Origin: Bryobacteraceae bacterium
Lineage (GTDB): Bacteria; Acidobacteriota; Terriglobia; Bryobacterales; Bryobacteraceae
DNA: 64,000 bases
Assembly (NCBI GenBank): GCA_019752335.1
Contig: JAIEMJ010000014.1
Location: 1 to 64,000 of the forward strand
Direction of reading: 5' to 3'
The translations under genes and the position numbers were made by a program. A model generated the notes under the pieces. That model made no database searches and had not been told where the DNA came from. It saw nothing but the letters and a program-made list of their open reading frames with translations. Of the stretch, positions 1 through 64,000 are shown one piece after another (positions within the stretch are counted from its first letter, which is position 1; the number at the start of each line of letters is the position of its first letter).

Positions 1-2
1 CC

Positions 3-1400
3 CGCGGTCGCTTCGACCAGCTGCTGGCCACCCGACTGGACGGCGCCACCCGCAACTGGCTGCTCACCAGCCTGGCCGAGCTCGAAGCCCGCGCCGCCCG
101 CCTGCCGCGGCCGGACTTTTCGCCCAAGGCCAAGAACGTCATCATGGTGTTTCTCCCCGGCGGCTTTAGCGCGATCGATTCGTTCGACTACAAGCCAGCT
201 TTAGAGAAGTATCACGGCGTGGAGACCAAGGGCGCGAATACGATTACGCCTTTCTTCGGCAAGCGGGGCACGGTGATGAAGTCGCCGTGGGCTTTCCGGC
301 CGCGCGGGCAAAGCGGCAAGATGGTGTCGGATCTGGTGCCGCAATTGGGCGCGCTGGCCGACGAGATGACCTTCTTGCATTCGATGGTGTCACGCTCGAA
401 TGCGCACGGTCCGGCGTTGTTCCAGATGTCGACGGGCTTTATCTTCCAGGGCTTTCCTTCGATTGGCTCCTGGGTAAGTTACGGGCTCGGCAGCGAGAAC
501 GAGAATCTACCATCGTTCGTCGTACTGCCGGACCGCCGCGGACTCCCGCCGTGCGGCGTCGCCAATTGGGGCAACGGCTTTCTGCCCGCCGCGCATCAGG
601 GCGTGATCCTCGGCGACGAGCGGCAACCCATCGCCGACCTGACGCCGCCCGCAAGCGTCGCGCCGCGCCAGCAGCAGGCGACTTATGACTTACTCACGCA
701 ATTAAACGAGGAGCACTTACGGGAAAATCCTGGTGAGGACGCCCTAGTGGCACGCATTAAAAGCTACGAACTCGCCGCGCGGATGCAACTCAGTGCTCCG
801 GAAGTCACCGACATTCGCGGTGAGTCCGCGGCCACGCGCGCGATGTACGGCTTGGATCATCCCGTCACCCGCGACTTCGGCTACAACTGCCTGATGGCTC
901 GCCGGCTGGTGGAGCGTGGTGTACGCTGCGTGCAACTCTACAACGGTGGCCACTTCGGCGAGCCCCGCGTAAACTGGGACGGCCACGAGGATCTGCGCAC
1001 GAATCACGGAAAGAATGCCGCCATTCTGGATGGGCCGCTCTCCGCGCTGTTGCGCGACTTGAAGCAACGCGGCATGCTCGCCGATACCTTGGTCGTCTTC
1101 ACGACGGAGTTCGGCCGCTTGCCGATCAGCGAGGGCCTGGGTGAAGGCGGCCGTGATCATAATCCGGAGGGCTTCACTTCGTGGATGGTGGGCCCCGGTT
1201 TGAAGCCCGGCTACGCGCACGGCGCCACCGATGAGATGGGCTACAAGGCGGTGGAGAATCCGGTGACGATTTACGACCAGCACGCGACGATTCTGCACCT
1301 GCTGGGGCTGGACCATACCAGCTTGACTTGGTACCACAACGGCCTGGCGCGGCGACTGACGGATGTCCACGGTCACCTGTTGAAGCCGATTCTGGCGTAA
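3..1400 (+). CDS. DUF1501 domain protein, 5' end outside the window
   Basis: The reading frame is open from base 3 without a stop, so the gene begins before the window; the first internal ATG at 144 lies inside the conserved domain and is not the true start. The text PKAKNVIMVFLPGGFSAIDS matches the start of the DUF1501 fold, an alkaline-phosphatase/sulfatase-like superfamily, and TTEFGRLP plus GGRDHNPEGF match its C-terminal metal-site region. In Planctomycetes and Acidobacteria such exported proteins usually pair with a DUF1549/DUF1553 cytochrome-like protein, which would lie upstream here but cannot be seen. The substrate is unknown. The stop at 1400 is 4 bases from the convergent dehydratase gene. 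Confidence 0.85.
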   Translation, partial: RGRFDQLLATRLDGATRNWLLTSLAELEARAARLPRPDFSPKAKNVIMVFLPGGFSAIDSFDYKPALEKYHGVETKGANTITPFFGKRGTVMKSPWAFRPRGQSGKMVSDLVPQLGALADEMTFLHSMVSRSNAHGPALFQMSTGFIFQGFPSIGSWVSYGLGSENENLPSFVVLPDRRGLPPCGVANWGNGFLPAAHQGVILGDERQPIADLTPPASVAPRQQQATYDLLTQLNEEHLRENPGEDALVARIKSYELAARMQLSAPEVTDIRGESAATRAMYGLDHPVTRDFGYNCLMARRLVERGVRCVQLYNGGHFGEPRVNWDGHEDLRTNHGKNAAILDGPLSALLRDLKQRGMLADTLVVFTTEFGRLPISEGLGEGGRDHNPEGFTSWMVGPGLKPGYAHGATDEMGYKAVENPVTIYDQHATILHLLGLDHTSLTWYHNGLARRLTDVHGHLLKPILA

Positions 1401-1404
1401 TGGA

Positions 1405-2610
1405 CTAGGCGGCCAAAGATGGGGCGTGTTTGCGCAGGAAGGCCGGCGTGAAGTCGACGCCGAAGCCGGGGCCTGGGGGTGGCAGGTAGTGTCCGTCCAC
1501 CAGCTTCGTGGTGAGCATTTCCATCAGTTCATTGCCCGATTCACCGGTGCCGAAGCTTTCGGCCAACGCGGGCGAACGCGAGGTGAGCAGCAAGGTCATG
1601 CCGTAGACGCTGCCGCCGCGATGGGGCACCAGTTGGACGCCGGCCGCTTCGGCGGCGGCGGCGACGCGACGGCCATCGGTGAGTCCGCCGGACCAGGTTA
1701 AATCCGGCTGCAGGACGTGCGCCGCTTTGTTGCGGAGTAGTTCACGGAAGCCATAGATGGAGGCTTCGTGTTCGCCGCTGGCAATGCGGGTGGAGCGGAT
1801 TTCGCGGCATAGCTGAGCATAGCCGTCCATGTCGTCGGGCAAGAGCGGCTCCTCCATGAAGGCGAGCTTGGCGGCCGCCACGCGGTCAGCCAGTTCTAGC
1901 GTATAGGGCACATCCCAGCCGCAGAGGGCGTCGAGCATGAGTTGCGTTTCGGGGCCCGCGCGCTGGCGGGCTTCGAGGATCTTGGCGGCGTTGCGCCGCA
2001 GGCCAGCGGCGCCGTCGCGGAAGGTATCGAAGTTGTGAATCTTGATGGCGCGGAAGCCGAGCTTCAGGCCGCGCTCGATTTCGTTGCTGGTGTAGTAGGC
2101 GGGAACGCGCTCCGCGGTGGGTCCGCCGAGCATTTGATAGACGGGCAGGTTAGCTCGTTTTCCGGCGAGGTCCCAAAGGGCGAGGTCGATGCCGCTGATC
2201 GCTTGCAGGGCGAGGCCGCGGCGCCCGTAGAAGGACGACGAGGCGAACATCTGGTCCCAGAGGAGTTCGATATTCAGCGCGTTGGTGCCTTGCAACATGG
2301 GGGCCAGATGCTGTTCGATGATGAGGCAGGCGGCTTGTCCGCCGCCGCCGATGCCGTAGCCGGTGAGGCCTTCCTGGGTGCGGATTTGCACCAGGATGGC
2401 GGCGGGTAGTTGGGCGTAGGGTCCGAAGTTGCGCCAGCGTTTGGGGTCGAAGTCCGGCAGGGGTTCGCTCGCCTTGGGGATAGCCATGGAATTGATCGGC
2501 AGCGGTACCGCCTTAACGGAGACAATGCGCAGCCGCGCTTGCCCGGGCAGGGAAGCGGCGGACGCAGCGAGACCGAGCCACGCTCGGCGGGTCGGGTGGC
2601 GGAGAGACAT
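1405..2610 (-). CDS. Enolase-superfamily sugar-acid dehydratase (L-rhamnonate dehydratase-like), Tat-exported
   Basis: This 401-residue protein belongs to the mandelate racemase/muconate lactonizing enzyme family. After an N-terminal Tat-like signal (TRRAWLGLAASAA) come the capping domain and a barrel with AIKIHNF, metal-ligand acids in MLDALCGWD, FMEEPLLPDD and ASGEHEA, and a C-terminal VPHRGGSVYG. The GEHEA...YGFREL and VPH..GSVYG motifs resemble L-rhamnonate dehydratase more than mandelate racemase, so dehydration of an aldonic acid is the best guess. A Tat signal is odd for a normally cytoplasmic catabolic enzyme but recurs in acidobacterial family members. It is convergent with the DUF1501 gene. 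Substrate assignment is inference. Confidence 0.8.
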   Translation of the reverse strand: MSLRHPTRRAWLGLAASAASLPGQARLRIVSVKAVPLPINSMAIPKASEPLPDFDPKRWRNFGPYAQLPAAILVQIRTQEGLTGYGIGGGGQAACLIIEQHLAPMLQGTNALNIELLWDQMFASSSFYGRRGLALQAISGIDLALWDLAGKRANLPVYQMLGGPTAERVPAYYTSNEIERGLKLGFRAIKIHNFDTFRDGAAGLRRNAAKILEARQRAGPETQLMLDALCGWDVPYTLELADRVAAAKLAFMEEPLLPDDMDGYAQLCREIRSTRIASGEHEASIYGFRELLRNKAAHVLQPDLTWSGGLTDGRRVAAAAEAAGVQLVPHRGGSVYGMTLLLTSRSPALAESFGTGESGNELMEMLTTKLVDGHYLPPPGPGFGVDFTPAFLRKHAPSLAA

Positions 2611-2686
2611 AACTGTGAGACTATCAGGATCTTGCGCCGCGCTTTCTTTAGTGCGACTACGTTCCTGGGCGCGCTACACTGCGGCT

Positions 2687-3016
2687 ATGAGCGCTCTGGT
2701 GTTCGTCCTCCTCTCCGCTGCCGAAATCCAAGGCTACATCTCCGACGCTGCTTGCGGCTGGAACAACGCCCGGCCGGGCAAGGAAGCGCAGGAGTGCGCG
2801 CGAAAGTGTGTGGAGGCGGGTTGGCCGCCCGTGCTGGTACGGGATGGCGGCATGAGCGTCTTCAAGATTGAGGACAAGGCCGAACGCGCGGCGGTGCGGC
2901 CCTTCGTCGGCGAGCACGTCACCATCACGGGCGTGATCACCGGCGAGAACCTGCGCGTGACGAAGATTCGTAAGTCTCCGGCGCCGGCTAAGCCTTTTGT
3001 GCCAGGGAAAAAGTAA
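2687..3016 (+). CDS. Small secreted protein of unknown function
   Basis: A 109-residue protein. The frame is open further upstream, but the ATG at 2687 gives MSALVFVLLSAAEIQ, a short signal-like hydrophobic start, while the upstream sequence overlaps the divergent dehydratase gene. The mature part has two cysteines in DAACGWN and QECARKC, followed by VGEHVTITGVITGENLRVTKI, which looks like a small beta-barrel similar to secreted OB-fold-like proteins common in Acidobacteria. It ends in a Lys/Pro-rich tail. No catalytic motif is visible. It ends 4 bases before the convergent membrane-protein gene. Confidence 0.7.
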   Translation: MSALVFVLLSAAEIQGYISDAACGWNNARPGKEAQECARKCVEAGWPPVLVRDGGMSVFKIEDKAERAAVRPFVGEHVTITGVITGENLRVTKIRKSPAPAKPFVPGKK

Positions 3017-3020
3017 ACCC

Positions 3021-4535
3021 TTATTGCGGGCGCGGCTCGTAGACAAACACGGCGTTGGGCCCGTCCACCTGTTTCACCAAACGGTAGCGGCGGCGGATGA
3101 CATCGAGTTGTTGCGGCGGCAAATGGACCTGCTCCGCGTCGGTCGTAATGGGTCCGGTAAAGACGTTATCGGGGAGCAGCAATGCACCGAACTGCTGGTT
3201 TTCGAGATCTCGGGTGACGGGCCCCGGGTCGGTGACGCCGGCTTCCACCAGCAGGGCGAAAGTGAACGGCTCCATGTCGATGCGTCCGCGGTGGTGTACG
3301 AGAGAGTCGTACTGCACGGAGAACACCCGGCCAGGCCGTTCCAGATAGGGCCGCAGTGCGATCGTCTCCCGCTCCTTAAACGGCTGCAGAATTGCCCGCT
3401 CGGCGACGGTTCGCGCGATTAGCAAGAGGTTCAGTATCAGATGCAGCGCCAGCGGGATCTGCAAGAGCGTCACCCAATGGCGTCTCCCGTTGAAGAGCCG
3501 GGGAAAGAAGTCGAGCCGGTCGAGCGTGACTCCCGCGCACATGGCCATCACGAGCATCATCTCGAGCTGGTAGTTAAGGTCTGAGCCAATCTTCGGAGAG
3601 GTGAGTAGCCAAACGGCGGTGGAGAGGAAAGCATAGAGAAGAAGTGGCGCGGTGCGGCGCGTCACCCGTCCCAGTCCTGCTGCGGCCACCGCGAGCACCC
3701 CGCAGCCTGTCAGTGCCAGGTACTGCACCTGCTGGCCGAGTTTGAACCAGGCGAAGGGATTCATGTTCGCGATCACCGCATCCTCGTAGTAGCCACCATG
3801 GGTAACCGTGTTGAGGGCGAAGACGAGTCCACCGCCCGCCAAGGCGAGGCCCGCCAGGAAGCTGAGGGCGCGGCGCCGGTCCTCCCATAGGAGGGTGAGG
3901 GAGATGGCCGCTGCTGCCGCGATGAAAGTCTGTTTGGTGAAGACGGAGAGGATCACCAGTAAGCCGGCCAACGCGAGATGTTTCTTCGCACGGCTGTCGC
4001 GGTAGGTGAGGAAGGCTGCAAATGCGGCGAGCGAGCACGCGCAGGCCAGCATGTCGGTCTGCCCCACCGTGCCCCAGAAAAGCAGATTGGCCGTGGAAGC
4101 GGCCAACAAGGTCCCCGTGGTTCGCGTGAGGCGATGGCCCGAGAGCTGACCGAGGATTCGCCAAACCAGCCACAGCGCGGCGAGCAAGGCCGCGAACGAG
4201 ATCAATCGTCCGCTGTGATAGGGTGGCACTCCCATGCGCTGCAGGGCTCCCGATAGCCCGTAGAAGATCGGCCCGTAAGCCGAGTACGAATAGGGGTAGC
4301 GGTTCACGCCCCAGTAAAGGCCTTCGCCTTGGGACAGCATCTTGGCCTGCAGCGCCACCACGGCTTCGACGGGCGTCAGGTCGTGCCCGGCCCACAGAAG
4401 CACGAGGAGGTGTGCCAGCAGTCCGAAGGCCGTCGCCGCGGCGGCCCCGATCAACGCGCGGTGGGCGAATCGCTCGCGGATTCCGGCGGCGGGGGAAGCA
4501 GGAGTCGGCGGTGAAATGAGGAGAAGATTGGCCAT
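3021..4535 (-). CDS. Polytopic membrane protein, glycosyltransferase family 39-like
   Basis: A 504-residue integral membrane protein with about ten hydrophobic segments. The first loop, HDLTPVEAVVALQAKMLSQG, followed by NRYPYSYSAYGPIFYG, resembles the periplasmic acidic-loop region of ArnT/PMT-like (GT39/GT83, DUF2029) transferases that use polyprenyl-linked sugars. After the last membrane segment is a soluble tail of about 110 residues. The start at 4535 is chosen because the hydrophobic core begins shortly after it. It is divergent from the Rrf2 gene with 75 bases between starts. Donor and acceptor cannot be inferred. Confidence 0.7.
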   Translation of the reverse strand: MANLLLISPPTPASPAAGIRERFAHRALIGAAAATAFGLLAHLLVLLWAGHDLTPVEAVVALQAKMLSQGEGLYWGVNRYPYSYSAYGPIFYGLSGALQRMGVPPYHSGRLISFAALLAALWLVWRILGQLSGHRLTRTTGTLLAASTANLLFWGTVGQTDMLACACSLAAFAAFLTYRDSRAKKHLALAGLLVILSVFTKQTFIAAAAAISLTLLWEDRRRALSFLAGLALAGGGLVFALNTVTHGGYYEDAVIANMNPFAWFKLGQQVQYLALTGCGVLAVAAAGLGRVTRRTAPLLLYAFLSTAVWLLTSPKIGSDLNYQLEMMLVMAMCAGVTLDRLDFFPRLFNGRRHWVTLLQIPLALHLILNLLLIARTVAERAILQPFKERETIALRPYLERPGRVFSVQYDSLVHHRGRIDMEPFTFALLVEAGVTDPGPVTRDLENQQFGALLLPDNVFTGPITTDAEQVHLPPQQLDVIRRRYRLVKQVDGPNAVFVYEPRPQ

Positions 4536-4610
4536 ACGCCGATTGCCTGATCATCGGCGGGAATCCGGCGTGGCATTAGGCTGGCGTTACACTGAGAGGG
4601 ACGTCTAGCC

Positions 4611-5081
4611 ATGCGGACCCTTTCCAAAAAGACGCAGTACACGTTGCGCGCATTGTATGCCCTGGCCCGCCGCTACGGCCAGGGCCCGACGCTGATTGCG
4701 AAGCTCTCGGATGAGGAGTCAATTCCGCGGGACTTTCTTGAAAATATTCTCCTCAATCTGAAGCGCGAGGGTCTGGTGGAGAGCAAGAAGGGCAAGGGCG
4801 GCGGGTATGCGCTGGCCCAGTCGCCGGAAGAGGTTACGTTGGGGACGGTGATTCGCCTGGCGGAAGGGCCGCTGGCACCGGTGCCCTGTGCGAGCCCTGC
4901 CGCGCAGCGTAAGTGCGAGGAATGTCCGGACTGGCGCTTCTGCCCCACGCGGCTGGTGATGCGTGACGTGCGCGACGCTATGGCGGGTGTTCTGGACCAG
5001 ACGACGTTGGCCCAGTTGTGCCGCCGGGCCGATGAGGCGCGCGCCGCGGTGGAATCGGCGTCGTTGATGTATCACATCTAG
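4611..5081 (+). CDS. Rrf2 family transcriptional regulator with cysteine cluster
   Basis: A 156-residue winged-helix regulator. Residues 1-80 match Rrf2 (KKTQYTLRALYALAR, IPRDFLENIL, KGKGGGYAL). Cysteines at about 93, 102, 105, 111 and 137 resemble the Fe-S cluster region of IscR/NsrR/RsrR-type members, so redox or NO sensing is plausible. The start ATG follows a purine-rich GAGAGGGA. The histidine kinase starts 15 bases after the stop, so it probably heads the operon Rrf2 - kinase - response regulator - CRTAC1 - purD. Confidence 0.88.
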   Translation: MRTLSKKTQYTLRALYALARRYGQGPTLIAKLSDEESIPRDFLENILLNLKREGLVESKKGKGGGYALAQSPEEVTLGTVIRLAEGPLAPVPCASPAAQRKCEECPDWRFCPTRLVMRDVRDAMAGVLDQTTLAQLCRRADEARAAVESASLMYHI

Positions 5082-5096
5082 GAAGAAAGTCACCCC

Positions 5097-6365
5097 GTGG
5101 AGAACCCCCAGTTTCGCTCGCCGACGCCGGGCCTGCTGGCCGGGTTAGCGGTAGCTTTGCTCGCGGTGGTGCTCTACGCGGCCTTCACGGTGCAGCAGAT
5201 TCACCGGGTGCGCGAGTTACAGACGGGCTTGGTGGATCGCAACCGGCGGGACTCGCTACAGTTACTCCGCATTCAGGACAACTTACACTCACTCGGGCTG
5301 GTCATCCGCGACTTACTCGACCAAAGCGAGCCCTATCCGCTGAGCGCCTGGGAGCCGCAGTTTGCCCGCATTCGGGCCGACCTGAACGATGCCCTGCGCA
5401 CCGTGCGCAAGCCCGCGCAAGCGGAGTACCTGGAGCGTTCGGCCGAGCAGTTCTGGGCTGCCGTGGACCAAACCTTTCGCGAGCCGGACGAAGCGCGTGC
5501 CCGCCGGCAGTTTCGCGACTCGATTGAGTCGCGGCGCGCCTCGCTGGCGAGCATGGTCGCCCGTCTGCTCGTCCGGAACAACGAGAGTGGACAGCAAGCC
5601 GGAACGCAGATCGCGGCGATTTACTCGCGCGTGGAGCGCAATGTCTATATCTTTCTTGGCGCGATGTTGGTGCTGTTACTCGCCAGCGGGCTCTGGCTGA
5701 TTGACGCGAATCGGCGCCTGTTCGCCGGGATCTCGCACCTCTCGGCGCAGCGCAGTGAATTGGCGCGCCGGTTGATTGGCGCGCAGGAAGACACGCTGCG
5801 CCACGTGTCGCGCGAGTTACACGACGAATTCGGCCAAGTACTTACCGCGATCGGCGTGATGTTGCAACGCCTTACCCGGCGCGGCGTAACTCCGGACGAC
5901 GGCCTGGTGGAAGCGCAGGAAATTACGCAGAATGCCTTGCAGTCCGTCAGAACCCTGTCGCAGACGTTGCAGCCTGTTTTATTACAAGAGCAAGGTTTGC
6001 TGCCGGCCATCGCCTGGTACTTACCCACCGTGCAGCGGCAAACGGGACTCACTATCCACTACGAACCACCGGAACCATTTGAGGTGGATCCACGGCGCGC
6101 GATTCACGTCTTTCGAATTCTGCAGGAGGCGTTGAATAATGTCGTCCGTCATGCCAAGGTCGACGAGGCGTTTGTCCGCTTGCTGGCCCGTACGGATAGC
6201 TTTATGCTCGAAATCGAAGATCGCGGCCGGGGAATGGCGGTTGCGAAAAGCCCGGGCATGGGCTTGACGGCCATGCGAGAACGTGCGAGCTTGATCGACG
6301 GTAAAATTGAAATCAGCCCCGGTGAACGGGGCGGTACGCTAGTAAAGTTGCAGGCCCCCCGATGA
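5097..6365 (+). CDS. Sensor histidine kinase, NarL/DesK type (HisKA_3)
   Basis: A 422-residue membrane sensor with a GTG start preceded by AGGAAGAAAG. Transmembrane helices lie at about residues 14-34 and 182-203 and enclose a mostly helical extracytoplasmic sensor of about 145 residues. The dimerisation region carries RHVSRELHDEFGQ, with the phosphoacceptor His at about 242 followed by Asp-Glu as in HisKA_3 kinases. The ATPase part has the N box QEALNNVVRHA and the G boxes EDRGRGM and GMGLTAMRERA. Its stop overlaps the response-regulator ATG (ATGA), a typical cognate pair. It is rich in TTA leucine codons. The ligand is unknown. Confidence 0.93.
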   Translation: MENPQFRSPTPGLLAGLAVALLAVVLYAAFTVQQIHRVRELQTGLVDRNRRDSLQLLRIQDNLHSLGLVIRDLLDQSEPYPLSAWEPQFARIRADLNDALRTVRKPAQAEYLERSAEQFWAAVDQTFREPDEARARRQFRDSIESRRASLASMVARLLVRNNESGQQAGTQIAAIYSRVERNVYIFLGAMLVLLLASGLWLIDANRRLFAGISHLSAQRSELARRLIGAQEDTLRHVSRELHDEFGQVLTAIGVMLQRLTRRGVTPDDGLVEAQEITQNALQSVRTLSQTLQPVLLQEQGLLPAIAWYLPTVQRQTGLTIHYEPPEPFEVDPRRAIHVFRILQEALNNVVRHAKVDEAFVRLLARTDSFMLEIEDRGRGMAVAKSPGMGLTAMRERASLIDGKIEISPGERGGTLVKLQAPR

Positions 6366-6970
6366 TCACCATTTTATTGGTCGACGACCACGCCTTAGTC
6401 CGTCGTGGATTTCGTCGCTTAATTGAAGACGAGCCCGACTTACAAGTCGTGGGCGAAGCCGGCGATGGTCTGGAAGCGGTGGCGCTGGCTGCCAGCCTGC
6501 GTCCGCAAGTGATTGTGATGGACTACGCCTTGCCGGGAATCAATGGCGCACTGGCGACGCGGCAAATTCTGGCCGCCCAGCCAAGTGTGGCGATTCTCAT
6601 TCTGAGTATGCATTCTGAACCGCAGTATGTGGCGAATAGTGTCGACGCCGGCGCGCGGGGTTACTTAATGAAAAATGCCCTGGACCTGGAACTGGTAGAC
6701 GCGATCCGCCGTCTGGCAGCCGGCGAGAAGTTACTCGATCCAAAGCTGGAGCCGGAGGATGGCAAACGGCGCGGACTTACTACGCGGGAGCTCGAAGTCC
6801 TGCAGCATATTGTCGCGGGACACTCGAATAAAGAGATCGCGCACCGGCTGAACCTAAGCGTGCATACGATCTCCGTTCATCGGGCGCACATCATGGACCA
6901 GCTTGGGCTGCACAACGCTGCCGAGCTAGTCGCTTACGCGATCCGCCACGGCCTGGTTACCAACACGTGA
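6362..6970 (+). CDS. NarL/FixJ family response regulator
   Basis: A 202-residue two-domain regulator. The receiver domain has the acidic pair in LLVDDH, phosphoacceptor Asp54 in VIVMDYALPG, and LSMHSE and GYLMKNA at the Thr/Ser and Lys positions. The C-terminal LuxR-type helix-turn-helix is LTTRELEVLQHIVAGHSNKE followed by IAHRLNLSVHTISVHR. It is translationally coupled by 4-base overlaps to the upstream kinase and to the downstream CRTAC1 gene, so it is almost certainly the kinase's partner and probably controls its own operon. Targets are unknown. Confidence 0.95.
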   Translation: MITILLVDDHALVRRGFRRLIEDEPDLQVVGEAGDGLEAVALAASLRPQVIVMDYALPGINGALATRQILAAQPSVAILILSMHSEPQYVANSVDAGARGYLMKNALDLELVDAIRRLAAGEKLLDPKLEPEDGKRRGLTTRELEVLQHIVAGHSNKEIAHRLNLSVHTISVHRAHIMDQLGLHNAAELVAYAIRHGLVTNT

Positions 6971-8622
6971 CGCGCCGCCAGTTACTGTTCGCCGCCGCCG
7001 CGCCCAATCCGCCGTTGGGCTTCTCCTACACTGACGTCACCGGTAAGGCTGGCCTGCGCTTCCGGCATCATTCGGGCGCTTTTGGCGAGAAGTATCTGCC
7101 GGAGACGATGGGCCCTGGTTGTGCGTTTCTGGACTATGACCAGGACGGTTGGCCCGATATTCTGCTCCTGAACGGCAACGACTGGCCGGGCCACGCCCAG
7201 GTAGGGCGCCCTACGATGGCGCTGTACCGCAATAACCGCAACGGCACCTTTGCCGACGTCACCCGCGCGGCGGGGCTGGATTTTGAGATGTATGCGCTCG
7301 GCGTCGCCGTGGGCGACTTCGACAACGATGGCTATCCGGATTTATACATTACTGGCCTCGGCCAAAACCGGCTCTTACGCAACAACCGGCGTGGCGGTTT
7401 CGTCGATGTGACCAAGCCATCGGGCTTAGGCAATCGGCAAAGCTTTAGTACCTCCGCTTTGTGGTTCGACTATAACCGCGATGGCTTACTCGACTTATTC
7501 GTGTGTAACTACGTCCGCTGGACTCCGGCGACGGATGTGCGGTGTAGCCTGGACGGCAAGAGTAAGTCGTATTGCACGCCGGAAGCCTATCGCGGTTCCA
7601 CCTGTTGGCTCTTTCGCAATCGTGGCGACGGCACTTTTGAGGACGTTACCGCGACGAGTGGCATTTTTGACTCCACCTCAAAAGCCCTCGGCGCGGCCAT
7701 CTTGGATGACGATGAGGACGGTTGGCCGGATCTACTGGTCGCCAATGACACGACTCCGAATCGGCTTTACCGGAATCGCAGCAATGGCACTTTCGAGGAG
7801 ATCGGGCTGCGCGCGGGAGTCGCCTTTAGCGAGGATGGCAAAGCTCGCGCGGGCATGGGCGTCGCCGTGGGAGCCTTTGATGGCTCGGGTCGCCCCGGCC
7901 TGGCGATTACGAATTTCGACAACGAGATGACGGCCCTCTACCGGCGTTCGGCCGGTGGTCGCTATGAGGACGTCGCGGCGGCCACGGGTGTCGCGGCGAT
8001 TACGCGGAATACGCTCGGCTTTGGCTGCGAGTTTCTGGACGCTGACTTAGACGGCCGTCTCGACTTACTCATCGTTAACGGCCACATTGACGATACGGTG
8101 CGCAATGTCCGTCGCGAAGCCAGTTATGCGCAGCCTCCCCACTTACTCTGGAACGACGGGAAAGGCAAGTTTCGCGACGTGGCTCCGCAACTCGGCGCGC
8201 CATTTTACTTGCCCCGCGTCGGCCGCGGACTCGCCGTGGCCGATTTTGACCGCGACGGCGACCTCGACTTACTACTGACGACGAACGGCGGCGTGCCCGT
8301 CCTGCTGCGGCAAGACCTGCGCAACGGCCACCGTTCGATCCGGTTGCGGCTGCAGGGCAAGAAGAGTAACCGCGATGGGATTGGCGCCGTGGTGAAGTTG
8401 CTCGATGGCGGCGAAACGCAGTGGCGAATGGTCCATAGCGGCTCGAGCTACTTGTCGCAGTCCGAACTCGCCGTCACCTTCGGCGTGGGTCGCCGCGACC
8501 GGGTGGCGCGGGTCGTAATTCAATGGCCCAGCGGCCGGGTTGATGACCACAAGAACCTGGCCACGGGGCGCCAGTATTTGTGTGTGGAAGAGAGCGCCAT
8601 TCAGCCTGACCCGCTATCCTAA
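6967..8622 (+). CDS. CRTAC1 family exported repeat protein (FG-GAP/VCBS plus ASPIC-UnbV)
   Basis: A 551-residue protein with a GTG start overlapping the response-regulator stop (GTGA). It begins MTRRQLLFAAAA, a short Tat-like signal. At least six FG-GAP-type repeats follow, with calcium-binding-like loops such as DYDQDGWPD, DFDNDGYPD, DYNRDGLLD, DDDEDGWPD and DFDRDGDLD, forming a beta-propeller. The C-terminus (RDGIGAVVKLLDGG, IQWPSGRVD) is the ASPIC/UnbV domain. It is probably extracytoplasmic and may bind ligands or carbohydrate. Location directly after a two-component system suggests a regulated surface function. Leucine TTA codons are unusually common. Confidence 0.92.
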   Translation: MTRRQLLFAAAAPNPPLGFSYTDVTGKAGLRFRHHSGAFGEKYLPETMGPGCAFLDYDQDGWPDILLLNGNDWPGHAQVGRPTMALYRNNRNGTFADVTRAAGLDFEMYALGVAVGDFDNDGYPDLYITGLGQNRLLRNNRRGGFVDVTKPSGLGNRQSFSTSALWFDYNRDGLLDLFVCNYVRWTPATDVRCSLDGKSKSYCTPEAYRGSTCWLFRNRGDGTFEDVTATSGIFDSTSKALGAAILDDDEDGWPDLLVANDTTPNRLYRNRSNGTFEEIGLRAGVAFSEDGKARAGMGVAVGAFDGSGRPGLAITNFDNEMTALYRRSAGGRYEDVAAATGVAAITRNTLGFGCEFLDADLDGRLDLLIVNGHIDDTVRNVRREASYAQPPHLLWNDGKGKFRDVAPQLGAPFYLPRVGRGLAVADFDRDGDLDLLLTTNGGVPVLLRQDLRNGHRSIRLRLQGKKSNRDGIGAVVKLLDGGETQWRMVHSGSSYLSQSELAVTFGVGRRDRVARVVIQWPSGRVDDHKNLATGRQYLCVEESAIQPDPLS

Positions 8623-8626
8623 GAAC

Positions 8627-9907
8627 GTGAAGGTATTGGTAATTGGTGGCGGCGGACGGGAACATGCCTTGGCTTGGCGCTTGGCGCGGGGAGCCTCGAT
8701 CACGAGGGTGTATGTCACGCCGGGTAACCCCGGCATGGCGAACGTCGCTGAGTGCGTTCCGCTCGAAAACGCGACTCCCGAAGAGTATCTAGGCCTGGCC
8801 GAACGGCTCGGCGTCGACTTCACCGTCGTGGGTCCGGAAGCACCTTTGGTCGCCGGCGTGGTGGACCTCTTCCGGCAGTGCGGCAAGCCCATCGTGGGCC
8901 CCACGAAGGCCGCCGCGAACCTCGAAGGCAGCAAGGTATTTTCCAAGGAAATCATGAACTCGGCGGGCATTCCCACCGCCCGTTACACGATTGCCGAAAG
9001 CGAAGCGGAGGCCCTGGCCGCGTTGCCGCGCTTTGAACTGCCCGTCGTGCTGAAGGCAGACGGACTGGCGGCGGGCAAAGGCGTGATCGTTGCCAAGACC
9101 CGAGACGAAGCCAGCGACGGCGTCCGCGCGCTGTTTTCCGGCCAACTCGCCGGCGACGCGGGCCGCGTCGTGGTGATCGAGGACTTTCTGCCGGGCCGCG
9201 AGGTGAGCTTCATCGTCCTGACGGACGGCGAGACGGTGGTGCCGCTCGCGCCGACGCAGGACCACAAAGCCGTCCACGACGGTGACGAGGGCCCGAATAC
9301 CGGTGGCATGGGCGCCTTTTGCGCGGATAACATCCTTACCGGCGCTGAGACGCAAGAGGTGCTGGATCGCGTGATCGCGCCGACGATTCGCGCCATGGCC
9401 CAGCGCGGTACGCCGTTTTCCGGCTTCCTTTACGCCGGCCTGATGATGACCGAGAAGGGCATCCAGGTGCTGGAGTTCAACGCCCGCCTCGGTGATCCCG
9501 AGTGCCAGACGCTCATGCATCGCATGAACAGCGACTGGGGCGCCGTGTTATACCGGGCCGCGACGGGTCGGCTCGCGGGCGTCACCATTGGCTGGGATGC
9601 CGCGCCGAGCGTCTGCGTGGTGGCGGCGGCGCACGGTTATCCCGGCCAGGTTCGGACTGGCGACTCCATTTCTGGAGTCCGCGATGCGGAGGCTGGCGGC
9701 GCTGTTGTCTTCCAGGCGGGGACTCGCCTGAATGCGCAGGGGGGCCTCGTAACCGCCGGAGGCAGGGTGCTGGGGGTAACGGCGTCTGGGGTGGATCTGC
9801 GTGCGGCGATGAACCGGGCTTATTTGGGGATGGAGCAGATCCGCTTTGAGGGGATTCACTTCCGGCGCGATATCGGAGCCAAGGGGTTAGCTCGCCGTCC
9901 GGTGTAG
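8627..9907 (+). CDS. purD: Phosphoribosylamine-glycine ligase (GAR synthetase)
   Basis: A 426-residue ATP-grasp ligase joining glycine to phosphoribosylamine in the second step of purine synthesis. The frame is open upstream, but the GTG at 8627 gives MKVLVIGGGGREHALAW, the exact family start, 4 bases after the CRTAC1 stop. Further signatures are VTPGNPGM, VGPEAPLV, LKADGLAAGKGV, AQDHK-type PTQDHKAVHDGDEGPNTGGM and FNARLGDPE. Length is normal. It sits at the end of the Rrf2/two-component/CRTAC1 operon, an unusual place for a housekeeping enzyme. Its 3' end overlaps the convergent RES toxin gene by 21 bases. Confidence 0.97.
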   Translation: MKVLVIGGGGREHALAWRLARGASITRVYVTPGNPGMANVAECVPLENATPEEYLGLAERLGVDFTVVGPEAPLVAGVVDLFRQCGKPIVGPTKAAANLEGSKVFSKEIMNSAGIPTARYTIAESEAEALAALPRFELPVVLKADGLAAGKGVIVAKTRDEASDGVRALFSGQLAGDAGRVVVIEDFLPGREVSFIVLTDGETVVPLAPTQDHKAVHDGDEGPNTGGMGAFCADNILTGAETQEVLDRVIAPTIRAMAQRGTPFSGFLYAGLMMTEKGIQVLEFNARLGDPECQTLMHRMNSDWGAVLYRAATGRLAGVTIGWDAAPSVCVVAAAHGYPGQVRTGDSISGVRDAEAGGAVVFQAGTRLNAQGGLVTAGGRVLGVTASGVDLRAAMNRAYLGMEQIRFEGIHFRRDIGAKGLARRPV

Positions 9908-10579
9908 GCCGAGCGGAATCACCAGTGGTTCGGGGTTCCCTTGCCAGACGAAGGCGAAATGCTGCGCGGGGCGCACGTTTTGCACGGATCGCGGACGGAA
10001 ACAGGCCAGGCACTCGCCGCCCGGATGCCGGACGCTCCGGTACACGACGCCCGGGGATCCCGCTTCGAGCAGGATGGCGGATAAGTGCTGCGAAGAGGTG
10101 TAGTGAACCGGGTCATGCACCGCGTCCCAGCCCTCGCGGACGTCGGAGAAGTCGCCCGTAAAGTCAGCTAAATAAAGGCGCATGTCGGCACGGAGTTCGG
10201 TGAGCCCCACTTCGGCCAACTCGCGTCCGCGGTGGTAGATCACTTCGCGCTGGGCTGTTTCGAGAGTGCGTCCCGCGTACCAGGCGCCGCGGTGTTCGCC
10301 ATTGAATCGCCCGCCTCCCGTTCGCGGATGACAAAACGAAGCCATTACGACGCTGGCCATGGGCTGCCCAGTCAACCATTCCGCCTTGGGGATCCGGTGG
10401 ATCTGGCCAACCTCGGCGCGAACCCGGTCGTTCGTCATCGCCTCCAGGGCAAACACCGCCGGTAAGTCCTCGGGCGAAGCGACGCGGTCCAGGATGCCGA
10501 CAGTCGGGAAGCGGCTCGGGATCAGGCGGCAGGTGTCCCGCCAGTCGATTTCGACCGTTGGCGGAAGTGCGACGGTCAC
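9887..10579 (-). CDS. RES domain toxin of a type II toxin-antitoxin pair
   Basis: A 230-residue protein with the RES fold. The RES-defining regions are visible as CRLIPSRFP near the N-terminus, GGRFNGEHRGAWYAGRTLETA in the centre, and a later Ser in HYTSSQHLS. Characterised RES toxins degrade or phosphorolyse NAD+ using conserved Arg, Tyr, Glu and Ser residues; those positions appear present. The start ATG overlaps the antitoxin stop by 4 bases. The stop lies 21 bases inside the 3' end of purD on the opposite strand, so the pair fits tightly against the neighbouring gene. Confidence 0.9.
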   Translation of the reverse strand: MTVALPPTVEIDWRDTCRLIPSRFPTVGILDRVASPEDLPAVFALEAMTNDRVRAEVGQIHRIPKAEWLTGQPMASVVMASFCHPRTGGGRFNGEHRGAWYAGRTLETAQREVIYHRGRELAEVGLTELRADMRLYLADFTGDFSDVREGWDAVHDPVHYTSSQHLSAILLEAGSPGVVYRSVRHPGGECLACFRPRSVQNVRPAQHFAFVWQGNPEPLVIPLGLHRTAS

Positions 10580-10986
10580 GCGCCGCGGCGTCCGTCAAGC
10601 AGGCGGCGGACCTGAAACAAGCCGTCGAGCCCCGCGTTTACCATCAATTCCAGGGCCGGCCGCCCCCCGAAGATGGGATTCCGGTTGGGCAGGCGAACCC
10701 AACTATCTGCCAGCGTTTCATCGGGATAGAGGATATGCAGCGCCTTATAAATGCCAATGACGAGCGAAATCCGGGTGAGCGTGTCGTGCGACAACGTGCC
10801 GCATTTTCCGGCCTTGTACTGGTAGAAAGTCGACTCGCTCGGCGAGCCCAGCAGCGCGCGCATTTCGTCGTTAGCCAGTCCCCAAGCGGAGCTGATGTTG
10901 AGGAAGGTGCGAAGTCCGGCTCCGGATAGTCTTTCCGGATCTATGTTTTCAAGCTCCAAAATCGGAGCAATTGCTGCGGTTGCCAT
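10576..10986 (-). CDS. Xre/MbcA/ParS-type antitoxin partner of RES toxin
   Basis: A 136-residue antitoxin. The frame extends 24 codons upstream, but the ATG at 10986 is preceded by AGGAG at 7-8 bases and by a promoter, and gives MATAAIAPILELEN. The N-terminal half is an Xre-like helix-turn-helix (LRTFLNISSAWGL, MRALLGSPSESTFYQYK). The C-terminal half is the toxin-binding MbcA/ParS domain (DSWVRLPNRNPIFGGRPALEL followed by MVNAGLDGLFQVRRLLDG). It neutralises the overlapping RES protein and likely represses its own promoter. Confidence 0.92.
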   Translation of the reverse strand: MATAAIAPILELENIDPERLSGAGLRTFLNISSAWGLANDEMRALLGSPSESTFYQYKAGKCGTLSHDTLTRISLVIGIYKALHILYPDETLADSWVRLPNRNPIFGGRPALELMVNAGLDGLFQVRRLLDGRRGA

Positions 10987-11004
10987 TTGATGACTCCTGG
11001 TATG

Positions 11005-11034
11005 AGTATAGAGTGAGAATGGATAGCATTGCAA
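11005..11034 (-). promoter_or_regulatory. Sigma70-type promoter of the Xre-RES operon
   Basis: On the minus strand TTGCAA (11034-11029) and TATACT (11010-11005) are separated by 18 bases, and the antitoxin ATG at 10986 lies 18 bases beyond the -10 box with AGGAG in between. The whole promoter fits in the 53 bases between the antitoxin start and the stop of the symporter gene. The assignment rests on consensus resemblance only. Confidence 0.6.
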
Positions 11035-11039
11035 GTACT

Positions 11040-12611
11040 TTAGCGAAAGTGCCACCAAAGGGCGATGATCGCTGCTCCGGTGACTGCCGTGAGTGCGATA
11101 TCGAAGCGGTGGGCGGCGACGGCGCGCGTCGGGTCAAAAACGAGGCCGGTCAGGCGGGTGGTATCGGGAAGGCCCTCGAGCTTACTCACCGTGTACATCA
11201 GGGCAACGCAGAAGAAAAAGACGATGACACTGTAGTTGAGGAAGCTGAATTCGACCAGGGCATTCAGCGAGCCGAGGTCCCATTTGAGGGCGTTGTGGAG
11301 GATATCGAGCAGGAAGCGTCCGGCGCCGAGGAGTCCGCCGGTCACAAGGGTGGTGAAGGCGGCGCGCGCGGTGGCGCCTTTCCACAAGATGCCCACCAGG
11401 AAGGTGGCGGTGATCGGCGCGCCGACGTAGGCTTGCACACTCTGCAGATACTGGTAGATTTCGTTGTTCAAATAGCGAATGAAGGGGATCCACAGAATCG
11501 AGAGCACCACGATGGCGCCGGTGGCGTAGCGGCCCACGCGCACCAACTGGGCATCCGGCGCCGCTGGGCGGAGCTTTTTGTAGATGTCCATGGTGATCAG
11601 GGTCGAACAGGAGTTGAAGACGCTGGAGAGCGACGACATCAACGCGGCGAGCAACGCCGCCACCATCAGCCCCATCACGCCGGTGGGCAGCAGCCGCAAT
11701 ACCAGCAACGGGTAGGCGTTGTCGCCGGTGACTTCGGTGGGCCAGAGCGCTTTCGCGATCAGGCCGGGCAGCACCAGGATGAAGACGGGCAGAATCTTGA
11801 GGCTGGCGCAAAAAAAGGCGCCTTGGCGGGCGGCCTGCACGTTCTTCGCGGCGAGCGTCTTTTGCACGATCACCTGATCGGTACACCAATACCAGATGCC
11901 GAGGATCAGCGCGCCCAGCGTCGTGCCGATCCAGGGATACACCGGGTCACTCGCCGGACGAATCATATGGAAGTAATCGGGCGGCAGCGCGGTCCGCAGC
12001 CCCTCGAAGCCGCCGACCTTGTCGAGGCCGATCAGCGTCAGCACCACCGCGCCGAGTACCAGGAGCACGGCTTGGAAGAGGTCCGTGTAGATGACGGCGG
12101 CGAGTCCACCGGCGACGGTGTAGATGCCGGTGGCGATCACCAGCAGCAGCGCGGACGTCATATAGTCCCAGCCGAAGACTTCCCGAATCAGGATACCGCC
12201 GGCGAAGAGGGACACCGAAATCTTGGTGAAGACGTAGGCGAAGAGCGAAACGACGGTGAGGTACCAACGGCAGGCGGGGCTGAAGCGCTGTTCCAGAAAC
12301 TCCGGCATGGTGTAAACGCGGCTTTGCAGGTAGTGCGGCACGAAGAGCCAGCCGAGGATAAAGAGGCAGAAACTGGCGGACCATTCGTAGCAGCCCACGG
12401 CGAGTCCGGTGGAGGCTCCGGAGCCGGCCAGTCCGATGAAGTGTTCGCTCGAAATGTTGGTGGCGAAGAGCGAGGCGCCGATGGCGAACCAGCCCACTTG
12501 ATGGCCGGCGAGAAAGTACTCGCTGGCCGTCCGGCCGCCGCGCGAGTGATACCAGCCAATGGCGAAGACGATCAGAAAATAGACGACAATGATAGCGTTA
12601 TCCAGATTCAT
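11040..12611 (-). CDS. Sodium:solute symporter family transporter (SSS/SGLT-like)
   Basis: A 523-residue membrane protein with about 13-14 hydrophobic segments. Family hallmarks are SEYFLAGHQVGWFAIGASLFATN near the N-terminus, FAYVFTKISVSLFAGG, GGLAAVIYTDLFQAV and WYWCTDQVIVQKTLAAKNV, all typical of SGLT-like sodium/sugar symporters in Bacteroidetes, Planctomycetes and Acidobacteria. It is divergent from the sulfatase gene with only 15 bases between start codons, so both must share an overlapping control region. A role in uptake of sugars released by the neighbouring sulfatase is plausible but inferred. Confidence 0.9.
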   Translation of the reverse strand: MNLDNAIIVVYFLIVFAIGWYHSRGGRTASEYFLAGHQVGWFAIGASLFATNISSEHFIGLAGSGASTGLAVGCYEWSASFCLFILGWLFVPHYLQSRVYTMPEFLEQRFSPACRWYLTVVSLFAYVFTKISVSLFAGGILIREVFGWDYMTSALLLVIATGIYTVAGGLAAVIYTDLFQAVLLVLGAVVLTLIGLDKVGGFEGLRTALPPDYFHMIRPASDPVYPWIGTTLGALILGIWYWCTDQVIVQKTLAAKNVQAARQGAFFCASLKILPVFILVLPGLIAKALWPTEVTGDNAYPLLVLRLLPTGVMGLMVAALLAALMSSLSSVFNSCSTLITMDIYKKLRPAAPDAQLVRVGRYATGAIVVLSILWIPFIRYLNNEIYQYLQSVQAYVGAPITATFLVGILWKGATARAAFTTLVTGGLLGAGRFLLDILHNALKWDLGSLNALVEFSFLNYSVIVFFFCVALMYTVSKLEGLPDTTRLTGLVFDPTRAVAAHRFDIALTAVTGAAIIALWWHFR

Positions 12612-12626
12612 AGTTCACGCTAGTAT

Positions 12627-13970
12627 ATGCGACGACGCGACCTCCTCCTCACCCTCTCCGCCACGGCCTTCGCCCAGACGCCGCGCCGGCCCAATATCGT
12701 CTTGTTGTTGGCCGATGATCTCGGCTACGGCGACTTGGCCTGCTACGGGCAAAAGCAGATCTTGACTCCGAACCTGGACGCTTTAGCCGCGCAGGGAATG
12801 CGTTTCACGCAAGCTTACGCCGGGTCAACCGTGTGCGCGCCATCGCGCTGCTGCCTTTTCACCGGCAAGCACACCGGCCACGGACACATTCGCGGCAACA
12901 TGCCGACGGCGGTGGACTTGAGCCTGCGCGCCGAGGATGTAACGATCCCCGAGGTGCTCCGGCGCGCCGGCTATCGCACGGGCATATTCGGCAAGTGGGC
13001 GCTGGGGCAACTGGGGACGCCGGGCTACACGTTGGATAAGGGCTTCGATGAGTCGGCGACGTTTTTCAGCCAGACGGCAGCGCACAACTACTACCCGGAG
13101 CACATCGCGAGTGGCCGCCAGGTGCAATTGATGAAGGGCAACATGGGCACGCAGAAGCAGGACTACGCGCCAGACTACCTCACGCAACGCGCGCTGGACT
13201 TCGTGAAGAACACGCCCGCCGCGCAGCCCTTCTTCCTGTATTGGCCCACCACCATTCCGCACGCGAACAACGAAATGGGCCGCGACACGGGCAACGGCAT
13301 GGAAGTGCCGAACGACGCGCCCTACACCGCGAAACCCTGGCCGCAGGTGGAGAAGAACTTCGCCGCGATGGTGACGCGCCTGGATGCGGACCTCGGTAAG
13401 TTGCAAACCGTGCTGAAGCAGACCGGCCGGGACCAGGACACGCTGATCCTCTTCTCCAGCGATAACGGGCCCCATCGCGAAGGAGGCCACGATCCGAACT
13501 TCTTCGACTCCAATGGGCCCCTGCGCGGCATCAAGCGCGATCTCTACGAAGGCGGCATCCGTGTGCCGTTCCTGGCGCACTGGCCTGGGAAGATCCAGCC
13601 CGGCGTCAGCGACCAGCCGATCGCGTTCTGGGATCTCTTGCCGACTCTGGCCGAAGTGGCAGGGCAGCCGGCGCCTGCGGGAATCGATGGCCTTTCGGTG
13701 CTGCCAACGCTACTGGGCCGCGGCGTGCAGCGTCAGCACGATTACTTCTATTGGGAGTTCCACGAGCGCGGCTTCGCGCAGGCCATCCGGCAGAAGCAGT
13801 GGAAGGGCATCCGCCAGAGCGGCAAGAGTGAGATCGAGCTCTATGACCTTTCGCGCGACTTGGGCGAGACGAAGAATTTGGCCAGCGAGCAGCCGGAGAT
13901 GGCGCGCAAACTGCTCACCTTGATGACGCTGGCGCGCACGGAATCAAAGGAGTTCCCCATCAAGGCATGA
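12627..13970 (+). CDS. Exported sulfatase (arylsulfatase A type)
   Basis: A 447-residue protein starting MRRRDLLLTLSATAFAQ, a short Tat-like signal with a likely cut after AFAQ. The alkaline-phosphatase-superfamily core begins PNIVLLLADDLGYGDL, with the metal-binding Asp pair. The sulfatase signature is CAPSRCCLFTG with Cys70, the residue converted to formylglycine. Other active-site parts are GHIRGN, IFGKWALG and LFSSDNGPHREGG. It removes sulfate esters, probably from polysaccharide, in the periplasm or outside. Its stop overlaps the thiD start (ATGA). No maturase is seen in the window. Confidence 0.93.
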   Translation: MRRRDLLLTLSATAFAQTPRRPNIVLLLADDLGYGDLACYGQKQILTPNLDALAAQGMRFTQAYAGSTVCAPSRCCLFTGKHTGHGHIRGNMPTAVDLSLRAEDVTIPEVLRRAGYRTGIFGKWALGQLGTPGYTLDKGFDESATFFSQTAAHNYYPEHIASGRQVQLMKGNMGTQKQDYAPDYLTQRALDFVKNTPAAQPFFLYWPTTIPHANNEMGRDTGNGMEVPNDAPYTAKPWPQVEKNFAAMVTRLDADLGKLQTVLKQTGRDQDTLILFSSDNGPHREGGHDPNFFDSNGPLRGIKRDLYEGGIRVPFLAHWPGKIQPGVSDQPIAFWDLLPTLAEVAGQPAPAGIDGLSVLPTLLGRGVQRQHDYFYWEFHERGFAQAIRQKQWKGIRQSGKSEIELYDLSRDLGETKNLASEQPEMARKLLTLMTLARTESKEFPIKA

Positions 13971-14743
13971 TGCCCGTCGCCCTTACGATCGCGGGGTCCG
14001 ACCCTTCCGGCGGCGCCGGGATTCAGGCCGATCTCAAGACGTTTCATCAATTCGGCGTGTATGGCGAAGCGGCGATTACGCTGCTGACGGTGCAGAACAC
14101 GCGCGGCGTGACGGCGATCGAGATGCTGGCGCCGGACTTCGTGGCGGCGCAGATCCGTGCCGCCGCCAGCGACATTCCGCCGCAAGCGGTCAAGACCGGG
14201 GCCTTGGGTTCGCGGGCCATCGTGGAAGCCGTGGCCTACGAAGTGGCCTCGCTCCCGTGCCCGGTGGTGGTGGATCCGGTGATGATTTCGAAGCACGGCG
14301 CGCCGTTGATGTCGGCCGACGCGCGGCAGGCTTTGGTGACGCTGCTGCTGCCGCGGGCAACGCTGCTGACGCCGAATCTGCACGAGGCTGAGGCGATCAC
14401 GGGCCGGCCCGTGACGAATCTAGCGGAGATGCAGGAGGCGGCGCTGGCCTTGCTGACGCTGGGTGCGCGCGCCGTGCTGATCAAAGGTGGGCACCTCGAA
14501 GGCGCCGCGATTGACTTGCTGCACGACGGCCAGCAGGTGCGCACTTATCCGGCGCCCCGCTGCGAGACGGTGCACACGCACGGTACGGGTTGCACTTACT
14601 CGGCGGCGATCACGGCGCTCCTGGCGCGCGGTTTGTCGCTAGCCGACGCCCTACCGAGGGCCAAGCATTACATTACGGAAGCGATTCGGACGAATCCCGG
14701 GCTGGGGCAGGGGCAGGGTCCAGTGAATCACTTCGCCGTTTAG
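13967..14743 (+). CDS. thiD: Hydroxymethylpyrimidine/phosphomethylpyrimidine kinase
   Basis: A 258-residue ribokinase-fold kinase of thiamine synthesis that phosphorylates HMP and HMP-P. Signatures are ALTIAGSDPSGGAGIQADLK at the N-terminus, GVYGEAAITLLTVQNT, VKTGALGS, VVVDPVMISKHG, LTPNLHEAEAITG, VLIKGGHL and the anion-hole HTHGTGCTYSAAI. Length is normal. It overlaps the sulfatase stop by 4 bases. Its last 53 bases (14692-14744) are repeated almost exactly at 18052-18098, beyond the PadR-ADOP block. Confidence 0.96.
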   Translation: MMPVALTIAGSDPSGGAGIQADLKTFHQFGVYGEAAITLLTVQNTRGVTAIEMLAPDFVAAQIRAAASDIPPQAVKTGALGSRAIVEAVAYEVASLPCPVVVDPVMISKHGAPLMSADARQALVTLLLPRATLLTPNLHEAEAITGRPVTNLAEMQEAALALLTLGARAVLIKGGHLEGAAIDLLHDGQQVRTYPAPRCETVHTHGTGCTYSAAITALLARGLSLADALPRAKHYITEAIRTNPGLGQGQGPVNHFAV

Positions 14744-14744
14744 G
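14692..14744 (+). repeat. Left copy of direct repeat: thiD 3' end
   Basis: The last 52 bases of thiD plus one base recur at 18052-18098 in the same orientation. The right copy lacks 6 bases of a short internal GGGGCA repeat and has two substitutions. The two copies bracket the PadR-ADOP genes and the DUF1326 remnant. Confidence 0.9.
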
Positions 14745-14786
14745 CGCGAAAACCCCTCCTACTCGGCGGGAACTAGCGGTGTTAGT

Positions 14787-15149
14787 ATGGGTGGCATGTC
14801 TACCGTAGACAATCCACCTGAACGATTGGAGTTCCTGCAGGGCACGTTGGAGGTTCTCATTCTCCGCAGCCTGCAAATGGCGCCCAATCATGCCTTCGGA
14901 ATCGCCAAGTTTATCGAGCAGCAATCAGAAGAGGAGTTCACCGTGGACAACGGCACCCTGTATCCCGGATTGCAGCGGCTAGTGCAAAAGGGTTGGATCA
15001 CCGCCCAGTGGAAGACCTCGCCGAATGGCCGCAAAGCGAAGTACTACCGGCTTACTCCCGATGGGAGAAAACAACTGCTAGCGGCGACATCCCGCTGGCA
15101 GAGGTTCGTCGAGGCGATGTCCCGTGTGCTTGCGCCGGAGCCCGAATGA
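14787..15149 (+). CDS. PadR family transcriptional regulator
   Basis: A 120-residue winged-helix repressor; ATG at 14796 (MSTVDNPPERLEF) is an alternative start and fits the family better. PadR features are LQGTLEVLILRSLQ, a central FTVDNGTLYPGLQRLVQKGW recognition helix and wing, and KAKYYRLTPDGRKQL. Its stop overlaps the ADOP start (ATGA). In Acidobacteria PadR genes commonly precede ADOP permeases and are thought to regulate them. No clear Shine-Dalgarno sequence is seen. Confidence 0.93.
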   Translation: MGGMSTVDNPPERLEFLQGTLEVLILRSLQMAPNHAFGIAKFIEQQSEEEFTVDNGTLYPGLQRLVQKGWITAQWKTSPNGRKAKYYRLTPDGRKQLLAATSRWQRFVEAMSRVLAPEPE

Positions 15150-17779
15150 GTATCCGCGAACTATGGGCGAGAGCATGTGCCGTACTTGATCGCCGCCGCA
15201 ATCTCGATGATCTCCAAGAGGAGATTGAGGTCCATCTCGCAATGGCCATCGAAGAAGCCGGGGGTGCGAATGCGCATGCCGAAGAGGCCAGAAGGCGCTT
15301 TGGCAATCGCGCCGCGATCAGTGAATCCGCTTACGATGCTTGGTCTCTCGGAGCGGTCGAATCGTTTGCTAAGGATGTCCGGTACGCCGTCCGTGGAATG
15401 TTGCGCAACCCTGTGCCAACGGGAGTCGCGCTCCTATCCATTGCACTGGGCATTGGCGCAACATCTGTGGTCTTCACCGCCGTCAGGTCGGTTCTTCTTG
15501 AGCCACTGCCATACCAGCATCCTGAAGAGCTTGTACAGTTTCGCACCGAATATCCTCGCTTCCCAGAACAGCCTCGTGGTGATTGGATGTCCTGGGAGGA
15601 CGCCCAAGAGGTTCGCAGAAGAAACCGGACGCTTGAAGGCGTGGCCGTCTATCGCAACGCGTTCGTCGATCTGGCGAGCGGATCGGACCATCCCCCCGAG
15701 GCTCTTTATGGAGCGCGCGTGACGTCGAACCTATTCCCTCTCTTAGGCGTCACCCCGATGCTTGGCCGGGGTATTTTGCCGGAAGAAGACCAGCCGGGCC
15801 ACCCCGATGTGATTATCCTGAGCCATCAAGTATGGGTTCGCAGATTCAACTCGGACCCCAGCATCATCGGACGAGTCTTGACGGTGAACGGTCACGGCAG
15901 CAGGGTCATTGGCGTGATGGCTGCGGAGTTCAACTTCCCGATGCGCAGAACAGCGGTGCGCACTCCGTCACCAACCGTCGATTTCTGGGCTCCTCTCGAA
16001 GTTGCCAGAGCGGGTGGCCATAGCGCCGTGGCGAGGTTGAAACAGGGAGTCACCCTGGCGCAGGCGCGACAAGATCTCGTCTCGATCGGCGATAGCCTCG
16101 CCGTCGAGTTCCCAGCGACCAACAGGGATCGAGTTTTGCAATTGAACTTCGTTAGTGAACGGGTTGCCGGAAACGCCAAATCCAGCCTCTATCTATTGCT
16201 TGCGGCTTCGGTCCTCTTCATGTTGATCGGCTGCTCCAATGTCGCGAACCTCTTGCTAGCGCGAGGGCATGGCCGCCAAAAGGAGATCGCGCTACGCCTC
16301 GCTCTGGGCGCTGGCTCAAGAAGAATACTGAGGCAAAGCTTTACGGAGAGCTGCGTCTTGGCCGTCATGGGAGGGTTAGCGGGATATCTCGTGACTGTCA
16401 TGGCCTGGCAGATTCTCCCCGCACTAGCACCCGCCGGTATCCCCCGCCTTGCTTTTGCCCGCCCGGATACCACCGTATTGGTATTCTCGATCGCATTGGC
16501 CGTTCTCAATGGCATTCTCTTCGGGCTCGTTCCCGCTTTGCGCGCCATACGTAGTGAAAGCGCGAACGCAGGTGGGTTTGGAGCGCGCGGCATCGCGGGC
16601 GGAAATGACGGGACGCGCTCGCTTCTGGTCGCGGCCGAAGTCGCGCTTACGGTGACGCTGGTTGTGCTTGGTGGCCAATTGTTGGGCGCCTTCTCCCGGC
16701 TGGTGGTAACCGATCCGGGTTTCGACTCAGACCACGTCCTCGCCTCCGTAATACTGCCCTCCGCGGAACGTTATCCAGATGCCGGAAAGCGCGGCGACTT
16801 ATACCGGAAGATCCTCCAATCGGTTCGCGAGCTTCCTGGCGTCGAGAGCGCGGGAGCCGTGGATGCCCTGCCGTTTAGCGGTGAGAACAACGGAGCATTG
16901 GTCACCACGACAGACGCCTCCTCCGCGAAAGATGTTACCGCGGAGATCGACACCACGGGGGGCGAATACCTGCAAACCCTTGGTCTTCGATTGCTAGAAG
17001 GCCGCTACTTCCACCCTCATGAGATCGTCTCATCCAACGAGTCCGCCATTGTCAGTACAGTCCTGGCTAGCCGTTTATGGCCTGGATCGAGCGCCATCGG
17101 GCGGCGGATTTGCCTCAATTGCCAGCCTGGACAAACACCAGTGTGGAAGCGAGTCGTGGGTGTAGTGTCCGACGCCAAACACGCAGCGTTGAACGAGCCT
17201 GAGAAAGGCGCGGTCTATCTCGCGGCGGGGGCGATGGAGCGCTCTGCGTTCGTTGTGGTTCGGACGCGGCGATCAGTGGGAGAGGTTGAGCGGGCTATCC
17301 GTCGCGCTGTTTCCGCCATCGACGCGAACCAAGCTGTATTCCTCGTCGCCCCACTTAGAAGCTTCATTGCCGATTCTGTGGCGGATCAACGCTTTGTGCT
17401 GATTCTGATCTTCATCGCTGGCTGCCTGGCATTGGTGCTGTCGGCGGCGGGCATATATGGTGTGGTGTCCTATTCCACATCGCGCCGAACGGCGGAAATC
17501 GGAATTCGAATGGCCATCGGCGCGACTCCGAACGCCGTCCATTGGCTCGTTTTTCGTCAGGGATTTGGTCCTGCGGCAGTAGGTCTGGCGATTGGTATGG
17601 CTCTAACGATTGGGTTTCTGATCCTGCTGCGGGGGGTGCTTCCCGGGCTTGACCAAAGTTACGTCGACTATGCCCTGGCCGCGGTCGGGATGGTGACGAC
17701 TACGACAGCGGCAGCGTGCTGGTTTCCGGCTCGGAAGGCCATCAAGATCGATCCGGCTTTAGCCCTGAGGCATGATTAG
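15146..17779 (+). CDS. ADOP-family ABC transporter permease (MacB-like core plus FtsX)
   Basis: An 877-residue permease. The ATG at 15146, overlapping the PadR stop, gives MSIRELWARACAVLDRRRNL, the usual start of acidobacterial duplicated orphan permeases, though the frame is open upstream. Order: cytoplasmic N-terminal helix region (1-75), first membrane helix near 95-115, MacB-like periplasmic core, FtsX block near 345-470, second periplasmic core, and a final FtsX block (about 745-877) with TAEIGIRMAIGATP. No ATPase gene is adjacent, which is normal for this family. The cargo is unknown. Codon and base composition look less GC-biased than the flanking genes, consistent with a later arrival. 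Confidence 0.92.
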   Translation: MSIRELWARACAVLDRRRNLDDLQEEIEVHLAMAIEEAGGANAHAEEARRRFGNRAAISESAYDAWSLGAVESFAKDVRYAVRGMLRNPVPTGVALLSIALGIGATSVVFTAVRSVLLEPLPYQHPEELVQFRTEYPRFPEQPRGDWMSWEDAQEVRRRNRTLEGVAVYRNAFVDLASGSDHPPEALYGARVTSNLFPLLGVTPMLGRGILPEEDQPGHPDVIILSHQVWVRRFNSDPSIIGRVLTVNGHGSRVIGVMAAEFNFPMRRTAVRTPSPTVDFWAPLEVARAGGHSAVARLKQGVTLAQARQDLVSIGDSLAVEFPATNRDRVLQLNFVSERVAGNAKSSLYLLLAASVLFMLIGCSNVANLLLARGHGRQKEIALRLALGAGSRRILRQSFTESCVLAVMGGLAGYLVTVMAWQILPALAPAGIPRLAFARPDTTVLVFSIALAVLNGILFGLVPALRAIRSESANAGGFGARGIAGGNDGTRSLLVAAEVALTVTLVVLGGQLLGAFSRLVVTDPGFDSDHVLASVILPSAERYPDAGKRGDLYRKILQSVRELPGVESAGAVDALPFSGENNGALVTTTDASSAKDVTAEIDTTGGEYLQTLGLRLLEGRYFHPHEIVSSNESAIVSTVLASRLWPGSSAIGRRICLNCQPGQTPVWKRVVGVVSDAKHAALNEPEKGAVYLAAGAMERSAFVVVRTRRSVGEVERAIRRAVSAIDANQAVFLVAPLRSFIADSVADQRFVLILIFIAGCLALVLSAAGIYGVVSYSTSRRTAEIGIRMAIGATPNAVHWLVFRQGFGPAAVGLAIGMALTIGFLILLRGVLPGLDQSYVDYALAAVGMVTTTTAAACWFPARKAIKIDPALALRHD

Positions 17780-17856
17780 GCCCGTTTATGCGAAGCATCT
17801 GCCAACCGTGTTCCAGCGCATTGGCGCTCCGATGAGTCGCTAAGTGTCTGTAATTC

Positions 17857-18050
17857 GTCGTTCCAATGAAAGCTTCCGGCGAAGGCGGAGCGCTTCAGCG
17901 GCGAGGACCACGTGGCGTCGCGGCCTTGGACCTTGAAGTCGTGGGCGAGGGCATAGTCGGCCATAACGCGCTCGACCTTAGTGAAACTTCTTCGTTGGAG
18001 CACTGCCCTCAAGTTCGCCACGAAGGAGTGCAGACTATTCTTCTCGAATT
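17857..18050 (-). pseudogene. Decayed 3' fragment of a DUF1326-family gene
   Basis: The stretch is about 85-90% identical, with two internal deletions, to the 3' part of the intact gene at 19592-20260 and has the same orientation. The minus-strand translation still reads MADYALAHDFK and ATWSSPLKRSAFAGSFHWND, matching the C-terminus of that protein. The 5' part of the gene is missing. It abuts the second copy of the thiD tail, which marks a duplication junction. Confidence 0.88.
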
Positions 18051-18051
18051 T

Positions 18052-18098
18052 GAATCCCAGGCTGGGGCAGGGTCCGGTGAATCACTTCGCCGTTTAGG
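18052..18098 (+). repeat. Right copy of direct repeat: thiD 3' end
   Basis: This is a near-identical, same-orientation copy of 14692-14744 including the thiD stop region. Its last bases also form the stop codon of the convergent PhoD-like gene. That suggests thiD and the phosphatase were once directly adjacent with overlapping stops. Confidence 0.9.
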
Positions 18099-19509
18099 TT
18101 TTGGCGAAGCTGTATTCGTAGACCGTGGCGCCGTGAACGTCGCGATGGCGCAAACGTAGGGCTTCGCGCGAAGCGTTGATAGTGAGGTAGCCGCCCAGGA
18201 CGCGGTGGAACTTGTGGCGGAGCGGATCGAGGCCCGGCGTGCCGCCGGCGTGCAGGTCCGACGCGGGACCGCAGCCGAACTCGTGCAGACCGGTTTCCGG
18301 GTCCACCGAATGATACTGCCAGTGGCGGTCGCCGCAAACGGAGATGGCCTGGCCGCCCAGTTCGTTGCGCAGAAAACGGCGGATTTCGCGGCTTTCGTGC
18401 GCGAAACCGGCGTTGGCGTGATTGTCGTTCTTCTTCTGGCGATCTGGCCCCACGATGGGGTTGGGATTGACGATCACCTTCCAGGTGGCGCGGCTGGCGG
18501 CCAGTGAAGCAACGAGCCACTGCTTCTGATCGTCACCCCAGATGGTCTTGTTGGGCCCGTCCGGATCGGTGTTGGCGGAGCGATAGTCGCGGGACTCGGG
18601 AAGCCAAAGTTCGAGATCCGCGCCCACGCGGACCGTGCGGTACAGGGGCGCGTTGCCCGGCGGCACGGGCACTTGTTCGCGGAAAATGCGCTGGCCCTTG
18701 ACGAAGGTGAAGGGATTCATCTTGGGTTCGTTTCGCGACGGCCAGGAGTCGTCGGAGAGTACGTCGTGGTCGTCCTTCTGCCAATAGCAGCCTACCTGAC
18801 GAAGGCAGTTCACCAGGGTAGGGAGGCTATACATGCGCTGCCAGTGATAGCGGGCCAAGGCCTCGCTGTTCACGATGGGGTCCTCGTTGTCGTAATAGAC
18901 GTTGTCGCCGCAACTCAGCAGGAACTGGGGCGCTTCGCGCTGGATGCTCTCATAGATGTGGAAGCCGTCGGGGCGATCCATGTGGCAATACATCTGGCAA
19001 CTCAGTAAGGCGACATGCGCGGGCACACTGGCGTTGGCCAGCGGCAAGCTCCGGAAGGCGCCGGTGAGTTCGCCATCCACCCGGCCATTGCGGGTCGCGC
19101 GCGTTTCCACGGCGTACGTGTAGGCGGCGCCGGGGCGCAAGCCGTTAATCTCCACTTGCGTGGCAAAGTCCGCAGAGTCATTCACGTCGAGCCACGCCGA
19201 CGCGCCGGACTTCGGGCCACGATACACGACGCGGACGTAGCCCGGGGCGCCCATGGCGGCGCCTTCGAGCGTCGCGGGCTCGATGCCGGGGGCGAGCAGC
19301 TTCGCCTCCGGGCCCTGGCCCCGGCGCACGATGCCGTTGGCGAGCCGGGTGGATGCGGCGGTGCGGCGCAGCCAGAAGCGTGCGGAAACCGGCGTCATCT
19401 CGCCGACCTTGCAGCCGGTGGACTGATGCGTTTCGCCCGGCACGGCGGCGGCATAGGCGGGAAGGCCGAGCGAGAGCGCGGCGAGTTGGCGTCGGCTGAG
19501 CGGTGTCAT
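18094..19509 (-). CDS. PhoD-like alkaline phosphatase / phosphodiesterase, Tat-exported
   Basis: A 471-residue protein starting MTPLSRRQLAALSLGLPAYA, a Tat signal as expected for PhoD. An N-terminal fibronectin-like domain (STGCKVGEMTPVSARFWLR, LRPGAAYTYAVETR) precedes the metallophosphatase core with LLSCQMY, LLSCGDNVYYDNED, QKDDHDVLSDD and SVCGDRHWQYHSVD, which supply the Asp, Asn and His metal ligands. It hydrolyses phosphate esters outside the cytoplasm. Its stop overlaps the duplicated thiD tail. Confidence 0.9.
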   Translation of the reverse strand: MTPLSRRQLAALSLGLPAYAAAVPGETHQSTGCKVGEMTPVSARFWLRRTAASTRLANGIVRRGQGPEAKLLAPGIEPATLEGAAMGAPGYVRVVYRGPKSGASAWLDVNDSADFATQVEINGLRPGAAYTYAVETRATRNGRVDGELTGAFRSLPLANASVPAHVALLSCQMYCHMDRPDGFHIYESIQREAPQFLLSCGDNVYYDNEDPIVNSEALARYHWQRMYSLPTLVNCLRQVGCYWQKDDHDVLSDDSWPSRNEPKMNPFTFVKGQRIFREQVPVPPGNAPLYRTVRVGADLELWLPESRDYRSANTDPDGPNKTIWGDDQKQWLVASLAASRATWKVIVNPNPIVGPDRQKKNDNHANAGFAHESREIRRFLRNELGGQAISVCGDRHWQYHSVDPETGLHEFGCGPASDLHAGGTPGLDPLRHKFHRVLGGYLTINASREALRLRHRDVHGATVYEYSFAKT

Positions 19510-19543
19510 CCGCCGATTAGCCTACCACAGCCAAACGAAAAAA

Positions 19544-19566
19544 AGCCCCACCGGGAGGGTGGGGCT
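19544..19566 (-). terminator. Rho-independent terminator
   Basis: A perfect 9-bp stem (19544-19552 with 19558-19566) and 5-base loop is followed on the minus strand by seven T residues (from the A run at 19538-19544). It lies 26 bases past the stop of the DUF1326 gene and before the start of the PhoD-like gene, so it ends the former transcript. Confidence 0.85.
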
Positions 19567-19591
19567 CTTTCCTTCGCTACGAACAGAGACG

Positions 19592-20260
19592 TTAGTCGTT
19601 CAAATGGAAGCTGCCGACAAAGGCGGAGCGCTTCAGCGGCGAGGACCAGGTGGCGTCGAGGCCTTGGCCCTTGAAATCGTGGGCGAGCGCGTAGCCGGCC
19701 ATCGCATGGTCCACTTTGGTGAGCGGCGCGTACCAGACCTCTTCGTTGGAGCAATGATGATCGCCCTCGCCGATGGGGCGCGTTTCGATGCTGGCCAGAT
19801 CGCCGGCTTTCAGGTTCGCCTTCACCGAGTGCAGATTGTTCTTGTCGAATTCGAGGGTCACCGGAGCCACTTCGACCCGGACCACCTTGCTGAAGAGGTC
19901 GCCGCCCATGCGCTTGGCGAAGGCTTGCAAAGCTACGCGCTGCGGGCCAGTGGCCTTCTGGTCCACAATCAGCACGGAGTGTACCGGGTAAGCGGAGACG
20001 ATCACGTCGCCGAGGGTGGAGTTCGCGCGAACGACGCCCACGACGCCCAAGCCCGAGAGGTCGACGCCGTCGAACGCGCCTTTCTCAATGCGCCAGCCCA
20101 TCACGGCCAGGTTACCGAGCATGTTCACTTCGGAATTGGCGTAACAAGGACCCGTGTAGATGTCGGCGTTGCGCGCCTCGACATAGGTTCCTTCAACAGT
20201 GTTATTTGGCGCGGCGATAGCCAGGCCGGAAAAAAGAGCGAAAGCGGCAAAAGTCTTCAT
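19592..20260 (-). CDS. Secreted DUF1326-family protein
   Basis: A 222-residue protein with signal peptide MKTFAAFALFSGLAIAA. The mature part begins NNTVEGTYVEARNADIYTGPC and continues with LAVMGWRIEKGAFDGVDLSG and LGVVGVVRANSTLGDV, matching DUF1326, whose function is unknown. It keeps only two of the usual several cysteines (GPCYAN and HHCSNEE). A terminator follows. A decayed partial copy lies at 17857-18050. Confidence 0.75.
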   Translation of the reverse strand: MKTFAAFALFSGLAIAAPNNTVEGTYVEARNADIYTGPCYANSEVNMLGNLAVMGWRIEKGAFDGVDLSGLGVVGVVRANSTLGDVIVSAYPVHSVLIVDQKATGPQRVALQAFAKRMGGDLFSKVVRVEVAPVTLEFDKNNLHSVKANLKAGDLASIETRPIGEGDHHCSNEEVWYAPLTKVDHAMAGYALAHDFKGQGLDATWSSPLKRSAFVGSFHLND

Positions 20261-20286
20261 GGCGTAGCGGATGCTCCTGATGAATA

Positions 20287-21567
20287 TTATGTCACGAGTG
20301 CGGCCAGGATGATGGCTTCGTCGGCGGGAGCCACCGTGCGCAGGTCCAGGACGACGGCGCCGCTTTCGATGCGGGCGATGATTGGCGTCGCGTGGCCGCG
20401 GAGTTGACGCTCCAGCTTATGCGCAGGCCCCGGCAGGCGCACGAGCCAGGCGGGCAGAGTCTGGTCCGGCGTGGAGCCGCCGCCCGCGACGGACTCGCCT
20501 GCCACGGCTACCGCGCCCTCCACTTGGGCGGCGAAGGCTTCGGCGCGTTGGCGCAGTTCGGCAGCGCTCGCGCGGATCATGCGCAGCGTAGGAACCTCGT
20601 CGTAGCGTTCCAGCAGCAGCAGCCTCAGCGTGTGTTCGAGCGCCTGCACGATGAGCTTATCGGGCCGGAAGGCGCGGTACATCGGGTTGCGCCGGCAGCG
20701 TTCGACGAGCGCCGGGTCGCCGGCGATGATGCCGGTTTGCGGGCCGCCGAGGAGTTTGTCGCAAGAGAAAGAGACGAGCGCGACACCGGCCGCGAGGCTT
20801 TCGCCCACCAGCGGCTCGCTGATGCCGTAGGGCCGCAGATCCACCAGGCAGCCGCTGCCGAGGTCTTCGTAGACCGGCACGCCGAGCGTCGAGAGGTCCG
20901 CGAGCGCGGGCTTCTGCGTGAAGCCGGAGACGTGGAAGTTGCTCGGATGAACGCGCAGAATTAGCCGCGTGCGCTCGTTGATGGCGCGGCGATAGTCTTC
21001 GAGCGTCGTGCGATTCGTCGTGCCCACTTCACGCAGGATCGCGCCCGAACGCTCCATGATGTCGGGGATCCGGAAGCCATCGCCGATCTCGATCAATTCG
21101 CCCCGGGAGACGATCACTTCGTGGCCGGCGGCGAGTTCCTGCAGCACTAAGTAAGTGGCGGCGGCATTATTGTTGACCGCGATGGCGGGTACGCCGAGTA
21201 AGTGCTGGAGTAAGTGCGAATAGTGTAAGTCGCGCTTACCGCGGCGGCCCTGCGCGAGGTCGTATTCGAGATTGGAGTAACCGTCGAGCGGAGTAAATCC
21301 GGCCAGCGCCGCGCGGCCGAGGTTGGTATGCAGCACGACGCCGGTGGCGTTGATGACGCGCCGCAGGCTCGGCGCTTCAAGCGCCAGAAGACGGGCCCTT
21401 ACGGCCTCCACTAAGTCGGGCGCCGGTTGGCCCGCGCGCAGTGCTTCGCGGGCGGTTTGCAGGGTTTGGCGAATCTGGGCGACCACCAAACCGTGGGGAA
21501 AACGGCCGGGCGGCAGTGCGAGCCGCCCCAGCAGTTGATCGACGGAAGGAAGCGCGGAGAGGTCCAC
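20287..21567 (-). CDS. selA: L-seryl-tRNA(Sec) selenium transferase
   Basis: A PLP enzyme that converts Ser-tRNA(Sec) to Sec-tRNA(Sec). Motifs are VINATGVVLHTNLGRAAL, AVNNNAAATYLVL, ELIEIGDGFRIP, EVGTTNRT, YEDLGSGCLVDL and the PLP-lysine loop SFSCDKLLGGPQTGII. The frame stays open to 21981, but that part overlaps the CDGSH gene; the GTG at 21567 (VDLSALPSVDQLLGRL) is the family-like start, giving 426 residues, slightly short. Its start is 8 bases past the CDGSH stop, so the two are probably co-transcribed. No selB, selD or tRNA(Sec) was seen here. Confidence 0.92.
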   Translation of the reverse strand: MDLSALPSVDQLLGRLALPPGRFPHGLVVAQIRQTLQTAREALRAGQPAPDLVEAVRARLLALEAPSLRRVINATGVVLHTNLGRAALAGFTPLDGYSNLEYDLAQGRRGKRDLHYSHLLQHLLGVPAIAVNNNAAATYLVLQELAAGHEVIVSRGELIEIGDGFRIPDIMERSGAILREVGTTNRTTLEDYRRAINERTRLILRVHPSNFHVSGFTQKPALADLSTLGVPVYEDLGSGCLVDLRPYGISEPLVGESLAAGVALVSFSCDKLLGGPQTGIIAGDPALVERCRRNPMYRAFRPDKLIVQALEHTLRLLLLERYDEVPTLRMIRASAAELRQRAEAFAAQVEGAVAVAGESVAGGGSTPDQTLPAWLVRLPGPAHKLERQLRGHATPIIARIESGAVVLDLRTVAPADEAIILAALVT

Positions 21568-21574
21568 GAGACTC

Positions 21575-21805
21575 TTAGACTTTGGGCTTGGGCGGAGGAA
21601 GATCGCGCGCGGGACAGGTGGATTGCCAGCCTTGCTTGGCGTGGCTGCCATCGCAGAAGGGCTTGTTTTCGCTGAGTCCGCAGCGGCAAAGGCCGATGGT
21701 GGTGCGGCCGCCCAGGCCAAACTCCTTGCCCTCGGCGTCATGAATCGTGAAGTCGCCTTCGATGCGAAGGGGACCGTTGTTGAAGACGGATACTTTAACT
21801 GCCAT
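21575..21805 (-). CDS. CDGSH-type iron-sulfur protein
   Basis: A 76-residue protein starting MAVKVSVFNNGPLRI; a further-upstream ATG at 21850 exists but lacks support. It contains a single CDGSH motif in GLCRCGLSENKPFCDGSHAK, with three Cys and one His as 2Fe-2S ligands, preceded by GPLRIEGDFTIHDAEG as in bacterial CDGSH proteins. It probably acts in redox or Fe-S handling in the cytoplasm. It immediately precedes selA on the same strand. Confidence 0.9.
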   Translation of the reverse strand: MAVKVSVFNNGPLRIEGDFTIHDAEGKEFGLGGRTTIGLCRCGLSENKPFCDGSHAKQGWQSTCPARDLPPPKPKV

Positions 21806-21867
21806 ATGCTCTCTAGAATGACAGATTGCCCGAGCCTCCTGGGCGCGCAACCGCTAGAATGGTAGGA

Positions 21868-23148
21868 ATGCAGCGGTGGACGATACTCTGGCTTGGGCTT
21901 GCGGGCGTGGCCGGCGCGCAGACGCTGGACGAAATCGATGTCGCCGAGTCGATGAAGCAGATTCGCGCCAAGGTGAATCATGACCTGAATCGCCTACCCA
22001 ACTACACCTGCACCGAAACTATTGAACGATCCGTGCAGGAGCCGCCGTCGAAGCACTTTGTCTTGCAGGATCTGATCCGTCTTGAAGTGGCGCTAGTGGA
22101 TCGCGCGGAGATCTTCGCTTGGCCTGGGTCGCGCGAGTTTCAGAGCTCGCATTTGCGGGACTTGGTGCCCGGCGGGGCGATCGGCAATGGCAGCTTCGCG
22201 CTCCACGCGAAGAGCGTCTTCGATGGACGAGCCGCCGCGATTGAGCGCGCCGGCGAGACGAAGCTGGGCGACCGCAGGGTGATGGAGTATCGCTATACCG
22301 TGCCCCGTAAGCTGAGCCGCTTCGCTCTCCGCCACGGGGACCGCGAAGCCAATATTGGCTACGGCGGCAGCTTCTACATTGACCAGGAGAATGGCTCCCT
22401 GGTGCGCCTGATCGTCCGCGCCAACGACATTCCGCAGGAATTGTCGATTCCCGCCGAGCAGGAGATTCTCGACTATCAGCAGGTGCGTTTGGGCGAGGAT
22501 GATTTCCTGCTACCGAAGAGCAGCGAGATGCGGATGACCAGCGCGGACGGTTCCGTCAGTTTGAACAAAACCGCGTTCACCGCCTGCCGGCAGTATTCCA
22601 CCGAGTCCACGCTCATCTTCACTGACCCCACGGAGACGCCGGGCGCCGGGCCCGTGCCCAACGAGATACGCGATGTACCCGTGGGCTTGAAGATGGAAGT
22701 ACGGCTGCTGACGCCGTTGGTGTGGGCGAAGTCCGCCGTGGGGGATCCGCTGACGGCGCAGGTACGGCGCGACGTGAAGGTAGATAAACGGGTCGTGATT
22801 CCGAAGGGTAGCCAGTTGAAGGGCCGCTTGATTTGCCTGGAGCGGCGAGCGAATCCCTCGGGCGGCAGCGCTTACCTGGTCGGCGTGCGATTTGAGGAGT
22901 TACTCGCGAGCCGCTGGCGTGGCGCGGTGAAGACGCAGTTGGTGGAAGCGCTGCCCATGCCGGAGCTAATGCCGATGCGCCGTGGGCCCATGCCGCGCAA
23001 CGCGCCCACGCCCGTGATTACCGGCGCGCATCCCAGTGGCCAGAATCTCTTTGTCGTTTACAATGAACCTAGGTTCACCGACGGGCTCGATCTCGTCTTA
23101 GGGACGATTGGTGTGGGTGAACCCTCATCGGAAAGCCAGAAAAAATGA
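21868..23148 (+). CDS. Secreted protein of unknown function
   Basis: A 426-residue protein; ATG at 21868 with AGGA just upstream gives MQRWTILWLGLAGVAGAQ, a good signal peptide (the frame is open to 21826). The first 250 residues, with NYTCTETIER and an outer-membrane lipoprotein-like fold (VMEYRYTVPR, FYIDQENGSLVRL, LPKSSEMRM), resemble secreted acidobacterial proteins with no known role. The part from about residue 280 (DVPVGLKMEVRLLTPLVWAK, VVIPKGSQLKGRL) resembles a TrbI/VirB10-like beta-barrel motif. Its stop overlaps the GH88 start by 4 bases. Confidence 0.75.
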   Translation: MQRWTILWLGLAGVAGAQTLDEIDVAESMKQIRAKVNHDLNRLPNYTCTETIERSVQEPPSKHFVLQDLIRLEVALVDRAEIFAWPGSREFQSSHLRDLVPGGAIGNGSFALHAKSVFDGRAAAIERAGETKLGDRRVMEYRYTVPRKLSRFALRHGDREANIGYGGSFYIDQENGSLVRLIVRANDIPQELSIPAEQEILDYQQVRLGEDDFLLPKSSEMRMTSADGSVSLNKTAFTACRQYSTESTLIFTDPTETPGAGPVPNEIRDVPVGLKMEVRLLTPLVWAKSAVGDPLTAQVRRDVKVDKRVVIPKGSQLKGRLICLERRANPSGGSAYLVGVRFEELLASRWRGAVKTQLVEALPMPELMPMRRGPMPRNAPTPVITGAHPSGQNLFVVYNEPRFTDGLDLVLGTIGVGEPSSESQKK

Positions 23149-24266
23149 TCTCCTTCCAACAGGAAACTGACCGCGCCTTATTCGAAAACGCCTTACTCTT
23201 CGCTAAGAAACAAACCGCTGCATTAGTGAAGAAGCATCCCGACTTCTACCCCATGTACACCAAGAAGGGGAAATGGAAACATGACGGCGCCGCCTGGACG
23301 CATTGGTGCGACGGCTTTCTGCCCGGCATGATGTGGATCTTCGAGAAACGCAGCGACGCCAAGGACGCTAAGACATGGCGCGAGCACGCCATTCGTTATT
23401 CGAAGCCGCTGGAGCCGCGCAAGCTGGACCGCGAGGTACATGACCTGGGCTTTATTTTCCTCTCCACTTACTACCGCTGGTATCAGGTGACGAAGGACGA
23501 GAGTCTGCGCAAGGTCCTAATTACTGCCGGGCAGACGATGGGCGCGCGGTATCGCGACAAAGGGCAGTACCTACGCTCCTTCGTGGGCGATGAGAGTCTG
23601 TTTATCGACATTATGATGAACGTGGGTATCGTGTTCTATGCGGCGCGCGAAACGGGCGACAAGAAGCTGCGCGAAATCGCGTTGCGCCACAGCTACACCA
23701 CGCGGCGCCACATGGTGCGGGGCGATGGCTCCACGGCCCAGGAAGCTTTGTTCGATACCAAGACCGGTGAGTTAGTGCGTTATGGAAATCACCAGGGCGA
23801 GCGGAGTGATTCCTGCTGGTCCCGCGGGCTTACCTGGGCAATGTACGGTTTCGCCACGGCCTACGAGTATTCCTCGGATCCCCATTTTCTGGCGACGGCC
23901 GAGGCCTGTACCGACTACTTCCTGTCGCACACGCCGAACGACGGCGTGCCGCCATGGGACTATCTCGCCTCGCCGGAGTCTCGCAAGCAAGTCGACACGT
24001 CGGCGGCGGCGATTGCGGCCGCGGGCATGCTGCGCTTGTCGCGCATGATGCAGGATCCGGTGAAGGGACACTTGTATTGGTCCACCGCCAACCAGATCAT
24101 GCGGACTCTGTGTACGAGTTACCTGGGTGACAAGACCAAAGGCTGGGAAGGCATCCTGAAGGGCGGCGTCTATCACATGGGCAAGAATCTCGGCGTGAAC
24201 GAGAGCGTAATGTGGGGCGAGTATTTCTTTTGCGAAGCCCTGGACCGTTTATTACGGCGTCCTTAA
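23145..24266 (+). CDS. Glycoside hydrolase family 88-like unsaturated glucuronyl hydrolase
   Basis: A 373-residue (alpha/alpha)6-barrel protein. GH88 traits are WTHWCDGFLPGMMW, VHDLGFIFLSTYYRWY with Asp near 100, SLFIDIMMNVGI with Asp near 155, YGNHQGERSDSCWSRGLTWAMYGFA, and PWDYLASP...DTSAAAIAAAGML. The two Asp residues correspond to the catalytic positions in this family, which hydrates unsaturated uronyl residues left by polysaccharide lyases. No signal peptide is seen, so it acts in the cytoplasm. It is coupled by ATGA overlap to the upstream secreted protein. Confidence 0.88.
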   Translation: MISFQQETDRALFENALLFAKKQTAALVKKHPDFYPMYTKKGKWKHDGAAWTHWCDGFLPGMMWIFEKRSDAKDAKTWREHAIRYSKPLEPRKLDREVHDLGFIFLSTYYRWYQVTKDESLRKVLITAGQTMGARYRDKGQYLRSFVGDESLFIDIMMNVGIVFYAARETGDKKLREIALRHSYTTRRHMVRGDGSTAQEALFDTKTGELVRYGNHQGERSDSCWSRGLTWAMYGFATAYEYSSDPHFLATAEACTDYFLSHTPNDGVPPWDYLASPESRKQVDTSAAAIAAAGMLRLSRMMQDPVKGHLYWSTANQIMRTLCTSYLGDKTKGWEGILKGGVYHMGKNLGVNESVMWGEYFFCEALDRLLRRP

Positions 24267-24323
24267 TGCGGCCAGCGCAAGTTGCTTGAATCTCTTGACC
24301 GGTAGACCCGCATCCATTAGGCA

Positions 24324-25100
24324 ATGAAGAAGGCCGGATTGCTGATGCTGGTTTGTGCCGCTTGCGCGGTGGGCGAAGAGGTTTCCGTCAGGACCTTACC
24401 CAAGCGCTTTGCCGCGGACGAATGGAAGATTCTCTCCAGTCCGTTCCGCCCCAGCAGCTATAACGCTCAGCGGGTCACTCGTTACATCGTGCCCTTCGCC
24501 TTAGTAACGGGCGCCCTGATCGCCACGGATCGCCGCTCAGGGGCGGCTTTGCCCAACACTCAGGATCAGCGTGTCTGGAGCGGGCGCGTCTCCCAACTCG
24601 GCGCCTGGTACAGCCTGACCGGGATCTCGGGCGCTACTTATCTGGCCGGAAGATTCACGGGCAACGGCCGCGCGCAGGAGACAGGGTTGCTGGCGCTGGA
24701 GGCTTTGGGCCACGCGCAGGTTTCGGTTTTCGCCATCAAACAACTCACGAATCGCGAGCGTCCGCAGGATGACGCGAAGGGCCGGTTCTGGCAGGGCGGC
24801 ACGTCGTTCCCTTCCGGCCACTCGGCCGGAGCGTTTGCGGTCGCGACGGTGTTTGCGCACGAGTATCAGGGGCACCGGGCCGTGCCGGTGGTCGCCTATT
24901 CTCTAGCGACGGCGGTTTCGTTGTCGCGGGTGGGGGCGCAGAAGCATTGGCCCTCGGACATCTTCGTGGGCGGCACGATCGGCTATCTGATGGGGCGGAC
25001 GACCTTCAAGCGTCATCATCAGGACTCCTTGCGCGGTAGCCGTCTGATGCCCCAGGTGGGCATGGTGCGCGGCGGCGCGGCCTTGCATTGGAAGTTCTAG
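24324..25100 (+). CDS. PAP2 superfamily phosphatase
   Basis: A 258-residue protein with an N-terminal signal (MKKAGLLMLVCAACAVGEE) and several hydrophobic helices. All three PAP2 phosphatase motifs are present: KQLTNRERP, SFPSGHSAG and SRVGAQKHWPSD, with the catalytic His residues. It probably dephosphorylates a lipid phosphate such as undecaprenyl pyrophosphate or phosphatidic acid on the outer side of the membrane. It starts 57 bases after the GH88 stop. Confidence 0.9.
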   Translation: MKKAGLLMLVCAACAVGEEVSVRTLPKRFAADEWKILSSPFRPSSYNAQRVTRYIVPFALVTGALIATDRRSGAALPNTQDQRVWSGRVSQLGAWYSLTGISGATYLAGRFTGNGRAQETGLLALEALGHAQVSVFAIKQLTNRERPQDDAKGRFWQGGTSFPSGHSAGAFAVATVFAHEYQGHRAVPVVAYSLATAVSLSRVGAQKHWPSDIFVGGTIGYLMGRTTFKRHHQDSLRGSRLMPQVGMVRGGAALHWKF

Positions 25101-25195
25101 GTGCATCCACGGCCTAAAGTAGAAACGCCTTCATCCAGCCGCAGAACCAGACTTAGATCCACGCATACCCGCTATGCACCAGCTTCAGTGAAAGG

Positions 25196-25870
25196 TTAAC
25201 GAGCCGCGAAAGCTTGGCTCGACAACGAGAGGCTCGGGGGCTGCGGCATGGCCAATCGGTTCGTCACGCCCGCGCAGCCCGCATCCCACGCCTTGGCCGT
25301 CGTAAGATCCCAACTCGTGCAGTAGGTGGTGGCTACTCCCCGGCCGTCCAGCAACTCCATGGTGTAGCTGATGCGCACCACGCGCAGTTCAACTGTCTCC
25401 CGTGGTCTGTCGCCCGAGGTGCCTCCGACACTGGCCCGGCCGAGCAGCGCCTCAAAACGGATGAGCAATTGCGGAGTGGCTTCCGCACTGGTACCACCCG
25501 CGCGGACCAGCACAATCGCGCCCGCCTTCGGCGCCGACTGGTTATTCAGTTCCCGCAGAAATCCGAGCGAGCAGCCGTCCAGCGAGCGGCCGACCGTGAT
25601 CGGCTGATAGACGGACGGGCCGGCTTCAATTCTGCTGCCTTGTGGTTCGAACGGCCGCTCCGCACCCGCCTCAAAGTCAGCGACGTCGAACCAGGTCTTG
25701 CCCGCGGCAGCGCCGAACCAGGCCTTTCCCGCAAACGAAGGCGGCGCGGGCGCGCCGCACCAAGCGGTAGACCCGGTCGGCATTGGAAAATCATAAGTCA
25801 TCAGCAGACTCTGGCCAAAGGCGCTCGCCGTGAACATCACTCCCCAAAGGGGTAGCCATTTTCTTTGCAT
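25196..25870 (-). CDS. Secreted Hcp-like protein (type VI tube fold)
   Basis: A 224-residue protein; ATG at 25870 is preceded by GAGGAG and gives MQRKWLPLWGVMFTASAFGQ, a signal peptide. The mature part fits the Hcp1 pattern: DVADFEAG, YQPITVGRSLDGCSLGFLRE, IVLVRAGG, IRFEALLGRASVGGTSGDRP then RETVELRVVRISYTM, and a final SWDLTTAKAW. In Hcp the corresponding block is S.GD.P.E...LNF.KI and WDL..NK. A Sec signal is not expected for a T6SS tube, and no T6SS genes are near, so it may be a domesticated surface protein. Assigned by pattern recognition only. Confidence 0.55.
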   Translation of the reverse strand: MQRKWLPLWGVMFTASAFGQSLLMTYDFPMPTGSTAWCGAPAPPSFAGKAWFGAAAGKTWFDVADFEAGAERPFEPQGSRIEAGPSVYQPITVGRSLDGCSLGFLRELNNQSAPKAGAIVLVRAGGTSAEATPQLLIRFEALLGRASVGGTSGDRPRETVELRVVRISYTMELLDGRGVATTYCTSWDLTTAKAWDAGCAGVTNRLAMPQPPSLSLSSQAFAAR

Positions 25871-25984
25871 TCTGTTTCTCCTCTTCATGCGGACTCGCTG
25901 AGACGAAGAATACCAGAAGCGATCCAACCACTCGGGCACTGATTGCCCGCGGTTCAACTGCTTGGCCTGAGGCGCCCGGCTCCG

Positions 25985-26255
25985 GGCCAGTGAGGCGCCA
26001 GGAGACGCCGCTCGGGGTGGACCTCAAGAAGTTCCGGAACTGAAGGCGATCACCTTGAAAGCTGCCAAGGGACTCACCATGGGTGCCAACGCGCCTTGCT
26101 GCCAGTTCACCGCGCACGAAAGACCCGCGGCGCGGCGTCGCTCGCTCGCCGGCATGGCTGTTGGAATCGGCGGCACGGAGGCGCAAATTCGCGTGTCCTT
26201 GGACCGCCACCTCTGTAGTGTGGCGCCGAGCGCGGACTCCGTTTTGTCCATGCCT
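25985..26255 (+). pseudogene. Decayed fragment of a xanthine-dehydrogenase FAD-subunit gene
   Basis: The stretch aligns collinearly with 29113-29375 of the intact FAD-subunit gene, sharing runs such as GGAGACGCCGCTCG, GTGGACCTCAAGAAG, CTGAAGGCGATCACCTT and AGCGCGGACTCCGT. Several small indels destroy the frame. Only the region for about residues 38-125 remains, with no start and no C-terminal half. It lies 79 bases before the frameshifted kinase gene, and the intact parent lies just after that gene. Confidence 0.9.
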
Positions 26256-26333
26256 CGTGGCGGCCAAGGCGCTAGGCTGAGCGTGTACTGCAGACCGCGT
26301 GATGGCCGCCCACAGGTATACTAACAGGACCGC

Positions 26334-28912
26334 ATGGCCCGCGAACCCGGTAGTCAGATCGGCCCTTACACCATCCAATCCCTGCTCGGCGCAGGCGGGA
26401 TGGGGGAGGTCTATCGCGCGCGCGACACGCGGCTCAACCGCGACGTCGCCGTCAAGTTCTTGCATGCCGATGCCGACGCCCGCCGCTTTCAGACCGAAGC
26501 GCGCGCCGTGGCCGCGCTGAACCATCCCAACATCGTCTCCATCTTTGATGTCGCCGAAGAGTATCTGGTCACCGAACTCGTCGACGGCAGTCCGCTGCGC
26601 AAGCTGAAGCCGACGCACCGTGAGGCCATCGACTACGCGGCCCAGATCGCCGACGGACTCGCCGCGGCCCACTCGGCTGGCATTAGCATCGCGACCTGAA
26701 GCCCGATAACGTCATGGTGACGCGCGAGGGCCGCGTCAAGATCTTGGACTTCGGCCTCGCCCGCCAAGCGCAAACTACCGCTGATGATGCCACGCGTACG
26801 CTGGGCGGTATGGTGATGGGCACGGTCGCGTATATGTCGCCGGAGCAGGCGCGCGGCCAGGCCGCCGACGCGCGGAGCGACATCTTCAGCTTCGGCAGCA
26901 CGCTGTACGAAATGCTGGCTGCCAAGCAGCCCTTCACCGGCGACAGCGCCGCCCAAACCATGGCGGCCGTTATCGAGAAGGACCCGCCGCCGCTGCCGGA
27001 CACGGTCTCGCAGGGACTCAAAGGCATCGTCCTGCGCTGCCTCGAAAAGGAGCCCTCCCGGCGCTTCCAATCCGCCTCGGACCTCGCCTACGCCCTTCGC
27101 GCCCTGAGTGGCTCGTCCACCTCGGTGCAGCCGTCCCTCCCGGTGAAGCGAACGTTCCCCTGGCTGACGGCCGCCCTGGCGGTCGCTCTAGCCGGCACGC
27201 TCGCGTTCTTCCTCCTGCGCCCGTCGCCCGTCGCCATCGCCATCTCTGACTTACCCCGCACGCCCATCCCTATCGAAGAGCCTTCGCCGGGCGAGCCCGC
27301 CTTCTCGCCCGACGGCAAGAGCATCCTCTATCCAGCGCAGGTCGGCGAGACGCGGCAGGTCTTTCTGCGCCAACTGGATTCGCCCGATCCGCAGCAGCTC
27401 ACGAAGGGGGCGGTGGATGTGCGTCGGCCGGCCTGGTCCCCGGATGCTTCGAAGTTTTATTTCATTCGCGGCCGCGAGCTCTGTGAGCAGCCGGTGTCGG
27501 GCAGCACACCGCGAGTGGTTCTGCCGGAACTCGCCGACTACGCCATCACTCCCGATGGCCGCGGGGTCGTTTTCGTCGACCGCTACGACGCCGCTGGTTA
27601 TCATCTCCAGATCAGTTCGCCCATGGGCAGCCCCATCCGCCCACTGCGCAATGCTCCCGTTGCGCTCCGGCCGAAAGCGGCTACCAATCAGCCGGTGATG
27701 CGCTTCAGTCCCGATGGCAAGCAACTCATGTTCGCCTACGGCAGCACCCTGCCCATCGCCCAGCTCTTCGTGATCCCCTGGCCAGAAGAAAGCGGCGCGG
27801 CCCGCGAGGTCCCGCTGCGGGAATCCTCCGAAGAGCGTCACCGCCAAACCTTTGCCTGGCTCGGTGACAGCCGGTACGTGGTGGCCGAACACCGCGTGGG
27901 TGGCCGGTATGGGTTGGACTTCATTGACACCCGGCAGGCAACCCGAAAGTCCCATTTTTCGTCTTACGGCCGCCTGGAACCGAGCACCTTCGCGCCGTTC
28001 ATGACGGCCTGCTTTACCAGGAGAACGGGGAGAATTGGGGAGCCTGGTCCTACTCGTTGGCGGACCGGAAACTATCGCGCCTCCATGATACTTCGCTGAA
28101 CGAAACCGAACCGGCCTGGTCCCCGGACGGCAGCACGCTGGCCTTTGTGGCGCACTACGGCGACGAAGATGAACTGTGGCTCAAGAACGTCGCCGCCGGG
28201 TGGAAACGCGTGCTGTTCAAGTCCTCCGCCACCGGCGACAAAACCGCTCGCTTCCGCGCCCCCGCCTTTTCCCCGGACGGCGGGCGCCTCGCGCTCACCG
28301 TCACCCTGGACCAAGCCATCGTCCCCTCCGGTTACGCCATCTATCTGATCCTCACCAAGAGCGGGCAAGCTACGCGATTGCCCGGCGATCTTGGCACCGG
28401 GTTGCGGCCCGTGGATTGGTCACCCGACGGCCGCTCCCTCGCGTTTCGTAACGTGGCGGGTACCCTTCAGGTCCTGGACGTCGAGTCCGGCAAACTGAGC
28501 CAACTCGGAGGGCTGAATGGCAACCGTAGCAACACCACCTGGTCGCGCGACGGCAAGTGGATCGCCCGCGTGGACCGCACCGGCGTCTGGCTCGTCTCGC
28601 CGGACGGCAAAGAGATCCGCCAAGTCTCGAAGCGCTCCTTCACCAACGCGGACGCCCCCGCCCACTGCTTCAGCGCCGACGGCAGCCGCCTCTACCTCCT
28701 GCGCAACGAAGGCGCCTCCGCCAAGCTCGAAGAACTGGTCCTCGCCACCGACGAGCTTCGCACCCTTACCACGCTGCCCGGCTCTCTCCTTCCAAAACTT
28801 CAACTACGGCATGCGCCTGCACCCCGATGGAAAGAGCGTCGTCTTCACCAGCGGCGAAGTCACTACTACCTTCTGGCTCGTCGACGGCGTTACTGCCGCG
28901 CTCAACCGGTAG
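26334..28912 (+). pseudogene. Ser/Thr protein kinase with PD40/WD40-like repeats, three frameshifts
   Basis: An intact version would have about 860 residues. The kinase domain has [38 protein letters not shown] and MSPEQARG; then a membrane helix (FPWLTAALAVALAGTLAFFLL) and an extracytoplasmic beta-propeller with FSPDGKSILY-type repeats. A one-base loss near 26687 shifts the frame exactly before HRDLK, so translation stops at 26699. Further shifts lie near 27975-28005 and near 28785; the true C-terminus in the third frame is GKSVVFTSGEVTTTFWLVDG, ending at 28912. Three breaks argue for a real pseudogene, although assembly error is possible. Confidence 0.88.
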
Positions 28913-29000
28913 ACTTCCGCGAGTACGCACCGCCATCTGAACCTGGATTTCGACGGCCAACGGGTCTTCGGGGAATTACTCCCTGCTACGATGTCAGGTG

Positions 29001-29858
29001 ATGCGATCATTCGACTATGCCGCGCCCGTTTCGTTGGCCGAAGCGCTGGCGCTTCTGGCCGCCCACCCCACCGCCCGCGTCCTCGCTGGCGGCACTGACC
29101 TGCTGGTGCAACTGAAATCCGGGCGCCGGGAGACGCCGCTCGTCGTGGACCTCAAGAAGATCCCCGAACTGAAGGCGATCACCTTCGACGCCGCCGAGGG
29201 GCTCACCATCGGCGCGACGGTGCCTTGCTGTCAGCTCACCGCGCACGCTGACCTGCGGCGCGTCTATCCTTCGCTGGCCGAAGTGGCTGGCTTAATCGGC
29301 GGCACGGCGGTGCAGGGTCGCGCGTCCTTGGGCGGTAACCTCTGCAACGCGGCGCCCAGCGCGGACTCCGTCCCGCTCATGATTGCGCTCTCCGCGCAGG
29401 CGCGCGTGGCGGGTCCGCAAGGCTTGCGCACCGTCGCCGTCGAGGACTTCTGCGTCGCGCCTGGCAAGAGCATTTTGGGCCCGGGCGAGTTCCTCGTGAG
29501 TATCTTCTTCCCCCTGCCCGCGCCTGGCTTTCACGCGCACTATCTGCGCTTCATCCCGCGCAACGAGATGGACATCGCCGTGGTGGGCGTGGGCGTTTCG
29601 ACTACGGTGCAAGACGGCAAGATCGCCGCGGCGCGCATCGCGCTGGCGTCCGTCGCGCCGACGCCTTTGTTTGTGAAGGCCGCCGGCGACTCGCTGGTGG
29701 GCCAGGCACCGACGTCCGAGGCCATTGCCGGAGCCGCGACGCTGGCGCAAGCCGCGGCCAAGCCAATTAGTGACATGCGCGCGCCGGCCGATTACCGCCG
29801 GCATCTGTGCGACGTCCTCACGCGACGCGCGCTCACCGCCACGCTAGGAGCTCAATAA
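29001..29858 (+). CDS. Molybdenum hydroxylase FAD-binding subunit (xanthine/CO dehydrogenase medium-chain type)
   Basis: A 285-residue protein with the FAD-binding PCMH fold: MRSFDYAAPVSLAEAL, VLAGGTDLLVQLKSG, TIGATVPCCQLTAH and GTAVQGRASLGGNLCNAAPSAD, the last being the second FAD loop, then a CO-dehydrogenase flavoprotein C-terminal domain. It passes electrons from the Fe-S clusters to an acceptor through FAD. A GTG at 28998 is also in frame but ATG 29001 is preferred. The 2Fe-2S subunit starts 4 bases after its stop, and a decayed partial copy lies at 25985-26255. Confidence 0.93.
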   Translation: MRSFDYAAPVSLAEALALLAAHPTARVLAGGTDLLVQLKSGRRETPLVVDLKKIPELKAITFDAAEGLTIGATVPCCQLTAHADLRRVYPSLAEVAGLIGGTAVQGRASLGGNLCNAAPSADSVPLMIALSAQARVAGPQGLRTVAVEDFCVAPGKSILGPGEFLVSIFFPLPAPGFHAHYLRFIPRNEMDIAVVGVGVSTTVQDGKIAAARIALASVAPTPLFVKAAGDSLVGQAPTSEAIAGAATLAQAAAKPISDMRAPADYRRHLCDVLTRRALTATLGAQ

Positions 29859-29861
29859 ACC

Positions 29862-30332
29862 ATGAAAGTCCACGTCCAATTCACCCTCAACGGCGAACCC
29901 GCCGAATTCCTCGCCGAGCCGCGCCAGACGCTGCTCGAATGCTTGCGCGACAACCTCAACCTGACGGGCACCAAGGAAGGCTGCGGCGATGGCAATTGCG
30001 GCTCCTGTAGTGTCCTGCTGGATGGCCAACTGGTGACGTCCTGCCTGGTGCTCGGCGTCGAAACGCAGGGCCAGCGCGTCGATACGGTGGAAGGTATCGC
30101 CAAGGGTTCAACGCTACATCCGATCCAGAAGGCCTTCATTGACCATGCGGCGCTGCAGTGCGGCATCTGCACGCCTGGCTTTCTGATGGCCACCAAGGCC
30201 CTGCTCGATCACGAGCCCAACCCCACCGAGCCGCAGATTCGTTTGTGGCTCGCCAACAACCTTTGCCGCTGCACGGGGTACGACAAGATTGTGCGCGCGG
30301 TGCAAGCCGCCGCTGCTGAAATGAGGGCTTAA
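29862..30332 (+). CDS. Molybdenum hydroxylase 2Fe-2S subunit (small chain)
   Basis: A 156-residue protein with two 2Fe-2S clusters. The plant-ferredoxin-type cluster is CGDGNCGSCSVLLDG, and the second, in a four-helix bundle, is LQCGICTPGF plus NNLCRCTGYDKI. The N-terminus VHVQFTLNGEP is typical. It shuttles electrons between the molybdenum site and FAD in the trimeric hydroxylase. It lies between the FAD and molybdopterin subunit genes with gaps of 3 and 1 bases. Confidence 0.96.
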   Translation: MKVHVQFTLNGEPAEFLAEPRQTLLECLRDNLNLTGTKEGCGDGNCGSCSVLLDGQLVTSCLVLGVETQGQRVDTVEGIAKGSTLHPIQKAFIDHAALQCGICTPGFLMATKALLDHEPNPTEPQIRLWLANNLCRCTGYDKIVRAVQAAAAEMRA

Positions 30333-30333
30333 C

Positions 30334-32586
30334 ATGAGCACCACGACTTATCATCTGATCGGCACCCGTCCGCCGCGCCACGATGGCGCCGATAAAGTAA
30401 CCGGCCGCGCGCTTTACGGGGCTGACCTGAAGTTGGCCGGCACCCTGCACGGGGCGATTCTACGCAGTCCGCACGCGCATGCGCGCATTGTCTCGATCGA
30501 TACGAAGGCCGCCAGCCAGCATCCGGCATGCCGCGCCGTGGTGACGGCGGAAGACTTCCCGGAGACGCCGGACCGCATTGTGGATCTGGGCGAAGGCGAT
30601 ACGCCGCTCAGTTACATTCGCGGCAATATGTTGGCCCGTCGCAAGACGCTCTATCAGGGCCATGCCGTGGCGGCCGTGGCGGCGACGAGTCCGCAGGCGG
30701 CGGCCGAGATCGCGGCTTTGATTCAGGTGGTGTATGAGCCGCTGCCCTGCGTGCTGACGGCGCCCGCGGCCATGGCAAAGGGCGCGCCGCTGCTGCATGG
30801 CGATCTGCGCTGCACGGAGTTCGGCCAGCCCACGACGGAGGCGAGCAACGTCGCGGATCACTTCCGGCAGGTGATGGGCGATAGCGAGAAGGGCTTCGCC
30901 GAGGCCGACGTGATCGTGGAGCGCGAGTTCACCACGTCGACCGTGCATCAGGGCTACATTGAGCCGCACACGGCGACCGCGCTATGGAACAACGACGGCC
31001 GGCTCTTGATTTGGTGCTCCACCCAAGGCAGCTTCGTGGTGCGCGATACCGTGGCGTGCATGCTGGATCTGCCGGTGTCGCGCGTGCGGGTGACGCCGAT
31101 GGAGATTGGCGGCGGCTTTGGCGGCAAGGTGCCGGTGTATGTGGAGCCGGTGGCGGCGTTGCTCTCGAAGAAGTCCGGCCAGCCGGTGAAGATTACGATG
31201 ACGCGGCGGGAGGTGCTGGAGGGCTCCGGGCCGACGCCGGGGTCATTCATCCGGGTGAAGATCGGCGCGAAGCAGGACGGGACGCTGGTGGCAGCGCAGG
31301 CTTATCTGGCCTACGAAGCGGGCGCCTATCCGGGCGCGATGGTGGCCCCGGCGGCCACCTGCGTCTTCGCCGCTTACGACATCGCCAACCAGACGATCGA
31401 CGGCTACGACGTGGTGGTGAACAAGCCATCGACGGCGCCGTATCGCGCGCCCGGCGCGACGAACGCCGCCTTCGCGACGGAGACCGTGCTGGACGAGATC
31501 GCGGAGAAGCTGAAGCTGGATCCGCTCGCGTTGCGCCTCAAAAACGCGTCGAAGGAAGGCACGCGCCGCGCGGACGGCGCGAAGTTCCGCCGGATCGGTT
31601 GCGTCGAAGTGCTGGAGACGATGAAAGCGCATCCGCACTATACGGCGCCGCTGGGTGAGCCCTCACATGCCGAGGCCAAGCGCGGCCGTGGCGTGGCCGT
31701 TGGCTTCTGGATGAACGCGGGCCTACCGTCGAGTTGCACGCTGAACGTTCACGCCGACGGCAGCGTCGGCTTGATTGAGGGTTCCACGGACATCGGCGGT
31801 TCGCGGACGTCGATTGCGATGATGGCGGCCGAGGTGCTGGGCTTGCAGGCCGACGACATGCGGCCGTCGGTGGTGGATACGGACACCATCGGCTATACGG
31901 GTGTAACGGGCGGCTCGCGCACCACGTTTGCCACGGGTTGGGCCGCCTATGAGGCGGCGCAGGACGTGGTGAAGCAGATGAAGGAGCGCGCGGCGAAGCT
32001 GTGGAAGGTGGACGAGGTCCACTTCGCCGATGGCGTCTTCAGCGCGGGCGAGCACCGATTGAGCTTCAAAGAACTGGCCGCGCGCGTGGGCGAAGTGGGA
32101 GCTCCAGTGGTGGGCCGCGCGTCGATCAACGCGAAGGGCCCGGGCGGCAGCTTTGCGGGCGCGATTGTCGATGTCGAGGTGGATGTCGAGACGGGCAAGA
32201 CCAGCATCCTGCGCTTCACCTGCGTGCAGGACGCCGGCAAGGCGATTCATCCCAGCTACGTGGAAGGGCAGATGCAGGGTGGCAGTGTGCAAGGCATCGG
32301 CTGGGCGCTCAACGAAGAGTACTTCATGAGCCCCGAAGGCCGCATGATGAATGCGAGCTTCCTCGATTACCGCATGCCGACGGCGCTCGATGTACCGATG
32401 ATCGATACGGCGATTGTTGAGGTGCCGAATCCTGTGCATCCTTACGGCGTGCGCGGCGTGGGCGAAGCGAATATCGTCTCGCCGCCGGCGGCGATCGCGA
32501 ACGCGATCCACGCGGCCACGGGCTGCCGCATGCGTCACCTGCCGATGAATCCGCCGAGCGTGCTGGCGGCGATCCAGCAGTGCTAG
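30334..32586 (+). CDS. Molybdenum hydroxylase molybdopterin-binding subunit (xanthine dehydrogenase family)
   Basis: A 750-residue large subunit. It has IGTRPPRHDGADKVTGRA, the cofactor loop EIGGGFGGKVPVYVEP, YRAPGATNAAFATE, DIGGSRT and VTGGSRTT, and near the C-terminus GVRGVGEANIVSPPAA with the catalytic Glu. The CO-dehydrogenase selenosulfur-type loop is absent, so a purine, aldehyde or aromatic substrate is likelier than CO. No Tat signal is seen, so it is cytoplasmic. The order FAD - FeS - Mo is the usual one. Confidence 0.94.
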   Translation: MSTTTYHLIGTRPPRHDGADKVTGRALYGADLKLAGTLHGAILRSPHAHARIVSIDTKAASQHPACRAVVTAEDFPETPDRIVDLGEGDTPLSYIRGNMLARRKTLYQGHAVAAVAATSPQAAAEIAALIQVVYEPLPCVLTAPAAMAKGAPLLHGDLRCTEFGQPTTEASNVADHFRQVMGDSEKGFAEADVIVEREFTTSTVHQGYIEPHTATALWNNDGRLLIWCSTQGSFVVRDTVACMLDLPVSRVRVTPMEIGGGFGGKVPVYVEPVAALLSKKSGQPVKITMTRREVLEGSGPTPGSFIRVKIGAKQDGTLVAAQAYLAYEAGAYPGAMVAPAATCVFAAYDIANQTIDGYDVVVNKPSTAPYRAPGATNAAFATETVLDEIAEKLKLDPLALRLKNASKEGTRRADGAKFRRIGCVEVLETMKAHPHYTAPLGEPSHAEAKRGRGVAVGFWMNAGLPSSCTLNVHADGSVGLIEGSTDIGGSRTSIAMMAAEVLGLQADDMRPSVVDTDTIGYTGVTGGSRTTFATGWAAYEAAQDVVKQMKERAAKLWKVDEVHFADGVFSAGEHRLSFKELAARVGEVGAPVVGRASINAKGPGGSFAGAIVDVEVDVETGKTSILRFTCVQDAGKAIHPSYVEGQMQGGSVQGIGWALNEEYFMSPEGRMMNASFLDYRMPTALDVPMIDTAIVEVPNPVHPYGVRGVGEANIVSPPAAIANAIHAATGCRMRHLPMNPPSVLAAIQQC

Positions 32587-32603
32587 CACGGTGACCGTTA
32601 CGG

Positions 32604-32738
32604 TTCGGACAGCCCCACACCCGGAGAGCCCATCGCGTGAGCGATGGGGCCGCGCACGCGAAGTATGGCTGTTTTGCTGCGGTTTTTCCCGTAAAGCGTC
32701 GAAACGTGCCCCGCCGCTCACGCGGTGGGCTGTCCGAA
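32604..32738. repeat. 135-bp palindromic intergenic element with nested hairpins
   Basis: The ends 32604-32615 and 32727-32738 are a perfect 12-bp inverted repeat (TTCGGACAGCCC). Inside, 32629-32648 is a perfect 8-bp hairpin with GTGA loop, and near the right end CCGC-TCAC-GCGG (32714-32725) forms a second with the complementary loop. The remainder has a T-rich core. It looks like a MITE- or REP-like element or a structured RNA between the hydroxylase genes and the MoaD-like gene. No coding frame is visible. Confidence 0.7.
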
Positions 32739-32797
32739 GCGCGGTGCCGCTGTGACAGCAGCCAAAAAACAACCAATCATGTGGTCTGAGTACTAAT

Positions 32798-33079
32798 TTG
32801 CCGAGCGTCTACATTCCCGCGTTGTTGCGCAGCGCGACGGGCGGCCAGGAACTGGTGAAGGTCCCCGGCGCGACGGTGCGCGAGGTGGTGGCGTCGCTGG
32901 AGCGGGAGTTCCCTGCCCTGGTGGGGCGTCTGGTGAAGGACGGCCGGCTATTGCCGAACCTGGCGATCGGGATCGATGGCGAGGTGAGCTTTCTGGGGTT
33001 GGCGGAAGACGTCGGTCCCGAGCAAGAGGTGCAGTTTCTGACGGCGATCAAGGGCGGTCGTTCGGAGGCCCTCAGCTAG
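32798..33079 (+). CDS. MoaD/ThiS-family ubiquitin-like protein
   Basis: A 93-residue beta-grasp protein starting at TTG (MPSVYIPALLRSATGG). VKVPGATVREVVASLEREFP, LVKDGRLLPNLAIGIDGE and EDVGPEQEVQFLTAIKGG match MoaD/ThiS sulfur carriers. The family's functional Gly-Gly is followed here by RSEALS, so either it must be trimmed or the protein is not a standard sulfur carrier. It follows the molybdenum hydroxylase genes, hinting at molybdopterin supply. A decayed copy of its 3' part lies at 39995-40097. Confidence 0.82.
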   Translation: MPSVYIPALLRSATGGQELVKVPGATVREVVASLEREFPALVGRLVKDGRLLPNLAIGIDGEVSFLGLAEDVGPEQEVQFLTAIKGGRSEALS

Positions 33080-36000
33080 TCCGGCAGGTCCGGCGCAATC
33101 TTTCCGAGGATCGACAGCGCCGGCTCGCGAATCTCCACAGCCACTCGCTTGAGATAGACCCGGCTACCAGCCTCGACGGCCTTCAAGGCCTCGTAAATCG
33201 GCCGCCAGGCATCGATCCACTCTTTCTTCACGAGCACGTCCAGGCACTCTCGCACACGCCCCGCCTTCACCGCGGCGGTGAAGAACGCTTCGAGCGCCGC
33301 GCGTCCTTTGCCGAGAAGCTCGATGGGGTCACCCAGCAGCGCATCTTCAAAGGCTACTGACGCCCGCGGGAAATCTCCCAGCCGGGCCAAGGCCACCATC
33401 CGGTAGAGGCGCGTGAACGGGTTGGAGTGGTCGTGCTGCTCAACCAGATCGCAGATTTTCAGGAGGATCTTTCCGAACGGCGCATAGTTCTGGTTGAGCA
33501 CAAGCAATTCAGACCAGAATTCGGATTTCGCGGCAGCGTCCAGAAACGTCAATGCTCCGACGTCGCTTTCTGGGGCGCGTCGTACAGCAGTGAAGATGGC
33601 CGCCAGGACAGGATTCTCGAGATCGAGTTGCACGGTTCGCTGGAGCAGTGCCTCCGCCTCCTCGGGCCTACCCAGTTCGCAGAAGAGGAGCACCGCGAGA
33701 CATTGCCGGGCTCCCTCGTTGTTTGGTTCCAGTTGGACCACTTGGCGAAAGGCTTGTGCCGCATCCTCAGGTTTGCCCGCCTGGCTAGCGAGGAAAATCC
33801 CCAGAGTGTTCCAGGAACTTGACGACGTCGGATCAGCTTCGAGTGCCTTTCGATACGCATCCTCGGCCTCCCCGCTTCGGCGGATCCGTGTCAAGAGGTA
33901 GCCCAAACCTTGCCAGGGCCAAGGTGAATTTGCATCAAGCTCGATGGACGTTCGATAGGCCGTCTCCGCTTCTGCACTCCGGTCTGGCGATTTCGACAAG
34001 AGATTGCCAAGACCGTTCCAAGACAGCGCCAGCTTCGGATCCAACTCGATGGCCTTGCGATAGGCCGTTTCCGCTTCTGCACTCCGGTCTGGCGACTTCG
34101 ACAGCAGACTGCCAAGACCGTACCAGGGCACCGCTAGCTTAGGCTCCAACTCGATGGCCTTTCGATAGGCCGTCTCCGCTTCTGCACTCCTTTCTAACGA
34201 TTTCGATAACAGATTGCCAAGACCGTTCCAAGGCACCGCTAGCTTAGGCTCCAACTCGATGGCCTTTCGATAGGCCGCCTCCGCTTCTGCGCTCCGGTCT
34301 GGCGATTTCGACAATAGATTGCCAAGACCGTTCCAAGACAACGCCAGCTTGGGATCCAACTCGATGGCCTTGCGATAGGCTCTTTCCGCTTCTCCACTCC
34401 GGTCTGGAAATTTCATTACAAGAGCAGCAAGATTATGCCAGGAGCGCGCTGGCTCGGGGTTCAACACGATCGCTCTTCGATAGGCCTCCTCCGCTTCTGC
34501 ACTCCGGTCTAGCGATTTCGACAAGAGATTGCCGAGACCATCCCAAGGCAATGCGAGGTTGGGATCCAGCTCGCTTGCCTTTCTATAGGCCCGCTCCGCT
34601 TCTGCACTTCGCTCCGGCGACTTCATCAGAAGAGCACCAAGATTATGCCAGGACGACGCGAACTTGGGGTTCAACTCGATCGACTTTTGATAGGCTGTCT
34701 CCGCTTCCGCGCTCCTTTCGGGCAACTTCGCCAAGTGAACGCCAAGGTTGTACCAAGCAAGAGCCGACTTGGGATTCACTTGGATGGCCTTTCGATACGC
34801 CGCCTCTGCTTCTGCACCCCGTTCCGGGATCTCGGCAAGTTGATTGGCCAGTTCCCCCCAGCGAACTGAGTCCGTGGGATCGATCTCAAGGCTGCTTCGC
34901 AGTTCCGCCTCGGTCTCGATCGCACCTCCGCGCGACAACTCTCCGTTGGCCTCAGACTCCGAAGAGAGCTGATCTAGCGATGGCTCACCGGGCATGAGCT
35001 CTAAAAGAGGCCTCCACTCCGACTCGCTTCGCCCGAAGTTCTCTCGCAAGTAGCCCTCAAACCGATGGCGGCTCCTTCCCGAGGCAGCAGCGTAGGCCAT
35101 CGCATTATCCAACTGACATTCTGGCCCGCCGTCGCGAACGCGATACAGTTCCTTCCAGGCCATCGCTTCCAATTCACCCGGCTCGAAGAAAACGCGCAGG
35201 AACTCAACAAACCAGCGCAGCCGCGCGCGGACTCGCCGGCTGGCTCGCATCAGATACCAAATGTTGAAGAAGCGCTCCGCCACCTGGTAAAGCGCCTTCT
35301 TGCTATCGCCGGAATCGGCCTTCTCGAGAATCCCCTGGCGTACCAGCCGGGTCAGTTGCGTTGAAACCGCACTGGTCTCGAGATTCGTATCCTCCGCCAC
35401 TTCGCTGGCCGTCACTGGATCCCAGTGCAAGGCCACGGCGTCCAGCACTTGCTGGGCCTGCGCCGGCAGTTCATCCACGCGCCCCTTGTAGTTCGGCGTA
35501 CACTGATCCAGTAGCTGTTCCAGGTACTCGCGGGCCCCGCCGGTTAGCCCGTCGAGCACCAGATGGAAGAGCAGCACGGTGGTCCGCGGATTGCCGCCCG
35601 TTAAATGCACCAGCGTTCGCAAACGTCCGGGGTCCGCGGCGAGCCAATCCTCGATGCGCCGCTTCACGACTCCCTTTTGCCCCTCCGGTTCCTCCACGGA
35701 TTCACTCAACCGCAGCATCAGATTCCGGACTTCCTCTAGCGTGAGGGGCGTTAGCTTAAAGATCTGGAAGAATTCAAAGAAGGCGCGGTCCGGGCCGTAA
35801 ATTCCGTCGCTTGCCTGAGTCGACGCACCGAAGAACGTCAGATCCGGGCGGGCGGCAAGTAACTCCCGCAAGCGCCATTGCTCTTTGTCTGCGATCGTCT
35901 CAAACAGGCGCTCCGCATTGTCCACCAGAAACAACAAACTCCGCCCGGTGAGTTGCGTCATCTCGGCCAGAAACTGGGGAACACGTTGTTCGATCTCCTC

Positions 36001-36408
36001 GCGGTCTCGCTTGCTGATTTCCTGGGCAAAACTCTCCACGCGGGCCAGGATCTTTTCATTCCCCAACCGTTCCTGAGTGTCGGCCAGCGCGTCGACGGTA
36101 TTGAGATAGAAACGGTCGAGCCGATTGACGTTGTATTGCTCTTCGGGAAAGACCAGCGGCAGGTATCTACCGTTGAGCGCGGCATCCTCCTCGACGCCGT
36201 AGCGGACGCGTTGCAGCAGGGTCGTCTTGCCCATGCCGCGCGTCCCAATGATCAGCACGTGGGAGGGACGTTCCTCGCGCAGCAGTTCCAGCAGGCGGTG
36301 ATAGACGCCCTCCCGGGCGTGAAACTGGGCGATCGCTTCGCCTTTGCTGAGCGATTGGGGGTTGTAGACGGGCACGCCCCCATAGGGGAACTTTCTCGGC
36401 TCGCTCAT
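33076..36408 (-). CDS. P-loop ATPase with winged-helix-like region and TPR array, STAND-like
   Basis: A 1110-residue protein. Residues 45-330 form an AAA/STAND-like ATPase with Walker A GTRGMGKTTLL and Walker B-like SLLFLVDNAERL. Residues 330-400 look like a winged helix (LDAVALHWDPVTASEVAEDT, VRQGILEKADSGDSKKALY). A linker follows, then about ten TPRs of 35 residues (consensus RSAEAETAYRKAIELDPKLA) over about 540-900, and a helical C-terminal domain of about 200 residues. The layout of sensor TPRs on an NTPase resembles STAND regulators. It overlaps the upstream ATPase gene by 4 bases. Function unknown; a stress- or invasion-sensing role is conjecture. Confidence 0.88.
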   Translation of the reverse strand: MSEPRKFPYGGVPVYNPQSLSKGEAIAQFHAREGVYHRLLELLREERPSHVLIIGTRGMGKTTLLQRVRYGVEEDAALNGRYLPLVFPEEQYNVNRLDRFYLNTVDALADTQERLGNEKILARVESFAQEISKRDREEIEQRVPQFLAEMTQLTGRSLLFLVDNAERLFETIADKEQWRLRELLAARPDLTFFGASTQASDGIYGPDRAFFEFFQIFKLTPLTLEEVRNLMLRLSESVEEPEGQKGVVKRRIEDWLAADPGRLRTLVHLTGGNPRTTVLLFHLVLDGLTGGAREYLEQLLDQCTPNYKGRVDELPAQAQQVLDAVALHWDPVTASEVAEDTNLETSAVSTQLTRLVRQGILEKADSGDSKKALYQVAERFFNIWYLMRASRRVRARLRWFVEFLRVFFEPGELEAMAWKELYRVRDGGPECQLDNAMAYAAASGRSRHRFEGYLRENFGRSESEWRPLLELMPGEPSLDQLSSESEANGELSRGGAIETEAELRSSLEIDPTDSVRWGELANQLAEIPERGAEAEAAYRKAIQVNPKSALAWYNLGVHLAKLPERSAEAETAYQKSIELNPKFASSWHNLGALLMKSPERSAEAERAYRKASELDPNLALPWDGLGNLLSKSLDRSAEAEEAYRRAIVLNPEPARSWHNLAALVMKFPDRSGEAERAYRKAIELDPKLALSWNGLGNLLSKSPDRSAEAEAAYRKAIELEPKLAVPWNGLGNLLSKSLERSAEAETAYRKAIELEPKLAVPWYGLGSLLSKSPDRSAEAETAYRKAIELDPKLALSWNGLGNLLSKSPDRSAEAETAYRTSIELDANSPWPWQGLGYLLTRIRRSGEAEDAYRKALEADPTSSSSWNTLGIFLASQAGKPEDAAQAFRQVVQLEPNNEGARQCLAVLLFCELGRPEEAEALLQRTVQLDLENPVLAAIFTAVRRAPESDVGALTFLDAAAKSEFWSELLVLNQNYAPFGKILLKICDLVEQHDHSNPFTRLYRMVALARLGDFPRASVAFEDALLGDPIELLGKGRAALEAFFTAAVKAGRVRECLDVLVKKEWIDAWRPIYEALKAVEAGSRVYLKRVAVEIREPALSILGKIAPDLPD
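33850..34850 (-). repeat. Ten tandem 105-bp coding repeats (TPR units)
   Basis: The unit start recurs at 33866, 33971, 34076, 34181, 34286, 34391, 34496, 34601, 34706 and 34811, an exact 105-base spacing with no indels. Adjacent units are highly similar at DNA level. Each encodes one 35-residue TPR. Such identity suggests recent unit amplification and makes copy number likely to vary between strains. Confidence 0.92.
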
Positions 36409-37577
36409 GCCTGCACCTCGCGCCAGTAGCGGCGAACCAGGGACGAACGGAACCGCGCGGAGCCCTGCTCATTGACGAGATAGCCATCGCTTACCAGCAA
36501 GTCCAACAACTGTCGGAGCATCACGGCTCGCTCTTCCTCGTTAGTGATGTCACGAGTGAGGCGTTGCTCGATCGTCGTCACCTGGACGCCTCCCGGCCGG
36601 TGACAGGCCAAGGCGAGTATCGTTGCACAGTAAGCCGGAACCCGCGCATCCAGGAGCTTCCGCAGCCTTTCGTCCCAGTGATCAAAATGAGAGCGGCCGT
36701 TCTTCATCAGCCGTTGCAACGCGACCTCCACCAACTGGGGCGAGGGATGGCCCTGGCCTTCGCTTACCACGGTGCGAAGCTCTTCGAAGACCAGGTTCAG
36801 GTGAAACGGAATATGCCATTCGACGGCGTCCAAGATCGACTGGATCGTCGGCGGATCCAGTTGCCACTGGTGGTACTGGCCGCGGCCCACCAGATACGCC
36901 GTCGCCTGTTCCAGGCGGAACGCGTCCAGTTCAATCGGCTGAAGGTCGTGGATGGTGCCCGACAGCTTCAGCGTGCGCGCCACCGAGTCCAACCCGATCG
37001 AACCCGCGAAGAACCAGCGCGGCTGGAACTGCTCTCTCAGGCGTTTGAGCCAGAGCAGAAAGCGCTCCGCCCTCTTGCCCGAAGGATCCAATTGCGCGAT
37101 ACTCCCGACCAGGATAGGTAATTCGTCGATCAACAGCAGCGTCTTGGCGTCGGCCGATTTCAGGAGGGTCTCCAGTTCTTCCGCCGGACGTCTCCAGTCC
37201 ATTTGCTTCGCCTTGAGTTCCACCAGGCTGGTCTTGATCACGAACTCAAGATCGTCGGGGAGTTTGTTCCGAAACGCGTCCCACCAGCCACCAGGTGCCC
37301 AATCGGCTTCTCGCATCGCCCGAAGTAGCCGTTTCAGAAAATCCAGTTCGTCTTCCGCGTCAGGCACAGAAAGATACAGCGTCTTGTATCCCTTGTCCGG
37401 ACCCGCCACTTTCATCCGATGCAAAAGAGAACTCTTGCCCACGCGTCTGGGGGCCAAGAGGAGCAGGTTGGAGTGCTCCAGCAGCGACCAAGCCCTGGCC
37501 AGGATCTCATCGCGACCGTAAAAGCCAGCACCTTCAGCCAGACGCCCCATGGATCCAGGAATTAGTAGAGCAATCAT
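36405..37577 (-). CDS. P-loop ATPase, first gene of two-gene operon
   Basis: A 390-residue AAA-type ATPase of the archaeal-ATPase/ATPase_2-like class. FYGRDEILARAWSLLE precedes Walker A LLLAPRRVGKSSLLHRM; Walker B is KTLLLIDELP, and RWFFAGSIGLDSV resembles sensor 1. The C-terminus (about 310-390) looks like winged helices (ATILALACHRPGGVQVTTIEQ, LLDLLVSDGYLVNEQG). A Met at residue 10 is an alternative start and no Shine-Dalgarno is evident for either. Its stop overlaps the start of the TPR-ATPase by 4 bases, so the two are co-produced and probably interact. Confidence 0.88.
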   Translation of the reverse strand: MIALLIPGSMGRLAEGAGFYGRDEILARAWSLLEHSNLLLLAPRRVGKSSLLHRMKVAGPDKGYKTLYLSVPDAEDELDFLKRLLRAMREADWAPGGWWDAFRNKLPDDLEFVIKTSLVELKAKQMDWRRPAEELETLLKSADAKTLLLIDELPILVGSIAQLDPSGKRAERFLLWLKRLREQFQPRWFFAGSIGLDSVARTLKLSGTIHDLQPIELDAFRLEQATAYLVGRGQYHQWQLDPPTIQSILDAVEWHIPFHLNLVFEELRTVVSEGQGHPSPQLVEVALQRLMKNGRSHFDHWDERLRKLLDARVPAYCATILALACHRPGGVQVTTIEQRLTRDITNEEERAVMLRQLLDLLVSDGYLVNEQGSARFRSSLVRRYWREVQA

Positions 37578-37584
37578 ATCAATA

Positions 37585-37624
37585 CTGTATCACAACAATA
37601 TTGACTCACAACATTTGTGTTGTG
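37585..37624 (-). promoter_or_regulatory. AT-rich operator/promoter region of the ATPase operon
   Basis: A perfect 7-bp inverted repeat CACAACA-TTTG-TGTTGTG spans 37607-37624, and its half-site recurs as TCACAACA at 37590-37597. On the minus strand TTGTGA (37611-37606) with TACAGT 16 bases downstream could be a weak promoter, which would put the transcript start very near the ATG at 37577. The AT content contrasts with the surroundings. Regulator unknown. Confidence 0.45.
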
Positions 37625-37756
37625 TATTTTCAGAACGCATAGTAGCGCGGCCCGTTGCCGTCCGCACTTAACACGTGCTAACTTACCCTCTAACTGCGGC
37701 TACGTCGGACCCGCCTTTGGGAGCCTGTATCTCCACACATCACCCTGGGAGATTTC

Positions 37757-39970
37757 ATGTTCCGCCATCTGCTTTTCTTTTGCGCCTCCGCCGCCCTGGC
37801 GCAGACCGCTTTCGACCCTTTCGAGAAGACCATCCCCGAGCTACGCGCCGCGCTTGACTCGCGCGCCATCACTTGTACGCGCTTGACACAGTGGTACCTG
37901 GATCGCATTGAGGCGCTGGACCGCAACGGGCCGCGCTTCAACGCCATTCGGGCCTTGAACCCCGAGGCGCTGGCGCTCGCCGCGTCTTTTGACCGCGCTC
38001 CGACGCGGACGCCGTTGGCGTGCATTCCGGTCATCATCAAGGACAACATCAATCTGGTGGGCATTCCGACGACAGCCGGTTCCGTGTCGCTGGCCGCCTC
38101 GCGCTCCCCGCGCGATGCTTTCCTGGTGCAACAACTGAAGGCGGCCGGGGCCATCATTCTCGCGAAGGCCAATCTGACGGAGTTCGCCAACTACCTGACG
38201 GGCGGCATGCCGGCCGGGTATAGCTCGCTGGGTGGCTACGTCCTCAATCCGCACGACCCGCGGCCGTTGCCCGGCAGTGACGGGCGCCAGGCGCTGTCGC
38301 CGGGAGGCTCCAGCGCGGGCTCCGGCGCCTCCGCCGCCGCGACCTTTGCCGCGGCGACCGTCGGGACGGAGACTTCGGGCTCGATTCTTTCTCCAGCGAA
38401 CCAGAATTCCGTCGTCGGCATCAAGCCCACCGTGGGACTCATCAGCCGCGAGGGCGTGATTCCGATTGCCGCCAGCCAGGACATCGCCGGACCCATCACG
38501 CGCACGGTCACCGACGCCGCGTACCTATTGGGGGCCATGACCGGGGTGGATCCGCGGGATCCGATTACGGCGGAGAGCGCGGGCCGGGCGCGGCAGGACT
38601 ATACGACGTTCCTCCGGGCCGATGGCCTGCGGGGCGCGCGAATCGGCGTGCCGCGTACTCCTTATTGGACCAACCTGACGGCCGAGCAGCGCGCGATCAC
38701 CGAACGGGCGATCGCCGCGATGCGGGAAGCCGGCGCCACGGTGATCGACTACGAGATTCCCACGGCGGCGGCCTTGGCCGCGTTCTCATCGTCGGTGCTG
38801 CGCTACGAATTCAAACGCGACCTGAATGCGTACCTGGCGTCGCTGGGGCCGGACGCGCCGACGCGCACGTTGGCCGACGTGATCGCCTTCAACAATCGCA
38901 ACGCGGCGGTGGCGCTGAAGTATGGCCAGACACTGGCGATCGCTTCGGAAGCGACGGATCTCGAAGGCTTCAAGGCCCAGTACGAGGCGGACCGCGCCAC
39001 CGACGTGCGACTGGCGCGGACCGAGGGCCTCGATGCGGCGTTTGCCGCGGGCGGACTCACCGCGATTCTGTTTCCTGGCACCGGCGGCGCCAACATCGCC
39101 GCGCGCGCCGGCCACCCGAGCATCATCGTGCCGGCGGGCTATCTGAGCAGCGGCGCCCCGTATGGCGTGATGCTGACAGGGCCCGCCTATAGCGAAGGCA
39201 CGCTGATTTCGCTGGGCTACGCTTACGAGCAGGCCAGCAAAATTCGCCGCATTCCCGGCTCCGCCGGACCGCTGCTGGCCACGGACGGGCGGATCGCGCC
39301 CAGCATCGTGCGCAATCTGGCCTCGGGGCTCACCGGTCCGATTGCGGCCGGGGAACTGATCTCGATCAGCGGCGCCGGTCTCGGCCCCGCCGACACCGCG
39401 ACTTCGCGAGTTACCCCGGAGGGCCGTGTCGATGTGTCGGCGGGCGGCACCCGTGTTCTCTTTGACGGCGTGCCCGGGCCCGTGCTGTCCGCGCGCGAGA
39501 ATCTCCTGGTGGTAGCGGTGCCTTATGCGGTGGATGGCAAGACCACCGTGTCGATGACCGTGGAGCGCAATGGCGGGCTTTCGCGGCCCTTGGCGCTCAC
39601 CGTAGCCCCCGCCGCGCCAGGCGTCTTTCCCGTGATCCGCAACCAGGATGGCTCGCTGAACTCGGCGGCGAATCCGGCCCCGCGCGGGTCCATTATTACG
39701 ATGAACATCACCGGGGACGGGCGTCCCACGACGTTGGGCATCGACGGCCTGCTGGCGGCGGCCCCGCTCGCGGTGCCATTCCTGCCCGTGGTCGTCGGGA
39801 TCAACAACGAGGGCGTAGAGGTCACGTTCGCCGGTGCCGCGCCAGGGCTCACGGCGATTACCCAGGTAAGCGCGCGCATCCCGCCGGCCACTCCCTCCGG
39901 CGCCAGCGTACCGTTGGTGGTAGCGGTCGGCGACGCGTTCAGCCAAGCGCTCACCGTGGCAGTGCGCTGA
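37757..39970 (+). CDS. Secreted amidase-signature enzyme with Solibacter-type C-terminal domain
   Basis: A 737-residue protein with signal MFRHLLFFCASAALAQ. Residues 20-500 are an amidase-signature domain with the Lys in IPVIIKDNINLVG (near 94), cis-Ser in SPGGSSAGSGASAA (near 185) and nucleophile Ser in VGTETSGSILSPA (near 206), the Ser-Ser-Lys triad. Residues 511-737 (LASGLTGPIAAGELISISG, GLGPADTA, VLSARENLLVVAVPYAV, IPPATPSGASVPLVVAVG) match the TIGR03437 Solibacter C-terminal domain, seen mainly on secreted proteins of this group. It hydrolyses an amide outside the cytoplasm; substrate unknown. Confidence 0.92.
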   Translation: MFRHLLFFCASAALAQTAFDPFEKTIPELRAALDSRAITCTRLTQWYLDRIEALDRNGPRFNAIRALNPEALALAASFDRAPTRTPLACIPVIIKDNINLVGIPTTAGSVSLAASRSPRDAFLVQQLKAAGAIILAKANLTEFANYLTGGMPAGYSSLGGYVLNPHDPRPLPGSDGRQALSPGGSSAGSGASAAATFAAATVGTETSGSILSPANQNSVVGIKPTVGLISREGVIPIAASQDIAGPITRTVTDAAYLLGAMTGVDPRDPITAESAGRARQDYTTFLRADGLRGARIGVPRTPYWTNLTAEQRAITERAIAAMREAGATVIDYEIPTAAALAAFSSSVLRYEFKRDLNAYLASLGPDAPTRTLADVIAFNNRNAAVALKYGQTLAIASEATDLEGFKAQYEADRATDVRLARTEGLDAAFAAGGLTAILFPGTGGANIAARAGHPSIIVPAGYLSSGAPYGVMLTGPAYSEGTLISLGYAYEQASKIRRIPGSAGPLLATDGRIAPSIVRNLASGLTGPIAAGELISISGAGLGPADTATSRVTPEGRVDVSAGGTRVLFDGVPGPVLSARENLLVVAVPYAVDGKTTVSMTVERNGGLSRPLALTVAPAAPGVFPVIRNQDGSLNSAANPAPRGSIITMNITGDGRPTTLGIDGLLAAAPLAVPFLPVVVGINNEGVEVTFAGAAPGLTAITQVSARIPPATPSGASVPLVVAVGDAFSQALTVAVR

Positions 39971-39994
39971 TCTGGCTGGCCCCGTTCCCGCGTC

Positions 39995-40097
39995 GCCGGA
40001 CCTGGCAATCGGTATCAAGGGCGGAGTCCGCAGGGCCTAGCGAAGGCTGTAGCGCGGAGTCAGAGGTTCAGTTTCTGACGGCAATCCAGGGCTGGTC
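39995..40097 (+). pseudogene. Decayed 3' fragment of the MoaD-like gene
   Basis: The stretch aligns in the same orientation with about 32955-33060 of the MoaD/ThiS-like gene. The best part (40061-40097) shares CAGTTTCTGACGGC and AGGGC.GGTCG with 33023-33060; upstream, CCTGGC.ATCGG.ATC is also conserved. Indels and stops remove the frame. It marks the far end of the ATPase-amidase block. Confidence 0.82.
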
Positions 40098-40386
40098 GGC
40101 GTTGGCTTTCACCGAGTGCTCCGGCCAGCTCAGCCGAGCGCACTGCAAGTTAGGTCCCAAACCATCATCACCTATTGATGTTATGGCGGATACGCTCGAT
40201 GAGGCCCTCGGGCCCCCATCGGTACACTTCCGCCTCGCTGGCCGCTCGACTGTTTCGATTTGCCACACCGTCTCGGTAGGCTATTCGAACTACGGTAGTG
40301 TTTAGTTTGACGTTACTGAAATTGTAGGGTTTCTGTGCCAGACTTTCTAGACTGGACTTGCTTACATCGGCATCATCACGGCGGCC
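40098..40386. other. Non-coding, AT-richer stretch
   Basis: No gene with a plausible start, family match or ribosome site is visible here. It links the MoaD fragment to the unknown-gene island. Confidence 0.5.
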
Positions 40387-41256
40387 TCAAGGCTCGTCAA
40401 GTCGCCCTCTCCGCAGGGGATGCAGGGCTGTTTTAGCCTGATGAGCTTGCTTAAGCCTATCTATTTCTCTAGCGATTCCGGCAGACTCCAAATAGGAGAC
40501 TGTTAACGCCATCGTGTAGTACTCGTCATGCCGAAATGGAGTTCCATACCGTCTATTTCTGGTCGCGACATAATGATGCAGCTCACCTCGGGTGGCGACG
40601 ATTGCATAGAAAAGGCCCCTCACCCCCCATTTTTTTTGGTAGTAATTCAGCGCTTTTTGCAATCCTGCTTGGTGCTCACCCTCGCAGAACGTTTTCTTTG
40701 CCAACAAAGACTCGGCGCTTTGGCACAGGCTTGGCGATTTCTCAAACTCGGCGATAACCTGATCCTGTCCGAATTTTCCGTTTGCGTATAGAGATTCAAG
40801 GATGTAGAAGCCATTTACAAAAGCGTGGATGAAACGGTGAGCTCGCATCTCATTCTGCACTTCTCGATGGAATGCTTGCAGGACGGTCAGAGACTCGTAG
40901 ACCTCCATCGACTTCACGACCTTTTCGAGATACGATTTGGGTATGCGCTTGGGCGTCTCCTCGAAGAATTTCCTGACATAAATATTGTTGACCTGGACGC
41001 GAGACTTCTCTTCGTCAGTTTCTGGGATCAGAGCGATAGTGGGACTGTTCCATTCGATGCTGGATATGCCTCCAGAAAAACCGAGCATCGATTCGAGTTG
41101 GCGAAAGTCACTCATCACAGATTCAAAGGTTTCGTCATCGAGACCTTGCTTCAGACTTAACGTCGTCCCCTGGCGCTCCAGAAGATGGAATGCCCTATCA
41201 GGGTTGGCGATTGGCTTGATGATGCGAATTGCAGAGAGCGCGCCGTTGTCTCCCAC
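40387..41256 (-). CDS. Unknown protein, N-terminus probably in another frame
   Basis: At least 289 residues, mostly helical, with charged text such as KSYLEKVVKSMEVYESLTVL and EVQNEMRAHRFIHAFVNGFY; no known motif recognised. The GTG at 41256 has no ribosome site. An upstream frame encodes MKLSVECKVNGTDLLESSTV (ATG at 41350) and joins smoothly if one G of a GGG run near 41265 is removed, giving GKEFTFVSG-DNGALSAIRI. The real gene is therefore probably 40387-41350 with a one-base insertion or sequencing error. Base composition is more AT-rich than the flanks, suggesting transfer. Confidence 0.65.
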   Translation of the reverse strand: MGDNGALSAIRIIKPIANPDRAFHLLERQGTTLSLKQGLDDETFESVMSDFRQLESMLGFSGGISSIEWNSPTIALIPETDEEKSRVQVNNIYVRKFFEETPKRIPKSYLEKVVKSMEVYESLTVLQAFHREVQNEMRAHRFIHAFVNGFYILESLYANGKFGQDQVIAEFEKSPSLCQSAESLLAKKTFCEGEHQAGLQKALNYYQKKWGVRGLFYAIVATRGELHHYVATRNRRYGTPFRHDEYYTMALTVSYLESAGIAREIDRLKQAHQAKTALHPLRRGRLDEP

Positions 41257-41393
41257 TCACGAATGTGAATTCCTTACCGCCATGGTTCAAAACCGTCGAG
41301 GACTCCAGTAAGTCGGTCCCGTTGACCTTACATTCAACACTCAGTTTCATAGAATCCACCATACCAGCCCGTTGCATGCCAATCGAGGGGGCG

Positions 41394-42179
41394 TTATGTT
41401 TTCCGTGGGTCAGCACTGATTCCCAGCTCGTCCAGTTTCCTCCTCGCCTCCCGTGCACCTTGAAAAACCTCTTGGTTTCCGGTGTGGTGGGCGGTGATTT
41501 CGATGGCGGTGACGAGCCCGTGGAACTTCAGCATCGCTGCCTCGATGAACCCTTCTATCGAATAGGCATCCGTGCGCCCCGTGAGTTCAAACGTATTGCT
41601 CTTTGGGTTCCACAGCTCCATCGTAGATTCGAAGTAGCCGTGAACGTAGCAATCATAGGTCTTGTTTTGGAAGCGAGCCAGCTTCAGGAACATATCCGAG
41701 TCAATTCCAGGAACGGGAGGCGACATGTTCACTTTGGCCACCAGAAGCCGTTCGCGCGAGACGTAGCGCACCTTAGCTTGATTGGCGAACTCATCGGGGG
41801 ACTTCGCCATTGGCTTGAAATACTGGCTGACGAAGGCCTCGACTTCGGGGTTCATCGTCTCGCCCTGGTCAACCTTGTGAATCGCGAGGCCGATGGTAGA
41901 GATTTCGTCGCACAGGTCGCTCACGACTCGCAGCAGCGCCCCGCACTCCGTTACGTATCCAATCTCGGCGAGATGCACAGCCGCGTTCATGCCACTCATC
42001 GCTCGCACCAGCTTCCCAAGCATCACCGTCTCACTACGCTTGTCCCAAAACTCCAGATTGTACCCATCGTCACCGACGGGCACTTCCTTCGGCGGTGTGA
42101 ATGGCTTCGCAAGCGCACCCACCCATGCGGTCATGTCGTTCTGTAGCTGCTCGAAGTGCGCGTCTTTCGTGAAGGTCAT
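41394..42179 (-). CDS. Unknown helical protein
   Basis: A 261-residue protein if started at MTFTKDAHFEQLQND (42179); a Met at 42224 is also in frame. It is largely helical, and AMSGMNAAVHLAEIGYVTEC with ALLRVVSDLCDEIST loosely recalls DUF5677-like proteins that include LLR..FE helices, but I do not recognise the family with confidence. It shares strand and AT-richer composition with the unknown gene downstream (40387-41350), 43 bases from that gene's probable start, so the two may form one transferred unit. Confidence 0.65.
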   Translation of the reverse strand: MTFTKDAHFEQLQNDMTAWVGALAKPFTPPKEVPVGDDGYNLEFWDKRSETVMLGKLVRAMSGMNAAVHLAEIGYVTECGALLRVVSDLCDEISTIGLAIHKVDQGETMNPEVEAFVSQYFKPMAKSPDEFANQAKVRYVSRERLLVAKVNMSPPVPGIDSDMFLKLARFQNKTYDCYVHGYFESTMELWNPKSNTFELTGRTDAYSIEGFIEAAMLKFHGLVTAIEITAHHTGNQEVFQGAREARRKLDELGISADPRKT

Positions 42180-42320
42180 TCGGCGCAAGCTTACCTCGTT
42201 TCGAATCCAGAGACTTGCTTTCAAACTGACCCACTACCGGATTAACGCCGTCTTATCAGCGACAGGCGCGATGAACGGCAGCCTGTGCCGGTGCGGCGGA
42301 TCCGGGCTGCGATCCATCAT

Positions 42321-42365
42321 GCGTACATTGACAACCGTACGGCGTACATGTCATTATGAGATCGA
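42321..42365 (+). promoter_or_regulatory. Promoter and operator of the VapBC-type operon, probably leaderless
   Basis: A perfect -35 box TTGACA (42328-42333) and CATTAT (42352-42357) are 18 bases apart, predicting a transcript start at about 42363-42365, which is the ATG at 42365. GCGTACAT occurs at 42321-42328 and 42342-42349, exactly 21 bases apart, flanking the palindrome CCGTACGG (42335-42342). This fits an autorepressor operator occupying two helical turns. Confidence 0.65.
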
Positions 42366-42607
42366 TGACGACCGCCACTCAACTACGTAAGACTCTCTTT
42401 CGCGTCCTGGATGACGTGGCCCAGGGCCAGGAAGTCGAAATCTCGCACAAAGGCGCCACGCTGCGCATTGTTCCAGCCAGCCGCGGTTCCCGCTTGGCGA
42501 GACTCATCACACGTGACGAGTCCGGCCTCGCGGCTGGCGATTCGGGTTGGGACGCCGCGGCGCAAGCCGAGTGGGAAGCGGAGCAGAAAGAGCTCTACGG
42601 CGCTTGA
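42365..42607 (+). CDS. Antitoxin of type II pair (Phd/YefM-like)
   Basis: An 80-residue protein (MTTATQLRKTLFRVLDDVAQ). The pattern of a short N-terminal DNA-binding half with QGQEVEISHKGATLRIVPAS matches Phd/YefM-like antitoxins, followed by an acidic, flexible toxin-binding tail (DAAAQAEWEAEQKEL). The ATG at 42356 overlaps the -10 box, so 42365 is preferred. Its stop overlaps the TTG start of the PIN toxin. Confidence 0.85.
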   Translation: MTTATQLRKTLFRVLDDVAQGQEVEISHKGATLRIVPASRGSRLARLITRDESGLAAGDSGWDAAAQAEWEAEQKELYGA

Positions 42608-42981
42608 CCTACCTCGACACCCACATCGTGGTGTGGCTCTACGAAGGTCAGCTCAAGCGCCTGAGCCGGGAAGCCGCCCGCGAAATCGACCGGGCGGCTT
42701 CACTCCTGATCTCGCCGGCAGTCGAACTTGAGCTCTCCTACTTGTACCGGCGCAATCGCGTGAAGGCCACCCCGGACGCCATCGTCAGCGACCTGCGCGC
42801 CCGGATCGGCCTCGCAGTCTGCGACCTGCCGTTCCCGCTCGTGAGCCGGGAGGCCCAGTCCCTCACCTGGACCGACGACCTCTTTGACCGGCTGATCGTC
42901 GCCCAAGCCTCCGCCACGCGCAGCCCTCTCGTGACGGCCGACGGACAGATCAAGGACCACTACCCGCTCGTCATCTGGTGA
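42604..42981 (+). CDS. PIN domain toxin (VapC-like ribonuclease)
   Basis: A 125-residue protein starting at TTG, overlapping the antitoxin stop by 4 bases. TYLDTHIVVWLYEG supplies the first Asp, LISPAVELELSYL the Glu, and WTDDLFDRLIVAQA and PLVTADGQI the remaining acidic residues of the PIN active site. VapC toxins cut tRNA or rRNA. Together with the preceding gene it forms a standard type II toxin-antitoxin module at the edge of the AT-rich island. Confidence 0.92.
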   Translation: MTYLDTHIVVWLYEGQLKRLSREAAREIDRAASLLISPAVELELSYLYRRNRVKATPDAIVSDLRARIGLAVCDLPFPLVSREAQSLTWTDDLFDRLIVAQASATRSPLVTADGQIKDHYPLVIW

Positions 42982-43021
42982 GGAGCGGGGGCCATCGGAT
43001 GCTCCACCGCCCCGTATCGGG

Positions 43022-45043
43022 TTACTTGGCGGTGCCGTAGAACACGAGCTTCGCATTCACGAATTGGCCGGCGACGCCATTCGCCACCGTATCTTCAATG
43101 GTCACCGTCCACGTTCCGTTCGAGGACTCGCCCCAATGCCGGACCGAAGTGAACCGGTAGTCGGTGAAGTCCGCGTTGTCGTCGTTCGGGCGAGCTTGCG
43201 CAATGCTCTTCATACCGTTGGGCGCAATGATCGTGAAACGTAGATCGCCGCGCTTGGCGTGCTTCACGTTGACGATCAGGTCCACATGCTCCACGCGCAT
43301 CTCGGCTCCGGAGAGAGCCATTTCAAAGAGCACGCCTCCGCCGTCGTCGATGGAGGATGCGGTGTTCACGGACGGACCTTCGATCATCGCCAAGGGTCCG
43401 AGGTTGGTCCAGTTGGCGGCCAGCTTGAGCGCCTCGGCGACATTCAGTAGGCCCCCGCCGAAGGCATGGCTGAAGAAGAGTCCCCCGCTGTTGGTAGCGA
43501 AACTATCCGTACCCGAAAGGCCGGTCCGGGTGGCGGAGCGCATCAGGATCTCCTTCACGTCGCGATAGCCCAGGCGGGGGTTGCGTTCGAGCAGTAGGGC
43601 GGCGGCGCCGGCCACTTGCGGGGCGGCGGCGGAGGTGCCGTTGCCGGCGTCGGTGTAGTTCACCGGAGCCTTCGACGTAGGAAAGTTGGTGTTCTTGAGA
43701 TCGAACGCCTCGGGCCCCATGTTGTTGGTGCTCCACAGGACATCGGGCGGTTGATACTCGCCGCCAAACGCCGCGATCGCCACGCCCATCCCGCTCTCGG
43801 AATACGAGCTCTGCTTGCCGTCGCGGGCCACGGCCCCGACGGAGATGGCGAACCGCGAGTTGGTCAACTCGTCATAGCTACTATCGTCACCATCACCGCG
43901 GCCATTGCCGGCGGAGATCGCGTACACCGTTCCCAGCCCGTTCCGGTTCCTCGTGGTGCCACGTTCGATCCCGGCCAACGACGGTGCGCCGGCGCGGCCA
44001 GCGTCCTTGCCGTCATCCGACGAACCCCAGCTATTGCTGGAAACATGGCTGATCACGCCCTCCGGCTGCCAGGCTAACGCCGTCCCAAAAGAGTCTTCCG
44101 GCACGGCTCCGCCGATGATGTGCATGGCCATGGCCCGCGCTTCCGGCGCCACCCCAACGGTGCCCAGATTGTTGAAACCATTGGCCAGGGCCAATCCGCC
44201 GCAGTAGGTGCCATGATTTTCTTCCGCCTTCAGCGGCTTCGGATCATTGCGTTCGCCGTCTTCCTTGAAGTTGCGATGGTAGCCGGAGGAGAGCGGATAC
44301 GCATTGGTGAGGTCTTCGTGCGACAGGTCGAAGCCGTCGTCGAGGATCACCATGTTAATGCCTTTGCCCGTCACCTGATCCCAGGCGTCAGCCAGGTTGA
44401 TATTGGGTCCAGCCCCGGCGAGATGCCATTGATTCGGAAACAGCGGATCGTTCACTTGGCGGCGCAGCGTCTGGCGCGTAAAGAACTCCCGCTTGAAGAC
44501 CGGCGTGAATTCCCAGTTGCCCTGCTGGATCATCCAGTCGGCCGCGTCCAGCGCGGTGAAGGCGTCGGCGAAGGAGAGGGTCATCCAACCGTCCACCATG
44601 CTCTTCTCGATGGCCTGCGGGCCAGTGGCGGCGAGTTCCGCATATTGCGATTCGGTCATGCGGACCATCAGCCGGTTGGTCATCAGACGGCGGGCGGATT
44701 CCATCCGCTTCGTGCGCTCCTCCGGCGACATCGCCGCCAGCTTGTCGGCGGTCGGCAAGTTGCCCTTGAAGTAGAAAACCGGCTCCGCCAAGGCGCGCTC
44801 GCCGCGGTTCTTCCGCAGCTCCTTCATGGCCGCACCCGTCAGTACGTAGATCTCGCCCGATCCCAGCTTCCGGTGGCTCTTGGCGGCCTGCAGATTCTTC
44901 GTGTTCGCCTTGCTGAAGATCTCCTCGGTCGACAGGATGTAGCCGGCCTTTCTGCCTCCATCGGAAAAGTCATAGTTCACCTGGCCCCAAAGAGTAAGAG
45001 TGGCCAACGCGCCTAGGACAAATTTGTTCAAGCTTAAAAACAT
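43022..45043 (-). CDS. Secreted subtilisin/kexin-like serine protease with P domain
   Basis: A 673-residue protein; ATG at 45043 is preceded by a strong AGGAGG and gives signal MFLSLNKFVLGALATLTLWG, whereas the frame stays open to 45430. A pro-region of about 190 residues is followed by the S8 catalytic domain with Asp in VILDDGFDLSHED (near 231), His in ENHGTYCGGLA (near 277), Asn in VYAISAGNG and Ser in GNGTSAAAPQVAGAAA (near 468). The C-terminus (HAKRGDLRFTIIAPNG, TWTVTIEDTVANG) is a P/Homo-B domain, as in kexin/furin-type proteases. It probably matures or degrades secreted proteins. Confidence 0.93.
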   Translation of the reverse strand: MFLSLNKFVLGALATLTLWGQVNYDFSDGGRKAGYILSTEEIFSKANTKNLQAAKSHRKLGSGEIYVLTGAAMKELRKNRGERALAEPVFYFKGNLPTADKLAAMSPEERTKRMESARRLMTNRLMVRMTESQYAELAATGPQAIEKSMVDGWMTLSFADAFTALDAADWMIQQGNWEFTPVFKREFFTRQTLRRQVNDPLFPNQWHLAGAGPNINLADAWDQVTGKGINMVILDDGFDLSHEDLTNAYPLSSGYHRNFKEDGERNDPKPLKAEENHGTYCGGLALANGFNNLGTVGVAPEARAMAMHIIGGAVPEDSFGTALAWQPEGVISHVSSNSWGSSDDGKDAGRAGAPSLAGIERGTTRNRNGLGTVYAISAGNGRGDGDDSSYDELTNSRFAISVGAVARDGKQSSYSESGMGVAIAAFGGEYQPPDVLWSTNNMGPEAFDLKNTNFPTSKAPVNYTDAGNGTSAAAPQVAGAAALLLERNPRLGYRDVKEILMRSATRTGLSGTDSFATNSGGLFFSHAFGGGLLNVAEALKLAANWTNLGPLAMIEGPSVNTASSIDDGGGVLFEMALSGAEMRVEHVDLIVNVKHAKRGDLRFTIIAPNGMKSIAQARPNDDNADFTDYRFTSVRHWGESSNGTWTVTIEDTVANGVAGQFVNAKLVFYGTAK

Positions 45044-45280
45044 AGGTCCTCCTTTGATGCAGTGCTCAATGAGCACTTCCATCCGGTAAAGGGGGATATC
45101 GGCAAAAAAGTGTTCACGGAGAGCTGATATTTTTTTGCAAGGCCGAACGCTCTCCCCAAAACACCGAAGAATCAAGCGTTTGCCTCCAAATTGGCCTTTC
45201 GGCGCGGAGCGCATTCCTGCCGCATTGCTACAATCAGAGGGGTGGCCCGTCCGTGCGGACACGCAGCAGGACTTTGTTCG

Positions 45281-45865
45281 ATGAACTCTGAACCAAACCT
45301 CGCGATCACCGGACTGCTGGCCGATTGGCGTAGCGGCGACGCGGAAGCGCTGGAACAGCTCGCTCCGTTGGTGTTTGCCGAGCTTCGGCGCCTGGCGCAA
45401 CACTTCCTCTCCGGCGAGGCCGCCGGTCACGTTCTCCAGCCCACGGCCTTGGTGAACGAAGCGTTTCTGCGCCTAATGCAGTGGCAACCCGGCCAATGGA
45501 AAGATCGCGCGCATTTTTTCGGCGTGTCGGCGACACTGATGCGGCGAGTGCTGGTGCAGTACGCCCGGGAAAACGGCATGCAGAAGCGCGGAGGCAACGC
45601 CATTCGCGTTTCCTTGACGGGCGTGGACCCGGCGGGAGTTGGCGGAGAAGGACTTGGCCCTCACCAGGACATCGGCGCGTTGGATGAGGCGCTAAGCCAA
45701 CTCGAGAACTTGGCGCCGCGCCAGGCCAGAGTCGTCGAACTGCGCTTCTTCACCGGACTTACGCTCGAAGAAGTCGCCGAGGTGATGAACCTTTCCGAAA
45801 GCACCGTACGCCGCGAATGGCGCTTCGCCCGGGCTTGGCTGCGGGACCGGTTGGCCTCCACGTGA
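45281..45865 (+). CDS. ECF-like sigma factor (TIGR02999-type)
   Basis: A 194-residue protein (MNSEPNLAITGLLADWRSGD). Region 2 has LQPTALVNEAFLRLM and DRAHFFGVSATLMRRVLV; region 4 has LAPRQARVVELRFFTGLTLE and LNLSESTVRREWRFARAWL. This ECF subgroup is typical of Planctomycetes and Acidobacteria and is normally encoded next to a Ser/Thr kinase, as here, where the kinase GTG overlaps its stop. It probably directs RNA polymerase to genes controlled by that kinase. Confidence 0.93.
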   Translation: MNSEPNLAITGLLADWRSGDAEALEQLAPLVFAELRRLAQHFLSGEAAGHVLQPTALVNEAFLRLMQWQPGQWKDRAHFFGVSATLMRRVLVQYARENGMQKRGGNAIRVSLTGVDPAGVGGEGLGPHQDIGALDEALSQLENLAPRQARVVELRFFTGLTLEEVAEVMNLSESTVRREWRFARAWLRDRLAST

Positions 45866-48663
45866 CGAGCGGGAGTCCCGAACGTCACCAGCGGATCGGC
45901 GAGCTGTTCGATGCGGCGTTAGGCCAGCCAGCGCCCAGCCGCGCCACGTTTTTGCGCGCTGCCTGCGGCGACGACCTGGAACTGCTCACCGCCGTGCAAC
46001 GCCTCCTGGAAAACGACCTGGAGACCGACACCTTTCTCGATCCGATCCTGGCCCGCAAAGACGTAATCGCGGCCTTGAGCGAGCCCGGCCCTGGCGCCCC
46101 GAGTCCCGCTCCGCCCGCCACGATCGGGTCCTATCATCTGGAACGGCCACTGGGCGAGGGTGGCATGGGCACCGTCTATCTGGCGACGCAAACGCATCCC
46201 ATCCGCCGCCAAGTGGCTTTGAAAGTGATTAAGCCAGGCATGGACAGCAAGCAGGTGATCGCGCGCTTCGAAAGTGAACGGCGAGCCCTGGCGCTGATGA
46301 GCCATCCCAACGTCGCCCAGGTCTTCGACGCCGGCGCCACCGGCCACGGGCTCCCCTACTTCGTCATGGAACTGGTGGATGGCGTCCCCATCAACCAGTA
46401 CTGCCTCAGCAAGCAGCTCAAAATCCGCGAGCGCATCGAACTCTTCATCCCGGTGTGCCAAGCGATCCAACATGCGCATCAGAAGGGCATCATTCACCGG
46501 GATATCAAGCCGTCGAATGTTCTGGTCAGCGTGGTGGAGGGCAAGCCAGTCCCGAAAGTCATCGACTTCGGCTTGGCCAAAGCGCTCGGCAGCGAGCTGA
46601 CGGACGCCACGATGCTCACCGGCTTGGGCGCGGTGGTCGGAACTCTGCAGTATATGAGTCCAGAGCAGGCCGAACCGGGGGCAGCCGCCGACATCGACAC
46701 CCGCAGCGACGTCTATTCCCTGGGGGCCTTGCTTTATGAGTTGCTCACCGGCACCCCTCCCCTGGATGCCAAGCGCATCGCTAAAGAGAACTACCTGGGG
46801 ATTCTCAAGCGAATTCGCGAGGAAGAACCGCAGACGCCGAGCGCGAGGTTGAAGGAATCCGGTCAGTTCCCTCCGCTCGACAGCGAGTTGGATTGGATTC
46901 CCATGAAGGCGCTCGAGAAGGAACGCTTCCGGCGCTATGAAACGGTCAACGACCTGGTTCGCGACCTCACGCGCTATCTAGCGGGCGAACCGGTGGATGC
47001 GGCGCCTCCCTCCGCGACTTACCGAATGGGCAAGTTCGCCCGGCGGCACCGCACCTGGCTCACCGTGGCGGCAGCGTTTCTCGTGCTGCTGCTGATCGGC
47101 TCCGGACTGGTGGGATGGCTGGCGCTGCGGGCGACCCGGGCAGAACAGGAAGCGCGCGCGATCAATGAGTTCCTGCTCAACGATCTGCTCGGACAGGCGG
47201 ATCCTTCCGCGCAAGCGGCCGGCAGCCGGGCGGATGCCCAACTCACCGTCCGCGCCGCGCTCGATCGGGCGGCCGCGCGGATTGGTGGCCGCTTTGGCGA
47301 TCAACCGAATCTCGAGGGCGCCATTCGCCACACCATTGGCAGCGCCTATTGGGGATTGGGGCTCTTTCCTCAGGCCACTTCGCAACTGGAATCCGCCGTC
47401 AAGTTGCGCAGCTTGGCTGGCCGGGAAACCGAGGGGGCCTTGGAGAGCAAGGCCAATCTGGGCGGAGTGTATTGGCAGGCGGGGCGAAATGCCGAAGCCG
47501 AACCGCTTCTCCGCCAGGCACTCGCAGACCAAACCCGAACGCTCGGCCGGGCCCATCGCCAAACCCTAGCCACCCGCACCAGGTTGGGCAACGTGCTGGA
47601 CACGATGGGCAAGATCAAGGAAGCCGAGGCCCTTTGGATCGAAGGCGAGGCCATCGCCAGGGCCACCTATGGTCCAGACGACTTGCTGTCGCTTGGCTAC
47701 GCCATGAGTCTTGGTGGCCATTACTTCGTCAATGGGGACGATGAAAAAGCCCAAGCTCTGCTGCTCACCCCGTTCGAGAAGTATCGCCGCCGGTTTGGCG
47801 ACGATCACCCCAAAACGGTCGAAGCCACAACCTCTCTAGCCTTGGCCTATACTTCGATGGGGCGGCTGGATCTGGCCCTGCCGCTCTATGAGAAGTCGTT
47901 GGAGGTCGACCGCCGGCTTTATGGTCCGGCGCATCCCGGCACCCTGGTGTCCATGTACAATCTGGCAGTTACTTTGTCCTCTCTGGGCCAACGCGAGCGC
48001 GCCGAAGCTTTGTACGCGGAAAACTACGCCAACCGCGTCAAGATCTATCCTCCCGATCATCCCCGAACGCTGCTTTTCCTCGACACCAGAGCGGCGAACT
48101 TCACCCTGATGGGCCAGTATGATCGCGCCGAGGCCATCTACGCCCAATTGCTTCCCTTGGCCCGCCAAAAACTAGGGGATACGCATTCCACCACTCAGTC
48201 CGCCTGGCAGGGCTTGTCCGATCTGCGCCGGAGGCAGGGCCGCCTGGCCGAAGCGGAGACCCTGCAACGAGAACAGCTCAAAGCCCTCTCGTCGAGCGAT
48301 GCCTCCGCCGCACGCATGGCGGGACGCTATCTGGCCGAGATTCTGCTTCTCCAGAAGAAGTATGCCGAAGCGGAGCCCCTCGCGCGGCAAGCGGCGGCCG
48401 AAGGCGCCAGTTTGAAACTCAACACCTGGGATCGCTGGTACGCGCAGAGTCTGCTGGGCGCCATTCTGATGGAACAGAGCCGGTATGCCGGCGCCGAGCC
48501 CGAGTTAGTCAGCGGCTACGAGGGATTGTTGCGGCTAAAGCCCAAGATGATATCCGACGACCGGGAGTCGTTCTTAAACGCCGGCCAGTGGTTAGTGGAA
48601 GTTTATGAGCGGCAAGGTAAGTCCGCGAAGGCGGCCGAGTGGGCCCGAAAGATAAGGCAATAG
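45862..48663 (+). CDS. Ser/Thr protein kinase with membrane helix and TPR region
   Basis: A 933-residue protein with GTG start overlapping the sigma-factor stop. An N-terminal helical segment (1-85) is followed by the kinase domain with GEGGMGTVYLA, VALKVIKPG, IIHRDIKPSNVL (near 211), VIDFGLAKA and MSPEQAEPG. A membrane helix lies near 399-422 (WLTVAAAFLVLLLIGSGLVG), then a long TPR region outside the membrane (YWGLGLFPQATSQLESAVKL, ALPLYEKSLEVDRRLYG). It probably senses a signal with its TPRs and controls the partner sigma factor. All catalytic motifs are intact. Confidence 0.94.
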   Translation: MTSGSPERHQRIGELFDAALGQPAPSRATFLRAACGDDLELLTAVQRLLENDLETDTFLDPILARKDVIAALSEPGPGAPSPAPPATIGSYHLERPLGEGGMGTVYLATQTHPIRRQVALKVIKPGMDSKQVIARFESERRALALMSHPNVAQVFDAGATGHGLPYFVMELVDGVPINQYCLSKQLKIRERIELFIPVCQAIQHAHQKGIIHRDIKPSNVLVSVVEGKPVPKVIDFGLAKALGSELTDATMLTGLGAVVGTLQYMSPEQAEPGAAADIDTRSDVYSLGALLYELLTGTPPLDAKRIAKENYLGILKRIREEEPQTPSARLKESGQFPPLDSELDWIPMKALEKERFRRYETVNDLVRDLTRYLAGEPVDAAPPSATYRMGKFARRHRTWLTVAAAFLVLLLIGSGLVGWLALRATRAEQEARAINEFLLNDLLGQADPSAQAAGSRADAQLTVRAALDRAAARIGGRFGDQPNLEGAIRHTIGSAYWGLGLFPQATSQLESAVKLRSLAGRETEGALESKANLGGVYWQAGRNAEAEPLLRQALADQTRTLGRAHRQTLATRTRLGNVLDTMGKIKEAEALWIEGEAIARATYGPDDLLSLGYAMSLGGHYFVNGDDEKAQALLLTPFEKYRRRFGDDHPKTVEATTSLALAYTSMGRLDLALPLYEKSLEVDRRLYGPAHPGTLVSMYNLAVTLSSLGQRERAEALYAENYANRVKIYPPDHPRTLLFLDTRAANFTLMGQYDRAEAIYAQLLPLARQKLGDTHSTTQSAWQGLSDLRRRQGRLAEAETLQREQLKALSSSDASAARMAGRYLAEILLLQKKYAEAEPLARQAAAEGASLKLNTWDRWYAQSLLGAILMEQSRYAGAEPELVSGYEGLLRLKPKMISDDRESFLNAGQWLVEVYERQGKSAKAAEWARKIRQ

Positions 48664-48747
48664 CACGAAGGCAGCGATCATCTCGAAGGTCGATATCGAT
48701 CTACGTGAACCGGTGAACCCTACCGCACCGTGCTCAGCCTAGCGCCT

Positions 48748-49680
48748 CTACTGCGTGGGCTTGGGGACGTTCTTGGGATTGGTCACGACGCCTCCTCCGG
48801 ACGTGGAAGAACAAGCTTTCGGCTGCGCGATGGCTGGGCATTTGCCGTTCTGTTCGTCGTGACAAATCACAAACCCCGCGCAGGTTTTGCCATTCCGGTC
48901 CAGATTGACCGTGACGGAATTGAAGGGCGTTGAGGTTTTTGAGGTGCCTGAGACAATCAGCTTGGTCATCCGCAGCGCGGAGGCATTTGCCAAATCGAGT
49001 TCGCTCACGATCGAGTCGGTGGCGAAGCCTGAGATGACACTGGACGCCTTGAAGCTCGCTTGGCCGCTTTGCACTTGCCAGGCGCTTCCCAGCGACGAAG
49101 TCGAGCGCGAGATCGTCACTTTCTGAGAAGTGTCGTTAAACAGCACCTCCACCATGGCCTGGGTCAGGTTGGGCAGGGGCAGATCCTGGGTGCCAGAATC
49201 GCTGGTCGAGCCATCGGGATTCCAAATCTTCCACAGAAGTGCCCAGGTTCCTCCTGTGTCATCGTGTTCGATGCCGCACGCCTTCAGCGTAGTGTCATTG
49301 GTGCCCGCCAGACCTTTTTGTGCACTCATCGTGAGAATGAATGACCCGTCGCCTCCGCCGATGGGCGGCTCGTCGTGGCTGAGCGGATTGGTTACTCCCG
49401 TTGAACCACCGGCCAGTTTGGCTGCCGACAAATTCGAAAAGGGGCCATTCCTCACCGTGGTCTTCTGCCACTCGTTACAGCCAATCACCGTGCCGTTCGA
49501 GAGCAGAAATCCATTCACATTCAAGCCGGGACGGTCCGCGGGGGAAATCAATGTAACCGGGACCGGGTTGGTATCCCCGCCACCTCCGCTACTGGAACCG
49601 CTACTGGCGCCGCCCCCTTTAGGGCCACAACTGCAAAGCCCAAAGGCAAGGGTGGCCAGGGCAAATTGAAAACGTTTCAT
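48748..49680 (-). CDS. Putative lipoprotein of unknown function
   Basis: A 310-residue protein with signal MKRFQFALATLAFGLCSCG; a Cys at 16 or 18 could be lipidated. A Gly/Ser-rich linker of about 18 residues follows, then a mostly beta domain with several paired cysteines (VIGCNEW, LKACGIEHD, KTCAGFVICHD, GKCPAI, KACSST). No motif recognised. It lies 13 bases after the stop of the kinase-TPR gene on the same strand and may share its transcript. A role at the cell surface is likely from location alone. Confidence 0.75.
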   Translation of the reverse strand: MKRFQFALATLAFGLCSCGPKGGGASSGSSSGGGGDTNPVPVTLISPADRPGLNVNGFLLSNGTVIGCNEWQKTTVRNGPFSNLSAAKLAGGSTGVTNPLSHDEPPIGGGDGSFILTMSAQKGLAGTNDTTLKACGIEHDDTGGTWALLWKIWNPDGSTSDSGTQDLPLPNLTQAMVEVLFNDTSQKVTISRSTSSLGSAWQVQSGQASFKASSVISGFATDSIVSELDLANASALRMTKLIVSGTSKTSTPFNSVTVNLDRNGKTCAGFVICHDEQNGKCPAIAQPKACSSTSGGGVVTNPKNVPKPTQ

Positions 49681-49693
49681 ATGGTAAATTCTC

Positions 49694-50596
49694 CTACTGC
49701 TTGAGATCGAAAACTTTCCAGGAACCGGCGTAACGACTCGCCAGCGAATTGCCCCATTGCTCCTGTAGCGCGAGCCATTGTATCTGGCGGCGCTTCTCCG
49801 CGAGCGCTCGTTCGCGTTGGTCCAACTGGGCCACCGCTCCCCACGCTCGCCAAGCCACCGCGTGGTTGCCGATTCTCTCAGCCAGGCCCGCTAGCTGCTT
49901 CAGCGGCGTCAGGATGTATTGGCCGCCGGATCGGTTCGCCGCCGCGCAGGACAGCAGCACACTCGCGCGCACGTCGAAGGCTACGCCGGGCCGCAAGATT
50001 TCCACCGCTGAGCGGCAGGGCGCTTGCGCCCCGGCGGGACTCGCCAGCCGGGCGCCGATCGCCAACAGGCGCGCGCGCCAGACGGGCGACTCGTCATCGT
50101 GAAACCGCGCGGCCGCATCGTGGTACCGTTTCGCCGACGAGAGGTCTCCCTGGCGGGCCAGAAAGTCGGCGCGAATTACGGCCACGCTCGCCTGCAGGCG
50201 GGGATTGCCCTTGGCGAGATCCTCAGCTTCGGCGAGCACTTGCTCCCCCGATGGATCCCCCACTTCGAGTTTTTGTTCGGCTTCGGACATCAGCGCGTAG
50301 GCTAGGTTCCCTGATCGCTTGCTCTGCCGGTAGGCCTCGGCGGCGCGGTGGGCGTGCTCAATGGCTTGTGGCAAGCGTCCCAGCGCCACGGAAGACGTTA
50401 CTAAACCTTGCTCCGCTAAGCCGCGCGACTGTGGATCGTCGAGGGCTTGGGCCGAGGCCAGCGCGGCTTCGAACTGCGCAAACGCCGCCACAAAGCGGTC
50501 AGCTTTGTTCTCGAAGCGTCCCAACATGAGCAGGACGTCGAGTTGCCGACGGCGATCACCGCTCTCGCGATAGAACCCCAGCGCCTGTTCACCCAA
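49694..50596 (-). CDS. C-terminal TPR part of frameshifted kinase gene
   Basis: This 300-residue frame continues the TPR region of the upstream kinase frame. Starting a little upstream it reads DDTLYYGGDLNRTDEA then RQLGEQALGFYRESGDRRRQ, the natural continuation after ARLIL in the first frame. One missing or added base near 50665 separates the two. The region ends AVAQLDQRERALAEKRRQIQ and SWKVFDLKQ. Alone it has no kinase, no signal peptide and no clear ribosome site, so it is best read as the second half of a gene of about 1020 codons (49694-52758). Confidence 0.8.
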   Translation of the reverse strand: MGEQALGFYRESGDRRRQLDVLLMLGRFENKADRFVAAFAQFEAALASAQALDDPQSRGLAEQGLVTSSVALGRLPQAIEHAHRAAEAYRQSKRSGNLAYALMSEAEQKLEVGDPSGEQVLAEAEDLAKGNPRLQASVAVIRADFLARQGDLSSAKRYHDAAARFHDDESPVWRARLLAIGARLASPAGAQAPCRSAVEILRPGVAFDVRASVLLSCAAANRSGGQYILTPLKQLAGLAERIGNHAVAWRAWGAVAQLDQRERALAEKRRQIQWLALQEQWGNSLASRYAGSWKVFDLKQ

Positions 50597-52758
50597 CTGG
50601 CGGGCTTCGTCAGTCCGATTGAGGTCGCCGCCATAGTAAAGCGTATCATCAGGATGAGCCGTGCCCGCGCCGCCGACTGCGGCTGCCGGTATCGCTCCGC
50701 AAGGTCCAGTGCTTGCCGGGCGAGAAAATCAGTTTCCTTCAATTTGAACTGCGAGAGCAAAGCGTTTGAGAGGTCATTCATCGCAAAAATAATCTGGGCT
50801 TCTTGTTTTTCACTGCGCGCCAAGCGCAGCGCCTCCTCGGCCAGCCGGCGAGCCTCAGACATCTCTCCCATCCCCAGCGTGACGTTGCTGAGCCCGAAGA
50901 GGGCGCGTACCTCATACGAGGGCAGCCGATTGGACGCCGCATAACGCCGGCCCGCTTCGAGCGCCTCCCGAGCCGCTGGATACCGGCTCAGCCGCGCCGC
51001 TGCCTGGCCCCGCCGGATCCACGTCTCGGCGGTGCCTTCGACGTTGCCGAGGAGTTCGTAGCCACGCTGAGCCTTTTCGAAAAGGCCCAACGCGCCGGGA
51101 AGGTCCGCTCGCCGCGAGGCTAGCATTCCCAAGCGCAGCAGGACGGTGGGATGGTTCGGTTCTCGTTGTAACACGGCGGCGTAGGTTTTGGCGGCGGCCT
51201 CCACTTTTTCCGCGGCTTCCTGCGCCATCCCCAGGTCGAGCAACGCCGCGCTCTTTTCCCCGTCCGCCGCTGACTCCGCTGCTCGCGCAAATCGCTCTTC
51301 GGCCACGGCATAGTCCCGCGTCACCGTCGCCCGGATCGCGTCAAATAGATGCCGTTCATAAGCGGAAAACAGGAACTTCCGATTTCGTAGTTCGAGCGCG
51401 CGAAGCAGAGACTCCCTGGCCAGATCCGGACTGTCCAACGCCGCCAGCGCCTGTCCCCGCCGCGCGTGCGCCAGCAGAAAGCCCGGCTCCCGTTGAATCG
51501 CGGCTTCGAAGAGACGGCTACCGCGCAACGGCGCCGCATCGGCTAGCGCGATCACGCCTTGCTCATAGAAACGCTGCGCCTCACCTTGCGCCAGCCTTCC
51601 GCTCCAAAACCAACCGGCCACGGCTCCTAAGAGCAGCAAAGCAGCCACGGCTCCCATTTTCCGGCGCGCACGGCGCGGGAGGGCGGGAAGGTAGCGGCTC
51701 TGACGGAGAGCTTCCGGAATTTCGCTGGCCTGACGGAAACGGTCCGCCGGATCGATTTCCAGGCAGCGCAGGATGGCCGCTTCCCATTTCGCGTCGATGC
51801 CCATGCGGAGTTCCCGTGGCGGGCGGGGCTTCTCTTTCAGCCGGCGCACGGCCACTTGGAGCGGTGTCAGGCCATCGTACGGCAACCGGCCGGTCGCCAT
51901 CTCGTACATCACAATGCCCAGGGCGTAGATGTCCGCCGCCGGCCCGATCTTGCCTCCCTCCACCTGCTCCGGCGCCATGTAGGCCGGCGTTCCCACTCCC
52001 CAACCGCTGCCGGTCTGGCGCTTCACCTCCGCCCCGGCCGCAAAGTTTCCTGCCAAGCCAAAGTCACCGATCACTACGCGCAGCCCATCTTCCCGATTTC
52101 GGCTCAAGAAGATGTTGCCGCTCTTCAGATCGCGGTGTACCACGCCCGCCGCGTGGGCGGCGGAGAGCCCTGCCGCGATCTGTTCAATCACCGGAGCCGC
52201 CTCCGGCAGTGAGTACACCTCCCTCTGGCGAAGGCGCGCCGCTAGCGTCTCCCCCTCCACAAACTCCATGCACAGAAACAGTAGATCCCGTTCCCGGTGG
52301 GTGGCGCGCACCAGATCATAAGTGCGGCAAACGTTCGGATGAGTTACCTGTCGCGCCAGTTGCACCTCCTGCTTGAAGCGGGACAACACGCGTGGATCCT
52401 CGGCCAGTTCCGGGCGGATGATCTTCAGCCCGATGCGGGTGTGAAGCTCTTCGTCGAAGGCTTCATACACCCGCCCCATGCCCCCCGCGCCCACCTCCCG
52501 CACGATCCGGTAGCGGCCCATGATCATTTCCCCCGCACTGAGCGTGGGCGCCAGAAAGCTCGTGAGCAGGCCTTCGGTAACGGCGGCTTGGTCCAACGCC
52601 GCCGTGCGGTCTGGATCGATGGCCAGCAGGCGCGCTACCTCGTCACGAATCAGCGGATCCTCCGTCTGTTGGGCCACGAATGCCATGCGTCCAAAAGGGG
52701 GCGTATCAAGCGCCGCGTGGTAGAGGTCGTTTACTCGCCGCCACTGTTCGGGGGTCAT
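50416..52758 (-). CDS. Ser/Thr protein kinase with TPRs, C-terminus lost by frameshift
   Basis: The frame encodes 780 residues, but about the last 70 (after ARLILMI) are out-of-frame noise. The N-terminus MTPEQWRRVNDLYHAAL is typical of acidobacterial kinases. The kinase domain has GAGGMGRVYEA, IGLKIIRPEL, VVHRDLKSGNIFL, IGDFGLAGNF and MAPEQVEGG; then a membrane helix (VAALLLLGAVAGWFWSG) and TPRs. The shift lies near 50665. Either the protein is truncated in its TPR sensor or the base is a sequencing error. The kinase motifs are intact. Confidence 0.88.
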   Translation of the reverse strand: MTPEQWRRVNDLYHAALDTPPFGRMAFVAQQTEDPLIRDEVARLLAIDPDRTAALDQAAVTEGLLTSFLAPTLSAGEMIMGRYRIVREVGAGGMGRVYEAFDEELHTRIGLKIIRPELAEDPRVLSRFKQEVQLARQVTHPNVCRTYDLVRATHRERDLLFLCMEFVEGETLAARLRQREVYSLPEAAPVIEQIAAGLSAAHAAGVVHRDLKSGNIFLSRNREDGLRVVIGDFGLAGNFAAGAEVKRQTGSGWGVGTPAYMAPEQVEGGKIGPAADIYALGIVMYEMATGRLPYDGLTPLQVAVRRLKEKPRPPRELRMGIDAKWEAAILRCLEIDPADRFRQASEIPEALRQSRYLPALPRRARRKMGAVAALLLLGAVAGWFWSGRLAQGEAQRFYEQGVIALADAAPLRGSRLFEAAIQREPGFLLAHARRGQALAALDSPDLARESLLRALELRNRKFLFSAYERHLFDAIRATVTRDYAVAEERFARAAESAADGEKSAALLDLGMAQEAAEKVEAAAKTYAAVLQREPNHPTVLLRLGMLASRRADLPGALGLFEKAQRGYELLGNVEGTAETWIRRGQAAARLSRYPAAREALEAGRRYAASNRLPSYEVRALFGLSNVTLGMGEMSEARRLAEEALRLARSEKQEAQIIFAMNDLSNALLSQFKLKETDFLARQALDLAERYRQPQSAARARLILMIRFTMAATSIGLTKPASWVNRRWGSIARAVIAVGNSTSCSCWDASRTKLTALWRRLRSSKPRWPRPKPSTIHSRAA

Positions 52759-52844
52759 AGAGATAAGAATTGAAGAGCCTACTAGGCTTGGCCGGAATTG
52801 GTTAGGTTAACACCTCTCGCCGCTTGCCGCCGGGCACCGGTTGC

Positions 52845-52971
52845 GGCCGCAATACGGAATCTCGGCCGCAGCCCAGGTTGTCACGGGCGTGGCAGTACCG
52901 CCGGACTCCGGTACCCGCATCAGCGAGCCGCCCAAAGTCGCCAGGATTTGGTTATCGTCGTCCCAACTCGC
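52845..52971 (-). pseudogene. Remnant of a kinase beta-propeller (PD40) domain
   Basis: Minus-strand translation reads ASWDDDNQILATLGGSLMRV followed by PESGGTATPVTTW. This matches the pattern SW..DD.I..T...GL.RVP..GG.P.P.T found in the propeller of acidobacterial Ser/Thr kinases. No kinase part or start is present. The whole stretch 52759-53314 has no intact gene and looks like decayed coding sequence. Confidence 0.6.
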
Positions 52972-53130
52972 ACTGCCTGGCCCACCGGCCCCAACGGCGG
53001 GTTGACGTCGCTCCCGAGGGGGAGATCGAAGTGCCTAAGCGGGAGATCCAGCGAAAGTGGACCGCCATCGCCAAAGCCAGCTTCCTACCCAGTCCAACTT
53101 CCCACCGGCGTCGCCGGTCTAACCAAAGAA

Positions 53131-53157
53131 TCCAGCCGGGAACGATAGTGCCCGGGT
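53131..53157 (+). repeat. Left copy of 27-bp direct repeat
   Basis: TCCAGCCGGGAACGATAGTG followed by N-CCGGGT occurs here and at 55957-55983 with one mismatch. The copies bracket the Uma2 remnant, msrB and the M28 peptidase gene. Confidence 0.85.
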
Positions 53158-53314
53158 ACGCCTTGGACGAAGACAAGCCGGTCCCGATCGATCCCCCGAA
53201 CAAGTCCGTGATCGTGATGGCCAATCGACCGAAAGGGCGCGCGCCGGAGCCGCGCCGCCCGCAGCCGGGGGACGTCGACTTTGCTGTCGCCGACTCGGCC
53301 TGATAGGGTCATGT

Positions 53315-53690
53315 GTGACCGTGGTATCAGCTCGTCGGATGCACTGGACCGAGGCCGATTACTTGGCCTTCGAGAACCAGAGCCCCACCAAGCACGAGTT
53401 TCTTGACGGAGAAATCTTCGCGATGGCAGGAACTCAGCCCCTGCACAATCGCGTGTCGAGTGATACGCTCGGGGGACTGGTGGCCCGCCTGCGCGGTCGC
53501 GGCTGTGGCGCCTTCAACAGCGACCAGCGCACATACATTCCCCCGCACCGGACTGTACACCTACGCCGACGGTGGCTTTGCTTGTGGCAAGTGGGACATC
53601 CACACCGACGGAATGTGCCTGCTGAATCCCGGCCGCGCCCGTGCGCGACTCGCCATTCCTTTGCCTGCCACATTCGACGCCAAGCGTTAG
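53315..53690 (+). pseudogene. Uma2 family nuclease-fold gene remnant
   Basis: The N-terminus MHWTEADYLAFENQSPTKHE and FLDGEIFAMAGTQPLHNRVS is a clear Uma2 (DUF820) start. After SDQR the frame breaks near 53535 and continues in another frame as TGLYTYADGGFACGK...LLNP, which matches the next Uma2 block but then ends at 53690 without the C-terminal catalytic acids. It is therefore both frameshifted and truncated. Confidence 0.85.
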
Positions 53691-53803
53691 GCATAACTCG
53701 GTCCCGCGGAGGCTCCTCCCTGCAACCCCAGGACCGCCACGACCCTGGCCCGCGCGGGAATATCCCGCGTCGCCCGTGGCATTGTAAAAGTGGAGAGGTC
53801 CTT

Positions 53804-54325
53804 ATGAAAATCACCCGCCGCAATTTTGCCCTCGCTTGTGCCGCCGTACCCTACGCCCTCCGGGCCAGTGGCGGCATTCGCATTAGCTACTTCGACAAAT
53901 TCGGGAAACCGACCGGAGCCTTAACCGTGAACAAAATCGTCAAAACCGAAGAACAATGGCGCGACCAGCTAACGTCCGCCCAATTCGAAGTCACCCGCCG
54001 CAAGGGCACCGAACGCGCCTTCACCGGCAAATACGCCAAGACCAAGGACGCCGGTGTCTACCAGTGCGTCTGTTGTTTCACGCCCTTGTTTCATTCATCC
54101 ACCAAGTACGATTCCGGTACCGGCTGGCCCAGTTTCTCCGCGCCGATTGCCCCGGAAAACGTCAGCACCAGCGCCGACCATGACCTCGGCGTCGAGCGCA
54201 ACGAAGTCCACTGCAGCCGCTGCGACGGCCACCTCGGCCACGTCTTTGAGGACGGCCCGCCGCCCACCGGCCTCCGTTACTGCATGAATTCCGCCTCGCT
54301 TAATTTCGTCCCATCGGCGAACTGA
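53804..54325 (+). CDS. msrB: Peptide-methionine (R)-S-oxide reductase, Tat-exported
   Basis: A 173-residue protein; ATG at 53804 follows GGAGAGG, while the frame is open upstream into the Uma2 remnant. A Tat signal MKITRRNFALACAAVPYA precedes the MsrB domain with zinc Cys pairs YQCVCC and CSRCDGHLGH, GTGWPSFSAP, and the catalytic Cys in LRYCMNSAS (near 159). It repairs methionine-R-sulfoxide in exported proteins. It lies 35 bases before the M28 peptidase gene. Confidence 0.95.
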   Translation: MKITRRNFALACAAVPYALRASGGIRISYFDKFGKPTGALTVNKIVKTEEQWRDQLTSAQFEVTRRKGTERAFTGKYAKTKDAGVYQCVCCFTPLFHSSTKYDSGTGWPSFSAPIAPENVSTSADHDLGVERNEVHCSRCDGHLGHVFEDGPPPTGLRYCMNSASLNFVPSAN

Positions 54326-54360
54326 CTTTGCGCGATACTGACAGGCTAAGGAGTCTGTCA

Positions 54361-55974
54361 ATGCCGCGTCTCTCTCTTTCGCTTTCTCTGTTATTCGCCG
54401 TTAGCCTCAGCGCTGAAGAAAAAATTGACCTGCGCGTGGTGAACCGCATCAAGGCGGAAGCCTTTCAGAATTCGCAGGCCATGGAGCACCTCTTCTACCT
54501 CGCTGACGCCTACGGTCCCCGGCTCAACAATGGCCCCGGCCACCGGCAGGCGGCGAATTGGGCCATCGCACGCCTGCAGGGCTATGGCCTGGTCAACGCC
54601 AAGTTAGAGTCCTGGGGACCCTTCGGCCAAGGCTGGGACCTGAAACATTTCTCGGCCCACATGATCGCGCCGCAGTACTCCCCCTTGATCGGCTTTCCCC
54701 TCGCCTGGAGCGGTTCCACCAACGGCCCCGTCCAAGCCGACGTCATACAGGCTCTCCTCAAAACCGAAGCCGACTTCGCCAAGTATCACGGCAAGCTCAG
54801 CGGCAAGATCGTCCTCACCGCCGAGAAGAAGCCCCTCGGGCTCTCGCTTGAGCCGCTCGCGCACCGTCTCACCAACGACGAACTCCTCGCCCGCACCCGC
54901 ACCCCGGACCCCGCCAACCCCCGCGGACCAGGCGGTGGCCGCCCCCCGGCCACCCCAGCCGAGCGCGACGCCCAACGCAAGTTCCGCGCCAAACTCGCCC
55001 AGTATCTGCTCGATGAAGGCGTCGTGGCTACCGCCCAGCCCGGCTACAACGGCGACGGTGGCACCGTCTTTGGCTCCGACGGCGGCAGCCGCGACCCGAA
55101 GGACCCCGTGCCCCCGCCCATGCTCGCGCTCACGCCCGAACACTACAACCGCATGATCCGCCTGCTCGAACATCAGATTCCCGTGCGCATGGAGGTGGAG
55201 GTGAAGGCCGATTTCCTCAAGGAGAATCTCAACTCCTTCAACGTCATCGCCGAGATCCCCGGCACCGATAAGAAAGACGAACTCGTCATGCTCGGCGGCC
55301 ACCTCGACTCCTGGCACGGTGGCACCGGCGCCACCGACAACGCCACCGGCTGCACCGTCGCCATCGAAGCCGTCCGGATTCTGAAGGCCCTCGGCCTGCC
55401 CATGCGCCGCACCGTCCGCATCGCCCTTTGGGGCGGGGAAGAGCAAGGCCTCCTCGGCTCCATCGCCTACGTCAAGGAGCACTTCGCCGACCGTCCGACC
55501 ATGGTGCTCGGCGCCGAGTACGCCAAGCTCTCCGCCTACTTCAACGACGACAACGGCACCGGCCGCTTCCGCGGCATCAACGTCGGCGGCAACGATATGG
55601 CCAAGCCCATCTTCGAGAAATGGCTGGAGCCGTTCCACGACCTCGAAGCCACCACCGTCGCCGGTGTCACCTCGCCGCCGCTCGCCCGGCCCGGCGGCAC
55701 CGATCACACCAGCTTCACCTGGATTGGCCTGCCCGGCTTCGGCTTCCTCCAGGACCCCATGGAATACTCCACGCGCACCCATCACTCCAACATGGACACG
55801 CTCGACCGCGTCGTGCCCGGTGACGTCATGCAGTCCGCCGCGATCATGGCCTGGTTCGTCTACAACGCCGCCAATCGTGACGAAATGATGCCGCGCATGG
55901 CCCAGCCAAAGCCACTCGCGAGAGGTGGCAGAAACGAATCGGGCGATCCGCCGGCGTCCAGCCGGGAACGATAG
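54361..55974 (+). CDS. Secreted M28 family zinc aminopeptidase
   Basis: A 537-residue protein; ATG at 54361 follows AAGGAG and gives a signal MPRLSLSLSLLFAVSLSAEE. A PA-type inserted domain (KLSGKIVLTAEKK) is followed by the M28 core: GGHLDSWHGGTGATDNATG with metal His and Asp, WGGEEQGLLGS with catalytic/metal Glu, ... and a late His in GGTDHTSFTW. It removes N-terminal residues from peptides outside the cell. The last residues (SGDPPASSRER) lie in the 27-bp repeat, so the original C-terminus may have been replaced. Confidence 0.93.
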   Translation: MPRLSLSLSLLFAVSLSAEEKIDLRVVNRIKAEAFQNSQAMEHLFYLADAYGPRLNNGPGHRQAANWAIARLQGYGLVNAKLESWGPFGQGWDLKHFSAHMIAPQYSPLIGFPLAWSGSTNGPVQADVIQALLKTEADFAKYHGKLSGKIVLTAEKKPLGLSLEPLAHRLTNDELLARTRTPDPANPRGPGGGRPPATPAERDAQRKFRAKLAQYLLDEGVVATAQPGYNGDGGTVFGSDGGSRDPKDPVPPPMLALTPEHYNRMIRLLEHQIPVRMEVEVKADFLKENLNSFNVIAEIPGTDKKDELVMLGGHLDSWHGGTGATDNATGCTVAIEAVRILKALGLPMRRTVRIALWGGEEQGLLGSIAYVKEHFADRPTMVLGAEYAKLSAYFNDDNGTGRFRGINVGGNDMAKPIFEKWLEPFHDLEATTVAGVTSPPLARPGGTDHTSFTWIGLPGFGFLQDPMEYSTRTHHSNMDTLDRVVPGDVMQSAAIMAWFVYNAANRDEMMPRMAQPKPLARGGRNESGDPPASSRER

Positions 55975-55983
55975 TGACCGGGT
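55957..55983 (+). repeat. Right copy of 27-bp direct repeat
   Basis: Matches 53131-53157 at 26 of 27 positions in the same orientation. The stop codon of the M28 peptidase (55972-55974) lies inside it. Confidence 0.85.
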
Positions 55984-56134
55984 GGTTCTCGGCGGAGGTC
56001 GCTCTCGCCTGGTTTCAGGGTTCACGGCGAATTCCCCATCTACTAAACTTTTCAATTTCAATCGTTTAGCCGGAACTTCCCGCTCGGAAACTACCAGGCC
56101 CTTGCTACCATGAAACAGAGCGAATCACCAACCG

Positions 56135-56743
56135 CTACCGCCCGAACGGAATTTCGTAGTAGTAGAGTTCTTTGTTCGTCGCTGGCTCGAAGATGCCCGT
56201 CAGGTAAAGCCGGGACGACGTGGTATGACGAGTCTGAAAATAGAAAAAGCCGTGCGCCGTTTCTCCCGGTCCGATCATCTTCGCGGCCCAGGCGCGCGCC
56301 TCCACTTCGGGCTGGTTGAACGGATTCTTCTTCGTCCGGCGCGGAATGGGAAACGGCTGCGGACCCAAATTCGGACGCGACGGTCCTACGCGCCCCAGTA
56401 GCTCAAGGTACGGCGTGTGATCGATCTTGCCGACGCCCGGCGTGATGTACTGGATCGACATCTGGTCCACGCGAATTGCCTTGTCTCGCGTGTTTTCGAT
56501 GATCACCAGCACCGGCAGCACCTCGTATTGATTGGGGTTCAGCTTACCAAAGGCCTTCTGTGCCAGGGCCTCCGTATGGAAGGCTTGCGCGGCGATCGTC
56601 ACTCCGTCAAGCTTCACCTTGAACTCGTAGCTGGCGATCGGTTCGGGCTTGAACGGCGTACCTTTATCGAGGGCGGGTATCGTGGAGGCCAGCCAGCCCA
56701 GTAAAATACAGGTCTTGGCCAATCGTCTTGCGGTGAGTCTCAT
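56135..56743 (-). CDS. Secreted protein of unknown function
   Basis: A 202-residue protein with signal MRLTARRLAKTCILLGWLAS and a strong GAGGAG ribosome site. It is beta-rich (YEFKVKLDGVTIAAQAF, VLPVLVIIENTRDKAIRVDQ, ETAHGFFYFQTRH, LYLTGIFEPATNKELYYYEI) and could be an Ig-like fold; no family recognised. Its start codon overlaps the start codon of the divergent WaaA-LpxK gene by two bases. Confidence 0.75.
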   Translation of the reverse strand: MRLTARRLAKTCILLGWLASTIPALDKGTPFKPEPIASYEFKVKLDGVTIAAQAFHTEALAQKAFGKLNPNQYEVLPVLVIIENTRDKAIRVDQMSIQYITPGVGKIDHTPYLELLGRVGPSRPNLGPQPFPIPRRTKKNPFNQPEVEARAWAAKMIGPGETAHGFFYFQTRHTTSSRLYLTGIFEPATNKELYYYEIPFGR

Positions 56744-59015
56744 GTTTCTCCTCTATCGGGCACTCGGCGCGCTCGCGTTGCCGCTGCTCCTAGTGTATTT
56801 GCTTCGCCGCATTGCGCGAAATCGTGCTTATGCCCAACACCTGGGGGAACGCTTCGGCTTCCTTCCCTTTCGGCGGACGCAACGCGGCGGCCTTTGGTTG
56901 CACGCGGTCTCTGTCGGCGAGGTCCTTTCGAGCATGGAAACGATTCGACAACTCAAAAGCACGCTGCCCGGCACACCCATCTACGTCTCGGTCAGTACCC
57001 TGGCCGGGCGCGACATCGCCGTCCAGCGCCTCGCCGGGCTCGCCGACCACATCTTCTACTCCCCCATCGACCTCTGCTGGGCCGTCCGCCGCACCCTCCG
57101 CCACCTGGACCCCCTCGCCGTCATCGTCTTCGAGACCGAAATCTGGCCCAATCTCTGGCGCGAAACCAAACGCCGCGGCGCCGGGCTCATCGTCCTCAAC
57201 GGCCGCATCTCCGATCGTGCCTGGCCCCTCTATCAGCGCTTCCGCTGGGCCTTCCGCCCCGTCCTCGCCTGCGCGGACCGCATCCTCGTGCAGAGCGAGA
57301 TCGACGCCGACCGCTATCGCGAATTGCTGGGAGAGGCGGGTCCTGAAGTGGAAAGCGTCGGCAACCTGAAGTACGACGCCACCCCGCCCGAAGCCAACGC
57401 CGCCCTCAGTGACTGGGTGCGGCGCCTGAACCCGAGCGCCGTCTGGATCGCCGCCAGCACCATGCCGCCCCTGGTCGAGGGCGATATCGACGAAGACGAA
57501 GCCGTACTCGCCGCCTACCAGCAACTCACCCCGGACTCCGGCAACGGACTGCTCCTCATCCTGGCCCCGCGCCGTCCCGAACGCTTCGAGCCGGCCGCCA
57601 CCAAGCTCCTCGCCGCTGGCATCCCCTTCGTCCGGCGCTCCGCCCTCGGTCCCCTCACCCTGCCCGGCGTCCTTCTGCTCGACACCATGGGCGAACTCAG
57701 CGGCGCCTTCGCCCTCGCCGATGTCGTCTTCATGGGCGGCACCCTAGCCCGCCGCGGCGGCCACAATGTTCTGGAACCCGCTTACTTCGGCTGCCCCGTC
57801 ATTGTAGGCCCGCATAACCAGAACTTCGCGGCGATGGTGGACCAGTTCCTTAACGAGGGCGCGTTGCGGCAGATCACGACGGCGGAGCAATTGGCGCCCA
57901 CCGTGGCCGAGCTACTCACCGAGCCCGGCGAATACGGAGCGCGCGCCCAGGCCGCCGCCGCCCGGGAGCGGGGCGCCACCGCCCGGGCCATGAAGGCCGT
58001 GCTCGACGTTGTGGATCAGTCGCTGACGCATGAACCCGGCTACTGGTGGCTCACGCCGCTCGAATGGCTCTGGCAAAGCCTGGTCACGCTCGATCGAGCC
58101 CTGCGCGGACGCGGGCATCGGCTGCCCGCGCCCACCGTGAGCCTGGGCAACCTCACCTACGGGGGCGCAGGCAAAACGCCCCTCACTTTGTGGCTAGCCG
58201 AGCGGCTCCCCCGCGCGGCCGTGCTTACCCGCGGTTATGGGCGGCAGTCCCGGGAAATTCTCGCGCTTCCCCCCCGCGCCCAGGCCGATCTCTCCGCTAC
58301 CGGCGATGAGGCGCAGATCTTTCTCCGCTCCGGCCGGGTTGCGGTCGGCATCGGCTCCAACCGCCGCGCCGCCGCCCGGGCCTTAGGCAAAATCTTCGCC
58401 GCCGAGGCCTTCCTGCTCGATGATGGCTTTCAGCATTGGCCCCTGGCCCGCGATTTCGACATCGTCCTCATCGACACGCAGGACCCCTTCGGCGGTGGCC
58501 GCCTGCTGCCCGTGGGGCGCTTGCGTGAGCCCGTTTCGGCGCTCAGCCGGGCCGGCTTCGTTGTACTCACCCGCACCCAGCCGGCGCGCCGCTACACCAG
58601 GCTGCTGGCCCGGATCCGGCAGGAGAATACCCGCGCTCCGATTGTGCGAGCCTCCATCCGCCCGGTTACCTGGATGCGCGGCGACGAGCCCGTCGCCCTC
58701 GCGCCCGGCCACTACGCCGCCTTCTGCGGCCTCGCCAACCCCGGTAGCTTTCGCGCCTCCATCGCCGCCTTAGGCTGGCAGCCCGTCTCCTTCACCACGT
58801 TCCCCGATCACCACCGGTACCAGGCTCACGATTTGGAGCCCCTCACGACCCTCGCCACGGATGGCTTGCTCACCACCGAGAAGGACTGGGTGAAAGTCGC
58901 CCAGCTCGGTTTGGCCGCCCCGGTCTACTGGCTGAGGGTGGAGTTAGAGGTCGACGGTGGCGCCGAGTTGTTACGGCTCATTCGCGCCGCAAGGAAGGGC
59001 GAATCTCCAACCTAA
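56742..59015 (+). CDS. Fused Kdo transferase (WaaA) and lipid A 4'-kinase (LpxK)
   Basis: A 757-residue fusion; ATG at 56742 gives MFLLYRALGALALPLLLVYL, the WaaA membrane anchor. Residues 1-420 are Kdo transferase: LWLHAVSVGEVLSSM, FETEIWPNLW, LNGRISDRA, VGNLKYD, ILAPRRPERF and GGTLARRGGHNVLEP. Residues 430-757 are LpxK: VSLGNLTYGGAGKTPLT with a P-loop, AVLTRGYGR, LLDDGFQHWPLARD and VGRLREP. The two act at consecutive stages of Kdo2-lipid A synthesis at the inner membrane, so this points to a lipopolysaccharide-bearing cell. Both halves look complete. Confidence 0.93.
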   Translation: MFLLYRALGALALPLLLVYLLRRIARNRAYAQHLGERFGFLPFRRTQRGGLWLHAVSVGEVLSSMETIRQLKSTLPGTPIYVSVSTLAGRDIAVQRLAGLADHIFYSPIDLCWAVRRTLRHLDPLAVIVFETEIWPNLWRETKRRGAGLIVLNGRISDRAWPLYQRFRWAFRPVLACADRILVQSEIDADRYRELLGEAGPEVESVGNLKYDATPPEANAALSDWVRRLNPSAVWIAASTMPPLVEGDIDEDEAVLAAYQQLTPDSGNGLLLILAPRRPERFEPAATKLLAAGIPFVRRSALGPLTLPGVLLLDTMGELSGAFALADVVFMGGTLARRGGHNVLEPAYFGCPVIVGPHNQNFAAMVDQFLNEGALRQITTAEQLAPTVAELLTEPGEYGARAQAAAARERGATARAMKAVLDVVDQSLTHEPGYWWLTPLEWLWQSLVTLDRALRGRGHRLPAPTVSLGNLTYGGAGKTPLTLWLAERLPRAAVLTRGYGRQSREILALPPRAQADLSATGDEAQIFLRSGRVAVGIGSNRRAAARALGKIFAAEAFLLDDGFQHWPLARDFDIVLIDTQDPFGGGRLLPVGRLREPVSALSRAGFVVLTRTQPARRYTRLLARIRQENTRAPIVRASIRPVTWMRGDEPVALAPGHYAAFCGLANPGSFRASIAALGWQPVSFTTFPDHHRYQAHDLEPLTTLATDGLLTTEKDWVKVAQLGLAAPVYWLRVELEVDGGAELLRLIRAARKGESPT

Positions 59016-59210
59016 GTACCTCCCTAGTGGTTCTAGTACTGGATTTGCCTGAGTTTTCCCCTGAGTTGTCTCACTTAGATTTAAGTTGAGAAGACCTAAT
59101 TTGCGATTTGTTTACCGCTCAGGCGGCTCAATTTTCTAAGTTCCATGACATGATCGTTTCAAACGCGATCAATACGTCCGCACTACTTTACGTTGGATAG
59201 GAAAATACAC
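59016..59210. other. AT-rich intergenic region upstream of the matrixin-like gene
   Basis: The 195 bases between the WaaA-LpxK stop and the ATG at 59211 are clearly more AT-rich than the coding DNA. Imperfect dyads are present (AGTAC...GTACT around 59017-59040; CTCACTT...AAGTTGAG around 59070-59090). They probably hold a terminator-like structure and the promoter of the next gene, but I cannot assign boxes with confidence. Confidence 0.4.
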
Positions 59211-60545
59211 ATGCGCTTGCTCTCTCTTCCCTTAATGGGGCTGCTCGCTTGCTCGCTCTGGGCGAGCCGCAGCGGCGATCTGCGCGAACACACGCGCACC
59301 GCCTCTAGCATTGTTATCGGCGAAGTTACGGCTAATCGTAGCTACTTCGGCACGGACGGAGAAATTTACACGGATGTTACGATTCAAGTAAATTCTTCGT
59401 TGAAAGAATCGAATCGTAAGTCGAGCCGCTCGCGCTCGTTTACCGTCAAGGGCGGCACGGTCGGTGATACCACCGTCATGTTTACCGATATCCCCACTTT
59501 CGAAATGAGTGAAAGAGTCATTCTGTTCCTCGAGAACGATGCTGCTACGGAGAAATATACCATCCGCGGCGGTTACGTGCCGGAACTCGATAGTTCCGCT
59601 ACCAAAGTTCTGGAGACGATGGACGAGACGCTGCGTGACTTAGAGCAGCCCATCCTTGAAAGCGAACGCCAACGTGCGCGAACCTTCCTGAGCGAGTTCG
59701 CCACTGGCGCGCCGGCGCCCGACGCCGCTTGCTACGTTCTGATCGGACCCAAGTGGACCGAGAACGCCGCCACTTTCAAGATCGGCGCCACCATTCCGGC
59801 CGAGTGGAATGCGGCCTTAAGCGCTGCCGCGGCCACCTGGGGCCAAGCTGGTACGGTCTTCAACTTCCGTGCCGACCCGGCCAGCGCGAACGAGCTTCTC
59901 ATTGGACCTGTCTCCAGTTCGAACGCCCTCGCCACCACCCGCATCGAATGGGACTCCACCAATCGCATCCGGAAATTCAGCATGACCTTTAACGCCAACT
60001 ACTCCTGGGGCACCAACGGTGACGCCGGTAAATTTGACGTGGAGAGCGTCACCGCTCACGAACTCGGCCATGCCCTCGGCCTGACGCATCCGGGCGCCAG
60101 CGAGTGCGCCGAACAGACCATGTGGGCCTCGGCCGGGGCCGGCGAACTGAAGAAGCGCACCCTGGAAGGCGGCGACAAAGCCGGCCTGGCCGTGCTTTAC
60201 CCGGCGGGCGCCCCCACAACGCCGCCCCCGCCTCCTCCGCCCCCACCGCCAGTGACAACGGTGCCCGCGCCAACCCTCACCGGCGCCTTCTTCTTCCCCT
60301 CACTGCCCAGGGCTGGACAGGCCTTCCAAATCTGGCTAACGGGCAACGGCCTCAGCGCGACCACTTCGCAAATCGTCATCAACGGCCCCTCTTGCCCGTC
60401 CGCCTGCGTGCTCTCGCCGAGTTTCCGGAGCACCACGTTGGCGGGGGTGAACACCACGCTTTCGACCAAGGGCGCCCACACCGTAGCCGTCCGCAATGGC
60501 GCCACCGGCACGGCATCGGCCACCCGTGCGCTTAATATCCAGTAA
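59211..60545 (+). CDS. Secreted matrixin-like (M10) zinc metalloprotease
   Basis: A 444-residue protein; ATG at 59211, preceded by AGGA, gives signal MRLLSLPLMGLLACSLWA. An N-terminal domain of about 150 residues (ASSIVIGEVTANRSYF, FTDIPTFEMSERVILFLEND) precedes the protease domain with the zinc site HELGHALGLTHPG (near 282) and the downstream Met of TMWAS. A run of ten prolines links to a C-terminal Ig/IPT-like domain (GQAFQIWLTGNGLSATTSQI). It is probably an extracellular protease; the first domain may be inhibitory. Confidence 0.9.
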   Translation: MRLLSLPLMGLLACSLWASRSGDLREHTRTASSIVIGEVTANRSYFGTDGEIYTDVTIQVNSSLKESNRKSSRSRSFTVKGGTVGDTTVMFTDIPTFEMSERVILFLENDAATEKYTIRGGYVPELDSSATKVLETMDETLRDLEQPILESERQRARTFLSEFATGAPAPDAACYVLIGPKWTENAATFKIGATIPAEWNAALSAAAATWGQAGTVFNFRADPASANELLIGPVSSSNALATTRIEWDSTNRIRKFSMTFNANYSWGTNGDAGKFDVESVTAHELGHALGLTHPGASECAEQTMWASAGAGELKKRTLEGGDKAGLAVLYPAGAPTTPPPPPPPPPPVTTVPAPTLTGAFFFPSLPRAGQAFQIWLTGNGLSATTSQIVINGPSCPSACVLSPSFRSTTLAGVNTTLSTKGAHTVAVRNGATGTASATRALNIQ

Positions 60546-60554
60546 TCGTCTGGC

Positions 60555-60594
60555 GGGGGTGAGTCTTTTCGGGTTATCCTAAAGACTTACCCCC
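60555..60594 (+). promoter_or_regulatory. Stable hairpin covering the ABC-F translation start region
   Basis: Bases 60555-60568 pair with 60581-60594 (14 pairs with one G-U), enclosing a 12-base loop. The right arm ends at the base before the TTG start at 60595. No T run follows, so it is not a standard terminator. It could limit ribosome access to the ABC-F gene. No Shine-Dalgarno is visible. Confidence 0.55.
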
Positions 60595-62220
60595 TTGATC
60601 TCTGTTCAAAACGTCTCCATGCGCTTCGGCGCCAAGGTCCTCTTTGAGGACGTCACCACTTCGTTTCTTACCGGACGCCGCTACGCGCTCACCGGTCCGA
60701 ACGGGGCGGGTAAATCCACGTTCATGCGCATCCTGACGGGTGACGAGGAGCCCACCAAAGGCACCGTCACCCGTCCGCGCAAGTTCGGTATCCTCCGCCA
60801 GGACCAATTCGCCTTCGACGCTTACCGGGTCCTCGACACCGTCATCATGGGCAACGCGCCGCTGTGGCAAGCGCTCACCGAGCGCGAGGTGCTCTACAAT
60901 AAGGACCCCAACACGCTCACCGATGAAGACGGCATGCGCATGGGCGAACTCGAGGGCATCGTCGGCGAGGAGGGCGGCTACGAAGCCGAAAGCGATGCGG
61001 CAATTCTGCTCGACGGCCTGGGCCTCGATGACACCCTGCACCTGCGCCAAATGAGCGAACTGCAGGGCGGCCAGAAGGTCCGCGTGCTGCTGGCCCAGGC
61101 TCTCTTCGGCAACCCCGGCGCGCTCCTGCTGGACGAGCCGACCAACCACCTCGATCTCGATAGCGTCCACTGGCTGGAGGAGTATCTCGGCAAGTACGAA
61201 GGCACGCTGATCGTCATCTCGCACGACCGCCACTTCCTCAACAACGTCTGCACCCACACCGCCGACATCGACTACAACACAATCATCACCTACACCGGCG
61301 GCTACGACGACATGGTGATGGCCAAGACGCAGATTCGCTCGCGCGTGGAGGCCGACAACGCCCAGCGCGAAAAGAAGATCGCCCAGTTAAACGAGTTCAT
61401 CGCCCGCTTCGCCGCAGGTACGCGCTCCTCGCAAACCACGTCGCGCAAGAAAGAAGTGGAGCGGCTGCAAACGGCCGAACTCGCGCGCAGCAACATCGCC
61501 CGGCCCTACATTAAGTTCGAGCAGAAGCGCCCGTCCGGCAAACATGTCCTCGAAGTAAAGGGCCTCGCGAAGAGCTACGACGATTTGCTGGTCTTCAAGG
61601 ACTTCACGGCCAGCGTCATCCGCGGCGAGAAGATTGCCATCATGGGCCGCAACGGCGCCGGCAAAACGACTCTCTTGCGCGCGTTGCTCTCCGGCGCCAA
61701 GAACGCCGAAGCCGAGGCAGAAGGCGAACTCGAACTCACCGCCGGCACCGTGGAGTGGGGCCACGAAGCCGCGCCCGGCTACTTCTCGCAGGATCACAAG
61801 CGCTCCATTCAACCTGGCCATACCACGCTCGAATGGCTGCATAACCTCGATCCCCAAGCCGGTGAACAGGCTCTGCGCGGGCTGCTCGGCCAGATGCTCT
61901 TCATCCGCGAAGAGGCTCTCAAGCCGACCACCGCCCTCAGCGGCGGTGAGGCCGCCCGGCTGATCTTCTGCCGCCTGATGCTGCAGCAACCGAATATCCT
62001 ATTGCTCGACGAGCCCACCAATCACTTGGACCTCGAGAGCATCAACGCCCTCAACGTTGCCTTACAGAAGTACGAAGGCACGGTGTTCTTTGTCACCCAC
62101 GATGAGGATCTCCTCGACGAAGTGGCCACGCGCATCTGGCACGTCCACGGCGGCCAGATTGAGGACTTCAAGGGCCCCTACGCGGAGTACACCGCCGCCA
62201 GTCTGGCCGCGAAGGGCTAA
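60595..62220 (+). CDS. ABC-F family ATPase, YbiT-like
   Basis: A 541-residue soluble protein with two ABC ATPase domains and no membrane segments. The TTG start gives MISVQNVSMRFGAKVLFEDV. Walker A motifs are GPNGAGKST (near 36) and GRNGAGKTT (near 351), with LLLDEPTNHLDL in both halves. RKFGILRQDQFAFDAYRVLD and SHDRHFLNNVCTH closely recall E. coli YbiT; the linker (SRVEADNAQREKKIAQLNEF) matches the ABC-F interdomain helices. ABC-F proteins act on the ribosomal E-site in translation. This one is likely housekeeping rather than antibiotic resistance. Confidence 0.94.
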   Translation: MISVQNVSMRFGAKVLFEDVTTSFLTGRRYALTGPNGAGKSTFMRILTGDEEPTKGTVTRPRKFGILRQDQFAFDAYRVLDTVIMGNAPLWQALTEREVLYNKDPNTLTDEDGMRMGELEGIVGEEGGYEAESDAAILLDGLGLDDTLHLRQMSELQGGQKVRVLLAQALFGNPGALLLDEPTNHLDLDSVHWLEEYLGKYEGTLIVISHDRHFLNNVCTHTADIDYNTIITYTGGYDDMVMAKTQIRSRVEADNAQREKKIAQLNEFIARFAAGTRSSQTTSRKKEVERLQTAELARSNIARPYIKFEQKRPSGKHVLEVKGLAKSYDDLLVFKDFTASVIRGEKIAIMGRNGAGKTTLLRALLSGAKNAEAEAEGELELTAGTVEWGHEAAPGYFSQDHKRSIQPGHTTLEWLHNLDPQAGEQALRGLLGQMLFIREEALKPTTALSGGEAARLIFCRLMLQQPNILLLDEPTNHLDLESINALNVALQKYEGTVFFVTHDEDLLDEVATRIWHVHGGQIEDFKGPYAEYTAASLAAKG

Positions 62221-62459
62221 ACGCGTTTGCGGCTTGGTCCGTCGTTTCCCTTAGTCGCCCGATTCCAGACTGTTTCGCTAAGTGCATGAAAATCATCGCC
62301 AATGCGAAACGGTGGAGAAACTGCCGCACCGCCGGCGGAGCACCCAAAATCAAGGTTCCCTAAGGCGAAGTGAGTAGTTTCGCTCATTCCGTGCCGTAAT
62401 GCGAAGGTGCTACGCTGGAGGTAATTGCGCTGACCGCGAGCTCTCGCCGGCAACATCTC
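62221..62459. other. Intergenic region without recognised gene
   Basis: About 240 bases between the ABC-F stop and the next ribosome site. No gene or clear terminator was seen; GCGAAACGGTGGAGAAAC and TTTCGCTCATTCCG are parts of imperfect dyads. Confidence 0.4.
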
Positions 62460-62476
62460 AGGAGGAACCCTACTTG
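62460..62476 (+). promoter_or_regulatory. Strong ribosome site defining a TTG start
   Basis: A perfect AGGAGG at 62460-62465 is 8 bases from the TTG at 62474. The following codons give a signal peptide, so this TTG is chosen over the ATG at 62492. Confidence 0.7.
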
Positions 62477-64000
62477 TACCGTCGCGTCGCTATGCTGTAT
62501 TCATTTCTCTCCGTTATTCAGAGTCTTTCCGCCCAAAACATCCTGAATAACCAAGGCTTCGAATCTGGCTTGATGTGCTTCGGTACAAATGTGTGGAGCT
62601 ACACTGGCGCCAGATACTGGGGACTACCGTTTTGTCTTGTTCACCGACGCTCGTTCGGGCAATTATTCCTTCGAGATTCGCTGTACAGGCGCGGACTGCT
62701 ACAAGGCGGCCGCCTACTCGAACAAAATCAGGACGCAACCGAACCAAGCCTACCGGCTCACCCTGTACACAAAGTGCGCTCCCAGCAACACGACCCGGGT
62801 TTACATCCCCGATGTGGCTACGGGATACATCTTTCAAGCCATGAACTGCACGGGCGATTGGGCGGCCAATACGGTGAACTTCACAACCACGGCTACGGCG
62901 AAGGACTTCTTTTTCTACCTCTTCGACTACTACGGGACGGCTGGATCCTGGGCTCGTTTTGACGATATGGTTCTTACCTACGGCGACGGAACCACACCCC
63001 AAACGATGACGATGTACCCGGGGTCGCGCAACTCGCGGGTCGGTAGCCGGGCGATTGAGGTGGACGGCGTGCCCTACCTAGACCTGGGCTTCTTCGACGT
63101 GGGCTATGACGACTTGGCTCAAGCGGCCGCGATGGGCGTGAACACGGTACACGCCGTTTACCAACAGCCCTCGGCGAACTGTTACAACACCGGAGACCCC
63201 AGTCATCTGGACCGGATGTTTCAGTTGGGACTCAACTTCGTACCGCATTCCACCACCTCTGCTTCCATGGGTTCGTCACTGCACTTTTCCGGGATCATGC
63301 AACGCTTTGCCCCCCATCGCTCGGTGATTGCTTGGATGTTAACCGATGAACCGGATCAGGCGAACATTCCCTGGTCCTACGTGCCACCGGCCATGCTCAG
63401 CGCGCAGTATAACGCGGCGAAATCCCAGACGGCTTTGCCCCTGTTTGCCAATTTTCAACGAGCGGGGTGGGCACCGCCTGCCGAGGTGTCAGCCTACACG
63501 CAGGCCGTGGATTTTTGGATGGCCGAGCCCTATGGAGCGAGTTTCTACAGTCTCAAACACGCGACAGATCAGTTCAATTCTCTGCAAAAGCGCCCCATTT
63601 GGCTGGCGCAGGATGCGATTGCCCCGCCGTTGATCGTCCCGAAAGCATACTGGGCGATCGTCAATGGCGCTACCGGCATCGTTTATTTCAACTGGGAAAT
63701 GTTCAAGGAAAACGCTCCGCTGATGGCCGCCGTCCAACAGGGCTTCGGGGAATTGAGGCAACTGCAAAACGTAATTTTCTCTCCGTCAGCGGAGGGGCAA
63801 GTTAGCGTTTCGCAGGGACTGGGCTACATGGCGCGCGGGACGGGGAATTCGATCTATGTGCTGGCGGTGAATCCGGAAACTTACCCGGTTCAAGGGAAGG
63901 TCTCGATGCGGGAATTGGTAGCCGGACAACAGGTGCGCGTCCTGTTTGAGAACCGGACGATCACCGCAAGCGCGGGCGAGTTCACCGATACTTTTCCTGG
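62474..64000 (+). CDS. Secreted putative TIM-barrel glycosidase with carbohydrate-binding-like N-terminus; frameshift and open 3' end
   Basis: The protein starts MYRRVAMLYSFLSVIQSLSA with likely cleavage before QNILNNQGFESG, a common start of CBM-like domains. Near 62609 one extra base shifts the frame; the natural text would run SYTGA-DTGDYRFVLFTDARSG. From there the frame stays open to the end of the window. The barrel part begins about GSRAIEVDGVPYLDLGFFDV, with a likely catalytic Glu in VIAWMLTDEPDQ and another in FWMAEPYGAS. Family and substrate are unresolved, and the gene continues beyond 64000. The single shift may be a sequencing error. Confidence 0.72.

What the first reader, a model, noticed from the sequence alone, without database searches (positions are those of the whole stretch)
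14692..18098. PadR-ADOP block bounded by a duplicated thiD tail and a decayed DUF1326 fragment
The thiD 3' end (14692-14744) recurs at 18052-18098 in direct orientation. Immediately before the second copy is a decayed 3' piece of the DUF1326 gene whose intact copy lies at 19592-20260. The order fits a tandem duplication of [thiD tail - phosphatase - part of DUF1326] with junction at 18051, followed by replacement of the first phosphatase copy by PadR-ADOP. The second tail also provides the phosphatase stop, so thiD and that gene were probably once directly convergent.
Basis: partly seen in the sequence, partly recalled or inferred. Interest (0 to 1): 0.72.

Follow-up and report, generated by a model that had tools for sequence, protein, structure and literature searches.

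The report
Duplication scar around a transporter gene
A bacterium, probably an acidobacterium, carries the worn scar of an old DNA duplication around a regulator-transporter gene pair that it probably got from a relative; it is an example of ordinary genome rearrangement, not a new system.

Summary
The thiD end (14692-14744) recurs at 18052-18098 (45/47 identical, one 6-bp gap), and 17854-18051 is a decayed 3' piece of DUF1326 (162/198 identical, two internal gaps). Both score far above shuffled sequence. The copies complement each other (whole thiD plus partial DUF1326, then partial thiD plus whole DUF1326), the signature of a tandem duplication joined at 18051/18052. The phosphatase stop codon lies in the second thiD tail.
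Identity stops one base past the thiD stop and at the DUF1326 stop, so each copy looks like a different filling between the same two genes. I favour, narrowly, recombination between two versions of the locus (thiD/PadR-ADOP/DUF1326 and thiD/phoD/DUF1326) over duplication plus replacement.
PadR-ADOP is not a recent internal copy (best paralogue 35%); its nearest relatives found, 75% and 69%, lie in other genera in other surroundings. In the only congener held, thiD, phoD and DUF1326 lie on three contigs, so the order of events is not settled. Ordinary genome evolution.

The parts
13967..14743 (+). thiD (hydroxymethylpyrimidine/phosphomethylpyrimidine kinase), complete
   Evidence: Pfam PF08543 2.5e-91; NCBIfam TIGR00097 above cut-off
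14692..14744 (+). thiD tail, copy 1 (last 52 bases of thiD plus one)
   Evidence: 45/47 identical to 18052-18098 with one 6-bp gap
14745..14777 (.). spacer of unknown origin between the thiD end and the conserved start region of the PadR-ADOP block
   Evidence: no significant match in phoD or its spacer; no match in the other fetched loci beyond copies of the window itself
14796..15149 (+). padR_acidobact regulator (ATG 14796); inverted repeat GTCTAC-C-GTAGAC at 14798-14810 over the start
   Evidence: TIGR03433 130.3 bits, cut-off 101.8; 87% identical to G125 and G139
15146..17779 (+). ADOP-family duplicated permease, 877 aa, intact
   Evidence: TIGR03434 769.2 bits, cut-off 622.3; MacB_PCD and FtsX, two stretches each
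17780..17853 (.). spacer of unknown origin between ADOP and the DUF1326 piece
   Evidence: not similar to 19510-19591 (p=0.19) or to phoD (p=0.47)
17854..18051 (-). decayed 3' piece of DUF1326 (stop lost, two internal deletions)
   Evidence: 162/198 identical to 19592-19854; hit of the DUF1326 protein at 17857-17985, 79% identity
18051..18053 (.). chimeric junction DUF1326 piece / thiD tail; CGA in both parents, TGA here
18052..18098 (+). thiD tail, copy 2; holds the phoD stop codon
18094..19509 (-). PhoD-like phosphatase, 471 aa; one residue shorter at the C-terminus than 5 of 7 relatives printed
   Evidence: PF09423 4.8e-26
19510..19591 (.). phoD upstream region and a terminator-like hairpin (19544-19566)
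19592..20260 (-). DUF1326 gene, intact copy
   Evidence: PF07040 3.5e-14; 92% identical to G001

Best explanation
14692-20260 is an old merodiploid scar. Two versions of one locus lie side by side: version A (thiD, PadR-ADOP, 3' part of DUF1326) and version B (3' tip of thiD, phoD, whole DUF1326). Shown: the partial copies, their complementarity, the chimeric junction at 18051/18052, and a PadR-ADOP pair that is far from all paralogues of the genome. Inferred: version A came in on DNA from a related cell in which PadR-ADOP had inserted between thiD and DUF1326. It recombined with the resident thiD/phoD/DUF1326 by ordinary homology on the thiD side and by illegitimate joining at a 3-bp microhomology (CGA) between donor DUF1326 and resident thiD on the other. 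The leftover DUF1326 piece then decayed; the leftover thiD tail survives as the end of phoD. PadR-ADOP presumably works as other such pairs do, a PadR repressor controlling a MacB-like permease without its own ATPase. I see no function for the repeats beyond supplying phoD's stop.
For: Repeat alignments and shuffle controls. Identity of the copies ends one base past the thiD stop and begins at the DUF1326 stop, with unrelated fillings and no detectable phoD or spacer remnant in copy 1. Unequal divergence: 36/198 in the DUF1326 piece, 2/47 in the thiD tail, p=0.014. Third-position share of DUF1326-piece changes 7 of 13, p=0.10, at most a hint that some arose while the gene was still used. At sites where G000 and G001 differ, the piece follows the intact G000 gene 12 times, G001 4 times and neither 3 times, p=0.038 (an earlier count with flanking bases gave 12 to 6, p=0.12). 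PadR-ADOP looks foreign: best own paralogue 35%, G125 75% and G139 69% while thiD of those genomes is 64% and 66%; DNA similarity to G125 spans 14785-17778, just the gene pair; tree support 1.0 for focal+G125+G139.
Against: No genome with version A alone or version B alone was found. G125 and G139 show no thiD or DUF1326 in the 18 kb and 14 kb fetched around their PadR-ADOP (in G139 the contig starts 215 bp before padR). In G001 thiD, phoD and DUF1326 are on three contigs, so thiD-DUF1326 adjacency is not shown to be ancestral. The divergence contrast rests on 47 bp, and other column sets give only p=0.05 and 0.11; the tail may also be held by its overlap with phoD. Spacer turnover could mimic clean edges at stop codons. 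Lateral origin has thiD as its only yardstick.
Confidence: 0.45

Rival explanations
1. One reading: the resident thiD/phoD/DUF1326 stretch duplicated in tandem by illegitimate recombination at CGA, then PadR-ADOP arrived and replaced the first phoD with its spacer.
For: Explains the complementary partial copies and the junction and needs no unseen second strain. The redundant first phoD would be a safe landing place.
Against: No detectable phoD or spacer remnant. Requires loss edges one base past the thiD stop and, without selection, at the DUF1326 stop. The two copied pieces differ in divergence, p=0.014, though weaker with other column sets.
Confidence: 0.35
2. One complex event: during replication-based repair the fork left thiD, copied PadR-ADOP from incoming DNA, then the DUF1326 3' end, then re-entered at the thiD tail (template switching).
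For: Short microhomology at the one junction that can be checked.
Against: Three switches are needed, two of them at stop codons by chance. The parents of the other two junctions are unknown, so they cannot be checked.
Confidence: 0.12
3. Chance similarity or an assembly error.
For: The genome is a 55-contig assembly; reads could not be examined.
Against: Scores far beyond shuffles; the copies differ by substitutions and gaps, which a simple assembly repeat would not produce; the phoD frame ends within the second tail.
Confidence: 0.03

Closest known systems
Transformation-generated merodiploids (Streptococcus pneumoniae, PMC3784515; abstract and passages seen)
   Same: A tandem duplication made on uptake of DNA, with two different alleles of the duplicated stretch kept side by side and a hybrid junction between them
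   Different: Those duplications are about 100-900 kb, joined within IS repeats and made in the laboratory; here the copies span 3.4 and 1.8 kb, are joined at about 3 bp, are old, and the route is inferred from sequence only
Homology-facilitated illegitimate recombination (mechanism recalled; the term was a search term, of whose listed papers I opened only PMC3784515)
   Same: Homology on one side, short microhomology on the other, foreign DNA gained
   Different: The donor version has not been found; the homologous side cannot be tested without close relatives
ADOP duplicated permease TIGR03434 with padR_acidobact TIGR03433
   Same: Both proteins exceed the curated cut-offs; overlapping gene pair; many paralogues in the genome
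   Different: Nothing notable about the proteins was seen; only the scar around them is uncommon
Paralogue expansion in Candidatus Solibacter usitatus (PMC3174227; passages seen)
   Same: Acidobacterium in which divergent paralogues were ascribed to ancient transfer and duplication
   Different: Genome-wide treatment; in its main text 'PadR' and 'MacB' occur 0 times

Membership tests
ADOP family permease (TIGR03434) | score above the curated cut-off over the whole profile | tested here: met
   769.2 bits, cut-off 622.3, profile 2-803/803
ADOP family permease (TIGR03434) | two MacB_PCD and two FtsX stretches (recalled feature) | tested here: met
   two stretches each
ADOP family permease (TIGR03434) | orphan: no ABC ATPase gene alongside (recalled feature) | tested here: met
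   immediate neighbours are thiD, padR, the DUF1326 piece and phoD
padR_acidobact (TIGR03433) | score above the cut-off; gene directly before an ADOP gene (second part recalled) | tested here: met
   130.3 bits, cut-off 101.8; genes overlap at 15146-15149
Partial tandem duplication | two direct partial copies that complement each other, with one chimeric junction | tested here: met
Partial tandem duplication | interior of the unit present in both copies, or remnants of it | tested here: not met
   no phoD or spacer similarity in 14744-14795 or 17780-17853
Partial tandem duplication | both copied pieces equally diverged | tested here: inconclusive
   2/47 against 36/198, p=0.014; p=0.05 and 0.11 with other column sets
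Homology-facilitated illegitimate recombination / transformation merodiploid | donor-type locus exists in a related strain | tested here: inconclusive
   none seen; the ADOP was sought in 237 family genomes (top 3 candidates per genome scored), of which only one is a congener
Homology-facilitated illegitimate recombination / transformation merodiploid | junction at short microhomology | tested here: inconclusive
   CGA in both parents but TGA at the junction, so one later change must be assumed; 3 bp alone is weak
Homology-facilitated illegitimate recombination / transformation merodiploid | cell takes up DNA | not tested
   competence genes not searched

The most novel reading that the evidence does not exclude
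Convergent gene ends such as thiD/DUF1326 act as landing sites where Solibacter-type acidobacteria exchange whole regulator-transporter pairs as alternative fillings. Scars like this one would then record how these genomes gain their many PadR-ADOP genes: by lateral exchange with microhomology joining, not by copying within the genome.
Probability: 0.12. Interest if true: 0.5.

Novelty: new member of a known kind. Interest (0 to 1): 0.25.

Why it matters
This genome holds dozens of ADOP-like genes (46 matches), and three paper searches turned up nothing specific on how such genes multiply. Here the newcomer is clearly not a recent internal copy and the join is still readable. It does not change any known mechanism.

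Tried and rejected
Search for a general rule: 31 other ADOP loci of the genome were compared left flank against right flank. One (L245) has a direct repeat above 50 bits (51.8; the focal one scores 62.6). At the loose level of 28 bits 15 of 31 loci have a hit against 8 of 36 random window positions (Fisher p=0.04), but above 35 bits it is 4 of 31 against 3 of 36, and three random positions reach 46.4 bits. The controls come from this window only and several flanks were cut by contig ends (L248, L249, L265). I do not take this as showing that duplicated flanks are a habit of PadR-ADOP genes, nor as excluding it.

ADOP linked to a DUF1326 elsewhere: in L125 (G173) a convergent DUF1326 match begins about 75 bp after the ADOP match, as here. 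It is only 32% identical to the window's DUF1326 protein, while the window's piece is 162/198 identical in DNA to the resident gene, so it is not the source.

Reverse synteny: the genes next to DUF1326, thiD and phoD in G001 were looked for in G000. The DUF1326-side block lies at C15:101182-105881, the thiD-side block has one 65% partial match, and of the phoD-side block only short matches besides phoD itself were found. This shows reshuffling but does not polarise it.

Donor beyond the family: of 399 genomes drawn evenly from the class, 7 (all of this family, the window's own included) reach E<=1e-240, none closer than G125 or G139 (top 2 candidates per genome scored). RNA families: in 12500-22000 only a sub-threshold nematode snoRNA match. 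Papers: 'acidobacteri' with 'duplicated orphan permease' gave 1 paper, on Dyadobacter; at least two of ADOP, PadR and acidobacter as whole words gave 2, both unrelated by title. These papers were seen as listings only.

Full report
Observation. The thiD end at 14692-14744 and the stretch 18052-18098 align with 45 of 47 identical bases and one 6-bp gap. The stretch 17854-18051 aligns to the 3' part of the DUF1326 gene (19592-19854) with 162 of 198 identical columns and two internal gaps (13 and 50 columns). Against 500 Markov-shuffled targets each, the scores are 73 (shuffle maximum 28) and 168 (shuffle maximum 35). Gene identities are confirmed by Pfam and NCBIfam: thiD, padR_acidobact, ADOP, PhoD-like, DUF1326, then selA (DUF1326 and selA by Pfam only, PhoD-like below the NCBIfam cut-off). 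The phoD stop codon lies within the second thiD tail. phoD ends one residue earlier than in 5 of 7 relatives printed; its stop and part of its last codon come from the tail.

Anatomy. Read left to right: whole thiD; PadR-ADOP; a 74-bp spacer; a decayed DUF1326 3' piece; a thiD tail; phoD (reverse strand); a spacer with a strong terminator-like hairpin; whole DUF1326. The two partial copies complement each other, so a tandem duplication with junction 18051/18052 is the natural reading. At the junction both parents carry CGA and the present sequence is TGA, which fits a 3-bp microhomology followed by one change.

What fills the two copies. The thiD tails agree up to TTTAGG, one base past the stop, and then continue into unrelated sequence: the PadR-ADOP start region in copy 1, phoD in copy 2. 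On the other side the DUF1326 piece and the intact gene agree from the stop codon inward, and beyond the stop the spacers are not detectably related (local alignment of 17780-17853 with 19510-19591, p=0.19; with phoD, p=0.47; anchored alignment, p=0.46; the left spacer 14744-14795 with the phoD end, p=0.63). So no trace of phoD was found in copy 1. The DUF1326 piece is a pseudogene, so selection does not explain an edge at its stop. That edge is easiest to understand if the rearrangement next to it happened while that copy of DUF1326 was whole.

Age and origin of the pieces. With the G001 gene as reference, the piece carries 29 private differences. Where G000 and G001 differ it shares the G000 state at 12 sites, the G001 state at 4 and neither at 3 (binomial p=0.038; a first count that included flanking bases gave 12 to 6, p=0.12). 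So it more likely left the G000 line after the split from G001. It differs from the intact gene at 36/198 sites while the thiD tails differ at 2/47 (Fisher p=0.014). With the local-alignment counts the same contrast gives p=0.11 (20/150) or 0.05 (30/195), so it is suggestive only. In the first 111 aligned bases, 7 of 13 differences are at third positions (p=0.10).

PadR-ADOP is an outsider. The best paralogue in the genome is 35% identical (46 matches, itself included). In 237 genomes of the family, 23 have a match at E<=1e-200, the window's own included. The two closest are G125 (75%) and G139 (69%), in other genera; the congener G001 has none at that threshold (the top 3 candidates per genome were scored). 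PadR is 87% identical in both, whereas thiD of G125 and G139 is 64% and 66% identical. DNA similarity to G125 covers 14785-17778, just the pair. In G125 the pair lies between a TPR-type gene and an FG-GAP-type gene, and in G139, where the contig starts 215 bp before padR, it is followed by a rhomboid-like gene (these names are my reading of the ORFs). A tree of 49 ADOP proteins puts the window's ADOP with those two at support 1.0, away from all 29 paralogues included. The 19 members from other genomes were picked for similarity, so only the distance from the paralogues is informative.

Relatives. G001, the only congener held, has SSF-sulfatase-thiD on one contig, phoD on a second and selA-DUF1326 on a third. 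Its similarity to this part of the window stops at 14733 and resumes at 19592, with phoD alone (18182-19528) between. Among 35 non-window thiD loci (29 of those returned, 6; flanks up to 1.5 kb) and 19 non-window DUF1326 loci, none has another gene of this set (thiD, DUF1326, phoD, padR, ADOP) beside it at E<=1e-6. Among 19 non-window phoD loci (six; 13 of the 80 fetched; at least one contig is in both sets) none has thiD, DUF1326, padR or ADOP nearby. So the arrangement was seen in this genome only, and its ancestor cannot be read off.

Interpretation. The common core (partial tandem duplication with a chimeric junction, plus a laterally acquired PadR-ADOP) I hold at about 0.85. Between ways of making it, I prefer two versions of the locus joined by recombination with homology on one side and microhomology on the other (0.45) to duplication followed by replacement (0.35). 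The reasons are the edges at both stop codons, the missing phoD remnant and the uneven divergence. Transformation-generated merodiploids that keep two alleles side by side are documented in Streptococcus pneumoniae (PMC3784515, abstract and passages), though with IS repeats at the joins and much larger units. Whether this bacterium takes up DNA was not tested.

Function. I see no function for the repeats beyond supplying the phoD stop. The PadR-ADOP pair is intact and presumably works like others. An inverted repeat GTCTAC-C-GTAGAC over the padR start codon is kept in G139 and, with the centre base changed, in G125, consistent with autoregulation; this is inference.

Verdict. Real, well read by the first stage, and ordinary in kind: a scar of genome rearrangement. 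Interest 0.25.

Noticed in passing
G000 contig C26:74653-95629 (L283, L284), outside the window: Seven copies of a roughly 125-bp element (core GTCTAGTTCGCGGTTCCCTGCGCGACT), all in one orientation, at 74653, 75888, 79103, 80021, 81764, 92908 and 95603. They bound blocks of one to about a dozen ORFs, including two ADOP genes, on a contig with conjugation-type genes (TrbI, TrbE/VirB4-like, T2SSE). The 27-base core with up to 3 mismatches is in 4 of 101 genomes, this one included, reversed-pattern control zero; a shorter 17-base core with 2 mismatches gave 5 hits against 4 for its control. No Rfam match. Looks cassette-like; no integrase seen in a Pfam scan of 10 C26 proteins or a simple motif search of the C26 ORFs.
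   Followed up: partly
G033 contig C61:3519-6218 (L287, L290): Two copies of the same element about 2.7 kb apart, one about 200 bp from a divergently placed PadR-ADOP pair (ADOP match partial, locus ends). G001 has single copies on C12 (a PadR-like match about 1.2 kb away) and C85, G005 one on C9.
   Followed up: partly
window 14796-14813: Inverted repeat ATGTCTACCGTAGACAAT over the padR start codon, conserved in G139 and, with the centre base changed, in G125. Several other PadR-ADOP pairs of the genome show different palindromes just before padR, judged by eye: candidate operators for autoregulation.
   Followed up: partly
L136 (G001:C10) 8473-8629: The G001 thiD reading frame runs about 50 codons past the NHF near the usual end into unrelated sequence, so the thiD 3' end may be a rearrangement point in both congeners.
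   Followed up: no
G000 C15:101182-105881 against G001 C91: The block after DUF1326 in G001 (hydrolase, peptidase, signal peptidase, DUF885-like) sits on another contig in G000, with an M61-like peptidase convergent to it: a synteny break at the DUF1326 end (names are my reading).
   Followed up: partly
window 17776-18021 (-): The decayed DUF1326 piece keeps an open frame (81 aa from a GTG) that runs past the lost stop to the end of ADOP.
   Followed up: no

Follow-up and report, generated by a model that had tools for sequence, protein, structure and literature searches.

How did a protein kinase gene in an acidobacterial genome come to lie between a decayed and an intact copy of the gene next to it? 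The window in which this locus is found is a stretch of 64,000 nucleotides of a Bryobacteraceae bacterium, on contig 16 in our numbering of a 7.2-Mb genome in 55 contigs (G000). The genome was compared with a single congener (G001) and with another 35 members of the family, named in public records as Bryobacteraceae and other Acidobacteria.

The fragment and its parent gene

The locus comprises three elements on the forward strand: a decayed internal fragment of a FAD-subunit gene corresponding to codons 42-125 (25994-26242), a Ser/Thr protein kinase gene with a C-terminal PD40 beta-propeller and three frameshifts (26334-28912), and the intact gene for the FAD-binding subunit of a xanthine dehydrogenase-family molybdo-hydroxylase (28998-29858; Pfam FAD_binding_5 and CO_deh_flav_C), referred to here as the parent. 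The conserved cluster continues on the same strand with the 2Fe-2S subunit (29862-30332), the molybdopterin (Mo) subunit (30334-32586) and a ThiS/MoaD-like gene (32798-33079), with which it ends. The left neighbour of the fragment, taken from the list of open reading frames, is a hypothetical gene on the reverse strand (25196-25870) with a signal-peptide-like start, for which a Pfam search gave no match.

The parent encodes 286 amino acids and is whole from start codon to stop, the ATG at 29001 being a likelier start than 28998. It is 82% identical in amino acids to its counterpart in the congener. The XdhB-like FAD subunits of NCBIfam NF043083 have the same domains and the same subunit order (FAD, 2Fe-2S, Mo), but the parent scores 216 on that family, below the cut-off of 310, and the substrate is therefore left unassigned.

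The pairwise alignment that an earlier note on this DNA had proposed joins the fragment to 29122-29371 with 79.3% identity over 251 columns, including three one-base gaps (E 6e-54 in a search within the window). The alignment score is 282, the best of 300 shuffles reaching 42. Both sequences lie on the same strand at an offset of 3128-3129 (3.13 kb), in agreement with the earlier description of FAD-subunit sequence directly before the kinase and an intact parent after it, about 3.1 kb away in the same orientation. The left limit of the fragment, 25994, is about 9 bases inside the 25985 given before. At the protein level the similarity to the parent spans 26025-26276 (54% over residues 53-136, E 5e-18); beyond 26242 it is weak and confined to this level, reaching about 26276. 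The fragment is an internal piece, without codons 1-41 and with nothing past codon ~125-136, and the conserved stretch GGNLCNAAP of the parent is DRHLCSVAP in it.

The FAD-subunit family is multi-copy in these genomes, and on this ground the fragment might be the relic of a separate paralogue or of another hydroxylase cluster. Contigs 9 and 14 carry the true paralogues of the genome, at 30-40% identity; at the protein level these share 22-23% identity with the fragment as against 55% for the neighbouring gene. A translated search of the 7.2 Mb identified the fragment as the sole other close FAD-subunit match, and a nucleotide search found no other match to it in the rest of the genome. When a DNA tree was built from the 250 columns together with eleven relatives, fragment and adjacent gene came out as sisters (support 100/99), whereas a tree grouping it with the congener gene is 19 log units worse (p-AU 0.019). 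The whole-genome search and the tree rule out a separate paralogue or another FAD family, a reading that is now hardly credible; between the two outcomes distinguished by the earlier note, a local duplicate and a separate paralogue, the data select the first. Since the fragment is sister to the parent to the exclusion of the congener, the duplication took place after the two species of the genus, this one and the single congener compared, had separated.

Decay of the fragment and of the kinase

Changes were polarised with the congener as reference. The branch of the fragment carries 34 resolved changes of its own, distributed as 6/18/10 over codon positions 1/2/3, and the branch of the parent carries eight (1/0/7); the differences between parent and congener are 18/7/44. 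These distributions contrast significantly (chi-square p 1e-5; Fisher p 0.004). Changes in the fragment ignore codon position and those in the parent fall in the third, which indicates that the fragment drifted without coding constraint and the parent under selection. The distribution of changes and the three one-base indels bear out the earlier view of the upstream copy as decayed: it is a non-functional duplicate (pseudogene) of the adjacent FAD gene.

The same distribution bears on a foreign origin of the kinase. Homology-facilitated illegitimate recombination can leave a duplicated anchor, and the kinase could have arrived on foreign DNA anchored by a donor FAD piece, which would be the present fragment. 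The lack of a kinase orthologue in the relatives searched is in line with such an arrival. The fragment, however, is nearer to the resident gene than the gene of the sole congener is, and its divergence lies mainly at codon positions 1 and 2, which means that it arose by decay and not through functional genes diverging from each other. An origin on foreign DNA is accordingly quite improbable.

The kinase gene is indeed frameshifted, as had been reported. Alignment to at least 15 full-length intact relatives of 864-1028 amino acids places it in four successive frames (~26334-26684, 26687-27900, 28009-28776 and 28817-28911), with three shifts: near ~26685, within 27900-28009 and within 28776-28817. 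The Pfam Pkinase and PD40 matches fall on both kinase frame pieces, the full-length kind being ~860-1030 amino acids long. Within the four segments no nonsense codon was identified in 808 codons counted, whereas drift over the same span of time as in the fragment (0.137-0.15 changes per site) would be expected to leave 8-9. Zero stops were never seen in 500 simulations at fragment-like drift, and were seen in 2% at 0.05 changes per site. Indels are about ten times sparser in the kinase than in the fragment. The absence of stops and the sparse indels imply that the kinase still worked for a long time once the FAD copy was dead, or that its indels are errors; the decay of the kinase is much younger than that of the fragment, unless these indels are assembly errors.

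A working kinase gene disturbed by sequencing or assembly errors is possible although doubtful. Its unbroken codons, set against the number of stops that fragment-long decay would bring, agree with it, as do the catalytic motifs Gx[15 protein letters not shown] and DFG, all of which are readable. On the other side, errors would have to account for three indels in a gene of 2.6 kb, whereas each of the genes for the FAD, 2Fe-2S and Mo subunits and for GH88, along with its congener alignment, is a single open frame.

No close relative of the kinase was identified in the 61 genomes searched, its own included, the best match being 37% identical over the propeller region. The best match in its own genome is a propeller 31% identical, and on this ground a recent duplicate of the kinase within the genome was rejected. 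Promoter capture, with the fragment driving the kinase, was also set aside as speculation: no sigma-70-like site beyond chance was found upstream of the kinase, and the fragment is without the gene start.

Origin of the arrangement

The order FAD-FeS-Mo-ThiS is kept across Bryobacterales in most of the loci examined. What lies upstream of the FAD gene was surveyed in ~34 Bryobacterales loci, including that of the congener (one genome is counted in two collections). The congener has the FAD-FeS-Mo-ThiS cluster with no kinase in front, and among the ~33 loci of other relatives a kinase precedes the FAD gene in one other genome. In this genome (G032; L044 / L111), from another genus of the family, a different PD40 kinase immediately precedes the hydroxylase FAD gene. 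It is 37% identical to the window kinase over 359 amino acids, from the last part of the kinase domain into the beginning of the propeller, and is absent among the best matches listed; it is no evident orthologue, and its position was taken as coincidence.

The congener is colinear with the window over 28982-32573, and then weakly in ThiS. Upstream of its cluster are folC, plsC and a DinB-like gene. Positions 24260-28981 of the window, with a PAP2 phosphatase, the hypothetical gene, the fragment and the kinase, have no nucleotide match in the congener barring weak generic kinase-domain matches; 19592-24259 matches two other congener contigs, and gene order between the two species is broken every few kb. 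In the window genome folC and plsC are on contig 20 (L173, G000 C20:118000-137000), where the cluster is absent and no traces of hydroxylase genes were found in the 19 kb examined. Because folC and plsC adjoin the cluster in G001 and stand without it here, the cluster has shifted its position in either the one lineage or the other. Relocation from a G001-type site was considered as the cause of the arrangement and discarded, as it does not explain the fragment.

A tandem duplication followed by partial loss of the first copy best explains the layout, with a probability that we put at about 0.6. A short duplication would have begun shortly before the kinase and ended within the FAD gene, at about codon 125-136, so that a truncated FAD copy came to stand head-to-tail before a second copy of the kinase. 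Later deletion would have removed the first copy of the kinase together with codons 1-41 of the duplicated FAD piece, with fragment, kinase and intact FAD gene as the outcome. The fragment would then have drifted unconstrained, and the kinase would have stayed under selection and broken recently. The direct orientation at short distance that a remnant of tandem duplication would have is present, and the state of the copies, the right one whole and the left one internal, agrees with sequence having been lost from one member of a tandem duplicate. To the left of the fragment no remnant of a second kinase, or of the sequence upstream of the kinase or FAD gene, rose above shuffles, and to its right 26243-26333 has no match nearby. 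As the junction of the FAD case, between ~26243 and 26333, matches nothing nearby, the steps of duplication and deletion are inferred. Inferred, too, is a kinase already in place ahead of the FAD gene at the time of the duplication; a kinase that arrived later would mean another sequence of events.

Such a later arrival would have the FAD gene or the cluster duplicated first, the kinase landing between the copies and the upstream copy eroding. At this site the kinase is specific to the lineage, its best match in the 61 genomes is distant, and in the congener and most relatives the cluster occurs without a kinase; that the kinase outlived the fragment is compatible with its arrival before or after the duplication. 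This order of events, however, needs a separate insertion exactly between two copies, and beside the fragment there is no trace of the 2Fe-2S subunit, the Mo subunit or the 3' half of the FAD gene. We consider it unlikely.

The earlier description, in which a block stands between direct copies of its neighbour, holds for the layout but not for a transposon-like insertion that duplicated its target. With target duplication inside the FAD gene the left copy would keep the gene start and the right one would lose it. The opposite is seen: the right copy has the whole gene, start and stop codons included, and the left one lacks its first codons. This candidate was rejected.

Neighbouring scars and known systems

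Two more scars were identified in the window. The first is located 8 kb upstream of the fragment, where 17854-18051 repeats in decayed form the 3' part (19592 to ~19860) of gene 19592-20260, 88% identical over 111 bases. It is joined directly at 18051/18052, with GAAT microhomology, to 18052-18098, which copies the end of thiD (14692-14744; gene 13967-14743). The join is a distal-to-proximal junction, the hallmark of tandem duplication, and through this scar the duplication route gains direct support. A PadR regulator and an ADOP-family permease (14787-17779) lie between thiD and the scar. The second is located 7 kb downstream, where 39995-40137 is a decayed direct copy of 32953-33096, the ThiS-like 3' end and a few bases past the stop (score 95, against 54 in shuffles). 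Between the ThiS-like gene and its copy are three lineage-specific genes: NTPase-TPR, a second ATPase-like and an amidase-like gene. The FAD case had been counted before as a second independent instance of a block between copies of its neighbour; the scar at 17854-18098 stands as the other one, and 39995-40137 adds a further one. Other repeats in the window are a nine-copy tandem array of 105 bases (33787-34926) in the TPR region of gene 33076-36408, and a 27-base direct repeat (53131-53157 and 55957-55983; 26/27 identical) that flanks two genes and is just above shuffled scores.

In total the window contains four local direct pairs within ~26 kb (14.7-40.1 kb), those of the FAD gene, the thiD end, gene 19592-20260 and the ThiS-like gene, and zero inverted ones. 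The scan of ~11 other stretches of the same genome, each of at most 64 kb, gave 0-2 direct pairs per stretch, several of them ordinary paralogues, and chunks of two relatives mostly gave 0-3, with one repetitive exception of nine. The Poisson p of ~0.003 for two cases was computed after seeing the data. A modest local clustering of scars is likely. The great majority of synteny breaks are without such a scar, and a general scar-leaving mechanism is not indicated. That one process set each lineage-specific block (the PadR-ADOP permease pair, the kinase and the NTPase-TPR group), leaving on its far side a direct copy of 50-250 bases of the flanking conserved gene, is very improbable. Four decayed copies of neighbours in 26 kb would matter solely if scars marked the borders of gene blocks genome-wide, and the 786 kb sampled outside the window gave no sign of this. 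The fragment is a dated and polarised case of a local duplicate decaying beside the surviving gene, of little significance alone, and it represents ordinary genome decay of a known kind in one acidobacterial lineage.

The introduction of PMC11111574, citing Anderson and Roth (1978), reviews tandem duplication by illegitimate or microhomology recombination that is followed by the loss of one copy. The locus resembles such systems: direct local copies stand a few kb apart, a partial copy precedes another gene, and transposase or terminal repeats are unneeded. It differs from those systems in that the first kinase copy is gone, the junction is unreadable and the age is beyond that of experimental systems. 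The large acidobacterial genome of Candidatus Solibacter usitatus Ellin6076 contains many Ser/Thr kinase paralogues, most of them less than 50% identical, and was shaped by horizontal gain and small duplications (PMC3174227). That study comprises whole paralogues, whereas here one of the copies is a fragment of 250 bases.
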